64,000 bases of DNA, taken from contig OX485808.1 in NCBI GenBank assembly GCA_950295325.1, positions 37,096,527 to 37,160,526 on the forward strand, given 5' to 3'. Positions 1 through 64,000 of this stretch are shown one piece after another. This stretch comes from Polytrichum commune. Lineage: Eukaryota; Streptophyta; Polytrichopsida; Polytrichales; Polytrichaceae. The notes under the pieces were generated by a model. The model ran no database searches. It was not told the DNA's origin and saw nothing but the letters and a program-made list of their open reading frames with translations. Position 1 is the stretch's first letter. Each line of letters starts with the position of its first letter. Both the position numbers and the translations under genes were made by a program.

Positions 1-1980
1 TGCCTAGGTGTAAAGAGAAACCCCGGCAGACTCCTCAAAACTTGTCGTTGGAGCAAGCGCTACGAATCCGGCAAGGGTATTAGCAAGGAGCAGGTGTGGA
101 CGGAGGTCTTCTGCGCTGCCGAGGTGGTAGAGATTGTGGATTATACCACAATGCTGTGTGAAGGACGAGGTTAACTCTCTGGCCACTTTTCACCAAAAAC
201 CCACTTCTTGACACTCCACCGTGTACAGAGCCACTGTGCTTTGCTGAAGCAATATGACATTATAAAGCCATTATTTGCTGGTAGGGTCAGGTGAGAAGGG
301 GCCATTAAAGCAGCTCCAAAATAATACTTCTTAATAATGTAGTTTAGCAGCTTCAAACCAAGTTCTCAAGAGGCTGACCACTGCGAGTACTAGGTGAGTA
401 GTCCACAGATAGGTCGAGGGTTTAGGGTTAATTGCAACCTTAACCATAATCGTAGGTAATGTCAACCTCAACCATAAGTGGGAGCAATTGAGCTTCAACT
501 TTTGAGCCTCGCGATTTATCTTGCAACCTGGCTCCAGTGACGTGCAATCTGAGCATTTATATTCCAAGTTTGTAAGCTTAATATTCCTCGGGATACTTTT
601 TGATTTTACAGCGCTTAATCTATCTGCAAGTTTTTAGAATAGTCTGTCTCCACTCCAAAGACTTGCGATCTGAGTATAATTCCACCTTCGTAGGAGCAAA
701 TCCATCGAAGCAACACTCAATGTTGTAGCAAAGTACTGTTTCTGAAATGGAGCAATGTGTATGGTAACCTGTTTACAACCTGTCTCGAAAGGTGGAGCAA
801 TCCGTCGCTGAAAACCTAAAACCTGAACATATTTCCAAATCCCCAATATTAGCACCTCTGTAATGGAGTTGATTTTAGAGCAACTTGGCTCTACTTCTCA
901 GAAGATCTGTTCCGGAGCATTATCCTCCGAAGACTTGCATTCAAACAGTGAATTGTAAGAGTCAGATCAAAGAAGTGTTGCTCGGTAGCAATCTGTCACC
1001 AACGGTGTAATAAAGTCTTAACAATTTGTCTCCGACGGTGGAGGAATCTGGCTCCAAGATTGTGTGTTGCAAATTACCGTGGTCGCAACTATGCACATAC
1101 AGTGGATGAAAAAGCGAGCCCGGAATATAATGTTCCTTTTCAATGAAAAAGATTGACAACCTGTTTGCAACCCCGCGGTGATAGTACGTAGCACAGCAGT
1201 TAACTTAGTAGTCTCCGCAGTTTGTAATCTAGGTTTCAGCTTAATAATTTTCCACACAAGCAACATGTATCAATAAAGAGTTCCATCTTAGTACTAACTA
1301 AACACTCTCTTAAGCAGTCACTTATAGTTCTATCCGGCTTCAGGTCGGTGTGACTTAACAGGAACACAGCGCCTTCCTCGGACCTCCAAACGTGGAAAAC
1401 GCTAACCTAGACCGTTGGCGAACTACCATGCGTAAGTGGATCTAGAATATTCCTCACAGATCTCTCTTCGCTAAACTGTTTGCCGAATAGGCTCATATAA
1501 CCTGAAGAGGAGGCTTCAGAGAGTTCAGAGATTATCGTAGGACTTTTTGCTTCTTGGCAAGTCGAGAAGGTCACACCGAAACTTGCTAGTTGAACCTCCG
1601 CCGGAATTGCTGCATGAAGGTATAATGCTTTGACGGAGGATGATGCTTCTGCTAGGATTCTGGTTTTGCGGAAGCGGATCATTGTTGTAGAGAGGGATGA
1701 GCAAACTCATCGCCGCTGACGTTCTTTGTCCAGTTGCAAGCATTCACGTGTCGGTTGTGGCGATGTCAATCATTCGAAGCGGAAGAATCTCCTGTTTGGA
1801 TATGCCAAATTGCTTATCCCTTCAGATTAATTTAGTCTTGTTTACCTAACGTCAGGAGCCTGGCGTCATGGACAAAGTGCAGAAGGAATCTTAAATATAT
1901 GCTACAGCATACCACTTCCTACATGCTTCCATGCATGGTCCAACTCGGCCTTTCTGAAGTCTCCAAATTTGGCACGCTTT
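1..1980. other. Intergenic, no gene seen
   Basis: I see no supported coding region here. The short ORFs on either strand lack recognisable domains and have no consistent splice structure. The stretch 480-1250 has a repetitive look (see separate entry). The interval ends at the putative GDPD core promoter. Confidence 0.5.
480..1250. repeat. Degenerate minisatellite-like tract
   Basis: Short phrases recur in loose order: GGAGCAA, CTGTCTCC, CCGAAGACTTGCA, CGGTGGAG and GCAATCTG or GCAACCTG, for example near 690, 790, 905, 990, 1030 and 1200. They look like decayed tandem copies of a roughly 40-60 bp unit. No clean period can be defined by eye, so this is a weak call. Confidence 0.3.
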
Positions 1981-1985
1981 TCTGA

Positions 1986-1991
1986 TATAAA
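1986..1991 (+). promoter_or_regulatory. Putative TATA box of the GDPD gene
   Basis: TATAAA lies about 115 bp upstream of the GDPD start codon at 2105, a plausible distance for a plant TATA box plus a leader of roughly 85 nt. The call rests on position and motif only. Confidence 0.35.
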
Positions 1992-2104
1992 GTCGAAACG
2001 TACAATCCTGGTCTTGACCATGAGGTAGAACAAGATCGGTCTAGGAATTAGTTCTTAACAAGTGAGACTTGAGACGATTCTTTTTTTCTTTATTGCTAAC
2101 AAAG

Positions 2105-5100
2105 ATGGCGTCTGCAATATCCGCAGGTAAGTTAGCACCGAGACATGATGATCACCACTGGAATTCGACTATAGACTTTAGTGCTCAGCATCGCTCAAGC
2201 TTAGTATCCTCAAGCTACCGAAATACTTAGCTAAGAGTCTTGTAACTGTTAATCCTTCTCATCACTGTACAACGCAGGATATATAATGCCATCGGTGTCA
2301 CGCAGAAATTGTTGTATATCAAGAACTTTCTGCTTTGTAGATGCTGCAATCTGTCATCAGCACAGGTTGCAGAGGAATCTGATGAAGTTATCACTTGATC
2401 GGCTGTTATTTAGTTTCTGCCTGTTATGGATCAACATCGATATTGACTGGATACTAACTTGATCGGTATGTGAGTCAAGTTCGATGCTGCTGTCAGTGCA
2501 TCAGAGTTCTGGAGGGTAGAGAAACTCGAGAATGTTCTTGCCATCGATTTCTCTTTGCTTCAAAAAATTGGAAAGTGATCTTGTATATTGATACAATTCA
2601 GTCAGATACTTACAATATCTGTGTCGGTATATCTGTTGATTGATGATTACAGTTTGAGCACTGGATAACAGCAACTAATGATGATCTGTCGCAGTATATC
2701 GAGAAATTAGCAATTTGATGCAATCCAGAGCTCGTTGAGTCATCGCAGAAGAGAGAAAGGTTCCAAGGATTTTACATGTGCAATTTGTCTCTAGGTTTTA
2801 GTCAATCGTATAATCCTACAGTACGAGAACTATTGAAGAAAGTTTTGTCTTTTGATCCAAATTTTGAATTATAACATTGCAGGTGTAGTTCTTGCGTTTG
2901 TGGTGCTCGTTGCCGTGTCTCCACTTGCCACGGGTCGCGCATTGCATGAGTCAGAGAAGCGACCAATTCAGACAGAGCGCCCATACAATATCGCTCATCG
3001 TGGAGACAACGGCGAACTTCCAGAGGAATCTGCACCAGCATACCATGTCTGTCCGCTTATCCCTCTCTGCAATTCTTACCATCAGTTTTATTAACAGTGC
3101 TCTTTCTAAATAAAATTTGCTTGGGATTGCTCTTCTTTTCTATTCGTTGTAATTTCCAATACTTGTAGAACTGAGAATTTGAAGCATATTTCTGTCTCTT
3201 GATTATCGTTCACGGCAACAAAGTTCAAAGATGCTATTAAGTTCGGAGGGCGGCAACTTTTAACGAGCTCCTGTGGTTCATTTATTCTGTCTCAGAGAGC
3301 AATTGAGGTAGGTGCGGATTTCATTGAGACTGATATTCTTGCAACAAAGGATGGCAAGCTCTTCTGCATGCATGACTTGACCCTTGAAGCCACCACCGAT
3401 GTTGCAAACCACACCAGATTTGCTGACCGTATCCGCACTTACGAAGTTCAAGGTGTCAACGTGACGGGTCGCTTCTCAGGTACTATTCAACATCTTCATG
3501 CTCCTGCACGCACTCCTCTATCATGCCATAAGGTAGGTGATGCTAAAACCGTTACTTTAGGCGCTGAGCATAGATACTATTACTAGATGTACAAAGTTTC
3601 AAATAATTTTAGTTAGCAATTGATAGGGCATTTGAAAGCACCAAAGTATTTTCTTATTTGAATTATGTATGCAAAAGTTATAAGGGTTCCAAAAAATTTG
3701 GTAGATGAGCTAAAACCAACACGGGTGGGTGATGTTCAGTACTGGATATTCTCAAAATCAATGTGTACTTATTATAGAAGATTTTCAGGATGTTGGCGTT
3801 GGGATGGGATCTTGGTTTTAGCACCACCTACCTTACATGATCGTCGCTTTGCACGAATTGATGAATGATTACGCTGATTGTTCTTTGTGACTTGATCTGG
3901 CAGTGGACTTCACCTGGGCGGAGCTTCAAACTCTCAAACTCACTCAACGCTTCGCTTTCAGAGACCAATCATACAATGGTAACATTACCTTCTCCACCTT
4001 TTCCTATTATACATGTCAGCTATGGCGAAAGACGTTCTTTCATAAAACAGTTGCCAGTAAAAGTGAGTTGAGGATTTTGTTGCTTGCAGTACTTACGGTA
4101 GGTTGCCGTGATGTCCTTCTTTAGAGTTATAATAAGACGTGGAAGAAATTGTACAGGTAAATTCAAGATCATCACCTTCGAGGAGTACATTGAAATTGCT
4201 CTGAAGGCAGATCGTGTTGTTGGAATCTACCCAGAGTGCAAGAACCCTGTATTCATCAACCAACATGTAAGTGACATGAATAAATGGGTTGATAATGCTC
4301 CATCAATAACAGACCGTTTGTACAACTTTAGTCGCCCTCACGATGATGTATTCTCTCTAAATTTCATCCTCTCACATCTGAGTACAATTTGTACAATGGC
4401 AGGTGAAGTGGGCAGGTGGGAAGACCGTCGAGAACATCTTCGTAGAGACGTTGCTGAAGTATGGGTACAAAGGCAAGTACTTGTCGAAGCAGTGGAAGAA
4501 GCAGCCTCTGTTCATCCAGTCGTTTGCACCTACAGCCCTAGTGAAAATCTCGAAGTTCATAAACTCCCCCTTAATCTTCCTTATTGATGATACTGTCACA
4601 CCGACACAAGACACAAACCAGGTAAAGCAACTCCCATCTCTCCCGATTCATAAACCTTTAAAAATCATCTTTTGGAACTCTCTGTCATCGATGGTACATT
4701 TCGATGCTTTTACATTACAAACTCCATTGACGTGTGCCTGACTTTTGTGGTTGTACAGAGCTACGCCCAGATTACCACAGGCAAATATTTTGAGTACCTG
4801 AAATCATTCGGAGTCGTTGGCATCGGGCCCTGGAAAGACACTATTGCTGTTCCTGACGCCAATAATTATGCCACAGCCCCTAATCATCTTGTGAAGAGGG
4901 CTCACGAACATGGTTTGGCAGTGCACCCCTACACTTTCCGGAATGAGAATGTTTATTTGCATTTCAACTTCCATCAAGATCCTTATCAGGAGTATGCATA
5001 CTGGCTTCACACCATCGGTGTTGATGGTTTGTTCACGGATTTCACTCGGAGTTTGGCTCTTTACCAAGATTGGACCAGCCCATTGAAAGACGACAAATAG
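2105..5100 (+). CDS. GDPD: Secreted glycerophosphodiester phosphodiesterase (GDPD family)
   Basis: The enzyme hydrolyses glycerophosphodiesters to glycerol-3-phosphate and an alcohol; plant members act in phosphate recycling. I assemble seven exons: 2105-2126, 2883-3046, 3296-3479, 3904-3978, 4157-4266, 4403-4621 and 4759-5100. All introns are GT-AG and phases agree, giving 371 aa. The start is the ATG in AAAGATGGCG. The 22-nt first exon joins exon 2 to give an N-terminal hydrophobic segment (about residues 8-22) ending near ATGRALHE, a likely signal peptide. Catalytic-type residues are visible: HRG at 46-48, E73 and D75 in FIETD, and HD at 88-89. Downstream, [37 protein letters not shown] and GVDGLFTDF match plant GDPD5/6-type proteins. 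Length and C-terminus (YQDWTSPL) are normal. No key residue is missing, so it appears functional. Confidence 0.93.
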
Positions 5101-7445
5101 GAAGAAACTGATTCAGAGCTTATTTCAACTACCAGGCCAGTTACTCAAACAAAAAACCAAGGATCCTTGAGCTTTTAGTACATTCTCTCAGAAGATCTTT
5201 TCTTTGATGGATGCATCCTCGAGCTGCTAGGCTCTCTTCCAAGAAAAGTAGGATAAGACTGTATAAGTACCTACTTGGAAATTATTCAATACGCCGGTAA
5301 CAAAAGATAAGTGGAATAGACACGGCGTACAAGGCTGTGAAATTCTGCATAATTCTGTGCAGTGTCAAGGTTTGCGAGTTATCTGGTGTGTAACAGATAC
5401 AGCAATTTTCTGAATTGCCTCCGACGCACTGGTCAGTTATCGAAAGTTTTATTTAGAAACTCCTTCAATAGCTTGACAGGAGTGGAGGATGTATCACAAA
5501 TGTGGCAAAGTCTACCTAACCCATATCTTCAAATGCATAAATCCTCCATTATAAAATACATCATCACGTGCTAAGACATGAACCTGTATTATATTAATTA
5601 TCTCTGCTTGATTGGTGTAAGCTACAGAACAAATTAAGACTGGGATGCATGAACAATGAATGTGCAGATCTAATGAAGAATATTATTGCTACTTTTGAAT
5701 CTTCCTGAGACGGAGACAGTGTTGTCGCTACAGGACGGCCAGTACCTTGAAGCTTGTGATGTCTAATGAGACGAACGCAAGTATGATACAGGGTGATTGT
5801 AACACAGTTAGCAACAAACACTCTGATTATTACAGTAAAAAGAATTCAAGAAACTCACAAACGACTCTTGACTCCACCTAAATCAAACACGAAGAAACAT
5901 TTGTGACAAAGACAGGGCTTGTTGCAGTCACATATTAAGAGATTTGAAAAGAATGTTGGATAGCCCAATCATGAACACAACTCTCATGAGTTTCTCCATT
6001 TCGTTAAGTATTCTTACATTTTGCTCGACAATAAGAAGCTCCAATGATGACGTACAAAGTAGCTACCATATTCCTCTCAAGACCCTACTCCATCAACTTC
6101 GAATCCTATTGACGGTGAAACCGGAGGCCGGAGCTTCTCTTCACTTCTATATATTGTAACTTAGCCAAAGACAAACACAAGTTATCATGGCAAATCATCG
6201 TAAGCCCATGCTCGATACGAACCAGATTTCGGTGGGATTTTGTTTGCAAATTGGGGAGAAGCAGATTTGTCGTCTTTATTGAAGCAATGGAGAGCAATCC
6301 TTTGAGTAGGAATACTTATAGTAATAGTTTGAGGAATCATGATTGCTTATCTTGACGCCCAATGCAAACGCCACGAAAAATGTTGGATATCCATTATTAA
6401 ATACTAATCGAAACGGTAACAAGCGTCGTGTCTAAACATTCTTCAACTGGGAGGTTGGGTACAGTGGGGTCAACACCTAGGCCCCCCACATGCTTGCATG
6501 ATCTAAACACTACTCAAACATAGGTCATTTTTCATTCTAGATCTAAAGATGGGGAAGGCATATACTTCTGTAAATAGTAATTCCCAGTGGTGCACAATGC
6601 CTGGAAACATTGTACAGGTATGTGAACAATGAAACTATAAGCTTTTGGTTTAGAATGTGAACAAACAATGGCCACTGATAAATGGTATGTAGAGTGATCG
6701 TGTTGGAGATAATGTTGAAAGTTCCAACTTGGCATTCTGAAATGTTCGATCACATTGACTTGGAGCAAACAACTTGAGCACACATAATCCTTGTGAACCA
6801 AAGAGTATCATTTGCAAGTCGTTTGGTTGTTGGTTATGAGTGCGGCTTCAATCTCGCACAAGTTTTACACCAAGTTTGTCTCACATTCCAGAGAATTTGA
6901 ATGGAGGCTGAAACATCTATCGTGTGAAATAGAAATGAAATGGTTTTTATTGATGAGTTTCATGGCTTAGTTTATTTGAAATGGACACATTGATCTTCTG
7001 TTTGTCGTGTATGCGCCGAGATATGGCTGGTGCAGAAAATGCAGCATATTCTTGGGAATGCGTTGGTGAATCACGGTTGGGTTGATTGCCAAAAGGCTGA
7101 GGGGTGTGAACAGGCTACAGATGATGCTAAGCATGGTGTCCTTGTCATTCCAAGTTTCACGATTGAATTATAGATGCAAATACTTTATAGGAGGTCAAAG
7201 TGAAGATTTTCTTTCCCCATCAAGAATCACATAGACCCTCCCAATCACATTAACTATTGAGCTCCATAATGGTGTCTTTATTTTGAACACGTACATCAAC
7301 CTCATCGTACCACATGTCTTTTTGGGTTTTGTTCTTATATACAAACCTTGTCAAATGCCACTCAAATATAAGTGCTGGATTAAATAGAGTGACCACATGA
7401 AAGTCCATGTAAGGTAGATGTGTGTTACTTTTCTCTCAACATCCA
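5101..7445. other. Intergenic, no gene seen
   Basis: This is the GDPD 3' flank and unique-looking DNA. Only short ORFs without homology are present. I recognise no repeats, RNA genes or promoters. Confidence 0.5.
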
Positions 7446-7453
7446 CTTCTCAT

Positions 7454-7924
7454 CCCGAGTACGCAACTCCCGTATTATATGGTCCTGATTATAATCACTT
7501 ATAATGCGTTTTAGTCCAATATTGAGTGATACAATTTGTTTTAATGTAGGAAACCCTTGTAGCTCTTCTAACAAGGAATCCAAAAATGTGATTATATAGG
7601 AAATGAATATATTTTGAAGCATATAATTACATTAAAAACCTAATTATATGATTTTTTTAATACAGGTACCATAGGTCAAACTACCCAACTTTTTGGACTT
7701 TTTAATAAAATTTTAACATTGTGAATGAATTATAATTTTAATGGGAGGCTTAATAAATATGCAACCCAACTTTTTTTTCATCTCATTTTATTTAATTTGG
7801 TCTTCACCCAAATTTTTGATCATTTTAATTTGATATAATTTGATATAATTTTTACAAAAGCCGTCCTCTAAGCCGTTTTAAGTACGATGCCCCCTGGATA
7901 TAATATGGGAGTTGCGTACCCGGG
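7454..7924. mobile_element. MITE with 8-bp TSD (hAT-like, family CCCGRGTACGCAAC)
   Basis: The 471-bp element begins CCCGAGTACGCAACTCCCG and ends with the inverse (...GGGAGTTGCGTACCCGGG). Terminal inverted repeats extend about 25-28 bp into the element. It is flanked by a perfect 8-bp duplication, CTTCTCAT, at 7446-7453 and 7925-7932. The interior is AT-rich and non-coding. An 8-bp TSD suggests hAT, but P-like elements also make 8 bp. Confidence 0.8.
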
Positions 7925-7932
7925 CTTCTCAT

Positions 7933-9170
7933 AAATTATGAACCACACAATTAGTGTGAGAAGGTTAACAAATCCAAATCATGCCCATAGCCATTTCCCT
8001 CATAATTTTCAAAACTCATTCATATATGTATATTCATTAACAAAGTGAAGATTCTCGTGCTCATTAACCGGTCATATAGTCTCCCCCCCACCCCCAATTA
8101 TGTCGACTAAAAAACCTCTAATGATTGGCGTATTTTAGGCACTTAGTCTAAACTCTCTATATATAGGTTTCAATCTACTTTGTTTGAGTCTTGAATTGTG
8201 ACACGAGTACAAACATAACTCCAGGATTACTTGGCAAATGGAATAATTTGTGCTCATATTGTCAAGCGTAGTGAGGTTTCACTGCACACAAAAATTGAGG
8301 GTTTATAATAATTCTCGCCATCTGTGAAGGGAAGAGGTCCAATTTTCTGCATGGAAATTCAACGTTTGAAACAGAGGTCATATTTTTTTCATAGCCCAGT
8401 TTTTTTGCAACTCTCCCCATCAATATGACTTCTGATGCTATTAATAAATTGATGATTTGTAATTTTCCAAAGAAGAGAAGCAACTTGCCTGGAAAGGAGG
8501 CAATTGAGAGGAGTCCGATAATCTTGTTTGTGTCTTACTTACATTAGCTTTACATTCTTAAATGATGTTTTAGAACCAATTAGATGCGGTCCTACTAAAG
8601 CAGGGGTCACCATCCACACCCTCTAGATGTTTACTTTCGCTCGTAAGAAGTACTTATAACTTTCCGTAGAATCTGTAGTCTTAAAGATGTTTATGATGCC
8701 AAAGCATCTCCAAAAATAGTTCTGCTTACAATTGTTTTTGGAGCTAACCCATGTACAAGACTAGGGTTCGAATTAAAGATGAAGTGAAATTCCATAAATT
8801 CACCCAATTGCACATGCACACACACCATGGTGTACGTAGACCTCGTTTTTTATAATATCGTTTCCAAATTGTCAGAGTAGTCATGTGGTACTTACACAAC
8901 TGATTCGAGTCAGATCACAGAAGATGCCCATGCCATGAGAAGAAATGAGGTCACAATTACAACTTGAACTTTGCAGAAATGATGCAACTTCGAGTAATGG
9001 TTTCAGTTAAGTCTGGCAATATGGACAATTCGCTGAATAATATTGGCCCAAGATCACCTCAAAATGTGGAGAAACTATATCTCAAATTGCAGTGAAAGCA
9101 TCACGATTCCCTCAGGATGTGCACACAAACTCACACTGAAATAACAACACCCTCCAAATTCACAGACAGC
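7933..9170. other. Intergenic, no gene seen
   Basis: AT-rich sequence with a short C-rich tract near 8085. No coding region or clear repeat is supported. Confidence 0.45.
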
Positions 9171-9550
9171 AATTTCAAGCACAACATGACTTCTCTCACT
9201 GTTTTATGAACAGAGATCAGGTTTAGCAAACCGTAAACCCTAAACACAGACAGATTGTTTTAGTCCTCCGAGGACGCTCCCCATAAGCCCATGGTTTTAA
9301 GCAACGTCTTCACAACATTTCAAGTTGGATTTACAGTCTGAATATGATCACAATCCAAAAACAGCACCTCCAATTTCAAGCACAGCATGACTTTTCTCAC
9401 TGTTTTATGAACTCAGATCAGGTTTAGCAACCCTAAAACCCTAAAACCCTAAAACCTAAACTTTTAGCCCCTAGAGAATGACTCTCCTCATTAGCCCATG
9501 GTTTAAGGAACGTCTTCACAATATTTCAAGTTTAATTTTACAGTCTGAAT
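9171..9550. repeat. Tandem duplication, two copies of about 201 bp
   Basis: Copy 1 starts at 9171 and copy 2 at 9372, both with AATTTCAAGCACA. Both run through GACTT.TCTCACTGTTTTATGAAC, AGATCAGGTTTAGCAA, a CCCTAAA tract, TTAGCCCATGGTTT or TAAGCCCATGGTTT, AACGTCTTCACAA and CAGTCTGAATATGA. Copies differ by substitutions and small indels. Confidence 0.8.
9431..9460. repeat. Telomere-like CCCTAAAA tract
   Basis: Three consecutive CCCTAAAA octamers (9431-9454) followed by CCTAAA sit inside the second copy of the 201-bp duplication. The matching part of copy 1 has only CCGTAAACCCTAAA, so the octamers probably expanded locally. Confidence 0.6.
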
Positions 9551-10526
9551 ATGAGCAGATTTTGGGACACCTCGTGATTATTAAATTTTACATGAACTCC
9601 TTCGATCAAACGCAGAGTTCCAACATCATCCAAAATCATCCGAATGAATTCTCGATAGACTCTCAAAATCCGTCAAAAGAAAGACAGAGACAACGTCTGC
9701 TGAATGAAAGGTATGAGAAATATAGACCCAGATCTTGCCACCTCGATTAGGTATGATTCTTGCTTGTTGAATGTGCTGGGGATTTTTGTGTTCCCGAGCA
9801 ATAAATGGAACTCCCAAGTCGCATCAATCAGTACTCGTATGAGTAAACAATGTCTTTTCACAATTAAACCTGTGTAAGCATGGCGGCTTCATGTATGATA
9901 CTCTGTTTTCGGAAACAGTTCAAACAGAGAAATTATGCACACAAATGCAAACCTGGAAGATTTGCACTCTTTCACACGAACTACATTGAAGGTGACTCCG
10001 TTGTTGGGAGAGAGTCTATACAAGTAGACTGTTTCACCCTCATATGCTGTAGCTGAAGCGTTAACTTTTCAATCCACAAAATCGATAGTTCCGAGCTCAA
10101 CTCCTGGCGCCTACAACATTTTTCCTTTAATCTTTTCAAAGGCCCTAGGGCAAGAGTTAGTGAAAATAATCTATTTGGATTGTACGAACTCCGAAGAAAT
10201 GAGTCAGAAAAACTATTTTATGATCCTGATTCATTATTTCGCTGATTATACGTATAATTTGGTCAGTAGATTACAGACGAAATTCGTTGAACCTAAGGTA
10301 GAGATTTCCATCAAAAACACAATGAATCAACACAATTTTGATCACTCTGAAATGTCGTTTGTGTTACACTTCCGAGTACAGAGTCGCCGAATCTATGGCT
10401 TCAAACCACTCTGTTTAAGTCCCAAATTTGTGACACAGTCGAGAGTTATCCTTAAACTCTCTCAAAAGCTCATGGGTTTGGTAGGGAGTTTTCACCAGCT
10501 TTTGACATTTTATAAATTATGTTTAA

Positions 10527-11061
10527 GGGCCGCTTTACACCTAGAGTCCGGGCCAATTCGTTGTGTAAGAGGTTGAAATCTTCCCTTGTGATTGGCCAAA
10601 AGGCTGAAATCAACCCCAACCCCTTTACACCTAGAGGCCGGGTCGGTTTGGTGGTATGATTTTTTTAATTAAAAAATGCATGGTATGACACGGCCCAAGT
10701 TCATTGAATTGGGTGCACCCAAAATAGAAGGCCAATTCTTGGCCTCGGGGTCAATGTCAAATTTCAATAAAAAAAATTTGTTTTTAATAAACTATGATTT
10801 TTTTAGCGAACCATATCCATTGGATTATGTGGAAATTTGAACAACCCTATGCAAGATTATGCTAGATCCATTGGATTATGCTAGATTTATTGAATCGGCC
10901 TAGCTTCTTGGCCCTAAGGCCTTTACATATGAGAAATTTGGCCCCCATTATAATCTTATTATAATATGTAGTTGAGGCTGGCCTCCAACCCAAAAGGGGA
11001 TGAAATTTCATGTAATCAGCCTCAAGGGGAATTGGCCCGACCTCTAGGTGTAAAGCGGCCC
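10527..11061. mobile_element. PIF/Harbinger (Tourist-like) MITE
   Basis: The 535-bp element begins GGGCCGCTTTACACCTAGAG and ends with its inverse, CTCTAGGTGTAAAGCGGCCC. The 3-bp TSD TAA is present at 10524-10526 and 11062-11064. A second partial copy of the left end (CCTTTACACCTAGAGGCCGGGTCGG) lies inside at about 10619-10645. A 3-bp TWA TSD with GGGCC termini is typical of PIF/Harbinger MITEs. No transposase is encoded. Confidence 0.82.
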
Positions 11062-11064
11062 TAA

Positions 11065-12530
11065 GAAGTGTTCAAGTGGGCGCTGGAATCCCCAATCTTA
11101 GTTGAGGCAAAAAAAAATGATGCATGCAAGATTTCATGATTGACACTGAAATTAGCTTTAATGGTCCTGAATTTGTCTAGTCTAAGTCATTTGAGATGAA
11201 TCTACCATAGACTTATTAGGGTCAAGTTTTCAATCAATTTTCTCAATTGAGTGTCAATTATTAATGAACTCCGTATTTCATTTTGGCAAATTATGTGAAA
11301 GGTAAACCTATCTAAAATTAACTCGTTCTTCCAATGTGCTTTTCAAATCACTAAATACCTTAATGTTATTGAAAATTTGGGTGTTATGTAGTCTGGGTGC
11401 CTTAAATATTTTACTAATTTGTGTCACATGTGAATATATCAAGAAAAGTGTGAACCAAGGTTGAGACAAAGCTCACCATCTTAGGCACATGTGGTGGCTC
11501 AAATTCTTTTAACCTTGGCTCATGAAGCTTACAAGCTTGAGCTCAAGCTCAAGTTGTGTGAGGCAACCCCTCATAAGTATAGCTCAATTTGGTACTTATA
11601 GCTCAAGGATGATGAAAAAAAGAAGTTTGAAGCAAAACACTATTTTTGAATTATGGAATGACAAATAATCAATTGTAAAAATAAAATGTTGTTCACACTC
11701 TATAAAAAATGAGATTCACATTCTTTTATGCCTCTTAAGATACTTCGCGAATCTAGATAGATAGATAGATAGATAGAAACTCCGGTCCCTGGGGTAGGGG
11801 CTGGCGTGAATAAAGTGTCCGTTCGTAATGCCAATAACCCGATGCCCACAGGACAAAGGGAAATTGGGGCTATACTACTCTCCCCTTTCGAGGATGGACA
11901 CTATAATAGTCAGAAACCGAATAAAGAAAGCTAGCTGCAGTTGGCAACCGTTTACTGTTGTTTTGTTGGTGTTATAAGGTGTGATTTTGTGGCATTGGTG
12001 TTTGCCAAGTCATGTTTCCTCGGTTGGTTGAGGGAGGATGTTATCAAAGACTATGCATCAAGTTCATTGTTTCAAGAGCAAATTTCCTAACCACTTTGCG
12101 TTCACACTTGAACGTTACTAGTTCTTGGGTGTATTTGGTTCTATCTTTGGTCCATTCTATGTTAACGTGGATGTTAACTGTAGTTATGCGTTACTAGTTA
12201 TTGGTCTATTTGGTCTCACGAATCTACATAAGATGAACATATCTACAATATATTCACACGAGGTACAATGACATTGAAATCATTCTCTAAAATTCTTTTT
12301 AAGTTTTGGCTTAAAAACCATGCTTACACAAAAATCATGACCTGAAATAGAAGATCTAAGCATGTGGATATGATCTTTGACTTCGTGTCACCAACTTTGC
12401 TTCATAAATCAAGCTTGCGAATCTCACTTTATAACCGAACTTGAAAATACAGAACGCTTTAGGAATAATAAGGGTATAGGTAAGAACTTAAATAGTGGAG
12501 TGGGGTTAAGGTTCAGAGACGGGCCGCACG
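11065..12530. other. Intergenic, no gene seen
   Basis: No supported ORF. A TAGA microsatellite lies at 11754-11777. The right part leads into the EBP2 promoter. Confidence 0.45.
11754..11777. repeat. (TAGA)n microsatellite
   Basis: About six uninterrupted TAGA units. Confidence 0.9.
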
Positions 12531-12553
12531 TTCCCCGTTAGGTTCCCAATGAA

Positions 12554-12571
12554 TTAGGGTTTGTAGGGTTT
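12554..12571 (+). promoter_or_regulatory. Telo-box pair upstream of EBP2
   Basis: TTAGGGTTT at 12554-12562, the complement of the plant telo-box AAACCCTAA, is followed at once by TAGGGTTT. Another TAGGGTT lies near 12604. Telo-boxes are established elements of plant ribosomal-protein and ribosome-biogenesis promoters, which fits the gene 175 bp downstream. Confidence 0.6.
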
Positions 12572-12745
12572 AAGCCTCTGTCTCTCCCGCTGGACCTTCG
12601 TCCTAGGGTTCCTAAAAACCCTCACTTCTCCACCTCCGCACCTTCGACATTCATCTCGAACTGCCGCTGCAATTGTTCAATCTCGTGAAACCGAAATCGG
12701 AATTCTTGTTGCAACATCATCGTTAGACCACATTAGTCACTCAAG

Positions 12746-13705
12746 ATGATGGAGGCATCGGACGACGAGGTTTCCCACTCAGGAAGCGAGGAGGAGGAGA
12801 GCGACGACGATGAAACCCCTGTAACGGAAGCCCGCAAGGACGCCATTTACAATGTAATCGGCTTGCACGAGAAGCTGGAGGACATGGGATGGCCAGACGG
12901 CATAGACTGGATGCACTCCCTGTCTCTCGACTACAACCACGAGGGGCCACCAGTGGACGTAAACGACGACCTAGGGCGGGAGATGTCTTTCTATACACAA
13001 GGGTTAGAGGCAGCCCGGGAGGCATACCTAACCTTCCAAGCAAGAGGAGTTCCGTTTCTCCGCCCCGCGGATTACTATGCTGAGATGATTAAGAGTGACA
13101 CTCACATGTTGAAGGTGAAGGATAAGCTGCTGTTTCAGAAGAAGATGATGGAGGAGTCTGAGGAGAGACGGAAGCAGCGCGAGGCTAAGAAGTTCGGGAA
13201 GGAAGTGCAGGCTGAGAAGCTCAAGGAGCGAGCTAAGCAGAAGAAGCATGATATCGAGAGCGTGAAGAAGTGGAGAAAAGGGAGGAATGATTCGGATTAT
13301 GCTGATGGTGAGGATCAGTTCGATCCTGATGCTGAGCGGCCTGGAAAGAAACAGAAAATTTCTGCTTCCCCTTGGGATAGGTCTGGTGGTAAAGGTAGGG
13401 GCGGGGATGAAATTTCCTCCCGTGGCAGAGGTGGAGGCAGAGGTGGAGGAAGAGGAGGTGGCAGAGGTGGTAGCAGAGATTTTAAGGATAAGAAGTTTGG
13501 CAATGGTGGCAGGAAGGGAATGATGAAGAGGAACACGGCAGAATCGGCTGCGGATGAAGGCAGCTTTAAGGCCAGCTTCAAGGGAAAGAGTATGGGAGGT
13601 AGAGGTGGAGGCAGGGGTAGAGGAGGAGGCGGAAGAGGAAGAGGGGGAGGGGGAAGAGGGGGAGGAAGAGGAAGAGGTGCAGGCAGGAGTAGAGGGAGAG
13701 GGTAA
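12746..13705 (+). CDS. EBP2: rRNA-processing protein EBP2 homologue
   Basis: EBP2 is a conserved nucleolar protein needed for 27S pre-rRNA processing and 60S subunit assembly. This uninterrupted 319-codon reading frame has an acidic N-terminus (about residues 1-30). The EBP2 core follows, with signatures LHEKLEDMGWPDGIDW, EMSFYTQGLEAAREAY, a charged coiled coil (KKMMEESEERRKQREAKKFG), KLKERAKQKK and ESVKKWRKGR. An unusually long RGG/GAR region then occupies most of residues 215-319. It is split by the conserved DKKFGNGGRKGMMKRNTAES segment, and the last about 40 residues are almost pure Gly/Arg. The family is usually about 300 aa with a shorter basic tail. ATG at 12746 is followed by a second ATG; either could be used. 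No intron interrupts the CDS. The repetitive GGA/AGA coding of the tail produces long spurious ORFs on both strands. Confidence 0.9.
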   Translation: MMEASDDEVSHSGSEEEESDDDETPVTEARKDAIYNVIGLHEKLEDMGWPDGIDWMHSLSLDYNHEGPPVDVNDDLGREMSFYTQGLEAAREAYLTFQARGVPFLRPADYYAEMIKSDTHMLKVKDKLLFQKKMMEESEERRKQREAKKFGKEVQAEKLKERAKQKKHDIESVKKWRKGRNDSDYADGEDQFDPDAERPGKKQKISASPWDRSGGKGRGGDEISSRGRGGGRGGGRGGGRGGSRDFKDKKFGNGGRKGMMKRNTAESAADEGSFKASFKGKSMGGRGGGRGRGGGGRGRGGGGRGGGRGRGAGRSRGRG

Positions 13706-13844
13706 GGTAGATAAATATTTTCGTCTGCGGCAGGCAGTGTTTCCAGCTGAGAATTGACACTCAGCTTCTGAAAATTCTGATTCATTATCATGCGGCTTTG
13801 GAGATTATTACGATAGGAGTTGAGCAAACAGAGGGAGCTATGAT

Positions 13845-15425
13845 GATGGTGATGATGATGAGGAGGAGCTTAGTGATGACGTTCGGGAAAAAATGACATT
13901 CATCTGTGTGTTCCTAGAGCTTCGGGCCATGGTGAATTGATCACACAACGTGGAATTAAGGTATCTCTGCTCTCCACAGGCATGATGATCATGTGGTGAT
14001 CAAATTAGAGGAAGTCACAGAGACAATTCCCATCAGTTCATATGATGGTGAGAGTAATTCTGAAGCTTGTTGAAGTTGCAGGCTTTGCAATGTAGCCCAG
14101 TAGAGAATTTTGATTAATCTGAGTTTCTGTAACATTTTTTCCCCTTGAGCTACTCACTTAGTGTTCATTGTCCAAATGCTAGGTTCTGTCCTGTCAATGA
14201 ATGAGTTTACGTATTTTGTGTTGTCACTATTATCTGATGATGAGGAGCTGATCAATGAGGTTCAGGCGAAGCATCAGCATGTTGCCAGGGCTTCAGGTCA
14301 TGGTGAATTGATCACACGACATGGGAATTGAGGTACCCCTGCACTTCACAGGCGTGATGATCATGTCGAGATCATTTGCACAGAAATTATAGATTAATTC
14401 TAAGTCTAAGGTGTAAGCTGCAATTGTTGTTGTGTACAGTCGAGTTCATATGATACTGAGTGTCATTTTGTAGCTTTTTGAAGTGGCGGGCTTTGCTGTG
14501 TTACCTGGAAGAGAATTTTGCTGCAGTCTTTTTGTAGGCTGATTGATCAGAGTTTCTGTTAACCCCTCCCCCTTCCCCCCTTTGAGCCATGCACTTCATG
14601 CTCATTGTTCAATTATATGAGTCTGTCCAGTTGTTGAATAAATCTATATCTTATCTGTTCTCACCATTTCAACATGTTGATGAGGAGCTTATGAACAAGC
14701 TTTGGGGGAAATATCAGCATATTGCCAGGGGTTGAAGGTTATGGTGAATTGATCATATGCATGAATTCCACACATGAAGTGGAATTTAGGTATCCCTGCT
14801 CTCCAAAGGCATGTTGACCATATGGCGATCAATGTAGAAGTCGTCACAGAGCCATTCCCATCAGTTCAAATGATGGTGAGAGTTATTCTGAAGCTTGTAT
14901 ACGTGGCAGGCTTTGAAGTGTAGTCTGGTAAAGAATTTTTCTTGAGCCCCTTGTAGGCTGGTTAATCTGATTTTCTGTGACATTTTTTCTCTCCCTGTGA
15001 GTTGCTTAGTGTTCATGGTCGAATTGTTGTGAATCTTTCCAGTCATTGAATGAAATCATATCTTATCTTATGTAGGTCTTGGTGAATTAATTTCATACAT
15101 CAATTCTACACATCATGGAATCCAGGAATCCCTTCTTTCCACAGGCATGATGATCATGTGGTGATCAAACTAGAGAAAATTGCTGAGACCTTCCCATCAT
15201 TTCATATGATGGTGAGATTCTAGAGCTTGTTGAAGTGGCAAGTTTTGCAGTGTATTCCAGTAGAGAATGTTGCTCCAGCTCTCTTGTAGGCTGGTTACCC
15301 TGAGATTTTGGAATATTTCCGCCCCCCAATTGAGCCACTTTGTGTTTATGGACTAATTGTTTTGTGTTTGTAAAGTCATTGACTGAGTTTATGTCTCATC
15401 TGTTGTCACTATTTCAATGTGGAAA
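13845..15425 (+). repeat. Four degenerate tandem repeats downstream of EBP2
   Basis: Units of about 340-440 bp are anchored by GGTGAATTGATCACA-like sequence at 13931, 14302, 14743 and 15081. Each continues with CATGATGATCATGTGG, GATGGTGAGA, TGAAGCTTGT, GTAGAGAATTTT and a TGAATGA..TTATGTCT-type end. The first three begin with GATGATGAGGAGCT-like acidic coding-style sequence. They could lie in the EBP2 3' UTR or be a local amplification of its 3' end. No unit retains an ORF. Confidence 0.75.
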
Positions 15426-16612
15426 AAGACCATGAGTGGAGTATATGTTTAAATTCTTAAAATTAGAGTGCAGAAAGTGAAGATGTATACTTGGCAGGGG
15501 TGCAAACCGGGAAAAGCAGGGCGTAGCAAAAGAAAAATATTTTGCTATGATTTTTAAAAATACTTTTGAAAATCCTTTGGAGACCCAGGCTTTAGCCAAA
15601 AATGTACAGGTGACAGGTCCTTCCATAATGTACCCCAAGAAATACACTGGGCAATTAATGTTGAGCATACGACGATGCCCTTTAGAGTGAAAGGCTTGGA
15701 AGAAAGGGAGGTAGGTTATAATGCATTGTACTGGGGGAATCAACTTTCACAGTGAGAAAATTCTCTCTGAAGTCTGATTGAGCTGTTACCATTGATTCAA
15801 TTCTTTATGTACTCGTAACAAACCCTACCTTCATCTAGAAGGTCATGATGAGATTTTGATGAAGACAAGAATCCGCTGTGGTTTCCTTGAAATCTTACTG
15901 TAATCATACTGTGTGTTGCTTGCTGGATTAGAAACACTTTGTATCATGCTCGTATTGGTCACCATGTAATCATTTTTACAAGTTTCAAGTTACTGGTTTC
16001 ATACTGTGCTTTCTCCTCTCAGTAGATATTAAAAGTAGCAATGACACTCTTCATCAGATTTGCACGTTGTTCATGCGTCCCTGTGCAACTTCTTGTTTTG
16101 CAATTGCCTTCCAAGATAATTTAATCTGCTTGCTTACAATAATTTGTGATTACTTTCCCCCTCCTTGAAGGTACTTTTTTGAGTGGGATTTGGATACAGA
16201 AGTCAGACTATTTGAGTTATCTTTGTGAAATACTGTTCAAATGCTGAACTCTAGAGGCACCCATCTTTTTTGAGATGACACCCATCTCTGTATACCCATT
16301 TGACGAAGGCATCCGTATTTCCCAACAAATTGAGCCCATTTCTTTCCTCCACAAATTCTTAACAAATATAATTAGATGAGCTATCAATGACATTGCATCC
16401 TCTCCATTTCCAACCAAAGGGGACCAATTTGCCCTAAAAAAGTTTTGAATAATTAGGTTGATGAGCTATTTTTTGCAAGATACTGCGAAATCAATATAAA
16501 ACTGTCCCAATTGTGGATATGGATACAGCAGCCAATGGGACAATGCACTTGTGGACACAGATAGCAACCAGTGGGCTTGCTAGTTACAGATGAAGAACTA
16601 AGTAGTTACAAA
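15426..16612. other. Intergenic, no gene seen
   Basis: Only short unsupported ORFs. No transposon ends recognised. Confidence 0.45.
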
Positions 16613-16792
16613 TGAATTTCTTTATGAATTTGGGGTATATTCTATAGATTCCTCTACAACGATCAATCATTTTCCTGAAGGTCTTGAAATTCAAGTTTGA
16701 GAAATAAGTGGTTGAATTTCAAGACCTTCAGGAAAACGACTGATCGTTTTAGAGGAATCTATAGAATATACCCCAAATTCATAAGAAATTCA
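16613..16792. repeat. Long hairpin (foldback) with about 80-bp arms
   Basis: The left arm 16613-16694 and right arm 16712-16792 are near-perfect inverted copies around a 17-nt loop. Shared phrases include GAATTTGGGGTATATTCTAT, AGATTCCTCTA and CCTGAAGGTCTTGAAATTCAA, with a few mismatches. Sequence just outside the right arm (16795-16865) reappears inverted at 34405-34475, so the hairpin is the core of a dispersed foldback family. Confidence 0.85.
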
Positions 16793-17875
16793 AAAGATGC
16801 CATACTTGTAACTGGTTGGACTTGAAAACACTAGGATTTCAACTGATTATGCCCAAAAATCTCCCCGGACACTTTGCTCTTACTATGAGTGAGAATTGCT
16901 CAACGAAGTGGAAGGATGGGTGCAGAATAATAAAAAGACCATGACAAGAAGACAACTTACATAGCCTTTTGGCTTCCCAGACTTTAAAACTAATTTCATT
17001 TCATAGCACATTAAGACTACTATAATCTATTATATCTAGGTATTGTTCTCATCAAGACTGTTTTAGCTCATTATAATCTTGTTCTTGTGTGCATCAACAC
17101 TATTTTAACCTATTACAGTCTCAATCTCCACCCCTTGTCTTGGAGTTACAGAGAGGTTCAACTATTTTGACTACATATATTTTGGGATGAAAGGTATGTG
17201 GGTGTTATTTGGCAGCTTTTCTCAAATCAGAAGCCTATAGATAGTGGCTTGGTAAGGATCAATGAACAAACATCAAGACTACACACGTTTAAAAGAAATT
17301 GGACTACGTCTTCAAATTTTATTAGCAACTCTATATTGCACGCAATTGGGAGGGCGTATGTATTCGCTTTAGGAACCAACAAGCATTCACTTTTGAAAGG
17401 CATGACTAAATCAAGGGAGATTCAGTTTTCAATCCAATGTTTGATGATGCTTCAACGCAGATTTGCTAATATAACGCACATTTTATAGTGTAAGTTTCTG
17501 GCAGAAGTTGGAGAAACATGAAAACACGAATAACACTCACATACGCTGTATTGTGTTCATGTGGACAGTAGGAACGTGAGAACCAAAATGTTGTGGAATG
17601 AAGTATCAGTTGATTAGTGAGCGAAATTCACTCCAAACTATTATAAGATTCTTGCAACATCCAATGTTAAGCCATCAAATTCATGTTGAGCCATGGCCTG
17701 TGAACGCAAAGTCTAGGATCTGTGAGCAGATATCCCTTGACAAGTTCCAGAACTGCTGGTCAACGCACTCACGCTTGGAAACATCATCAAATTGTGGAAA
17801 CTTGTCATGGATAGATAAGTAATGAAAAAATTGTGGAAACTTTCAATCAGGCTACACGAGAAGTCAAGGCTTAAA
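16793..17875. other. Intergenic, no gene seen
   Basis: No convincing coding sequence. The interval ends at the hAT target-site duplication. Confidence 0.45.
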
Positions 17876-18200
17876 ACCTCAACCAGCCCTTTTTTTTTGG
17901 TTTTTGGAATAGTTCCAAGTAGGCGATTTTTTGAGGGGGGTGCAAGGTGAGAATGGCTACTTTACTAGTTTTTTTAGTGCATGCATGTGGCTACATTCTT
18001 TTTTTTTAGAGTGTTGTAAGGCGAATATGATGTATTTATTACAGTCAGTTTTTGAAAAAAATTACATCGCAGTGGCGACAGAATTGTGCAAAATGTTGCA
18101 ACGAATGGCGACAGAACAACAAAGGATAATGCTATGTGGCTACATCCTAAAATTCTCGGCTGCATAATTGGCGTCACTGCATGTTTCAGGACTGCTAACT

Positions 18201-18465
18201 GGCGACGAAGGTCTTCCAATTCTGATAACCTGCAAAACAAACACAACACAAGCACTCCGATGCCCAAGTAAGTACCGGTTTAATTGTGACAAACTGACAA
18301 TGCAAACCTGTGGCGATGAAGGTCCTCCAATTCTGATAACCTGCAAAACAAACACAACACAAACACTCCGATGCCTAAGTAAGTACCGGTTTACTGGTGA
18401 CAAACTGACAATGCAAAGTTGCAAACCTGCAAAACACACACAGGGCCTAAGTAAGTACCGGTTTA
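18201..18465. repeat. 111-bp tandem repeat, about 2.4 copies, hAT left subterminal region
   Basis: Units start at 18201 and 18312 (GGCGACGAAGGTC / GGCGATGAAGGTC), each containing CCAATTCTGATAACCTGC, ACAAACACAACACAA and CTAAGTAAGTACCGGTTTA-like sequence. A truncated third unit ends near 18465. They lie about 300-580 bp inside the hAT left end. Confidence 0.85.
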
Positions 18466-18916
18466 GATGTGATTAATGGGTTTAGGGTAAAATCACAAAG
18501 CAGATTCAAGGGCAAATTTCAAGGGCAAATTCAAGGACAACTTGCTTGTCTAATAAGGATGCAAGTATGCAACTGAAAACCAATCAGTCTAAAAATAGAA
18601 AACCCAGTGTCATGAAGAATGCAGCCACTGTTGCAAACTCCACCGAACACCTGCAAACTAATCAAAGTAAAACATGAATGAGCTTGATTGAAAGTCGAAG
18701 GTTACATTGGAAAACAGAGTCCAAGAAACCAACAGAAATGATAGAAACAAAGAGGTTCTCAATTCTCACACTAGTAGTAAGTACTAACCACATCATGCTA
18801 AACTTCGAAGCCAACCTAGAGGTAGTGAATCCAAACACTTGGCATTTCACACCTCTTACAAGCACACTGTCTATGCCTGAACCATGCTAGGATTCAAGCT
18901 GCTGCTCAATGCTGCT

Positions 18917-21746
18917 CTAGGCTAGAAGCCCGTACCGATACCGCTCACCGCCAACCAGCCATTTCTGAAACGCTGCGTCATATGGGAAAGTCTCCAAAGT
19001 ATAAATTTTCTGCGAGTACATTCCCACAACGCACTGCAAGTGCGTTTCTAAGCTGTTGCGCACTTTGGACTTCAGAAACGACACAGATGAGAATACGCGC
19101 TCATCCTCCACTGACCCAAGCACATGCACAATCGCCATCTCTGCCAGCTTCATATATTCTGAGAAGTGGTGTGTCAAGCAGGTTGCGGCGTCAAGGCCTT
19201 TCCACAGCCTCGTTAGCGGGTTGCAGTCAAACGGTGGCTCCATCGTGGCGCGGGCATTGGACAACATTGTCAGCTTGAATAAGCCTTGCTGGCTTAGCAG
19301 AAGCTCACGGTCAATGAGAGCCGGAACGAGGATCTCTTCATCGTCCTTACTGAGGATTCTACCGTGGCCGTAATGGTCCATGAGAACCCGGATGTGCTTC
19401 GAAAAGCTTTCCTCACAATCCCCCTGAAGCTAGTATTGGGGGTATAGTATACCCATGGCCTGCATGAGGTTCTGCGACGGGAAGCGGTTATCAAGTTCCT
19501 TAATCAGAGTTGAGGTTGCCACCGCACTTTCTGCGAGGATTTTCTGCACAATTTCACCGAACAGCTCCCGTGAGACGTTGCTTCCTTCGTGGACAGCGAA
19601 GATCTGCTCGTTGGAGCAAACGAATGCCAACTGCGACGTATTGTCATTGAGATCCGTTATCCATTTCCAATGGACATGCTCATGAGAGCAGTCAATTAAA
19701 TTCTTGTATGCCCAGAACTCATCAGTACTGAATCGGGTCGCCTGGTCCCCATACAGGGAGTACAGCTGCCCTTGGCACACCTTCACAGCAGCAACAAAAT
19801 CACATATGTACACATCTCGCTTTTGAGCGAATGTGATGAGATTGTCGATTGCATCTAACAGTGGCAAGAGGGCAGCCATGCCCAATACGGTGTACGGATC
19901 TAGAAGCTTGGTTAGGCAAGGCTGCACATCCACACAAGCAAGATCAAAAAATAAGATTTAAAACTGAAAACTGAAAGGGAATGTAGTTTATTTTAAAGAA
20001 AAAAAATGCAAATAAAATGACGATGCATGGTTAAAAGTTAAAACTTACCAACGTAATGTCCTTGAGTTCTTCCTCTCGGTAGAGCTTGTACATCAACGTT
20101 CGGTACTCAGCAAGCAGGCGCCTGACAGGCTCAATCAGGCTGACCCAACGAGTTTCAACGGACTTGAGCATCTTCAAGCCTTTTGTTTCTGTCAATTCTG
20201 CTAGTTTCTTGAACTCAAGGTAGCGTTTCGGACTCTTTGAGAAGTATGCATGTGCTGCAGCCAACACCTTTTCGATGGCAACGAAGACACCATGTTTGGA
20301 GAGTGCCTTGAAGGCCAGATTGCAGCGGTGTGCCACACAGTGCATCCCCATGGCAAAGGGGGCATAATTTTGTTGAATCTGCACAATAACCCCGTTGTGA
20401 CAGCCCTGTAGTGTTGCGGCCCCATCTGCACCAAAACATAACAATTTCCGAGCCAACATGGGACGATCCAGGCCACCACTGGACATGACAGAGTCCATGA
20501 TGAGGGTGGTGATGTTATTAGAGTTAGCAGCAGTAGTGACACGTTGCAAAGAAACTAGAAGCGGAATTCGGATCCAGTCCTTCACCACATAACAGTGAAC
20601 GGATAACCAGGAGCCGTTATCAACGGTGGTCACCTCGTCCACCGTTACAGCAATGTATCGAGCTTCCTGCACCAGTTTTTTCATGGTTAGCTGCAACTCA
20701 GCATACATATACTCCACGATCTGCCACCCCGAACCATCACACCAGTGTTGCGCTGGGCAATCAGGGACTCTGATGAACTTATACAAGGCATGACGCGCTT
20801 CATACTCTAGCATTGGACGACCACCAGAAAGAACCTGAAAAATAGTAGCAAACTGGACTCTCTTCCTAACTGCCTCCACGGAGGTCGAGTGATTCACGGC
20901 CTCGAGAATTGTGGATTGGGGGCGGGCAGCGTAGATCTTCATGTTCTGCCTATGCTTGCAGTCCAGGGCCATGTAGGATTCACCGACCTTGACCCCATAC
21001 CGAGGGATGGCCTTCTTTGCTGTCCTGCGGCCATCGTGCTTGAAGAGCGTGTCCGATTTGGGTGCCATGACACATGGCTTCTTCCCAACTGCTGAGCATA
21101 CTCTACATCGAACCATGTGCAAAATTCCATCATCTGTCAAGATGCCTTCTGCCCAAGGCAGTTTTGCAGACCATTCAGTCTGGAACTTCCGGTGTCGGTC
21201 ATACTTCTTCTGCTTCTCACTCTTCAAACTCTTAGTGCCCTTCTTCTTCTTCTTCTTCGGCGGCGGCGACTCAACCTCCTCCTCTGAGGACAGAGCCTCA
21301 TCTCCCATCGGGATCTCAACCAAATCAGCGTTGTCCATACTCCCCGCATTGTCAGACTCCGAAGCAATTGGAATCATCGGCGACTTGGCACTCAACACGA
21401 TGGTGTCTCCAGAGGAATCAGACGGAGTCCCTGTATCCATAGATACACCGCCAAATGTGGTTGATCGGCGATTGGTGCTGCTCGACCAAAGCTCTGCTCC
21501 GGGCAGATCCGGCTCCATGTTCAGAGGCCACACATTACTTGGATTGCGGCTGCTGTTGAAGTAGCTCGCAATTGACTGCTTCTCCCGTGCCTTTTTCTTC
21601 GTTGTTTGCTCACCCTGGAGCTTCTTCTTGAAGGCAGCACGAGCGGCTGCAAGCTTTTTGGCCTCCCTTCGAGCAGTCCGCTTCTGAATCTCAGATAACC
21701 GCGCTGCATCCCCCGCCTGCCCACCCTCATCTCCAGAACCCACCAT
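18917..21746 (-). CDS. hAT transposase, two exons, one in-frame TAG
   Basis: Exon 1 is 21746-20049 and exon 2 is 19921-18917. The 127-nt intron (20048-19922) has GTAAGT/GTGCAG borders and joins phase 0 to phase 0. The N-terminus is basic with an acidic Ser-rich stretch and a PPPKKKKKKG nuclear-localisation-like motif (about 161-170). A zinc-finger-like segment with CRVC follows (about 214-217). RNase H-fold residues are visible: D370 in AVTVDEVTT, D441 in CFGADGA, the hAT CxxH motif MHCVAH (470-473) and TRW at 532-534. The C-terminus has the hAT dimerisation signature (SVEDERVFS...RNSL). Codon TAG at 19432-19430 interrupts exon 2 between LYPQY and LQGDCEES; the frame stays open on both sides, so this is a single nonsense change in a roughly 900-codon gene. 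The transposase is probably inactive unless another copy is intact. Confidence 0.88.
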
Positions 21747-22116
21747 GATGGTCTCGCCAAATCACGTCAACCACAGATCTTTGCACCAATTCAGAAGCAC
21801 AACAACCACGAAAAAAAGGTAAAAACTGCAAAAACGAAGACACTTGAGCAAAGTGCAGATGGGAAAGGAATCAAAACCCCCTGTGAATTTATCCGCAGCT
21901 TGAGGGAGCTCAGGCTCAAGCAGCAAAACAAACACAAGGGCATTTCGAAGCCCATGCCGGAATTGCGAAGCCCGTACAGGCAATGCGCCGCCGATCCGTG
22001 GAAATCCGGGCAAATCCGCAACATCGAAAAACACCCACCCCTAAAACCCCAAGACTGGAGCCCCATTGCCTCGGCCACCAACGCCCCTTAAACCCTAAAC
22101 CCAGTCCCTCAGCCCA

Positions 22117-22375
22117 CTGCTGCTGCAAAACCCTCAACCAAACAGGCGAAAAGGCTCAGCCCACTGCTGCAAAACCCTCAACCAAACAGGCTACCCACCT
22201 CACCCAAGTGCTGCAAAACCCTCAACCAAAACCCAACCCACCTCAGCCCATGCTGCAAAACCCTCAACCAAATAGGCGAAAAGGCTTAGCCCACTGCTAC
22301 AAAACCCTCAACCAAACAGGCGAAACACTTCAACCAACTGCTGCAAAACCCTCAACCTAACAGGCGAAACACCTC
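22117..22375. repeat. Minisatellite in hAT right subterminal region
   Basis: Six or seven copies of TGCTGCAAAACCCTCAACC, joined by AAACAGGCGAAAAGGCT-like spacers, with a unit of roughly 36-45 bp. It lies about 440-700 bp inside the right end of the hAT element and upstream of the transposase start. Confidence 0.8.
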
Positions 22376-22821
22376 ACCGTAATCTGCACTAAATGGAAGA
22401 TCTGGACTTAATGGCGAAACATCCCTAATGAGCACCGCAGGCACTGGCGCAAAGATACAGAGATCAAGTGCTCCAACTGGCTTTAAAGGCCAGAGGCAGG
22501 ACGCAATGTGGGCGAGGAGGCAGGTCACCTGCAAGATGGAATGGCGCACACAAACAAGGACATGGCGAAGTGCGCGAATGCAAGATCGCAATCTGGCGCG
22601 GAGTGGGGACTCTGTGAAGCCCGAAACCCTAACTGCGGGCGAGAACTCTGACTGCGACCGTGATGGGAGGTGCCGCCTTGGCGACGTGACATGGCGTGGC
22701 GACGTGACGTGGCGAGAAATCTCAATCAGGACCTCCATCATCACTTGGAGTGGATCGCCAGGTGTCTTATTAGGGTGCAAACTGGCTCTTTTTAGCCCAA
22801 AAAAAAAGGGCTGACCTCAAC

Positions 22822-25800
22822 CATGATGACTATATTCTTGGGTAACACCCGGGGTGGCAACTATCTGTAGCACTCGCACGCGGCCGCCCGTCTTGCAGCT
22901 GTTTGAACCGATTTTAAGAAGCATTATACTGAACCTCCTTTTGCATTATAAGCACTTTTAATAACCCAAATTCTAAGATTACTATAATTCTTTATAGAAG
23001 TGAAATTCAACACCTGTTTGAAAATGCAATCATCAACATTATGGATGGTGAGCTTTGCTTTAAAAAATTTGCTTCTAATTAGTTCTAAAGTTGACTTTTG
23101 GAAATGCAAACCTTTTTCTATTTCAAACACACCATATGAACAGAATCCTTTCCATGCGCTCTTTCCAAGCATGTCCCACCTCGTTTTGAAAGAACAGATC
23201 AATTCATTAGAAGTATTAGAGATGATTTAGAAGCAACTAGTAGAGATGATTTGGAAGCAGCAGGGAGAGTTGCCATCCCAGGGGTAGGACTACTGGAGTG
23301 AAAACCCTGCCGATCATTTACACAATGCATCACAATTCATCCCCGTCAACTTGGTGAACTGCAAGACAATATTCTAACTCAGTGGGCATCACGCCCGCAA
23401 TCTGGTTGTGTGTGATGTCTGGGGTTTGAAGGCTCCAACCTTGCGATACTGCTCACGTTGCCCTAGATAGTGCCATGATTGTGCAAAAATTGAATCCAGG
23501 CCTGTTCCGGAAGGATTTATTTCTGACCGATCTGCAGTGATCTAAATTTCTTTTCACATCACTTTGGTTTCTCTGTTCCCATTTATTTACATGACCGCAA
23601 AGAGAAATACACATCTGGCAGGTATTATTTTATTTAAGATAGATGAGGGTCTAGGCATCTCTTCCCTCCAAGATATGGATGGAGACCAGGACCAAATGTG
23701 CTATAATACTCTTCATGAGTGAACAAGACACCAACAACGAATCGTCGCATACGAGCGTAATACCTCTCATCCATACTGCAGGATTGTGGCTGATTCGTCT
23801 CAAATGACTTCAACTAAACTAATTCGGAGTCAACTCAACTAGAAGACGTAGCCAACGCATCAGCATATTCTCCTGCTGATAGTAGTGATTCGAAGTTCAT
23901 CACGAGGGATCATACCTCAGCCTCGAGATTCCCGTCATCCGGCGAGTCCCGCAACGCGGAACTCACAATTTGTTTCACTTTTCTCTGCACGGAGCAAGTC
24001 GAGAATTCAGCGTGTCGGGAAACACGCAAATTAAGTATCAATCCGGTCAAATAAAGTCTTGAGCTCACCAAATTTGATGAGACAGAAACAAGTTAACACA
24101 ACAAATCTACTCTACAACCTGCTGATAGAAACCATTTCAAGTTTTGAGACACTTATGCTCCAATAATTGCAGAGTAAAATGACAAAAGGGAGGTTAAGTA
24201 ATGGCAAAAACTGGGTGCCGTGTTCCTTGTGATGTCCTCATCTAATTAGCCTGTAGTCACCAGAGACAAGATATTAGCTTGAGCCAAGAATTTAGGCTAA
24301 CGTGACCAAAACACTTGATATAGTTGCAGCTTCACATTACTACCAACAAATAAGGCTTGGGCGTTTCATCAGCAGCTGTCCCACATACTCTGAAACCAGC
24401 TCTGTACGAGAGCTGAAGAGCAAATGAAGAACAAAAGTTCACTTGACTTACGTTATGGTTCCAATCGACTCTTCGCAGAAAGACCCAGCAAGGTGAGAGA
24501 AAAAAACCATCACATTTCTTTGAATGGAAACACTATCTTCATATCGAAGATGCTACCTAGTGCAGGAGATATGGCCTTTCTGGAAGCCACATTTGGAGAC
24601 TCCTCTCCTCTTAACTCTTATGAAGAAAAAGCAGCGTGTTGGTCAAGCGTTGTCTGTTACGATGCCTGACGGATATTGTATCTTCATCTTCCCTTTCTCC
24701 ATTGCGAATGTCGACAAGTTTGCAGCACGTGCTACGTGATGAATATTCGAGTCCGAGTAAATCTGGCATCGATACCAAGCGTAAATGTAATCATGGGCTA
24801 CCAACCATACCAAAGAAGGCTGCACCGGCCACACAAGAGGCCGATTGAAGTGGAAGCCAAAGCAGGAAGCTTAGCCCCGTTACATTCACGCTAGGTACCG
24901 ACTTCAGATTCTATCGAACAATTTGCAACAACGTTGCTTGGCAAAAATGTTGAAGGAGAGACATGAACCAACACCAACTTAAGAGAGAGAGAGGAGAGAC
25001 AACTAGATCGATAACCAAAGACAAGTGGCACTACTGCTCATGGAATCCTGCGCTCCAAAACTAAGTTGAACTTTGCAAGTGGCACTGCAGGTGCATGGAG
25101 ACGAGGAGCGAGAATGGATTTGGGAGCGGCGGAGTTTGTGATTTATAGGAGCTAGCGAAGGTGTTTTGCGGAAGATGAACGCGAATGCCATCACTCTGCA
25201 CACTGCAATTGATGAATGTGCCGTGATGAATAAATGCGGTATCACTTTTTGGATTTGTTGGGATATTGTGGTGATCTTGAAGATTATGTACTAGGCGCAT
25301 TTCGTACTCCTCGATTTCAACCTTCAAAGGCCTACACCGTTCATGGTATTTAGTGTCGTGTACTATTTGCAGTTACATTGTGCTAAAACGTTTTACTATG
25401 GATCTCATTTTTTTTTAATGAAAAAGGGTCAAATTGGTTGTTTGGACACTACATAACAATAGCATCTTCACTTGGTGACAATTTTTACGCTACCAATAAA
25501 ATGTTATAGCAATGCGTAACTTCGGATAGTAAGTGACATTAAATGTCATAAACGGTGTAGTTGGTTTGTAACTTATGATAAGCTTGACCTCTTTCCCCAA
25601 CTTGTTCCAAAATGCAATTGTAGGTCCCTCTTGAGCCATTAGGATTTCTATTATTGTAATAATCCTAGGAGGTTTTCATAAGATTAGATAAAAATAAGTT
25701 CAACTAATATTTAGATAATTTCATACTTTTTGGTCACTTCCAAACTAAACTACTATCACATGTTTGCATTAGTATCTCCAGTATGATGTCAAATGTCTAC

Positions 25801-27483
25801 ATGGTCTTATGATATGCAATCACCTACATAATGGTTGAATGACGAGCCTTACAAATAACAACACTTGAAGCACAAGTTTTCACATTTCCAAAAAAAATAC
25901 TAACTAGTTTTCAAACTCATCAAAAGTCCAGACTTACTTAAATATCAATTCAATGGGAAATGTGACTATACATATGATGCTACGAATAAATTTTAATAGC
26001 ACCAAGTCTAGTATCTATTATGAATTGAGATCTTATAATACCTTTTCTTTAATCATTAATCCCTATATTTCTAAGCCACTATTCGTCTACTTCTTTTTAA
26101 AGAATAAGCCATCCACTTTCGGAAAAAAACCAATGGCCTTTGATATTTATAAATGGAAAGCAAGTTACTCGCTTGTTAAAATGGTAAACATCAAGTTCCA
26201 AATCAAATGTTTTAGGCCTGAGAAGATTGATCTCAGAGACCTTAGTGGTCTAACCATGATATAAGTGTGAGTTTATCAACTATATTGAAATGTATGTTCT
26301 TTCTAAAACCAACAAACTTACAAATTTTCTATTAAATCTAGAGAAATTTCTTCTGTGTGCAAATGCATAGAGATAACGTATGATGATTATTATTTAGAGT
26401 TATTGTTAGCGAGGTTTTTCAGGTAGTTTTTTTTTTTTAAATAAATAAATTATCTTCCTAAAAGCAATAGACATATGTACTTGTTAGACCAATATAACAT
26501 ATTTAGTCTGGTTCTCAAAAGTGCCTCTCTTTGAACTTACTTCGTTTTTCACGATGTCAATTCATCTCCTCCACATATATATAGCTAGTCTTGACTGAAA
26601 GACTTGAAATTTTGCACATGTTTCTAAATCAGTATAGTGGACTCATCTATTGTTGGGATTCATGGAACCGGTAGATCTCAGCTTGCTAAGAATAGTTTAG
26701 CTCAAACTGGATTTTCATCCCCCCACCCAGGCGAGTCCATCAAATGCAAGCCTCATGAAAAACTCCAAATTCTGTGCATGAAATGTGTTGAATTATTTGG
26801 CAATGTCTGGAGAATGTGTGAAGAGTAGTAGACCCTCTGTAATTTGTGGCAATCCAACAGTAGCTCATATGTGATTTGTAGATTTTTGTGGTCTGCCCAA
26901 TTCCTACCACCTTGCTTTCCAAGCTTTAGTGTACCTCCTTACGCCGCATGAATGGTTAAAAACGTCTATAGAAATAGCAAAAGAATGGATCTTATTTGAA
27001 TTGTATTCTTTTCATCCATACAGTTACAATACTCTAGAAAGGTTTAGATTGGCATAAAAATTCCCAAAACTCTATGAAGCAATGTCAACCGTTTTTGAGC
27101 AAAAATGCCCTTGAGCATTTAGGAGTCAACAAGCACCAACTACAGACCCGGGGGTGCACCTTTTATTAAAAACTAAGAACCACGTGCGCTCGCAGCATAT
27201 TCTAAGAATCTCCTATATACGAGTTTTAATTATAAAATCAAGCAATCTATGTATAATTTCAATGATGAAAATACAAGTGACAGTATGCATACATAAAAAC
27301 ATTATTGTATTCGTATATAGTCATTAGTATAAGTATATAAATATGCTTTTGAATAACAATCAACCTCTATCATATGTAAAATGCAAAACCCTAGCATTCA
27401 TCATAAAGTCGTTGAAGACTCTTTTGTCCCCCAGGGATGTATCTCATAAGCATCTAAGTCTAGAATGTATGTCATAGAAGCTC
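22822..27483. other. Intergenic, no gene seen
   Basis: About 4.7 kb without a supportable gene. ORFs near 24424-24894 and 25061-25327 reach 70-90 codons but show no recognisable motif or splice partner. Sequence becomes AT-rich from 25400 on. Confidence 0.45.
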
Positions 27484-27491
27484 ATGTAATT

Positions 27492-27975
27492 CCCAGGGAG
27501 TGCACTGTTCAAGTACTGTATTTATACACGTGGGTGCACAAAAGGGGTATTATTTAAAACAAGCATGTACAAAATGTACGTACAAGAGACATATTGCTAT
27601 TAAGCAAGAAGTAGATATACATGAGGCTATAGAAAAATATCTGTAAAGTACGCATTTACGCGTTTACGCGTTCAAGTCAGACCTGGACCAAGAATCATCC
27701 ACTAAGTAACGACTTTATAACTAAAAATCCATGATTTGATATTATACATATAATAGGGCCATATTTTTGCATTTCCAAACATTTGTACACATGTTATATA
27801 CAATTTCTGTATTTGTTTTTGGACCCTTGTGTACGTATGGAAATGTATTTTGAAGCAATGAGATTTGTAAGTATATTGCTTGATTTTAGCAAAAATAAAA
27901 TGTATACAGGGGTATTTTAATACGGGGCATGCACGCACGTGATGCTTGGTTTTAATGAATAGTGCACTCCCTGAG
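27492..27975. mobile_element. MITE with 8-bp TSD (family CYCAGGGAGTGCACT)
   Basis: The 484-bp element starts CCCAGGGAGTGCACTGTTC and ends GAATAGTGCACTCCCTGAG. The flanking 8-bp duplication ATGTAATT is at 27484-27491 and 27976-27983. CAGGG-type termini with an 8-bp TSD fit a non-autonomous hAT. The interior is AT-rich and non-coding. Confidence 0.8.
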
Positions 27976-27983
27976 ATGTAATT

Positions 27984-30580
27984 ATTGTTTCAAAAGATCA
28001 GTAAGATTGTATGACGTTTTTCATCAAATGATTAGTAAGAATGTGGTAAGATCATAAGTCCACTTGTTGGTGACCTTTTTGATACCAACATAAGCCAATC
28101 TCCATGTTTGATGGACAATTCATTGATCAATGGGATCCTTATACTCCATCCAATGATTACCGATCTTCTACACATCTTATTTACCCTCCCAACAAACCAA
28201 ATCATAATTGGAGCTGATTTTTTGGGTCTATCATATTTTTGACAATTCTAGCTTCAAGTGTGTTCTTGTCTTGGTTCTCCTTGCCTACATAATGTAATTT
28301 TGAAAGCAATCAAAACTCAAAGTATCTTGAACAAAAAAAAACTACTCGACCCATTTTATTCCACTTCTTAATTAGTCTCTATCATGCATGCTTTAATAAT
28401 AACCACAACTTAATTTGGAGACAAGAAAAGCATTATGCTCTTTATTCAAAATCAAGAATGCAATTGATGCAAGAATTTATTTATAAACACTTATTGTTGC
28501 TTGCCACATTCTAATACACAAAACCACTAATGTGACGAGCACCCAAAGGAGGTAAGTGCAATGTGAAACACACAAAACGAATGAGGAAAGAAGGAATTAT
28601 GAGCACCTTCACAATTTCAAATAAGTATTTTGTCGGCCTTTGCAACAAGACTTAATTCTAAGTCCCCTAGTGCGTGCAATCACTACCTACATCAACCACC
28701 CGCATCAACCATCCACATCCCTTTTCATAAGCCTCCACAAAAAAAAAAAAAAAAAAAACAAACGACATGTTTCTCTTGCAACCATAAGCAGGAAGTGACC
28801 TTGTTCTCAACTAAATGACCCCTTCCAAAACCCTGATATTGCCTCTTTCATACTTGCATGGATGAGATAAGAAATGAGAAAATGATTCATCATGTTTTCA
28901 TCCAATATTAAATACTTATCCCATAAAATCAAGTGAGACTACCATACAAGTACAAATGTTTTATGCATGTAATTAACTATGAGCTACAATTTGTGTAGCA
29001 TATGTATACGTAATATGGCAAAGTTCAAATTAGTACCCCTTTTGTGCACTCTTGTATACTCCCCGGACTACAAATTGTACTGCACATGTTGTCAATTCCC
29101 GGTTAATTTTTACACTATTGTAGAGTATATATTTTGTAATATACTCCAATTTATCAAAAAAATGGCATCTTTCCTATGCTTAAATTTAGATTCATAGTGT
29201 AATGAAACAGAATTAGTTATTAATTACATTAGGAGTCCAACTCATGGTTTGAGTTATGCTATGTGTTCCACAAAAAGCAATTCTAATGGACAAGGAACCC
29301 ACCAAATCTAATGAACGGTACTTTTATTTGTTGGAAGACTCTCAAGTCAATGTTTATTGGAAGGCGATATAGTCTAGAACACATTGGTAATGTTTTAATT
29401 CAACACCATATTAAAGATCAAAATGACAATCACTAATTGGATGAGACATTTCCTATGTCATTATGTGAGCCTTATGTATGTGTAAAGTTGGAAATGCCCT
29501 ATTACTGGGGGGGGGTATTAATTCATATGCACAAGTGCAATGGGCTAACATAGTACATGTCCAAACTGGTTTAAATCACAAACTCCTCCAATCTGCATGG
29601 AAACGTGTTTGATATGGTTTGTTGGACAAGTCCATTCTTAATTGTCTTCCTCTGAGACTATAATTCCATGCATCTACCATGTCCTCTTTAATACTTTAAT
29701 ACTTCTTTGGTAAGATGAATTCAAAAAAGTGGACACAAAATTTCATGATTTTACAAACCATTTTAGCAAAAGGTTCTACTGATTTCATTGGAATCATGAA
29801 CCAAATTCACCATATATAGATTTTGGAGATCAATCTATAGGACATAGCTTTTGATGTGTCCAAATACACATTATGCAGCATTGAGAATTGGACTATACGA
29901 TGGCAAATAGAAGTAGTTGTGTCCAACATCTTCATAAGCTTGTCGTATTTCACGAGATCCGTGAATGAGACATGGTCCATGAGGATGGACGTTCGTCTAT
30001 CAAAGCTAGGAACGAACTTGGTCTTAATGTATTCTTAGAGCTTGTTTGTAATATAAGCACCAAATGTGACATCATGTGCAATGACTCCTTCATGACCAAC
30101 TGCAACCACTAGAGATAAATTTCGACCCCTTTGAGTTGGATGTATTCGCTGACATCTTTGATCTCGACAAGCCCTTCCAAAACAATGAATCAAATGTAAA
30201 TTGAAACCAACCTTAAAAACCTATGAACTAAATGATTATAACAATGAAGAACTGGCTCAAAGCCTTCATGAAATTGTGTTTGAACTTATGTGAAGTCATC
30301 TTACCAAAGGAGTAACTTTCTTGTGTAGCTTACAAGGGATTGCCTGATTCCCATGGCCATAGAATGTTAGGGAAATTTGACCTAAGTTCAAATTACAAAC
30401 CTTGGAAGATATTTGGTGAGTTCAGAGTTAATGCACGTGTATGTACTCAACCAAACTAGATGGTATGAGGTGGTACTTAGCCTATTACTTAAGTGACGAT
30501 GGGAAATTTGCCACTTATTCATCTAACTCATTTGGAGATTTCAAAAGATATTGAAATATTGGTTAACCAATATTAACCAA
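27984..30580. other. No intact gene; contains segment E of a diverged duplication
   Basis: Two stretches, about 29580-29700 and 30325-30555, are recognisably related to 57050-57405 (shared phrases include GGAGATTTCAAAAGA and AGTTCAAATTACA). A poly-A run lies at 28739-28758. No ORF is supported. Confidence 0.5.
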
Positions 30581-30581
30581 T

Positions 30582-31845
30582 ATTGGTTGTATGGGTAGTT
30601 AGGAAATTGATGGCATTTATGTATGATAGGACTTGAAGATGTAAATTGCTCTAAATCTCATGGCATTTGTCCCTTGAGATCTAGAAGCAGTTTGGTGAAG
30701 ACACGGGTAGATCACTCTAAGGCATTTTTGTGCATCACGTGCGGCTAGGGGTTTTTTGTTTTGGGGCTATTTACCTTCAAGGGCTAAATTAAAGCCTCCC
30801 TAAAATTACTTAAATTTTAAAAATGGCCCATTTGTTTGCACCCTTCCATTACTTATATTGTCCAAGTCACTGCAATTTTTTATACTCTATATTCCTTTTA
30901 AGTAATAAAAGCTAATCTACTTCCTAACGCAATTGACGAGTGTTGAGGGAAAGCATGGAAACAAAGAAGGGTGCAAATAGTAATACCATTGCAAACAGAG
31001 TTATGAAGAAAACACATAGGAGACCATAGCAAAGTAATACCATTGCAAACACTATTATGATGAAAAAACATAGGAGATGCCATCACAAATATACATACCA
31101 TACTAAACATACCTTCTAGGATCTTTATCTTCAACACCTATATTAATTCTACAAAAAAATAATGGCCCACGTTTTATGTCCATCTAACTTACTTATAATG
31201 GGATTGTCTACATTTAATGGCCCCTTCATTATTTGGAATTCCTTTATAATTTTTATTTCAGATGATTTTAATCCTCTCTATATTATGCCGCACGTCGTTT
31301 TTAAAATGCACTAAGTGATCTACCCGTGGGTGAAGAGTTTCCTTTAGAAATTAATAAGAATCTTCAGTTGCAATTATACCCAATCATAAGTTGGATGTGT
31401 ATGGTAAGAGGTTAACTAATTATCATGATAAATGCAAAAATTGGAAATTAAAGTTATCCTTGAAAAACTAAGAGCAACCATCTAGTGTTTGGAGGTGGAC
31501 ATGCATCTTGTCTCTAATTTGTTAGCTAGACATTCTCTTATACCAATAAATAATTGTGATATATCTACATGCTAGGCTTATTGGCCTTGCAACTCCCAAG
31601 ATGTTCCCAAGCTCAATCTACATGTTCCATGTAAACATATACAGAGAACCGTTTCAAGCATCTTTTTCCTTCTTTTCCTCACAACTTGAAGGTTGATGAT
31701 TTCTTAGTATACCACGCCCATATGCAACCAATATTGGTTGTATAGGTGCTTAGGGGATTGATGGCATTCATGTCAATGATACTACTTGAAGATGGTGCTT
31801 TATATCCCATAGCATTTGTCCCTTTAGATCTAGAAGTAGTTTGGG
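30582..31845. repeat. Duplicated about 120-bp unit, one copy interrupted by a MITE
   Basis: Copy 1 (30582-30701) and copy 2 (31723-31845) share AACCAATATTGGTTGTAT, GATGGCATT, ACTTGAAGATG, GCATTTGTCCCTT and AGATCTAGAAG.AGTTTGG. Copy 1 is cut at its right end by the MITE at 30702-31328. Copy 2 continues uninterrupted and so shows the pre-insertion state. Confidence 0.75.
30702..31328. mobile_element. MITE with 8-bp TSD, family CACGGGTAG, copy 1
   Basis: The 627-bp element has ends CACGGGTAGATCACT and AGTGATCTACCCGTG. Weaker inverted similarity extends to GCACGTGCGGC / GCCGCACGTCG. A perfect TSD GGTGAAGA lies at 30694-30701 and 31329-31336. It is about 90% identical by eye to the element at 47415-47963 over most of its length. 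It has no coding capacity. Confidence 0.9.
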
Positions 31846-32770
31846 TAAGAGTATTCTTTCAAAAATAAGAAGGCAAAGAGGCTCAAAGTCATAAGCACAT
31901 GAAAGTCCAACTAGAAAAACTTAAGTTGTCATGGGACAAATCTTGGGGTTGCATTTAATTGTATCGAGTTGAACTAAAAAAGAAATTAGGGTACTGAAAT
32001 TTTATTTGAGAACATAAAAGGTATATTCCAACCATATTCATCAACATGCATAATATCCATGAAGGTGTACATTACTTCATAGCGTCCTCCTCCCCCCCCC
32101 ACCCACAATGAAAACACCTAAGGATATCCTCTTTGTCTCACGTGGTGTATATCTCTAAGAAGTGCCCTGTGAGGCCAAAACCAGCCCCCTTAGGCGTCCT
32201 AGTCCGGGTGATGGTGTTGAGAATCACATGTATTGTTCGTATCAAAAGAATGATCTCTTTGCATCCCAAGGCATTCATGTCATTTTGAATCACTTTGTTT
32301 ATTAGTAGTGACCTCTTGGCTTGTGGCCAAATTGGCCTTCTCAAGAGTCCAACCGGCAGCCTTGGCAACACAAGCTCTCAAGGATATTCTCCTTGTGCCT
32401 TTGATTATCCTCTCCTTCACCTTGCCAATGCTAAAGTCCTCCTCCCTCTCCATTGTTATATAAGTGATTGATTTTTTTTACCAACAAGGATGTAAGTGTT
32501 GAAAAACACTCCCTCAATGGTTAACCTCAAATATAGTTGCTTGTAAAAACCCCACACCCTCCTAGCTATCTAACCACACCACTCACACATTGACTAATTT
32601 CATTAAGTCATCTCCCTAAGTCCTAGTTCTAAGTCACCCACCTCACTCATTAGTTGATGGTTTCACTAGCTTAATCTCCAACTAATTCTTAGATCTCCTA
32701 ATCCTAGCTCGGCTCGGTACACCCTTGATCTGGTGGTAACTTCGGTTGAACACGTAGCCCCTTAGTCTGC
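31846..32770. other. Intergenic, no gene seen
   Basis: No recognisable gene. A short C-run lies near 32090. The ORF at 32138-32371 has no identifiable domain. Confidence 0.45.
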
Positions 32771-32784
32771 TGGCCCACCGGTAA

Positions 32785-33124
32785 GCTTAGTCTGCTGCCC
32801 AACCGGTAAGCTCGTCTGCTGCCCAACCAGTAAGCTAGTCTGCTGCCCAGCCGGTAAGCTTGTATACTGCCTAACCGGTAAGCTAGTATGCTGCCCAGCC
32901 GGTAAGCTTGTATGCTGCCTAACCGGTAAGCTAGTCTGCTGCCCAACCGGTAAGCTCGTCTGCTGCCCAACCGGTAAGCTCGTCTGTTGCCCAACCGGTA
33001 AGCTAGTCTGCTGCCCAGCCGGTAAGCTTGTATGTTGCCTAACCGGTAAGCTAGTCTGCTGCCCAACCGGTAAGCTTGTATGCTGCCTAACCGGTAAGCT
33101 AGTCTGCTGCCCAACCGGTAAGCT
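32785..33124. repeat. 24-bp minisatellite, about 14 copies
   Basis: The unit is AACCGGTAAGCT followed by .GT.TGCTGCCC, with variants in two or three positions. Because the unit is a multiple of three it leaves an open minus-strand frame reading (YRLGSRLA)n. Alternating SRLA and SIQA types suggest a higher-order 48-bp period in part of the array. No sign that it is translated. Confidence 0.9.
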
Positions 33125-34165
33125 CAGTCTGATGGGCAGAGCCTAGTATAATTACACTAAGGTTTGGCCAAGCTCATTGATGGCCCTAACTAACACACTA
33201 ATTAGGAGTCTACCTAAAGGGATTTCAAACTACAACTAATTTGGTGACCCTACGCCTCTAATCAAATACTTTGCTACTTGGTCTCTATGATTTGGACTAA
33301 TTAACTAAACTAACTCCCTAACATCACTAAGGCTAACTAATCCACACATGTGGCTTTCAAGCTATAAGAGCTTACTCCCATGGGATGAAGTGAGAGAGAG
33401 AGCTTAACTAACTAACTTCACTAGAAAACTAACAATCCACACACGTAGCTCAAGCTCTTAAGAGCTTGCTCCCTTGAGAGCACTTGATGAAGAGAGAGGA
33501 AAATGAGAGAGAAAACACCTTAAGTAGCAAAGAGGGAGAGAGGGGGAGAGGGAGAGAAAGGTGAGGATAGGGTGAGAGGATTAGCACCTCCAATCACAAT
33601 CCCTTAACCTTCACCTCCAAAGTAGGGACTAATCCCCTTCCACCAAGCTTCCTTCTTCCTAAACTAACAAGATGGATCCAAAAGTGGGCATTTAACCCGC
33701 GGAGCTCACCTTGCCTCACCTTACCCCTACTCACATAATCAAGGCATTCTCCTATTGAAATCAAACCTTGAAATAACCACACAACACATTCTAATGCCTA
33801 AACTTAAATCCACACCACACTTCACTCTTTTTATGTTTTTGTGAATAATCATAACACCTCAAAGTCAAACTAAAATTGGTTTCGAAGAGTTAATCACCAC
33901 ATGTGGGCACCATTTTGGGCTCACATGCCCCATTATCAGGACACGATGTAAAATCTTAGAAATCTAACCAAGAATGGGTGCAAATTGTATTTTAGACCAA
34001 CACATATGTTTAAGGCTATATGTAATCTTTACATTTATATGTATTTTAACTTATTACATGCAGTTTGTTTCGTACATAGGTGTATTGATTGATTTGAAGG
34101 TGATGCACTCACATAATTTTTCAATATTTTAGTTTTTTAACATGAATGAAGGTTGCACCCCCCCC
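33125..34165. other. Intergenic, GA-rich patch
   Basis: A purine-rich GAGAGA tract occupies about 33385-33570. Otherwise there is no gene or repeat I can name. Confidence 0.45.
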
Positions 34166-34167
34166 AA

Positions 34168-34375
34168 GGCCCAAAGCAACCAACCATAGTGGAAACCTAA
34201 AGATTTGCCCTCTAGAGAGACAAGTAAATGCCAACTTGCCTACATTCATTCAAGGTGCTCACCTTTGAAAGGAGACAATCTTCTTCAAGATCCCTACGAT
34301 CCTTTTGAAACTCGTTTAAAAAGCTACATACAAATTTAGACCAACTCAAAGACAAAAGTAGCGACACCCTAAATC
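34168..34375. repeat. Dispersed repeat, segment A
   Basis: Related to 58562-58795 in the same orientation. Shared phrases include CAACCAACCA, GATTTGCCC, ACTTGCCTA or ACTTGTCTA, CTTGAAACTCGTT-like and ACCAACT.AAAGA. It is part of a collinear set of duplicated segments. Confidence 0.65.
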
Positions 34376-34391
34376 ACGTCGGCGACCAATG

Positions 34392-34880
34392 TTTGGGGGG
34401 ATTTATGGAGCATACTCAGTTGAGATCCTAGTGTTTCCAAGTCCAACTGGTTACTTGTTGGCATCTTTCAAATTTTCTTTTAATAAGTTGAAGAATATTC
34501 TTGAAATTCCTCTAAAACGATCAGTAATTTTCCTGAAGTCATGAAGATTCACCGGGTTATTTCCCCAACTCCCAACCGCTTCATCTGTGAACTATATGAA
34601 AACTCCAGCCTACCAAATCTATGGTCTCAAGTACTGCTTGGATCGCCACTCCAATGATCAAGAAGAACAGGCAGTTCGTTACAAATGAACCGCTTGAAGT
34701 TGGAGACTGCAGGAAAATTTCCGATCAATTGAGAGGAAATCATGGAAGAATATACCCCCAAATTAATATCGAAAAAAACCGGAGGGGATGTCAACAACCT
34801 GTGACCGGTTGGAGTTGCAAACACTACACGAGGATGATCTCAACCGACGAGTATGCCCAAAAATCATCTCCCCCATCACT
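34392..34880. repeat. Inverted-repeat element related to the 16.6-kb hairpin
   Basis: The left part (34392-34555) and right part (34690-34880) are imperfect inverse copies. They share CATACTC, GTTGAGATC, TAGTGTTT, CAACTGGTTAC-like and TCCTCTAAAACGATCAGTAATTTTCC-like sequence. 34405-34475 is the inverse of the flank at 16795-16865. I could not identify a TSD. Confidence 0.65.
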
Positions 34881-34894
34881 GTATTAAAACTCAA

Positions 34895-35125
34895 ACATTC
34901 TGCACGAACCGAATGGGTCGGGAGTCTGGAGATGCCATGCACACAAGTCCAATCTAGAATTGACAGAAAGTAGATGTAAGTTATACATACAACCAACATT
35001 GTTACTAGGTTCCCAGCACACGAAGCTGGATTTGGTAGTTGAGATGGTAGCATAATTAAGTACATTTGGCGATCGTTGAAAGTGAATGGCAACTCTAGAA
35101 TTGATAGTAGCACTGACACACGGAT
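34895..35125. repeat. Dispersed repeat, segment B
   Basis: Resembles 60675-60905. Both contain AAACATTCTGCA, AGAATTGACA, GATCGTTGAAAG, GGCA.CT and AGTGGCACTGACA or AGTAGCACTGACA. Confidence 0.55.
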
Positions 35126-35199
35126 GCTCCATATTCACAGACAAGTTCCATTCAATCTGTCCGTTCAGTGAATGTGAGGGGCTTTATCTCATACGAATG

Positions 35200-35804
35200 T
35201 GGTGTTGGTTGCAGAGTTGTTGACAAGCAATTGTTTGTGGATGTGCCAGTCGGAATGCTTGCATTATTGAATGCTCGATATTGCATTACTACAAGTCCAG
35301 GTTTGGAATTTCAGTATTATATCTTCAAGTGTGTGACTTCACCTCCTAAATGCCTAACATTCTTAAGGGTGTGCGGGTGGTCTGTGGCATCATTGCACTC
35401 AATCCAGAGAGTCCAAAGAGTGATATCTTGAAGGTGTCAATTTTTTATTTTCTTTCACAAACTTTTTTGGGAGCTTTTTCATGAATAGAGCTTCTTTCTA
35501 ATGATAATTATCGTAGTTGCCAATCTTAACCGACATAGCTCGTGCATGATGAAGGTGACCCACCGTCATGCTAATGTTTGGTTTCAGAGTTGTGGATAAG
35601 CTAATGTTTGTGGATGTACCAATCGGAATGCTTGACCCTTGAATGCTTAGTATTGCATTACTACAAGTACAGGGTTGGAATTTCAGTATATCTTCAAGTG
35701 TGTGAATTCACCTCCTAAATGCCTGAATTTTTTTTTGGGCGTGTCGGGGGTCCGTGACATCATTGCACTCAATCCAAATAGTCCAAAGAGCAATATTTTC
35801 GAGT
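35200..35804. repeat. Tandem duplication of segment C, about 373-bp spacing
   Basis: Copy 1 (about 35200-35433) and copy 2 (about 35573-35804) share GTTTGTGGATGT, CAGTCGGAATGCTTG or CAATCGGAATGCTTG, TATTGCATTACTACAAGT, TTGGAATTTCAGTAT, TCTTCAAGTGTGTGA, TCACCTCCTAAATGCCT and GACATCATTGCACTCAATCC-like sequence. More diverged relatives lie at 60990-61210 and 62690-62830. Confidence 0.85.
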
Positions 35805-35809
35805 TGGTC

Positions 35810-37520
35810 TAAAGCCTATATGTAATCCCGAAACGGGCATTACAAGAATTGAAAAGCCCTTGAGGAATACGAAATCCTTTTCAAAGGTGAACACCTTGAC
35901 CGGGCAGTGCGGGCACAGACAAGCCGACCGACACCTATCTCCCCCAAGGACAAGCCCTAGGTTCGCATATGGTTGGTTGGAAATATCCGGTTCACCCAAA
36001 TGCCCCCCCGCTCCCCACTTAGGATTCGGTGGATCATAGGTGGTAGGATGCACCATAACTCAAGTGCTAAGAAGGTCACCCATCCGAGTACTCTTCTAGC
36101 CTTAGGCAGCTTAACCTTGGAGTTCCCACGAGGATGATCTAGTTCCCCACCTCCATTAGAGTAAGGGTTAAATTTTAACTTGCATTGCATCCCACGAGAG
36201 GAAGGTGCGGTTCTCACTATCCCAAATATGATCAACACAATGGAACCCCTTGTAGTAAAGTTCATCTACCCTAGCATAAGGGACTCCATTATCAATGAAT
36301 TCAACCTCTGATGACAACCAAATGTTTGAGTGAAGCAATTCCACGAGGGTTTAGGGGGAGGGGGGTTTGATAAGTGCCTTCAACCGTAGTTTTCCATGCT
36401 TTACTAATGTGACCCCAAGCCTTGGATCCAAAGAATCCTTGGTGTTGCTTAATGATAAACATGTCAAAGCTAATCCCCCAACTTCTTCCTCTTTGTGGGC
36501 TAAACCTTAACACATGTATTAAAATTGAGTCATGTATTAAAATCCCTTTAACTTTCATTAAATTATAAGCACCTAGAGAATAAGCATCCTACATAGTATA
36601 AAACACGCCTAGGACCTTATACTCCCAAGAGTTGAATTCAAAATAGTCCATACGGTATTCACATGAGTGTACAATAGCCCCCGGGGAGGGCTCACTTTCT
36701 GTTTATCACTATCATCTCTATACCAATTTTTTAGGTGAGTCCAAAGATAGGGTCCCGTGTTTTGTTGGGAGATAAGAAATCAAGTCTTCTTAAACAAAAA
36801 AGAGTCTCCAAAAATAATGTGAGAATTTATTTCTATAATATCATTTAATATATGGAATAATCACATGTAACACCCCCCCCCACCCAAATAAACCCTTCGG
36901 ATGCATATGGTTGTCAAAACATACAAAGAGTGAGTCATTCACTTGTCACAATGAATGCAACAAGAACAAATCCACAACTAAACAAAAGAGGCCCTCATGT
37001 CTTTATGTCAATTTTTTAAATATTAAAAGGAAACACTAATTTTGGTGATAAAGGGAGTTGGAAGGTACAATCTCACATGGGTCTTGAAACCGACATTGGA
37101 ATTGAAAGGTTGTCCTTTAAACTTGTCATAGTTATCCTCAAGCCATCCCACATGTGAGCATTCTTACATTCAAGGTACGTTGTCATATGAGTTACATCAA
37201 TCGCCTTTGTCATAGCCTTTGACGCCTTCCACAAGCTATGCTCTTTCAATAATTTAGATAAGGTCGGTTGTTATCACCTAAAGGTGTTTAAGTATGTCAC
37301 ACTATAAGTATGATAAAGGTATTTATCGCCATACATAGTAGAATTGAAGCATCACTATAATTTCCACTTTGTTGTATACATCATATAACACTATATTCGT
37401 TAAATTGAGACTTTTTGGGCATTTTGAGACATTCACATAAATAAGAACAAGGATAAATGGAACACATATTGGAGAAAGTTGTAAGATGCGAACACTTTGT
37501 GTCGGGTATTTAGAACAAGA
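35810..37520. other. No gene; includes dispersed segment D
   Basis: 37080-37290 is related to 62340-62575 (CCGACATTGGAA, GAAAGGTTGTCCTTTA, TTTGTCATAG, TTCCACAAGCTA, AAGGTCGGT). C-runs lie near 36005 and 36872. No coding sequence is supported. Confidence 0.5.
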
Positions 37521-37534
37521 ACCCCATTAATAAC

Positions 37535-37800
37535 TCATATTTGGGATTGTTTAGGATGAGCAATCCAAACCTTAGGCCAAATTGAAGGGGAAATCTTAAA
37601 ACATTCATATTATCGCACACAAAATATGAGATCTTGTATGAATATGTTTTAGGTAGGGCACTCCAAACCCTTAGACCATATTGAAGGGGAACTATGTGAA
37701 CCAATATAATATAACATACAAAATATTCCAAACTCATATTTGTGATGGTTTAGTTAGGGCAATCCAAACCTTGGACCATATTGAAGGGGAAATCATGTGA
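37535..37800. repeat. Three tandem about 100-bp repeats carrying decayed palindromes
   Basis: Each unit has a GTTTAGG...CAATCCAAACC-like core followed by TT(A)GGACCATATTGAAGGGG. Cores start near 37550, 37648 and 37750. The cores align with the palindrome family of 40-51 kb after a few transitions, suggesting older copies. Confidence 0.6.
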
Positions 37801-37934
37801 CACTTATATTATTGCAAAAAAAACATACAAAGTATGGCATGTAAAATGCATAGCATGCTAACACCACACATACATTGGATAGTGCGACCCAAAATGATGT
37901 TGCCTATGGCCCAAAACCCTACGCCTACTATGGC

Positions 37935-38758
37935 CTATCTAGCCTCGGAGATTGCCTCTTTTTCTTTTGCTTTTTTTTCTTTTGCCTCGTTTTCTTTTGC
38001 TGCGGCTTCTTTTGCTCGCATTGCTTCAACATTCCTGAAAATCTCCGCCCCGCGACTATAGCCATTCTTGGGGTGACCGCCATCCATAAGACATTTTGGA
38101 GTCCGTCGGCCGCCCGAAATATACGTCGAAGAATTCGAATACGATGAAGTGGATTGTCTCGCATTTCTGGTCATGGCGTACATACGCTCGAACTCGATGG
38201 ACGCACTAGACCGCATAGGTTTACGGGTGGGAGCAACCTGCAACGCGTCATTGCAAGACCACATGTGTTAGTTTAGGGAGGAAGACCCAAACGTGTCACA
38301 CGATCATTTTTTAAGTGCAAAATGATTGTAATGCGCGGTTAACCATGTTTTAGAGAGGGGGGGGGGTTCACCTTGTCACCGGGGGCGTTCCCATCGGAGT
38401 TGGCAAGGAGGGGCAAGGCGTCCCGCAAAGGAATAGGAAGGGTTCCACTCTTCGTTGGCCGTGCGTCCATCCGCAGCCGCCGTTGAGGTGTAATACTTCC
38501 GCCGGGCCGAGAGGGGGATGTCCGGACGCATTTGCGATTTATGCCCTTGAGCGGCGACGGGGACGGAGATCGCCGTAAGATTTGCTTGGGTGGGGGGCTA
38601 TCGACGACGCCGGCGTCAATAGGCTCCTTGGAGTAGTCAATGGTTGACGCGGCGTTGTAAACGGTCTCGTAGAAGAAGCTCCCCAACTCTGACTCGCTGA
38701 CGATGTCAATCGAGGGCTCCAAACGTTGGCGCAAAAAAGGAAACGAAACAAAACCCAA
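37935..38758 (-). CDS. Small Ser/Pro-rich protein with C-terminal coiled coil, uncharacterised
   Basis: I do not recognise this gene. Exon a is about 38758-38372 and exon b is 38237-37935. The 134-nt intron has GTGAAC / GCGTTGCAG borders and joins phase 0 to phase 0 (NAPGDK joined to VAPTRK). The first part contains an ESELGSFFYETVYNA segment and Ser/Pro/Arg-rich low complexity (LRRSPSPSPLK). Exon b ends in a Lys/Glu/Ala-rich helix beginning at GAEIFRNVEAMRAKE and stops with TAG. The frame at 38758 has no ATG, so the true start lies in an upstream exon or the gene is joined to the FCP1-like gene 115 bp upstream, with the same strand. A decayed homologue of exon b lies at 59735-59865, so the family is multicopy. 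Function unknown. Confidence 0.55.
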
Positions 38759-38831
38759 AGGAAGAGGGTTTGCTAGTGCGCGTGAAAATCAAGATACATA
38801 TGAAGCATATATTACACAAAGTGGGCGGGCG

Positions 38832-38834
<3 letters not shown>

Positions 38835-38864
<30 letters not shown>
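38835..38864. repeat. (AC)n microsatellite
   Basis: About 15 AC units just downstream of the stop of the FCP1-like gene. Confidence 0.9.
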
Positions 38865-38868
<4 letters not shown>

Positions 38869-38872
38869 TGCC

Positions 38873-39622
38873 TCAAATGAGCTTGTTAAATTTCGCGTGA
38901 GAGAACAACTCTCTGTACAAATGGTCTCGTGGATCCAAGTATCTCTCGCCTATCGGATTATTCCTAACAAAATTGTTTACAGGTAGTCCGCTTCCCCTGA
39001 GCGCCTGGAGGTATTTACTAAGGTCTAACAAAAATCGGTCCTGGACCTTCTCGACCGTCCACGTAGGGCAAACTATTAAGTTGGCCGTCGGGTTCAACAT
39101 GTTCTTTGCGGCGCTGTCGTCCACCATGAGCGTGTTCTCCCGGGTGGGACGGACGTCGTAGGGGACACCTATCAATGACGGACACTGGTCCCAAAAAATG
39201 GGCTTCAAGACCTTGAGGTATTGGGGGGAAGCGGGGTTGTTTGGTTTTTTGACGGCTTTGCCGTCCGGTGTGTACAATATTCTACAGGCTTCCTGTGCTA
39301 GGACCATGCAGGGGGGCTCGATGCCCTTGAAGATGAACTCCACGACTGCATTGGTGTTCTCGGCCTTCATGGAGCTCCACACGACCACCCACCATCGTTG
39401 TTGGGTGATCTGGAGGAAGGTCCGAAGCCACGGGCGGAGGTGAACTAGCTTGCTCTTTATGAACGTGGGCGGCCCGTCGTAATTCGCGTCCTCGGGCTTG
39501 CAAAAGGGCACCGTGGGGGTCCTCGGGCAATGAACGCATTGGACGAGGACCCCGTTGAGGTCTAACACCAGGAACCGGGTCTTAGGCGGCAAAGGTGGAA
39601 CGGGTAAAATGGGGGGGACCAT
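38873..39622 (-). CDS. FCP1/SCP-like HAD phosphatase, plant DLNG class
   Basis: The predicted protein of 249 aa belongs to the FCP1-homology branch of the HAD superfamily (NLI-interacting-factor-like phosphatases). Motif I is DLNGVLV at 21-27. The first Asp (D21) is present, but the usual second Asp is Asn (N23), as in the plant class with DLNGLL. LRPWLRTFL, motif II VVWSS (80-84), a lysine around KVLKP (137-140) and motif IV LMVDDSAAKN (165-174, D168-D169) follow in normal order. The C-terminus continues to LFSHAKFNKLI and stops. An in-frame extension to an acceptor at 39686-39688 (21 more codons) suggests an upstream exon I cannot place. In canonical enzymes the second Asp is a general acid/base, so the N23 form may be weakly active or substrate-binding only. 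Neighbouring genes on both sides are leftward. Confidence 0.75.
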   Translation of the reverse strand: MVPPILPVPPLPPKTRFLVLDLNGVLVQCVHCPRTPTVPFCKPEDANYDGPPTFIKSKLVHLRPWLRTFLQITQQRWWVVVWSSMKAENTNAVVEFIFKGIEPPCMVLAQEACRILYTPDGKAVKKPNNPASPQYLKVLKPIFWDQCPSLIGVPYDVRPTRENTLMVDDSAAKNMLNPTANLIVCPTWTVEKVQDRFLLDLSKYLQALRGSGLPVNNFVRNNPIGERYLDPRDHLYRELFSHAKFNKLI

Positions 39623-39689
39623 CGCGCTACCTTCCTCGCTTCTTGGAGAGGCCCGGCGGGGAGCCGCGACGCTATGCTCCGATCCCTGT

Positions 39690-40155
39690 GGAGACGAGCG
39701 ACATAAGGCGGGGGAAGACTATGTCATGCTATGTCCACTTAAAGTGAATACAATATTTTCTGTGAAAAATACAAGAACCACTATGCATAGGCGGCCATAC
39801 AAATGCAAGAGGGAAAAATATACATTTGAACACGAAAACAAACATAAGGGCACAAAATAATAATTTTATTGTTTGCAATGCTCTATGTACAAAATGCCTA
39901 GGGGTGCGAAGCCGCGTTGAACGATCCGTTCAAACTATCCTAATTCAACATCTACAAAATTGTGTGCACGCCTCCAAGTTCGAGTAAAATCGTGGGACGG
40001 GCGACGTTAGTGATCGTCGCGGGGGGGGGGGGCTGAAGGGATGCGAGAGCGGATGGACGGGGTGGGGGCAGTTCCTCCTAGCTAGGGGGGACACGACCAC
40101 GGCAACAAGACAATAGACCAGGAGTTTGGGTCGAGCGACCCAAACTGAGGAGGTC
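39690..40155. other. Spacer between two leftward genes
   Basis: G-rich DNA with a 12-G run at 40021-40032 and one perfect palindrome at 40124-40145. It may hold an upstream exon of the FCP1-like gene. Confidence 0.4.
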
Positions 40156-40541
40156 TCAGTGTATTACCTCTCCCTGGTCATGCCTGGACGCCATGGAAGC
40201 CTCCACCGCCTCCGCTTGTCGTTCTCTCTTGCCACCGCCTTCTCCGACGATGTCAGCACCCCTCTCCTGCAAGCGCTCAGTGTCAGGACCTTCTCCTAAC
40301 CCAACCTCCGCATGTGCATCATGCATAGGTTCATCGATTGGGATAGGAGTAGAGGTATCACCAGGCCCTCGAGGACCTTCAACATCAGGCATGGGTGTGT
40401 CTCTTTCAGACCCATGCTGGTCCATTGAAGACTGAGCGGTAACGGGGTTTGGGTCGGCCGACCCAAACTCTCGTGCATCATGAGATTGGCCTTGTTGCAC
40501 TGTAAGGGGGGGGGGGGCGGGTTTGGGTCGGACGACCCAAA
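40124..40541. repeat. Three palindromes, two of them within coding sequence
   Basis: Palindromes start at 40124, 40447 and 40520, with central tetranucleotides GAGC, GGCC and GGAC between GTTTGGGTC and GACCCAAAC. The last two are read in the uncharacterised gene as FGSADPN and FGSSDPN. Confidence 0.9.
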
Positions 40542-43500
40542 CATGTGGGGGTCGTCCTGCTGATGGGGCAGGGGGATCACCAGGGGCGGCCGAAGTGGTG
40601 GGGGGGTCACAGGTCTAGAAGACCCGGGAAGACGCCATATATTGGGGTCATCCGCTTGTTGAACCGGCGGATACGGACGGACGTGGGGGGGAACCATGTG
40701 CTGAAAGCTGAAGGAGGATTGCGGCACGGGCTGCGGAGGAATGTTCTGGGGAGGGAAGCCGGGGGGCAAGTGTGGAAATGAGCCCGGGGGAGCCACCACC
40801 AAACCCTGCGCCCACATGCCTCGAATCACTTGCGTGATCAAGTCCGCACTAGTTGGAGGTTGCGCCAATGCCCGCAGTCGCTCTTGCTCCAATAAGAGAG
40901 CCCTTAGTTCTGCCACTTCGTTCCGCACTGAGGGTTCTTCAGCAGCGGCCTTTTGCAAGCGGACGCGTTGTTCTTCGTCCCTTAACATCTTCTCGTTGGC
41001 TTCTTGCACGGTGAGGACTTCCGGCTTCACCTTCACCATCCCTGCGAAGGCACCTGGAGAGGGAGGGTCCGACCTGAGCCGTTTCGCGAGCTCCATGTCG
41101 TCCTCGTCTTCGCTGCTAATGGCAATTGTCTCCTCGATGGCATAGTCGCCATAGAGTTTCTTGCCTTTTAGTTTCCTCCTCTCCCTGAACGCGGCAGTCG
41201 CATCCCTGGAGTACATGTCGCGGGCATCATCAACCGTCAGGACGGGCACCAACTTACTTTGTGGAGTTGCTACCCGCATTGCCTTCTTTCGTTGAGGGGC
41301 TTCAGATTCCTGAGTGAAGCCTGTTCCCCCTTCTTCGACCTCGCCCTCCACTTTAGCCTCTTCTTCCTCCTCTTCCACCTCCTCATCCTCCTCCTCCTCC
41401 TCCCCCTCCTCGTCACGCGGTCGCCGAGAGGATGTGCCTGGATGCACTTGGACCAGAGGCTCTGGTACAGCAACTGGAACCCTTATGGCCAACTCTTCAG
41501 GGTTGACACGCCTCGCCTTATCCAGCGGGCTCTCACCCCCTTCAACAGTCTCCTCGGCGTAGCTCCCAGGGATCCAGTCTAGTATATCCATCTTCTTCGC
41601 CAATGATTTTTGGGCCTTGTAGAATTGGATGTCATTAAGGTCTACATAGCTGTACACGTTCAGCCCTAGCATCTGCAGAAATCCCACCGGATGTTATTAT
41701 ATGGCATAACATGTGATTCCACCGAAAAGGGGAAGTACATACAAGACCTAATATCAATTGCAAAGGTTATAGTTTGGGTCGAGCGACCCAAACTAGCATC
41801 AGTGTTAGTTTGGGTCGAGCGACCCAAACTAGCATCGGTGTTAGTTTGGGTCGCTCGACCCAAACTATGAAAACAATTATGGTAAGGAGTTATGACCGCC
41901 GGTGCAACAATGTAGTGAGACTTAGACACCGCATACTCAGGCTGCAATTTCCTCACAATTTCATACACCTGCTCTGCTCTCCTATCCTCTACTATCCACA
42001 GCCACATATCGACCTCCCTAAGCTTAGGGCTTGCATACTCCACGAACTTCGACATGAAGGGCTCGTAGAAGGGTGTACCCATTGTGCCCTCAAACGTACT
42101 CCCAGGAATGCTCCGGAAGTCTATTATACCAAAGGGGAACCGGTCCGCTGCTCTTACTCGTATTTCTTTCCTGGAATCAAGGTCGGGCCATCCCTGGATT
42201 TTAATAGGGTCAAAAGCGACAAGGTTGAAATGCGCATCCCCCTCAAAACTTACAATCTTCTTCTCCTTTATAAAGTTTGAGAAGGCACGCGTCGAGTGTT
42301 CTGGAAGAGCCAGGTTCTTCCCACCCTTCACCAGTTTTGACTTTAGGAAGTCTTATCCTGCCTCCCTGATCAGAGCTGCCATGGATGCACTGGTGAAGTT
42401 GTATTCAGCCTTGAACGCTCTCCAGTTCACCTCGTTCACCTCGTTCACCTCGTCATCGACAAAAATGTTCTTTTCCGGGATTAGCTTCTGCAGCTCCTGG
42501 ACGATCGTTGTTTTCTTCTTCCTATTCTCCGCCCATTCCTTCATTGTGTAGCATGAAGGAACAAAGGATTTCGGCTTGGTGAAGATTATTTTGGGGTACA
42601 CCCAAAATCTCTTAGGGGTCGGGTTGTTGTGCAAGATGTGCGTTGCCGCCTTCCCCATTTCCGCCTCCGAAAGACCCTGCAGACTTCTAAAGAATTCTCT
42701 CATGAGAGGCTTCATCGCCTTGAATCGAGAGGACGAGTTGAAGAGGTTGCATGTGTCAGGATCCATGAGATCCCCTGTCTCGTGTTTCTCAAACACTGTC
42801 TTCCACTTCTGCCAAACCATGTCGGATGATGTAATCAAGTAGATCTCTCCTCTTAGCTCATTGTACTTCTTTTGCTTGTGACTTGAATTGTCAATTGAGG
42901 AGAACTTGTTTATCATTTGGTATTTGAAAAGCTGCACAAGAGCATAGAATGCGTGTTAATTCTCAATATGTTGTTTCCAAACAAAGAAGAAAAATGATGA
43001 ACAACAAACTGCGTAGACAAACACAAACTAAAACACAAGGTTTGGGTCGAGCGACCCAAACTGTATGAAGAAACACAAGGTTTGGGTCGAGCGATCCAAA
43101 CTGTATGAAGAAACGCAAGGTTTGGGTCGAGCGACCCAAACTGTATGAAGAAACGCAAAGTTTGGGTCGAGCGACCCAAACTGTATGAAGAAACCCAAAG
43201 TTTGGGTCGAGCGACCCAAACTGTATGAAGAAACGCAAAGTTTGGGTCGAGCGACCCAAACTGTATGAAGAAACCCAAAGTTTGGGTCGAGCGACCCAAA
43301 CTCTATTTGAGAAACAATGCTCACCTCCCACTTTGGATTCTTATCTTTTGCATTCTCCCTTTCCTTGGGAGGCCGGCCGTAGAACTCCCACACATCCCGC
43401 GATGCCATGATGTTCCTAATCCAAGAAGCTTGATATGCCCGCTTCTTGTTATTCATGTTGAAATAGCGGGAGATATCGCTCAGCCGGGTTTCGTCGTCCG

Positions 43501-44653
43501 ACCACACGACCAATGCCTTCCATACCTTCAATTTTTCCTTTAGACCATTAGGATCATTCCACTCCGTCATCAGTTGAAGTTTCTTTGAAGCTTCAACACT
43601 GTGCTGACCGTCAATCAGCCAAAAATCGCCTTTCTCTATAGAAGGCCACATATCCGGTGTAGGCATTCTTTTGTGTCCCTGAGGCATGACAACAATAGTC
43701 TGCCTATCATGTTTAAACTGGTCGCTCACCATCTGGGCGATTAACCAATCAACATACGCATCTTCCTTTGCCCGAACGCACTTCTCTGGTGGCGCTAGGT
43801 GGCATTGTGCGATGTTGACATCAAACTTGAATTCTCTGCCCATGAAAAAACAATGTAAACACTTGGTGTCGAAATTGTTGAGTATTTTCTGGATCTCCGA
43901 TGGCTCCACTCCTTCCCCGGGCTTGGACATACGTAGCTCCGGTGAAACAGGCTTATCTGTCATGGCAGATACTGACTCTCTCGGCCTCTTAGATGGTGTC
44001 GTCTGCCGGCTTTGTGATGGCGTCGGTGTTTCACTATCAGCAGGAGTTGCCGTAGGTGTTGTTCTCCTCGAGTCAGCTGGAACCGGTCGGGGCTTCCTCA
44101 TTGTTTGAGGTCTTGACGACCCTGCGCCCTCTTCAACAGTCGCCTTGCGCCTCACAGCTTGTTGAGATTTTGACTTGCTTTGCTGGGTCTTGTTTATTGC
44201 GTTGATTGCCTGCTTAAGTTTAGTGAACCTGGTTGCAACCTTCGTGTTTGAAATGATCGCATCTATGAAGATTGTATCCGGTTTAACAATGTCTGGCTCA
44301 GCGCAGGATTCCTTCACGTATACCGGATCGAATGGCTCGGCTTGCTCATACATGAACATGTGCACATTTTCCAGAGAAGAGTTTTCCAGGATGACGTCAA
44401 CGTGCTCTCCTAGAGCATGAACTGATGCCACCTCCCATCCCGTCAAAGCATCCCATGTGTGTTGCTCCTCCGTGCCAACCTTCAAAACAAGGAGGATTTT
44501 GAATTGAGCTGCCTTTACTACAAGAAAGGACCATGCAATTACAATGTCTTCTTTTGCTACGTAGGATTGGTTTTTAGGAGTTTCGTGCTCCTGCCAGATC
44601 GCGTCTGGTGCCGGCTTGAACTATCGTTCTCCAGGTCTTTTCTTGGGGGGCAT
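40156..44653 (-). CDS. Large uncharacterised protein with DGQHS motif; interrupted frame
   Basis: I do not recognise a named family. Exon 1 (44653-43325, ATG directly after an acceptor-like TTGCAG) contains a Ser/Thr/Pro-rich linker, then a domain with CLHCFFMG, VVMPQGHKRMP, FWLIDGQHSVEAS (DGQHS at about 348-352) and RYFNMNNKKRAYQ. The DGQHS context resembles ParB/DGQHR-type domains, an inference only. Exon 2 starts at 42931 after GTGCAG and ends near 41900; exon 3 starts at 41672 after TTCTGCAG. Exon 3 encodes acidic (E/D)n, coiled-coil and Pro-rich segments. The introns hold 7 and 3 palindromes. Breaks: TAG at 44623-44621, TAA at 42355-42353 (both in otherwise open frame), and a 12-G run at 40506-40517 across which the coding frame shifts to reach a natural-looking tail ending at 40156. 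Likely a decaying or misassembled copy. Confidence 0.55.
41772..41865. repeat. Palindrome array, 36-bp period, three copies
   Basis: Palindromes start at 41772, 41808 and 41844, joined by TAGCATC.GTGTTA spacers, inside an intron or exon edge of the uncharacterised leftward gene. The third has the complementary centre GCTC. Confidence 0.92.
43040..43301. repeat. Palindrome array, exact 40-bp period, seven copies
   Basis: TTTGGG starts at 43041, 43081, 43121, 43161, 43201, 43241 and 43281. All have centre GAGC. The spacer is TGTATGAAGAAAC.CAA.G. One arm has a C-to-T change (43081 copy). The array fills the first intron of the uncharacterised leftward gene, just beyond its donor at 43324. Confidence 0.95.
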
Positions 44654-44669
44654 CTGCAAGTAGAAATAC

Positions 44670-45560
44670 ATATGTTAGTTTCGGTCGGGCGACCCAAATT
44701 CTTTCAAATCATATAGGCTTATGTCTGGGTTTAGTAACATTTATATATGGGGTTACTTTTCACAGGTTTGGGTCGAACAACCCAAACCTGTGCCTACAAT
44801 GGCTAATGAATAATATATTATTTGGCTACGAAAACCAATCTTTAAGTTCATGGATACAACAATCATCACGAGCTACTGTTCTAGTTGTGGGTCATTTCAT
44901 TATTGCTTGGGTGTTTGAGTTGTTGTTTATAAGTGTAAGTATTGTTCGTAAGCAGTAAAAATTTACGCAGAGTTTGGGTCGTTCAACCCAAACTTTGTAG
45001 CGGTATGGAATGATCGGCTATGGCCTTAGATCATACCCAAGATGATGATTACCTAAATTATGAATTACCATTTCATGCGCTGTTTGGGTCGAACGACCCA
45101 AACTCTGCAGATGGATTGGGTCGAGCGACCCAAAGCATGTGCTAGTTTGGGTCGAGCGACCCAAACTCTGCAGATGGATTGGGTCGATAGGGTTAGATAT
45201 TCACCCAAGATGATGATTAAATTAATTATAAATGAACATTTGATGCGGAGTTTGGCTAAACCCTAGACCCAAACAATGCTTATGGTTTGGGTCGAGCGAC
45301 CCAAACTCTGCAGATGGATTGGCGCCCACGACCCAAACCATCTTTAGAGTTTGGGTCGAACGACCCAAACCATCTTTAGAGTTTGGGTCGAATGACCCAA
45401 ACCATCTTTAGAGTTTGGGTCGAACGACCCAAACCATCTTTAGAGTTTGGGTCGAACGATCCAAACCAGCTGGAGAGTTTGGGTCGCTCTACCCAAACCA
45501 GCTGCAGAGTTTAGTGTTTTAGGGTTTCAAACTGAAGTTTGGGTCGTCTCTCGAAACACT
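44670..45560. repeat. Scattered palindromes and a 32-bp-period array
   Basis: Single copies occur near 44675, 44765, 44972, 45081, 45116, 45146 and 45285 with centres including GGGC, GAAC, GTTC and GAGC. From 45349 five copies follow at exact 32-bp spacing (45349, 45381, 45413, 45445, 45477) with spacer CATCTTTAGA. The block lies upstream of the leftward gene cluster. Confidence 0.9.
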
Positions 45561-46129
45561 TTTGATTCCAGAGACCTTTATAATGTGTTTACGCAGCATA
45601 TACAATGCTTATGCATTGTAGATGCTGCGAAACTCTAAAGAAATTGACACACATAAAGAAGTTGAAGAAATCACCTTGCTTTGCAAACTACACAACAAGC
45701 TGCTGTTGGAAGCAGTTCTAACAAGCTAGTCTTGGAAGCTGATTCTAGAAAGGATTGGATATCAGAAAACTAAGAACGCCTCACAAACATTCACTCTGAA
45801 TTGAAGAAGCTTTCACAAACATTCACTCAGAATTAAACAATCCCTCACAAACATTCATTCTGAATGTAACAAGTGTTTACAAACATGAACAAAAAAGCTA
45901 TCTGAAGGCCACACATGCACACTGATTTTCGAACAATCATTCTAATTCCGAAATCACTCTACACTCACACATGAATGTTTCTAAGACCAGGAAGAACTGA
46001 CACAACCACTTTGAAACAACACTCACACTCCAAAACAACAAAGACGTTCTGAAATGGCTAAAATGTATAGACTTTAATACAAAAACAAACCCTAAACTCA
46101 TACTACACTCAGAACTCGGTCAATGCGCA

Positions 46130-46505
46130 CTCAATGAACAACAAAATAGATCAAAAGAAGAGGAGGAGTGAAAGAGAGAATGAGATAATGATGAAGAGGG
46201 AAGGAGAGAGGGAATGCGAGTTCGACAAGGAGAGAGAGAATGCAAAGGAGGAGGCGGCGCTTTCAAGAGCGGCGGCGCCTCCAGAAAGTATGAGGAACGT
46301 ACAAAGGAGGAGGAGCTTGGAGCGGAGGAGAGAGAAGGAGAAAGTGCGGAGGGGAGAGTGAAAGGGGGAAGGTCACTCAAGGGCGGGACCCATTCGGGCC
46401 GGCGCCTTTCGTGTCCGTTCGGCTCATGGCCGCCACGTGTCACGGGGCGCTCCATGGCCCAAACGAATACACAATCTAAGCCATTGGAGAGCCCCAGGCC
46501 CATCG
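46130..46505 (-). promoter_or_regulatory. Promoter-like GC/purine-rich island, possibly for the leftward genes
   Basis: A GA-rich tract (46150-46250, on minus a CT-rich leader-like strand) is followed by GC-rich DNA with a G-box CACGTG at 46434-46439 and GGCCC motifs. It differs sharply from the AT-rich surroundings. The minus-strand ORF here is Ser/Pro low complexity without a domain, so I read it as a leader or promoter rather than a gene. Confidence 0.3.
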
Positions 46506-46516
46506 ACGGTCGATAG

Positions 46517-47406
46517 GCCTCGCAGGTGGGTATCCTTTAGCCACCTATCCCATACCATCCTTGAGGATACTAAAAAACCTTTATAGCCTAAGGTTTTTAA
46601 TTTAATGGTCCCCCGATGGATTTGCTAATATCAAATAATGAAACTGTATTGGTTTTGTAATTTTAGTAATCTACACATATGCATGAATCGAGAATGATAG
46701 ATACTAGACTAAGAGGAGTATTTAATAATTATATTGCAATCCTCGTAGGCAATTACATAATGGAATAATATAACTATGGTAACCATTTACACAATGAATG
46801 GTTTCGAGTTATATATTGTAATTATCTATGAAGGTTGTTGGTAAAGGACAATGCTATAGCCTACGATGGATCCGTTAACACATACCATTGAACTAAATCT
46901 AATTATACAAGTTTATGTAGTGTCATTCATTATAATATGGAATTATGCAATATTAAGTGTTGACAACTTAATATCATTGTTGTTTGCGAAAAGCAACAAA
47001 GATGTTGTTTGATTTATAGCATGATGGAACATTAACATACTTATTTACAAGTTTACATATTTATGAGATACAAATATATTGAAGCGGGTGTTTTTGCTGA
47101 AGAACCCAATTAAGAACTCATATGAAGATGGTTTAGGTAGGACGACCCAAACATTAGACAATGTTGTTGTTGTTCATATATTTAGTTGAGACAAGATAAA
47201 GTCTACAAATATTGAATATAGTGATAGTAAATGAGAGAAGCACCATGTATACAAATATGAAGCTATCAAATACTAATATGTGGAGTTCAACATTATATGA
47301 AGCCATTTAAGCAATCACTTTGTTGTTGGATGATCCCTCCACATATATTAAACAACATATCTTATTAGGAAATGAGGCACAAATTACAGTAGATGGTGTT
47401 CTATAT
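46517..47406. other. Intergenic, AT-rich, no gene seen
   Basis: Contains one partly decayed palindrome at about 47129-47150 (GTTTAGG..GACGACCCAAAC). No coding sequence. Confidence 0.45.
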
Positions 47407-47414
47407 GGAAGCCA

Positions 47415-47963
47415 CACGGGTAGGTCACTCTAAGGCATTTTTGTGCACCACGTGCGGCTCAGGGTTTTTTGTTTTGGGGCTATTTACCTTCAAGGGTTGA
47501 ATTAAAGCCTCCCTATAATTACTTGAATTTCAAAAATGGCCCATTTGTTTGCACCCTTCCATTACTTATATTGTCCAAGTCACTGCAATTTTTTGTACTC
47601 TATATTCCTTTTAAGTAATAAAAGCTAATCTACTTCCTGTTAAGGGAAACCATGGAAACAAAGAAGGGTGCAAACAATAATATCATTGCAAACAAAGTTA
47701 TGAAGAAAACACATAGGAGACCATAGCAAACATTATACTAAACATACCTTCTAGGAACCTTATATTCAGCCCCTATATTAATTTTACAAAAAAATAATGG
47801 CCCACATTTTATGTCCATCTAACTTACTTATAATGGGATTGTCTACATTTAATGGCCCCTTCATTATTTGGAATTCCTTTATAATTTTTATTTCAAATGA
47901 TTTCAATCCTCTCTATATTATGCCGCACGTCGTTTTTAAAATGCACTAAGTGACCTACCCGTG
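47415..47963. mobile_element. MITE with 8-bp TSD, family CACGGGTAG, copy 2
   Basis: The 549-bp element has ends CACGGGTAGGTCACT and AGTGACCTACCCGTG. The TSDs are GGAAGCCA (47407-47414) and GGAAGCAA (47964-47971), 7 of 8 identical. It shares nearly all of its interior with the 30702-31328 copy but lacks about 80 bp of internal sequence present there. Confidence 0.88.
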
Positions 47964-47987
47964 GGAAGCAACCCTGAACAACTACGA

Positions 47988-48033
47988 GGGTGTAGGGTGT
48001 AGGGTGTAGGGTGTAGGGTTTAGGGTTTAGGGT
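47988..48033. repeat. Interstitial telomere-like tract
   Basis: (TGTAGGG) units are followed by TTTAGGG repeats and TATATAA. It starts 25 bp beyond the MITE right end. TTTAGGG is the plant telomere repeat; TGTAGGG is a one-base variant. Confidence 0.7.
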
Positions 48034-48039
48034 ATATAA

Positions 48040-49900
48040 ATGTGTCTTGTTGCACTCGAAGCCATAAATGAATGGCGCATAGGTCAAATGAGGGGGCCAA
48101 GTCGCTTGTGGTTCTAAAAACAAATGTATATAGATATCACAATAGTCTAATTCATGAACATGAACGTTGGTTACATTTCATGTTATGTTTGTTATGTATG
48201 TTATGTTACGTCGTAGATGCGTTCATATTTAGTGTATAAATCTCTAAATATCTTATTTAGTGTAGTGACACTAGAACACACCAACATGTATTTAAGGACA
48301 TGTTCTGCTCAACTTGCATTGAATAGATACAACTATATATGTTTAGATTTTTCATCAAACATTTGTTAAAACAAATAAAGTTGACTACATTTTTTTTGGC
48401 AAGCCAAATCAATAAAAACTATAGGTACAAAACACAACTACAATAAGTATGATATTTAGTGTTTGATACACTAAATACAAGTGAATACACAATATATCAA
48501 TAACCATATGAAAGTAATAAACATTAAATATAAGCTATAGTAATATGTGACATTGACATGTTTGAATTTAGTGTTAGTAAGGATGTGAAAAGAAGAAATA
48601 TACGTGAGAGTAGAAGGTAGCAACACATTTACTTCTAACACTAACTGTCATAGGATTGAAAATTAATGTTGAGCATGTAAGGGTGGTAACCATAGTCCGC
48701 CAAGAGCCTAAGGCTAGTGTAAATGCAGCCTACAAAATTTGTGACTTAGCCTATAAAATTTTGAAAGTGTAGGACAAAGAGCCTATGGACAATTTTAAAA
48801 CATAGGATATCAACCTATGTGGTAAAAAACATGTAGGAAATTTTGCCTACAAAGTTTTTAAAAGAGCGGATTTTAGCCATTCATCCTTCTTCAAATTGGG
48901 AAATTAGTTGGCCTAAGTACATATCTTTAGGCTAATACTCGGGGCTCTTGAGTGGCACATAGGCGGATATCAATAATAGCCCTGACTCCCTCCCCGTCGA
49001 TCTTTACAAATACCACAGCCCAAGCCCCATCACCGCATAGAGGTTGAATCAGAAGATGGTGAGGACTTTCACCCTTAAACTCATTTGAATTTTAGCAACC
49101 TTTCATAACTTATAATCAACTCTTTAAAAAAGAGTTGGTTAATCCTTGGCCTTCAAACGTGGTGAAGGGCTTAGCCAGGTTCAATTCCTGCCAAGGATAC
49201 CACTTAGTACTCAAATTTTGAATTTAAAGCCTACAACATTAAAAGATATGAAGGATTTTAACCTACTAAAAATTAGTTTTAAAGGCAATTGGCAGGTAAC
49301 TTAAAAACTCAAAAGGTTTTCAACTTACAAAAATTTGATATTGTAGGATGCAACCTATGCCATGAGGGAAATAACCTATGCCCTTTTAAAGAGGTAGGCA
49401 ATTAACCTCAATAACTTCGAAAACTTTTCGGACACTGGTGGTAACAACACTACATATAATCAAATCCACACATCATATTTTGTGTAGTTATTTAATAGCG
49501 GAATTAAGAGGTTAGTTGTCCAAGGTCATTTGATGGTTGGCGCCACGAAGAGGCAAGCTAAATATGGATGCTCTATTACCAACAAGAAGCGGGAAATTCT
49601 GTCAGAAGGTTTGAACTTAGGTTTAGGGTTTACGTTCGGGCGGGAAAGGGATCCAAAGAGGAAGGCCAAGGCGGAGGCGGGTAGTATAAAGTACCAAACC
49701 CCCCAAACTTTGCTCCTTTTTTCTCATCTCTCCATTCTGAAATGGTTGCAAGCTCTCTCAAGTAGTGGTGGAGTGCAAGGTTCGTGTATGCATCCGTTGA
49801 TGAGTAGCTAATTACAACAGCCATGCACGGCCTGAATTCTTCCAATTAGTATCCACGTAGCTGAATATGGAAGATTACCGCAATTTAAGGCGGAATTTGC
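48040..49900. other. Intergenic; contains a tRNA-like foldback
   Basis: No gene. A CCTACAAA-/CCTATAAA-rich stretch lies at 48720-49420. 49142-49202 has a tRNA-like terminal stem, a B-box-like GGTTCAATTCC and an encoded CCA (see findings). A GC-rich patch at 49620-49690 precedes the palindrome array. Confidence 0.4.
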
Positions 49901-49904
49901 GGAA

Positions 49905-50853
49905 TGTTTGGGTCGCTCGACCCAAACCCACCCCCATAGTGAGGTTTGGGTCGAGCGACCCAAACCCACCCCTATCACGGGCTGGGCCTGGATTAGCAAG
50001 CCCATCCTGTCACGAGGTTTGGGTCGCTCGACCCAAACCCACCCCCTCTCACAGGCTGGGCCTGGATTAGCAGGCCCATCCTGTAACGAGGTTTGGGTCG
50101 CTCGACCCAAACACACCTCCATTGTGAGGTTTGGGTCGAGCGACCCAAACCCACCCCTGTCACGGGTTGGGCCTGGATTAGCAGGCCCATCCTGTCACGA
50201 GGTTTGGGTCGCTCGACCCAAACCCACCTCCATTATGAGGTTTGGGTCGAGCGACCCAAACCCACCGCTATCACGCGCTGGGCCTGGATTGCCAGGCCCA
50301 TCCTGTCATGAGGTTTGGGTCGCACGACCCAAACACACCTCCATTGTGAGGTTTGGGGCGAGCGACCCAAACCCACCCCTGTCAGGGGTTGGGCCTGGAT
50401 TAGCAGGCCCATCCTGTCACGAGGTTTGGGTCGAGCGACCCAAACCCACCCCTATCAAGGGCTAGGTCTGGATTACCAGGCCCATCCTGTCACGAGGTTT
50501 GGGTCGAGCGACCCAAACCCACCCCTATCAAGGGCTGGGTCTGGATTACCAGGCCCATCCTGTCACGAGGTTTGGGTCGCTCGACCCAAACACACCTCCA
50601 TTGTGAGGTTTGGGTCGAGCGACCCAAACCCACCTCCATTGTGAGGTTTGGGTCGAGCGACCCAAACCCACCTCCATTGTGAGGTTTGGGTCGAGCGACC
50701 CAAACCCACCTCCATTGTGAGGTTTGGGTCGAGCGACCCAAACCCACCTCCATTGTGAGGTTTGGGTCGAGCGACCCAAACCCACCCCTGTCACGGGTTG
50801 GGCCTGGATTAGCAGGCCCATCCTATCACGAGGTTTGGGTTGCTCGACCCAAA
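49905..50853. repeat. Palindrome array, 18 copies, alternating with a second hairpin
   Basis: Eighteen copies of the GTTTGGGTCG palindrome lie in about 950 bp. In the left two thirds and at the right end they alternate with a second inverted repeat, GGGCCTG..(loop)..CAGGCCC, set in CACCCCTGTCACGGG and CCATCCTGTCACGAGG context. Between 50608 and 50760 the palindromes run at exact 38-bp spacing with spacer CCACCTCCATTGTGAG. Both GAGC and GCTC centres occur. The array ends about 190 bp upstream of the DUF7869-type gene. Confidence 0.95.
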
Positions 50854-51046
50854 CCCACCCTCATGCACACAATGGGGATGTGCATAGATGGATCCTGAAT
50901 AAACTGTTGTGCGCTCCATCTTTTTGGAACCCATCGATATAATATTCATACAACATGTGTTATGATAAGGTTTCTGTGTTTTTCTATTGGACCCTATAGC
51001 TTTTGTCAATTCTTTACAAGGTTCCATGTTCATGTGTGTAGGCAAA

Positions 51047-54000
51047 ATGGATGGGTATACTGGAAGAGGGTATTCGTCTGGAGAAGACATGGCCACTTGG
51101 CCATCTGTATCTGAGGAAGAGCTAGACATTGTCGGGGAGGCTACTATGGATGAGAGTTCAGATGAAGAGCATTTCGATATACCTTCGCGTTCTGTACCGG
51201 ACTGTCCCATTCCAGAGTGTGCCGTGCTTTCAAGAGCTTCATGGATGAATTTGGATGTGTTACTTCTTAATGACAATGGGGTTGTTGTGGCGGAGGGTAT
51301 CTGTCGTAACACCCATCCACAAGATTGCATTGATCAAAATCCGCTTGGCACCGAGGACGTTGGGATTGTCATATTGGAGTCACTCGTTCCTTCTGAGGTG
51401 GATCCCACTCATAGGTTCTCCCTCCGCAGGTGGCCATTGAGGAATGTCACGACTGATGGAGTTAGCTTGCGTGAACATGAGCAACGACACATGTAACTCG
51501 AAAAGGAAATGCAATCAAACATGCGGCCACGCAAGGGTCAAAGAAAGTACGATACTGTGGCACGTCCTTCTCCATCTGCAACTGATTGTAAACGTCAAAG
51601 GCTGCTTGGGGAGGAGTCCATAAGAGAAGTTGCCACAAAGGATTGTTGTGTGCATTGTTGTTGCCAATTGTTTCCAAGGGATAAATTGAAGGCCATCCGT
51701 GAAGAAATGTGGCTTGGAGATTTTCGTCTAAGATCCACAAAAAAACTTGATGTCCATAGGGCAATACATGTGAATGGAACGGGTCGCAAGGTAATCACCA
51801 TTGAAAGCATAGACGTGTGTTGTAAGGCATGGTACACCATTTACGGTGTGTCGAAGGCGGACTTCTATAGACAAGTTACTTATGCCAAGGAAGGCCGCCG
51901 GTCCCGTCACCATGGGAACGTGGGTTTAAAGAAACCTAGGGAAGCAACAAGGCAAGCAACGGCAACTCTAGCAACCATCATTGTCCCCCTTGCTGATGCA
52001 ATGCCGCACAAAACACGCACACTCACAACCGGTGAAAAGGTTGTGGAGAAAGTTCTTCCCACAGGCACAAAATGGAAAGACATATTGTTGGACGTTAATG
52101 CAGTTGGCGAGAAGATTGGGTTGGAGCCAATTTCATTGTCAAAATTAAGTGCAATCAAGAAACAAAACTTTAGCGAATACATTACAAAAAGACGAGGGGA
52201 CAAATTTGCCAGGTGCTCTAATTGCGAGAAGTTGAAGCGCCTCCGGGATGCACACACGATGGGTACCGAGTCATATGCAGCGCATCAATTGAACTATTTC
52301 AAGCACGTAAACATGCAAGAGGCACACCGTAATGATTACTACACAAATAGAGCTTTGTCCATCTCCAGGCCCTTGGAGGTTCTTACGGTCATCCATGACA
52401 AAATGGACCATGCCAAAACAGCCTCCCCATGTTTTGCAAATCGAATCAAGGCCACGGATGGGTTTTTTAAGTTGCCTGTATCGGTTACAGGTGAACTTCG
52501 AAACAATGTCATGACATACCCTAAATGTTGTGGTTTTTTATTCCGTGATGTACTGGAGAACATGGATTCCTTCATAATGGTTTATTCATACATAGATGCT
52601 AATCACGTTGGGTTGGCATTGCAGGAATGATTGCACATGGACACGGTGATGTCAAGTTTGCTTATTATGCTCTTGATTTGTATCCAACGGATTCAAACCA
52701 CACGATAGGATCATTTGCAAGGCTTTTACGTGATTTAGAGAAACCACCAGCCTATTCTTCAGGATTGTTATTTGAGAACACGGGTTCAACACCTTTATAT
52801 GAAGCGGTGTTGGATGGAAAAGATGTATGCTTGCATTCGTTGCCCGAGCCACCCAATGAACCCGTGATTGCCAAGAAGTTGCCTCCAACTTTGCGTGTCC
52901 AATTGGACAATTGTGCCAAGGACAATAAAAGCAGATATGTATTTGCATATTGGTCGTTGTTGGTTGCGAAAGGCATTTTCAAGGAGGTTTTTGTGTCCTT
53001 CCTATTGGTAGGCCACACGCACGATGATATTGATGCATCTTTTGGGCGGTGGAGCATGAAGTTGCGGGAGGAGGATTTTCCTACAATCCCATTATTGATG
53101 AAGTCGTACATGGATTTGGAGAATGTTCCCGTCATCCCCCATATGATTGAGGAGGTGCCAGACTTCAAGGCATTTATAGAACCTTATATTCGAAGTGGAG
53201 CTCACCGATTGATCGGGCATACGAAGGCACAACAATTCCGGTTCTACATGCGTGACGATGGTGTCCCGGCCATGCAATACAAGTTGTTGTGCACGACACA
53301 AGACTGGAGCCCGCCGGAGGGTCTTCTTGTGTGGCGCGTGGATGCGGATGGGAAGACCATGTTACCGGATGGGGAGCCTAGCCCTTGTAAGCCAATAGCC
53401 ATGAAGAATTTGGAGGATATTTTGAAAGGTATATCAGGCTTCATACAATATTGGGAGAGTTTGAAGATAGCGGATGTTGGCGGATCATGTTGGCATCGTT
53501 ATGGGAGTTGGATACATTATTGGACACGTGTTCGTGCCGCCTTGGTAGACCTCCACCAAGATAGCCCTCATACTTTGATGTCGCAACCCTTGCTAACCCC
53601 CTTAGCAATCTTGCCAATTTTCAATTCTAGCAAAGGTTACGAGCGCTAACCATTCGCATTCCGCCATGCTAATGGTTAGCTCATCCTACCCCGGACCTTA
53701 TAGTTCATAGGAGGGAACCAACCCTCCTACTTTGTTTTAGGGACTCACCCCTTAATCGGTAACCCATTCCTAGATGTGGACTTCCATCCATGGAAGTCCA
53801 ATCCCATGTTGATCATCGCGTTGCCGGAGCAACACTACAACAACCCGAACCATACTAGGCAACTATGGCCTCACATTGGGCCAATGCCCATGGAGGCCGT
53901 GCCGTTCGGCCTCGGGTGGGTGAGGCCACACCACCTCACCCATATAAGCCTCTAGGACTTCACGCGGGGCCCCTACCCCACCGTCAACCAACCTCTTGTC

Positions 54001-55089
54001 TCTCTACCAAGAGTTGGGGCCAAGTGGACATTTTCCTTTAGCTGCTGGGCCTAGAACCCCCCCAGCAGCTTCAGACCATCATAACTTCCTTTTATGATGT
54101 CTGATCATAACAACCAACCACTCCATGTTCATCTACGCTTCACGTAGATGCCGATGGACTCCTCACTTGCTCAATTTGAGCAAGCCTTGAGGAAGTTATG
54201 CCTGTTTGAACCTTGGCAGTCCCGGGAATCACTCCCAGGCACTGCTGTACCAGGGCGCTGTCCCGGGACAGCGCCCCACTCAAATGGCCATAACTCCTAG
54301 CTCACACCTCCGATTGAGGTGTTCTTGAGCTTTCTAGAATCACCACGCCATGAGCTACGCATAACTCATGGCCTTACCCTTGTGCCTCCTAATCTTCGTG
54401 GGTGGGAGGCGTTCCCAACGCCCGGGGCCCTCACCCACACTAGGATCACTTGGGCCCTCTCACCAAGGGCGCCACAAGTCCCGGGTGTCACTCCGGGGTC
54501 CCCCTTGTGCCCATGGTGTTTCGGGCACTCCTCATGGAGAGGTGCGCGACATTTGAGGCATGGATTTTGGCCACAAACACGAGTCGATGTACAAGCTTTA
54601 GAGGCTAGTCTTTTGGGAAATGGAGAGGTTCGAGAGGAGTTTGATGTGGACGACCATTACGTGGGGCCTGCTAGTAGTCGTCCGCCACCATCTTTCCGCA
54701 TTGCAGTGGATTGTCATGAAGGATATATGCTCATTTTGCGTCCTGGAGACGAGACATATGTGAAGCCAGTGTGGGTGGCAAGAGCTTTGTCCAAACCCAA
54801 TTTTGTAACTTCCAGCCCTCATTTTCGACAAATACAAGTGGAGTACTACCGACCGACGGCAAGGAATGAAGATGTGATTCGGCATTATACAGGCTGGGAT
54901 ACAAACCCTAACTTTCGGTGGAAGGTGGATTCTGAGCACGGTCCATCTTGGGTAGATACAGATTCCATATTCATAGCATGGAAACCACGGAAAAACCATA
55001 GTGGATCAGTGTCCATCCCTCAAAAGTACATAACTTTTGCAAAAGACAACCTTGCTCGGATCGCAGAAGAAGCAACCCACGTTGAATGA
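51047..55089 (+). CDS. DUF7869-type protein, three exons, one in-frame TAA
   Basis: I assemble exons 51047-52532, 52625-53635 and 54596-55089; phases agree and total 997 codons. The 92-nt intron (GTTTTT/TTGCAG) and the 960-nt intron (GTTACG/ACAAG) each join codons at phase 1. An acceptor-like TGTGTAG precedes the ATG, so a 5' UTR intron is likely. The N-terminal third is acidic. Then come Cys clusters (CCVHCCC and FARCSNCEKLK), a motif VIHDKMDHAKTASP, then LRVQLDNCAKDNKSRYVFAYW and FLLVGHTHDDID, the signature run of DUF7869 proteins. The spaced Asp residues look RNase H/DDE-like, which is my inference. A C-terminal domain (PVWVARALSKPNF, VEYYRPT) follows. TAA at 51494-51496 interrupts exon 1 between EQRHM and LEKEMQ in an open frame; ATG 51509 could restart. 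Multicopy, TE-like character is suspected. Confidence 0.7.
54253..54276. repeat. Perfect 24-bp GC-rich palindrome
   Basis: Arms GGGCGCTGTCCC and GGGACAGCGCCC abut without a spacer, inside the long second intron of the DUF7869-type gene. The surrounding 53.7-54.6 kb is GC-rich, unlike flanking DNA. Confidence 0.9.
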
Positions 55090-57045
55090 GAAGTTGGTAG
55101 GATTGTGTTAGCATGATTATAGTGTAAACAGTAATTCTACGAACATATATTACTCATATGTGTGCTCTTCAAAATTGGGGCAGAGTTTGGGTAGAACTTA
55201 CGAATACTATATTGTTTTGGAGTTGGATGAATATCCATTTACTATATTTCAATACAAATGTGAAGTTCATTTTTTTATTAAGTTTGGGACTAAATTGTCC
55301 ATTGAAAAAATATGCATTTATTACATGCACTTTGTATGTTGCAATGTCTATATTCTATGGAGCATGCTAATAATAGAAATCATTATATATATATTTTTGG
55401 GTGAAACTTGTTTGGAGTGCTCTACCCAATGTGTTTTTGTTGATGAAATTGGTGTTGAGTGCTCTACCATATGTGCTTATGTCCGCACATCATAGGTGTG
55501 GGATATTAGAACATTTAATATATTTGAGATTGTTGACAATATAGTTTCAGGCATCTTCATGTTGTTTGATCCATATATTAATTTGAGACTAGAGAAAGTC
55601 TCAATTTAACGAATATAGTGTTATATGTAAGAAACAACAATTGAGACATCAACTATCTAATATTGTTGGTGTTCAGAATGTGACAAAGCTTTTTATTATA
55701 GATTGTACGCATATTCTTAATGCGTGTCAAATATTCCATGTTTCATTCAAAATCTTACAGTTTCTAACATTCTCAAGTAATTTGGAGAACCTCCAAATTC
55801 TATTCCAAAACATTTTCATCACATGTAAGAAATAATAACATTGAAGGCGTTTTGCCGCTGTTGAAATTGAAGAACCTCTCTTTCCCCTTGATTTGATTAC
55901 ATTTAATAGATTCAATTTGATATTTCATCGAGGTCATCACATAGCTTCACGGTCATAAGTTATATTTGTTTCCATATTACAGGTCTACATTGATATTGAA
56001 TTTTGAATTGAAATGTTTGGATTATAGTTTAGAAATAGTTGTGTAAAGAGTACGTTGTTGACTTTGTCACACTTAGTACAAAAAGTGATTCCATAATGTG
56101 CAATCATCTTATAGGCCCACCATAATACGGTGAAAATTATAATGGTATGCATAACATTACTCAACACTTAGTGCTCATTCAATGGGCCCTCAAAATATAA
56201 TAGTCGGATGCTCAGAAAGTTGTGCATGGAGACTTAGATTTTAATTAAGATCCATGCATCCAACTGTCATATTCCAAGGGCCCACATCACCAAGTAACAC
56301 CATGTGATGCATTAGAAAGAGCAAAACAAATTTTGTATATATATATGCATGACACTATTATTTAGTGAAGAATGCATTTTGGTTTGTAGGAGTTTTGAAT
56401 AAGGGGTCTCACACCATACAAAAGGCTTACCTTTCCAAAGAAGAGTGCGCTACCCCCTTACCATGTAGTCGTTTATGACTAGCAATTTGAATCAAAATTT
56501 CACATGGAATTACACTAAATATAATACTTAGTGTCACTTACTATTTGGAGTTACACAATGCTACATCTTCTTACTAATAAAGTTCATCTTTTACCAAGTA
56601 AAGATGACAATGTTCTATAATGTTCAAACAACCAATATGACCTTTGTTGAGAAAATAATGAGATATACATCAAATAGTGAGTGACGATAAATACAATATT
56701 TAGTGTAGTAATCCCCTTCCACCATTTGACTGCTTCAAGGAAAAATATTAAAATATTAAAAAATATATACATGAATACACATATATATATATATATGTAT
56801 AGATGAAAGGCGCTTAGGTCAAGAAGTTAAAAAATGAGATTAAAGTTATGTAGCATAAGAATATATAAAATTTATATAAGTTTTAGGATATGAAACTTAC
56901 TAGATATACTTCATAGTTAAACCTGATAAAGACCGATTTAAATTCAATGTAAATTTACAAATCATACCAAACATGGGGCAAACGTGTCGGCCTATCTAGC
57001 CATACCATCAAAGTGAAGTAAAAAACTCTACATCTTCAATGAATA
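55090..57045. other. Intergenic, AT-rich, no gene seen
   Basis: 3' flank of the DUF7869-type gene and AT-rich DNA with a TA microsatellite near 56778-56795. 55500-55630 loosely resembles 47140-47240. Confidence 0.45.
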
Positions 57046-57049
57046 AACA

Positions 57050-57405
57050 GTCTCACTTGCATGTGACGTACTTCCATCGCATGTATTTCAATATGGCTAG
57101 TTGGACTCATCCATTTTCAATTGTCTTGCTCCAAAAGTTACTTCAATCATATGCGTCTAACATGCCCTCTCTAATGGTCTTGTGTACTTACACAAGGGAT
57201 ATCCTAACTCCCATGCGCATAGAATAAAATGTCCCGGAATTTCGACCCGAGTTCAAATTACATACCTTCGAAGATACTTTGCCTTATTTCTCGTTAATGA
57301 ATTAAACTAGGCGGTATGAGGCCGAACTTAGCCTAACTGAGTGACTAGGGGGGACTCGCAACTTATTCTTCCAACTAATTTGGAGATTTCAAAAGACGTT
57401 GACTA
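57050..57405. repeat. Dispersed repeat, segment E
   Basis: Diverged copy of 29580-29700 plus 30325-30555, same orientation (CATGCCCTCT or CATGTCCTCT, AGTTCAAATTACA, GGTATGAGG, CTTAGCCTA, GGAGATTTCAAAAGA). Intervening sequence present at 29.7-30.3 kb is absent here. Confidence 0.65.
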
Positions 57406-58560
57406 CACAAATTCATGATGAGTCCAAGGATAAGTATGGAAGGCAATCACTAAAAGTCTATGTGCAATGCGGGTTGTGTTGGTTCGTTTGCGTTGGTTGT
57501 ATTTTGATTTCTTTCTTGCAATTGAATTTTCAATATGTGCCAAAAAAAGAAGAAGTCTACGTGCAATGGCATCACGGGCATTGATTGTCAAAACCGAAGC
57601 CCACTTTGATTGCAAGCCTTGATCCTAGCTTACTACTTAGTGTTCCAAACGAACCCTTAAATTTTCAAGGGATAAGAATGACCACATTTTGGGTATTTCT
57701 TGGTCAAATTGTATACTTTATTAACACCAAAAAATATGAAACAATGACATAGCATGTCCTCATATCGCACTTATGAAATGCAACAAGAATTATTTTATTT
57801 GGAGTTGATGTGACTTTGTATGTTTGTTTGATTGGTCATTTTGAGCTATGGTAAGGATGACTTGAGTTTGGCATGACATATTCTTTTTGGATGCAATAAC
57901 ATCTAGTGATTAAAACTAAACAAGTTAAAGTTCTTCAGTGTTTTTGTTCTAATATTCAAGATACCCAATGTTGGGATGGATGATTTGAGATGCCGAATAA
58001 GGTTATCCGCCTACGTGGATGAATGCCACTCTTGGCAAAGCAAGTGCCTCTCCAAAATTCAAATTACATGGGGATGACAGAATTCAAAACACCAAGTAAT
58101 TTCAGACGCATTAATTTGAAGTCCTAAGCAAAGTCCATCATGCCATCCATTCATTGTTGCAAGGTATGAATTTTGTTCCAAATTGAGAAAGTGAACATGC
58201 TCAAAGTTAGGCACAATAATTTGGTTTTTTTTTTCCCTCAAAATCAAGTTTGCATCACTTCACTTGTTTGATGTTTCTCCTTCAATGATGTCCAATTAAA
58301 ATGACACAATATTGGATAATATATGGCATGAGCGATGTTCTTTTCACTTAGCAATTCTACACCCTTGTGTAGCCACCTACATTCATCACATCTTTTGGAA
58401 TCTCGATTCAAACTGACATAACTGAGATAGTATTACTCATTTGCAGAAGTCCAATGGAAAGAGTGGGTTTAACACAAGGCCTTAATTATGATCCTTTGCA
58501 ATTTCAAGGTTAAGACCTCTTAAAAGGGCACCTTGCTGACACTTAGTTTTTGGTGCACCC
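57406..58560. other. Intergenic, no gene seen
   Basis: AT-rich DNA without recognisable genes or transposon ends. Confidence 0.45.
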
Positions 58561-58561
58561 G

Positions 58562-58795
58562 ATCATGCTGGATATTTTCAACCAACCAGAGTGGGAACCC
58601 AAGGATTTGCCCCTCACTGGAGATAGGGGGGGAGATAGATGGACTTGGCCAACTTGTCTAATTGTTCAAAGTGTTTATCTTAGTTCCATGAGAAAAAACA
58701 TTCTTCAGGATCTTTCTAATTCCCTTGAAACTCGTTCAAGAGAACATCCATAGTTGAACCAACTTAAAGATGAAACAAAACCATAATTCTCACAG
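58562..58795. repeat. Dispersed repeat, segment A second copy
   Basis: Counterpart of 34168-34375 (see that entry for shared phrases). The rest up to 59200 shows nothing I can name. Confidence 0.6.
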
Positions 58796-59212
58796 GAGGC
58801 ATTATCACAACTTTTTCTTTTCAATTTTGAGATAGAAGGCTAGAAACCCAACGCCAACATTTACATTAAGCACCAAGAAGACACACCCACTTATTATCAA
58901 CAACTGTGGTTGGTTGAGGGCTTGGGAGTTTTCCTAGGTTGGTAGCTTGGTGGGTTTGTCTAGGGTAATTTGTGCTTGTGCTTTCACATGCTAGCTTTAT
59001 ACATGACAGTGTCAAACGTTCGAGGAGCTTTGCATTCCCTGAAAGTGGGGGTGTCTTCCTTTTATTTTAATGCTCGACTTTTGGAACCTTCTGTCTCCCA
59101 AAAATAAACAACAAATCAAATTAATAAAACAATCACCAGGTCAGTTTGTGTTGAGTTCGAATACATGAAGTCATCAAATCAATAATATAATTGTTCTAGG
59201 TACTTAATATTG

Positions 59213-60659
59213 TTTTCCCTCTTTAGTATGACATGTTTGGGGAACACAAAAAAGTCGTATTATCGAGGTGTCATCTTCTCATTGATATGACAAATGGCAT
59301 AAAATTGTCGTACTATTGAGGGACTACAAAAACATAAGTAATATGAGCTTAAATATATAAACAATGAGTTTAAGCAATATAAACACTGTATTCGGTAATC
59401 GGAGACTTTTTGATGACTTTGAGACTATTTAAGGACGTGGCTTTCACATTTGTAGGAAGGAAAACACTACGAATATGCTATGTTCCCAATTTTGGATGCA
59501 GTTATAAGACTCAAATGTATGGAACTACACACACCGAAATAAGAAAATGGGATATATGAAAGCATTTGCGTATACAAAATTGGTATCATATTTATTGAAT
59601 AGGATTGAAATACAAAATACAAGTGGAATATCCAACATTAGGCCAAAGCCCTTGAAATATAACCAACCAGTACATTCGACAACTAAATGTATATTAATAT
59701 GACCAATACATTTGGATCGTCAATACGACGCACTAATTTTATTTTTGCAATAGCCTTTGCGGTCATTTCTTTTTTTTGCTTTAATGGCCTCCATGGCTTT
59801 GAAGATCTCGGACCCGCGGTTGTAACCTTGTTTGTTCACTTGTCCAGAATATGCGTTGTTCGTCCATATTTGCTGACACTACCAAATTGTGAGATGTGGT
59901 ATTGTAAGTGGAATACAAAGGCATTTGCAAAACTGAATGTCTTGCACTCCTCCGAAGGGCCAAACAACAATGGAACTCACAAGAAGTGTTCTTGAGGGTT
60001 CGCCTATCCAATGAAGAAGTCCACAATAGATGGCCCACATTCAAGTACAGTGGGGTCTGAAACAACAACCACATATGTATATTATAGATGGTATGAAATA
60101 ATAACGTATAATTCCAAAAATATATAAATATTCTCAAGAACTCTTGAAATAAGAGTCCAAAGATCTTTGGTGTTGCCTACCCAAGTTAGCAACTGTCATC
60201 TTATCTAAATTCCCTATTATTTTTTGAAAACTAATAATTTCATTAACACCAAAATATAAAGACTTCTCTAATAAGAAACTAGACAACAATGATGCATGAT
60301 GTTTAGCACCCGTGTACAAGGCACCATATTGGGCAAGAGGCCACTCTAACCCTAACCACGTCCATTCTACACTAGTAACCCTAATTATCATCAACTTCCC
60401 AATGATAAGTGAAGTTCCCAAATCGTTCCCAAGTGAAAATGGATGTATCATAGATGTACATAACATAGATGAAAGGAATTTGAGCATTAACTACCTCTTG
60501 AATATGACAAAACAAAGATCCTAAATGTCGCATTATCGAGTGTCGTAGTCGTATAAAAGAGGGTCCGGAGTTTTGAACTAAAAAGTTTGGTCGCGCAGAA
60601 ATGTGTCGTAATATGTAGGGTGTCATATAAACGAGTGTCATATTAACGAGGTTAGACTG
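59213..60659. mobile_element. Possible non-autonomous Tc1/pogo-type element
   Basis: The right end reads ...CATATTAACGAGGTTAGACTG followed by TA. Its inverse (CAGTCTAACCTCGTTAATATG) resembles CCTCTTTAGTATGACAT at about 59212-59228. Related TCGTATTATCGAG phrases occur near 59250 and 60530. The left boundary is uncertain and the interior is a mixture that includes a pseudogene fragment. Confidence 0.35.
59735..59865 (-). pseudogene. Pseudogene fragment of the coiled-coil gene at 37.9 kb
   Basis: The minus strand encodes GYNRGSEIFKAMEAIKAKK, aligning with GYSRGAEIFRNVEAMRAKE of exon b at 37935-38237. Upstream residues are weakly similar and then hit a stop. The Lys/Glu/Ala tail is replaced. No ATG or splice structure remains. 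Confidence 0.65.
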
Positions 60660-60674
60660 TATTAGATCCACACT

Positions 60675-61210
60675 TCCAAACATTCTGCATGCATGGGTCA
60701 CGATTCTGTAGATTCCAAACAAACTTGAATTGACAGTTTAGAGGCATACAAACACTTAGAACTTATAGGACATTCATAAGCTCCGACACACATGCTAACT
60801 TAGAATTGACAATTTGGATGTTCAAAAGCAGTACAGAGATCGTTGAAAGAACGGCAGCTAAGAAATGCCAGTGGCACTGACATCCAGACATTCCATGCCG
60901 ACAAAGACTGTGCTTAGATCATCAAATTTCTGGCACGATGGAAGTGGAGGTGAAAGTGATGATGGGCCCAACTCTAACTTAAGCTATCAAGTCGGCTGCA
61001 GTGTCGTTGACAAAATGCACACATAAGTTAACGTTGCTTCATTTGCGTGTTGTGTCATACATGTCACTTGCCTTCTGAATCCCGAGAAATGGGAACCTTT
61101 GACCCATGAGTGCTGCTCATTGGGTACAAATGCAGGTTCACAATTTGAGCGTGAGAATTCAGCTTCTAAATGCCTAAATTTCTCAAGAGCATGTGGGCCT
61201 TAAACCGAGA
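60675..61210. repeat. Dispersed repeat segments B and C, second copies
   Basis: 60675-60905 matches 34895-35125 and 60990-61210 matches 35200-35433, in the same order and orientation. A further copy of segment C is at 62690-62830. Confidence 0.55.
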
Positions 61211-61404
61211 CTTTTTCCTGGTGTCTTCACCTTGTGCGGTATAATTATCAACCATGCCTGAAAGAGATGTGACGAGTTGATGTTGTCCTGATTTGAAGTT
61301 GTGTGATGAGCCTACAGACTAATTTTCAGGACTCTAAGATTTCATCTCCAACCTACAGACACTTGAAATTCAATGAGAAATTGATCGTGGCTTTCATTCA
61401 CATA

Positions 61405-62002
61405 CAGTAATCTCCCGCTTAAGTACGCATCCTAGTTAAGTGTGCAATTTTTTTGACAAAAATTCGGGTTCTATTTTATTGTTTGAACATGTTATGTAGA
61501 GTCATTTGCCACGAATGCATGAATTTTTTTTTATGTTTGATAATGTTTCGTTGAAAGTGTCAAACGATCATCATACATTTGTCCAGGTTTTGTTTGAACA
61601 TCGGAGCAAAGAAATTGGTAGGCGATGTCGAGGACAGTGTTGTGTAGAGCTTCAAAGCCTTTGAAGTCGGTAGCACTTTCAAATTCAGCAAATGTCTCGA
61701 TAGGTTGGATTTCGTTGCAATATGTTCTCCCGATTGTCCCAGACTTTCCGGATGGCACCTTCACTGACTTCATACTCCCGCCCTAGCGCTTGCTTGCTCA
61801 ACGCGTTTAGGTTGCTCAACTTTGCAATGATTTCACATCGTTGGGCTATGGTCAAGCGGGTTGCCTCAAGTTTCATTTGTTTCCCATTACGATTCATCGA
61901 ATCAAAGGGTCTAGAAAGCGATATGAGTAAAGTACGCACCTACCAACTAAGTGCGCACCAACGACTCCGGTTCAAAGTGCATACTTAAGCGGCATATTAC
62001 TA
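61405..62002 (-). mobile_element. Tc1/pogo (Tigger-like) deletion derivative
   Basis: The 598-bp element has ends CAGTAATCTCCCGCTTAAGT and, inverted, TAGTAATATGCCGCTTAAGT. It is flanked by TA (61403-61404 and 62003-62004). The minus strand 61685-61870 encodes a CENP-B/Psq-type helix-turn-helix with TIAQRCEIIAKL and ALGREYEVSEGAIRKVW, the N-terminal DNA-binding domain of pogo-like transposases. The rest of the transposase (DDE domain) is missing and the downstream frame is shifted. A paralogous empty site exists near 62952-62957. Confidence 0.82.
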
Positions 62003-63085
62003 TATACTAAGCATGTGTGCACGTGTTCTGGGGATAGGTGACAATGGTCAAAAGAGCCTGTTTTGATCGATCCGAATACATGTATTGAATTAGGTGTATT
62101 GTTCAACTTCCATTGAGCATTTATACAATTGAGACATGTGTCATACATCATAGGTTGCCATATATGATTTGAAACCTATCCAAATTCAAAATTTTAAATA
62201 TTAATACTACATCACAATTTATTGCATTATAACACAATTTACCATTGATTGATGGGCAGGTTGTTGTTAGAAATACCTCAAGCCTCAAGGCACCTCCAAG
62301 TTCCATCAAATCGAGAGGCTAAGGGAGGCAAATTCCATGTGAGCACTGAGGACCGACATTGGAAGTGAAAGGTTGTCCTTTACATTGTCATAGACAACAA
62401 CAAAACCTTCACGCATGTGACCATTTCAATGTTAAGGACACTTTGTCCTATCGGTTATGTACAGTACATCAATCACCTTTGTCATAGTCTTTGACAACTT
62501 CCACAAGCTAGGGTCATTTGCTAGGTCATGTGGTAACTTAGCCAAGGTCGGTGTTATCCCCTATTGACCGTTAGAAGACCTTTAAACCAAAGTGTGTCAT
62601 AAAATACATTTGAAACGAAAAAGCAAAGGCTCAAGGTTTTTTTTAGCATTGTTGAACCAAGACTTTCATCAAGTTTTTGTCACTTCCACCGTGAGTCCTT
62701 AGAAACGGGAACTTTTGACCCACGAGCGCAAGCTCAAAATTTCTAAATGATTCTCAAGTGCATGAGTTGAGCTCCTAAATGCCTGAAACTCTTAAGGCAT
62801 GTGGATCTCGAGGCTTGTATGGTGATACCAACCATATGACATAAAAATTGGTGACATATGTGGCATGTTGATTTGGAATTGTGTGACGAGGCTTTGGACT
62901 AATTTTTGGAATTTTAGGATACCATAGAATGTGAATCTAATTGTGTTATCCATTCACAAACATTTGTGCACGTATTCAAGGACAAGTGATAATAGTCTGA
63001 AGAGAAAGGTTTCATCATGAAGAATGCATGTATATGAATAAGTTGTTTGTTCAACTTCCATTGAACAATTCTTACACTTAAAGAA
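62003..63085. repeat. Paralogous repeat copy and segment D
   Basis: 62340-62575 is the counterpart of 37080-37290. 62690-63085 is a diverged copy of 61075-61404 plus 62003-62130 (shared AACTTTTGACCCA-like, CTCCTAAATGCCT, GTGTGA.GAG, GTGCACGT and TTGTTCAACTTCCATTGA), without the pogo-like insertion. Confidence 0.65.
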
Positions 63086-64000
63086 TGAGCAAAGATCATT
63101 AAAATTTTAATCGTGACCCTACATCATATTATTTCAACACGAGGTGAGCACTAATCTATCCTTCCCTCATGCTACAACTACAAGCCATTGACCACGATCG
63201 TGTTACTAATGATCGTCAGCATTAAGTTAATTTTAAAGGTTGAGGCATATGAGTTTGACTAAGCAATGATTGTTGTCCAACAATATCTATACACATGTTC
63301 AATTTACAACTTTTTAATTTTGGACAAAAGGACAGATGAAATGTGTGAACAATCTTCACTCTATGGAGCTTCCATCCATATGGTCAAATCTATCATAATT
63401 ATAAGAAACTTTTGAGTTGGACTGAAATGTAACTTTAGGAGATTTTGGGAAGATTTTGCTTCAGACTTTAGTGGTTAACTTATCAAATAGCTCAAGGTGC
63501 TTGACATTCATGCCATATACTAGTGTTTGGTGTCGTCCACAACCCTCCTCACTTCCTCTATTGCACACCATATTCACCAAGCCTCATGGTTTCAACTACC
63601 ATCACATGTGCATTTAGCTCCAACCCCACATTTGTTCATAATATTAATTTAAGTACACACTTGGGGTGAGGGGGGAGGGGCACTCAATATAGCCCATATC
63701 GTACTATCTAGGTGTACAAAAATCTTTTAAAGAAGAATTTGACTTACAAACAACACAAATGAGATGGCTACTTTCCCTCCTATTTTAATATAAATAGGGG
63801 AGAGGTGAGTGTCTCTTGACACCCTTGTAAAGTTTCTCACATGTAAAGATTATCTCATCCAAGTTATATGGTTAATATTGTCATGTCATACACAAGATTA
63901 TTATGTGATCATGATATTTTACACAAGGGGTTTACAGAATGGGTCTTGCATGCACGTGTTTCTCACTCTCAAACAAGAATCACAAACACCCCCCCTGGGG
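63086..64000. other. Intergenic, no gene seen
   Basis: AT-rich DNA with short G- and C-runs near 63670 and 63990. No coding sequence or repeat family recognised. Confidence 0.45.

Follow-up and report, generated by a model that had tools for sequence, protein, structure and literature searches.

A repeated palindrome in a large Sola1-like transposon of Polytrichum commune, probably a loading site for the transposon's own ParB-like protein

Introduction

A transposon protein that combines ParB-like and methyltransferase domains has been described from Ectocarpus, in which the 21.5-kb Sola1 element Sola1-1_Ec32 carries the corresponding gene opposite its transposase; the protein type as such is therefore already known. 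As presented there, the authors suggest that ParB-methyltransferase proteins bind to and modify the element that encodes them, and they point to further cases in green and red algae (PMC12477816). The VANC motif of Arabidopsis VANDAL elements is described as family-specific and as forming tandem repeats located in introns and upstream of genes (PMC5735166). VirB, a bacterial protein of the ParB family, is described as countering silencing after it has loaded at a parS-like palindrome (PMC10653881), and retrotransposons with captured cytosine methyltransferases provide a described case of a transposon-borne DNA methyltransferase (PMC5890265).

Our literature searches found no report of target sites of ParB-methyltransferase transposon proteins; the string 'palindrom' is absent from the main text of PMC12477816, and the matches listed for the literal arm sequence of the palindrome described below were unrelated by title. 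Here, we describe arrays of this palindrome in a 64,000-bp stretch of the Polytrichum commune genome (hereafter the window), together with the transposon that contains them, its subfamilies, and related families with other arms.

Palindromes in the window

Between 40124 and 50854, the window holds 44 sites of the form GTTTGGGTCG-NN-CGACCCAAAC, of which 33 are perfect (20/20 arm matches; span 40124-50781) and 11 near-perfect (one arm mismatch in eight, two in three); a first-order Markov control yielded no palindrome at ≤4 mismatches in 20 replicates. A first-pass annotation had reported about 50 copies in this block, two arms around a variable central dinucleotide, and almost none elsewhere except decayed forms. 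The repeated palindrome is real and its 10+2+10 plan with variable centre was borne out, the copy number proved slightly high, and outside the block the window contains only forms with 4-6 mismatches (37549, 37647, 37748, 37873, 38271, and also 55410), the control background per 64 kb being 0.3 sites at 5 mismatches and 0.75 at 6.

Most copies are held by tandem arrays, with spacers that differ from array to array; none of these features has a strand. Three single palindromes (40124-40542) are found directly after the stop codon of the ParB-methyltransferase-like gene described below (40124) and within its exon 3 (40447 and 40521); subfamilies B, C, and D likewise have three singles at the corresponding place. 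Three copies with a 36-bp period (41770-41867) lie in intron 2, and seven with a 40-bp period (43031-43306) in intron 1; the leader and 5' region (44678-45512) has 12 sites at ≤2 mismatches, including an array with a 32-bp period (45084-45512); 18 sites spaced by 37/38 and 73/74 bp (49906-50854) lie upstream of the DUF7869 gene. The site at 47131 (two mismatches) is the lone copy between arrays.

Near the left end of the transposon, at 37532-37826, a tandem repeat of about 100 bp includes a degenerate dyad like GTTTAGGTAGGGCAATCCAAAC. It differs from the palindrome by 4-6 mismatches, forms with 4 mismatches are found in B, C, and D too, and it is perhaps a subterminal version of the palindrome.

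The transposon and its genes

The block lies inside a transposon of 18,236 bp (37387-55622; no strand assigned), with ends common to other copies and an ATAT duplication on both sides. The left terminal inverted repeat (37387-37414, plus strand; 28 bp, starting AACACTATATTCG) pairs with the right one (55595-55622, minus strand), which after reverse complementation is identical to it at 28 positions. Among 97 of 1,158 candidates scored, at least 31 full-length copies of exon 1 (94-100% identity), including that of the window, were found; ten copies, 98-99% identical, were taken for element comparison. Similarity to the window ends on the left at 37380-37387 in seven of these ten, and on the right at the common terminal repeat in all three with the right side examined.

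Sola transposons make a 4-bp target-site duplication, and the Sola1 rule is matched in all four elements of which both ends were read: ATAT (window), TCAC (L013), ATAG (L015), and CCAT (L019). CACTA (En/Spm) elements are characterized by termini that begin with CACTA and by a target duplication of 3 bp; the ends here contain CACTA, but with AACACTA as the terminus and 4 bp duplicated, membership in that group was rejected. The 4-bp duplication also differs from the 8-11 bp described for VANDALs and MULEs (PMC6446971).

The transposon carries a DUF7869 gene and a ParB-methyltransferase-like gene on opposite strands. The former (PF25273; 50969-53578, plus strand; Pfam E 7.4e-44 for 52603-53649) has a broken frame in the window copy and is the probable transposase gene; the literature search found no mention of DUF7869. 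Its probable 3' continuation (54552-55089, plus strand) is joined directly to 53578 in L013, L015, L019, C, and D. The intervening 973 bp within the window's gene (53579-54551) are missing from these same five and look like an insertion.

The ParB-methyltransferase-like gene (own model) has three exons on the minus strand. Exon 1 (43325-44653) and exon 2 (41890-42931; methyltransferase-like part) each have one in-frame stop in the window copy, and exon 2 there is without about 300 bp at its 3' end that other copies have. Exon 3 (40156-41672) encodes an acidic and proline-rich tail and holds two palindromes, which translate to FGSSDPN and FGSADPN in intact copies. In five of the ten sequences tested (L009, L013, L025, B, and D), the exon 3 frame stays open through the two palindromes; L011, L015, and L019 lose it before that point, and the window copy at a homopolymer; C is without an anchor match.

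Domain searches with this gene by sequence alone yielded no informative match in Pfam, NCBIfam, or PDB; PHROGs yielded a weak ParB-like match. By structure prediction, the exon 1 product has a weakly PH/PTB-like N-part and a C-part with a predicted ParB/sulfiredoxin (Srx) fold, in which a DGQHS motif is found; a methyltransferase fold is predicted for the exon 2 part, with less certainty than the ParB fold. The consensus of A2 contains DFRNIP and NVFGGSKP, which may correspond to the DPPY/W-like catalytic motif of N6-adenine DNA methyltransferases. The protein is likely a DNA-binding and DNA-methylating one.

Two further reading frames were noted. An ORF at 38873-39718 (minus strand) with an NLI-interacting-factor-like phosphatase domain (PF03031; Pfam E 3e-15) lies inside the transposon, in a region common to other copies, and could be captured cargo. 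At 18917-21761 of the window (minus strand), an ORF set was judged by eye to be that of a hAT-like transposase.

Subfamilies with kept arms and replaced spacers

The three other subfamilies, B (77% protein identity), C (77%), and D (81%), hold 23, 31, and 27 perfect palindromes, respectively, in the same blocks as the window copy: at the gene's 3' end, in intron 2, in intron 1, directly before the start codon, in the 5' array, and upstream of the DUF7869 gene. The 16.7 kb examined in each contain no other perfect palindrome of the 10+2+10 plan. Between subfamilies the spacers are largely replaced, and the array periods vary in intron 1 and ahead of the DUF7869 gene; the 36-bp period of intron 2 is kept in all four subfamilies, and A and D have similar spacers and a 32-bp period in their 5' arrays.

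Pooled pairwise divergence in the regular arrays of the four elements is 0.012 for the arms, a lower bound because sites were picked by arm match, compared with 0.243 for the centre and 0.088 for the spacers; the contrast between centre and spacers is free of this bias. For the arms, these values support the earlier proposal that selection, gene conversion, or copying acts on the inverted repeat. It had also been allowed for that the palindrome was simply part of a large repeat. It does lie inside a large transposon, but the spacers are largely replaced between subfamilies and the palindrome stays, so being the passenger of one big repeat fails as an explanation.

Nor is the palindrome confined to the window, the other limitation that had been considered: the genome (407.8 Mb) holds 9,231 perfect copies, compared with 0 in the reversed control, and among the 100 genome places listed the copies are clustered, mostly in blocks of about 10 kb. 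One large satellite, or an expansion limited to the window, was rejected on the strength of the genome-wide copies, the shared element, and the subfamilies. Searches of viral and prokaryotic contig collections, which may omit records near this genome, gave 0 palindromes in both.

Other palindrome families with diverged ParB-like genes

If the ParB-like protein reads the palindrome, families with diverged ParB-like genes should bear other palindromes. Diverged genes were found with P0048 as query (90 of 864 candidates scored), and intron 1 was read in three that were picked. All three contain palindromes of the 10+2+10 plan: TTTACGAACG-NN-CGTTCGTAAA in L038 (one mismatch) and L040 (perfect), which form one family, and CTTCCTCTCG-NN-CGAGAGGAAG in L039. 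Each has one palindrome at ≤1 mismatch, compared with 0.045-0.05 in shuffles, and adds one or two weaker copies. For L039 caution is due, as its intron palindromes are nested in a longer inverted repeat (150-560), possibly a foldback element. In all three arm types CG adjoins the 2-bp centre (CG-NN-CG).

Genome-wide, the TTTACGAACG type has 2,909 copies and the CTTCCTCTCG type 157 (reversed control 0); a hybrid that joins the first left arm to the second right arm was found 0 times. Among the places listed, the 157-copy type forms six clusters, two of which flank ParB exons among those scored (C1:57785807-57786616 and C1:76781910-76782659).

Protein datasets offered a further view, as gene callers run past the exons of relatives into introns and so translate palindromes. 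Among 102 relatives of exons 1 and 2, 41 hold a total of 55 translated palindromes, 51 of them directly past an exon end, three before an exon, and one ambiguous (reversed control 0; shuffled mean at most 0.01); none was found in 120 DUF7869 relatives. Arm variants are present in twelve relatives. In P0177, P0191, and P0194, where the frame reads both arms, both are changed, fitting GTTTCGGTCG, GTTTCGGGCG, and GTTTGGGCCG; in the other nine, codon degeneracy hides the right arm. Mixed arms are found in P0009, P0015, and a second copy in P0177. The GTTTCGGGCG-arm palindrome has 0 copies in the genome of the window. That other families change both arms together also speaks for the proposed action of selection, conversion, or copying on the arms.

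Discussion

The palindrome belongs to a transposon, keeps fixed positions in it while the spacers are replaced, and has symmetric arms specific to the family. We consider it probable that it is the loading site of the ParB-like/methyltransferase-like fusion protein of its own transposon, a large Sola1-like DNA transposon, and that recognition is private to the family; protein binding, DNA modification, and anti-silencing are what we infer. The occurrence of related transposons with different palindromes of one design suggests that the protein reads the sites to recognize its own DNA. The two 10-bp arms, on either side of an unconstrained 2-bp centre, would be read by a dimer. With sites arrayed over introns, leaders, and intergenic DNA, dense loading would be possible on the own element only, and the loaded protein would either methylate the element DNA or shield the element from host silencing, such that both genes stay expressed. 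Methylation, anti-silencing, gene control, and help in transposition are candidate outcomes of loading. As arm sequences differ from one transposon family to the next, each protein would recognize its own family only. A fuller version is more tentative and rather less probable: in a eukaryotic ParB/parS-like self-recognition system, the protein would load at palindromes dispersed over its own element, spread from there, and deposit adenine or N4-cytosine methylation, which would either mark the transposon or relieve host silencing; with protein and palindrome diverging in step, every family in one genome would have a private site code.

The palindromes might instead be binding sites of the DUF7869 transposase, or of another host or element protein, for cutting or transposition, comparable to repeats that other DNA transposons have internally or subterminally. 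The largest array is indeed directly upstream of the DUF7869 gene, but the 44 sites keep at least 2.7 kb from the left end and at least 4.7 kb from the right end, and many are within introns of the ParB-like gene. The DUF7869 gene is, moreover, 85 (B), 95 (C), and 92% (D) identical at the DNA level, yet the array spacers are largely replaced, and it was by following the divergence of the ParB-like gene that the different arms turned up. We regard this explanation as unlikely.

A selfish or neutral minisatellite that no protein reads, spreading through gene conversion or through slippage at hairpins, would account for tandem arrays with changing period. It would also fit the centres: of 60 pairs of neighbours with unlike centres in the window, B, C, and D, 18 combine a centre with its exact reverse complement (AG/CT, GT/AC), compared with about 12% expected by random pairing, which is suggestive of palindromes that sometimes flip; among 25 orthologous sites of subfamily A copies, three are polymorphic and none of these is a flip. 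Conversion that keeps 20 arm bases amid spacer replacement is, however, hard to obtain, and neither the occupation of the same positions in four subfamilies nor the recurrence of the 10+2+10 plan and CG-NN-CG core with other outer arms sits well with such a repeat. Coding sequence is avoided as well: two of the 44 sites (40447 and 40521, exon 3; own gene model) are coding, compared with 43% of the element (binomial 9e-9, which is overstated because array copies were treated as independent). A minisatellite of this kind is improbable.

It is very improbable that transcript hairpins contribute to splicing, RNA stability, or the making of small RNAs, since, although many copies lie in the introns and leader of the ParB-like gene and each can form a 9-10 bp stem, the large array upstream of the DUF7869 gene is outside the ParB gene and there was no Rfam match at gathering thresholds; the stem with tetraloop of the first-pass annotation fits less well than a dyad in DNA that a dimer reads.

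New in comparison with the known protein type are the arrays of sites, the constancy of their layout, and the family-specific symmetric arms. The arrays are candidate targets for ParB-methyltransferase proteins of the kind noted on algal transposons. They are open to direct testing in a binding assay, for which the three palindrome families of this one genome provide a built-in specificity control.

The likeness of the Polytrichum element to Sola1 lies in the gene layout, the 4-bp duplication, the predicted ParB fold, and, less surely, the predicted methyltransferase fold. Sola1-1_Ec32 as described is likewise an element of about 20 kb with an accessory gene on the strand opposite the transposase; that gene has ParB-like and methyltransferase domains, whereas the binding site is unnamed in its description and site arrays with family-specific arms are found here (PMC12477816).

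Bacterial ParB differs in that the protein here belongs to a eukaryotic transposon, has a fused methyltransferase-like part, and has dozens of sites per element. The motif of the present protein reads GQHS, which differs from box II of bacterial ParB. Common to the present system and to ParB/parS, KorB, and VirB as described are the ParB fold, here a predicted one, and palindromic sites, here proposed as recognition sites (PMC10653881). The retrotransposons with captured methyltransferases are of another element class and have another enzyme type, and site arrays are unmentioned in their description (PMC5890265).

The nearest working analogue of the proposed self-recognition is VANC. VANC proteins are not known to have ParB or methyltransferase-like domains. 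As described, both systems would combine a transposon-encoded protein with a short motif in fast-changing tandem repeats that differs by family; the VANC21 motif YAGTATTAY, unlike the palindrome here, has nine bases and is not palindromic (PMC5735166, PMC10398659), and VANDALs are MULEs, with other ends than the present element. If the proposed reading is true, a VANDAL-like strategy of self-recognition arose again with a DNA-binding protein of bacterial type.
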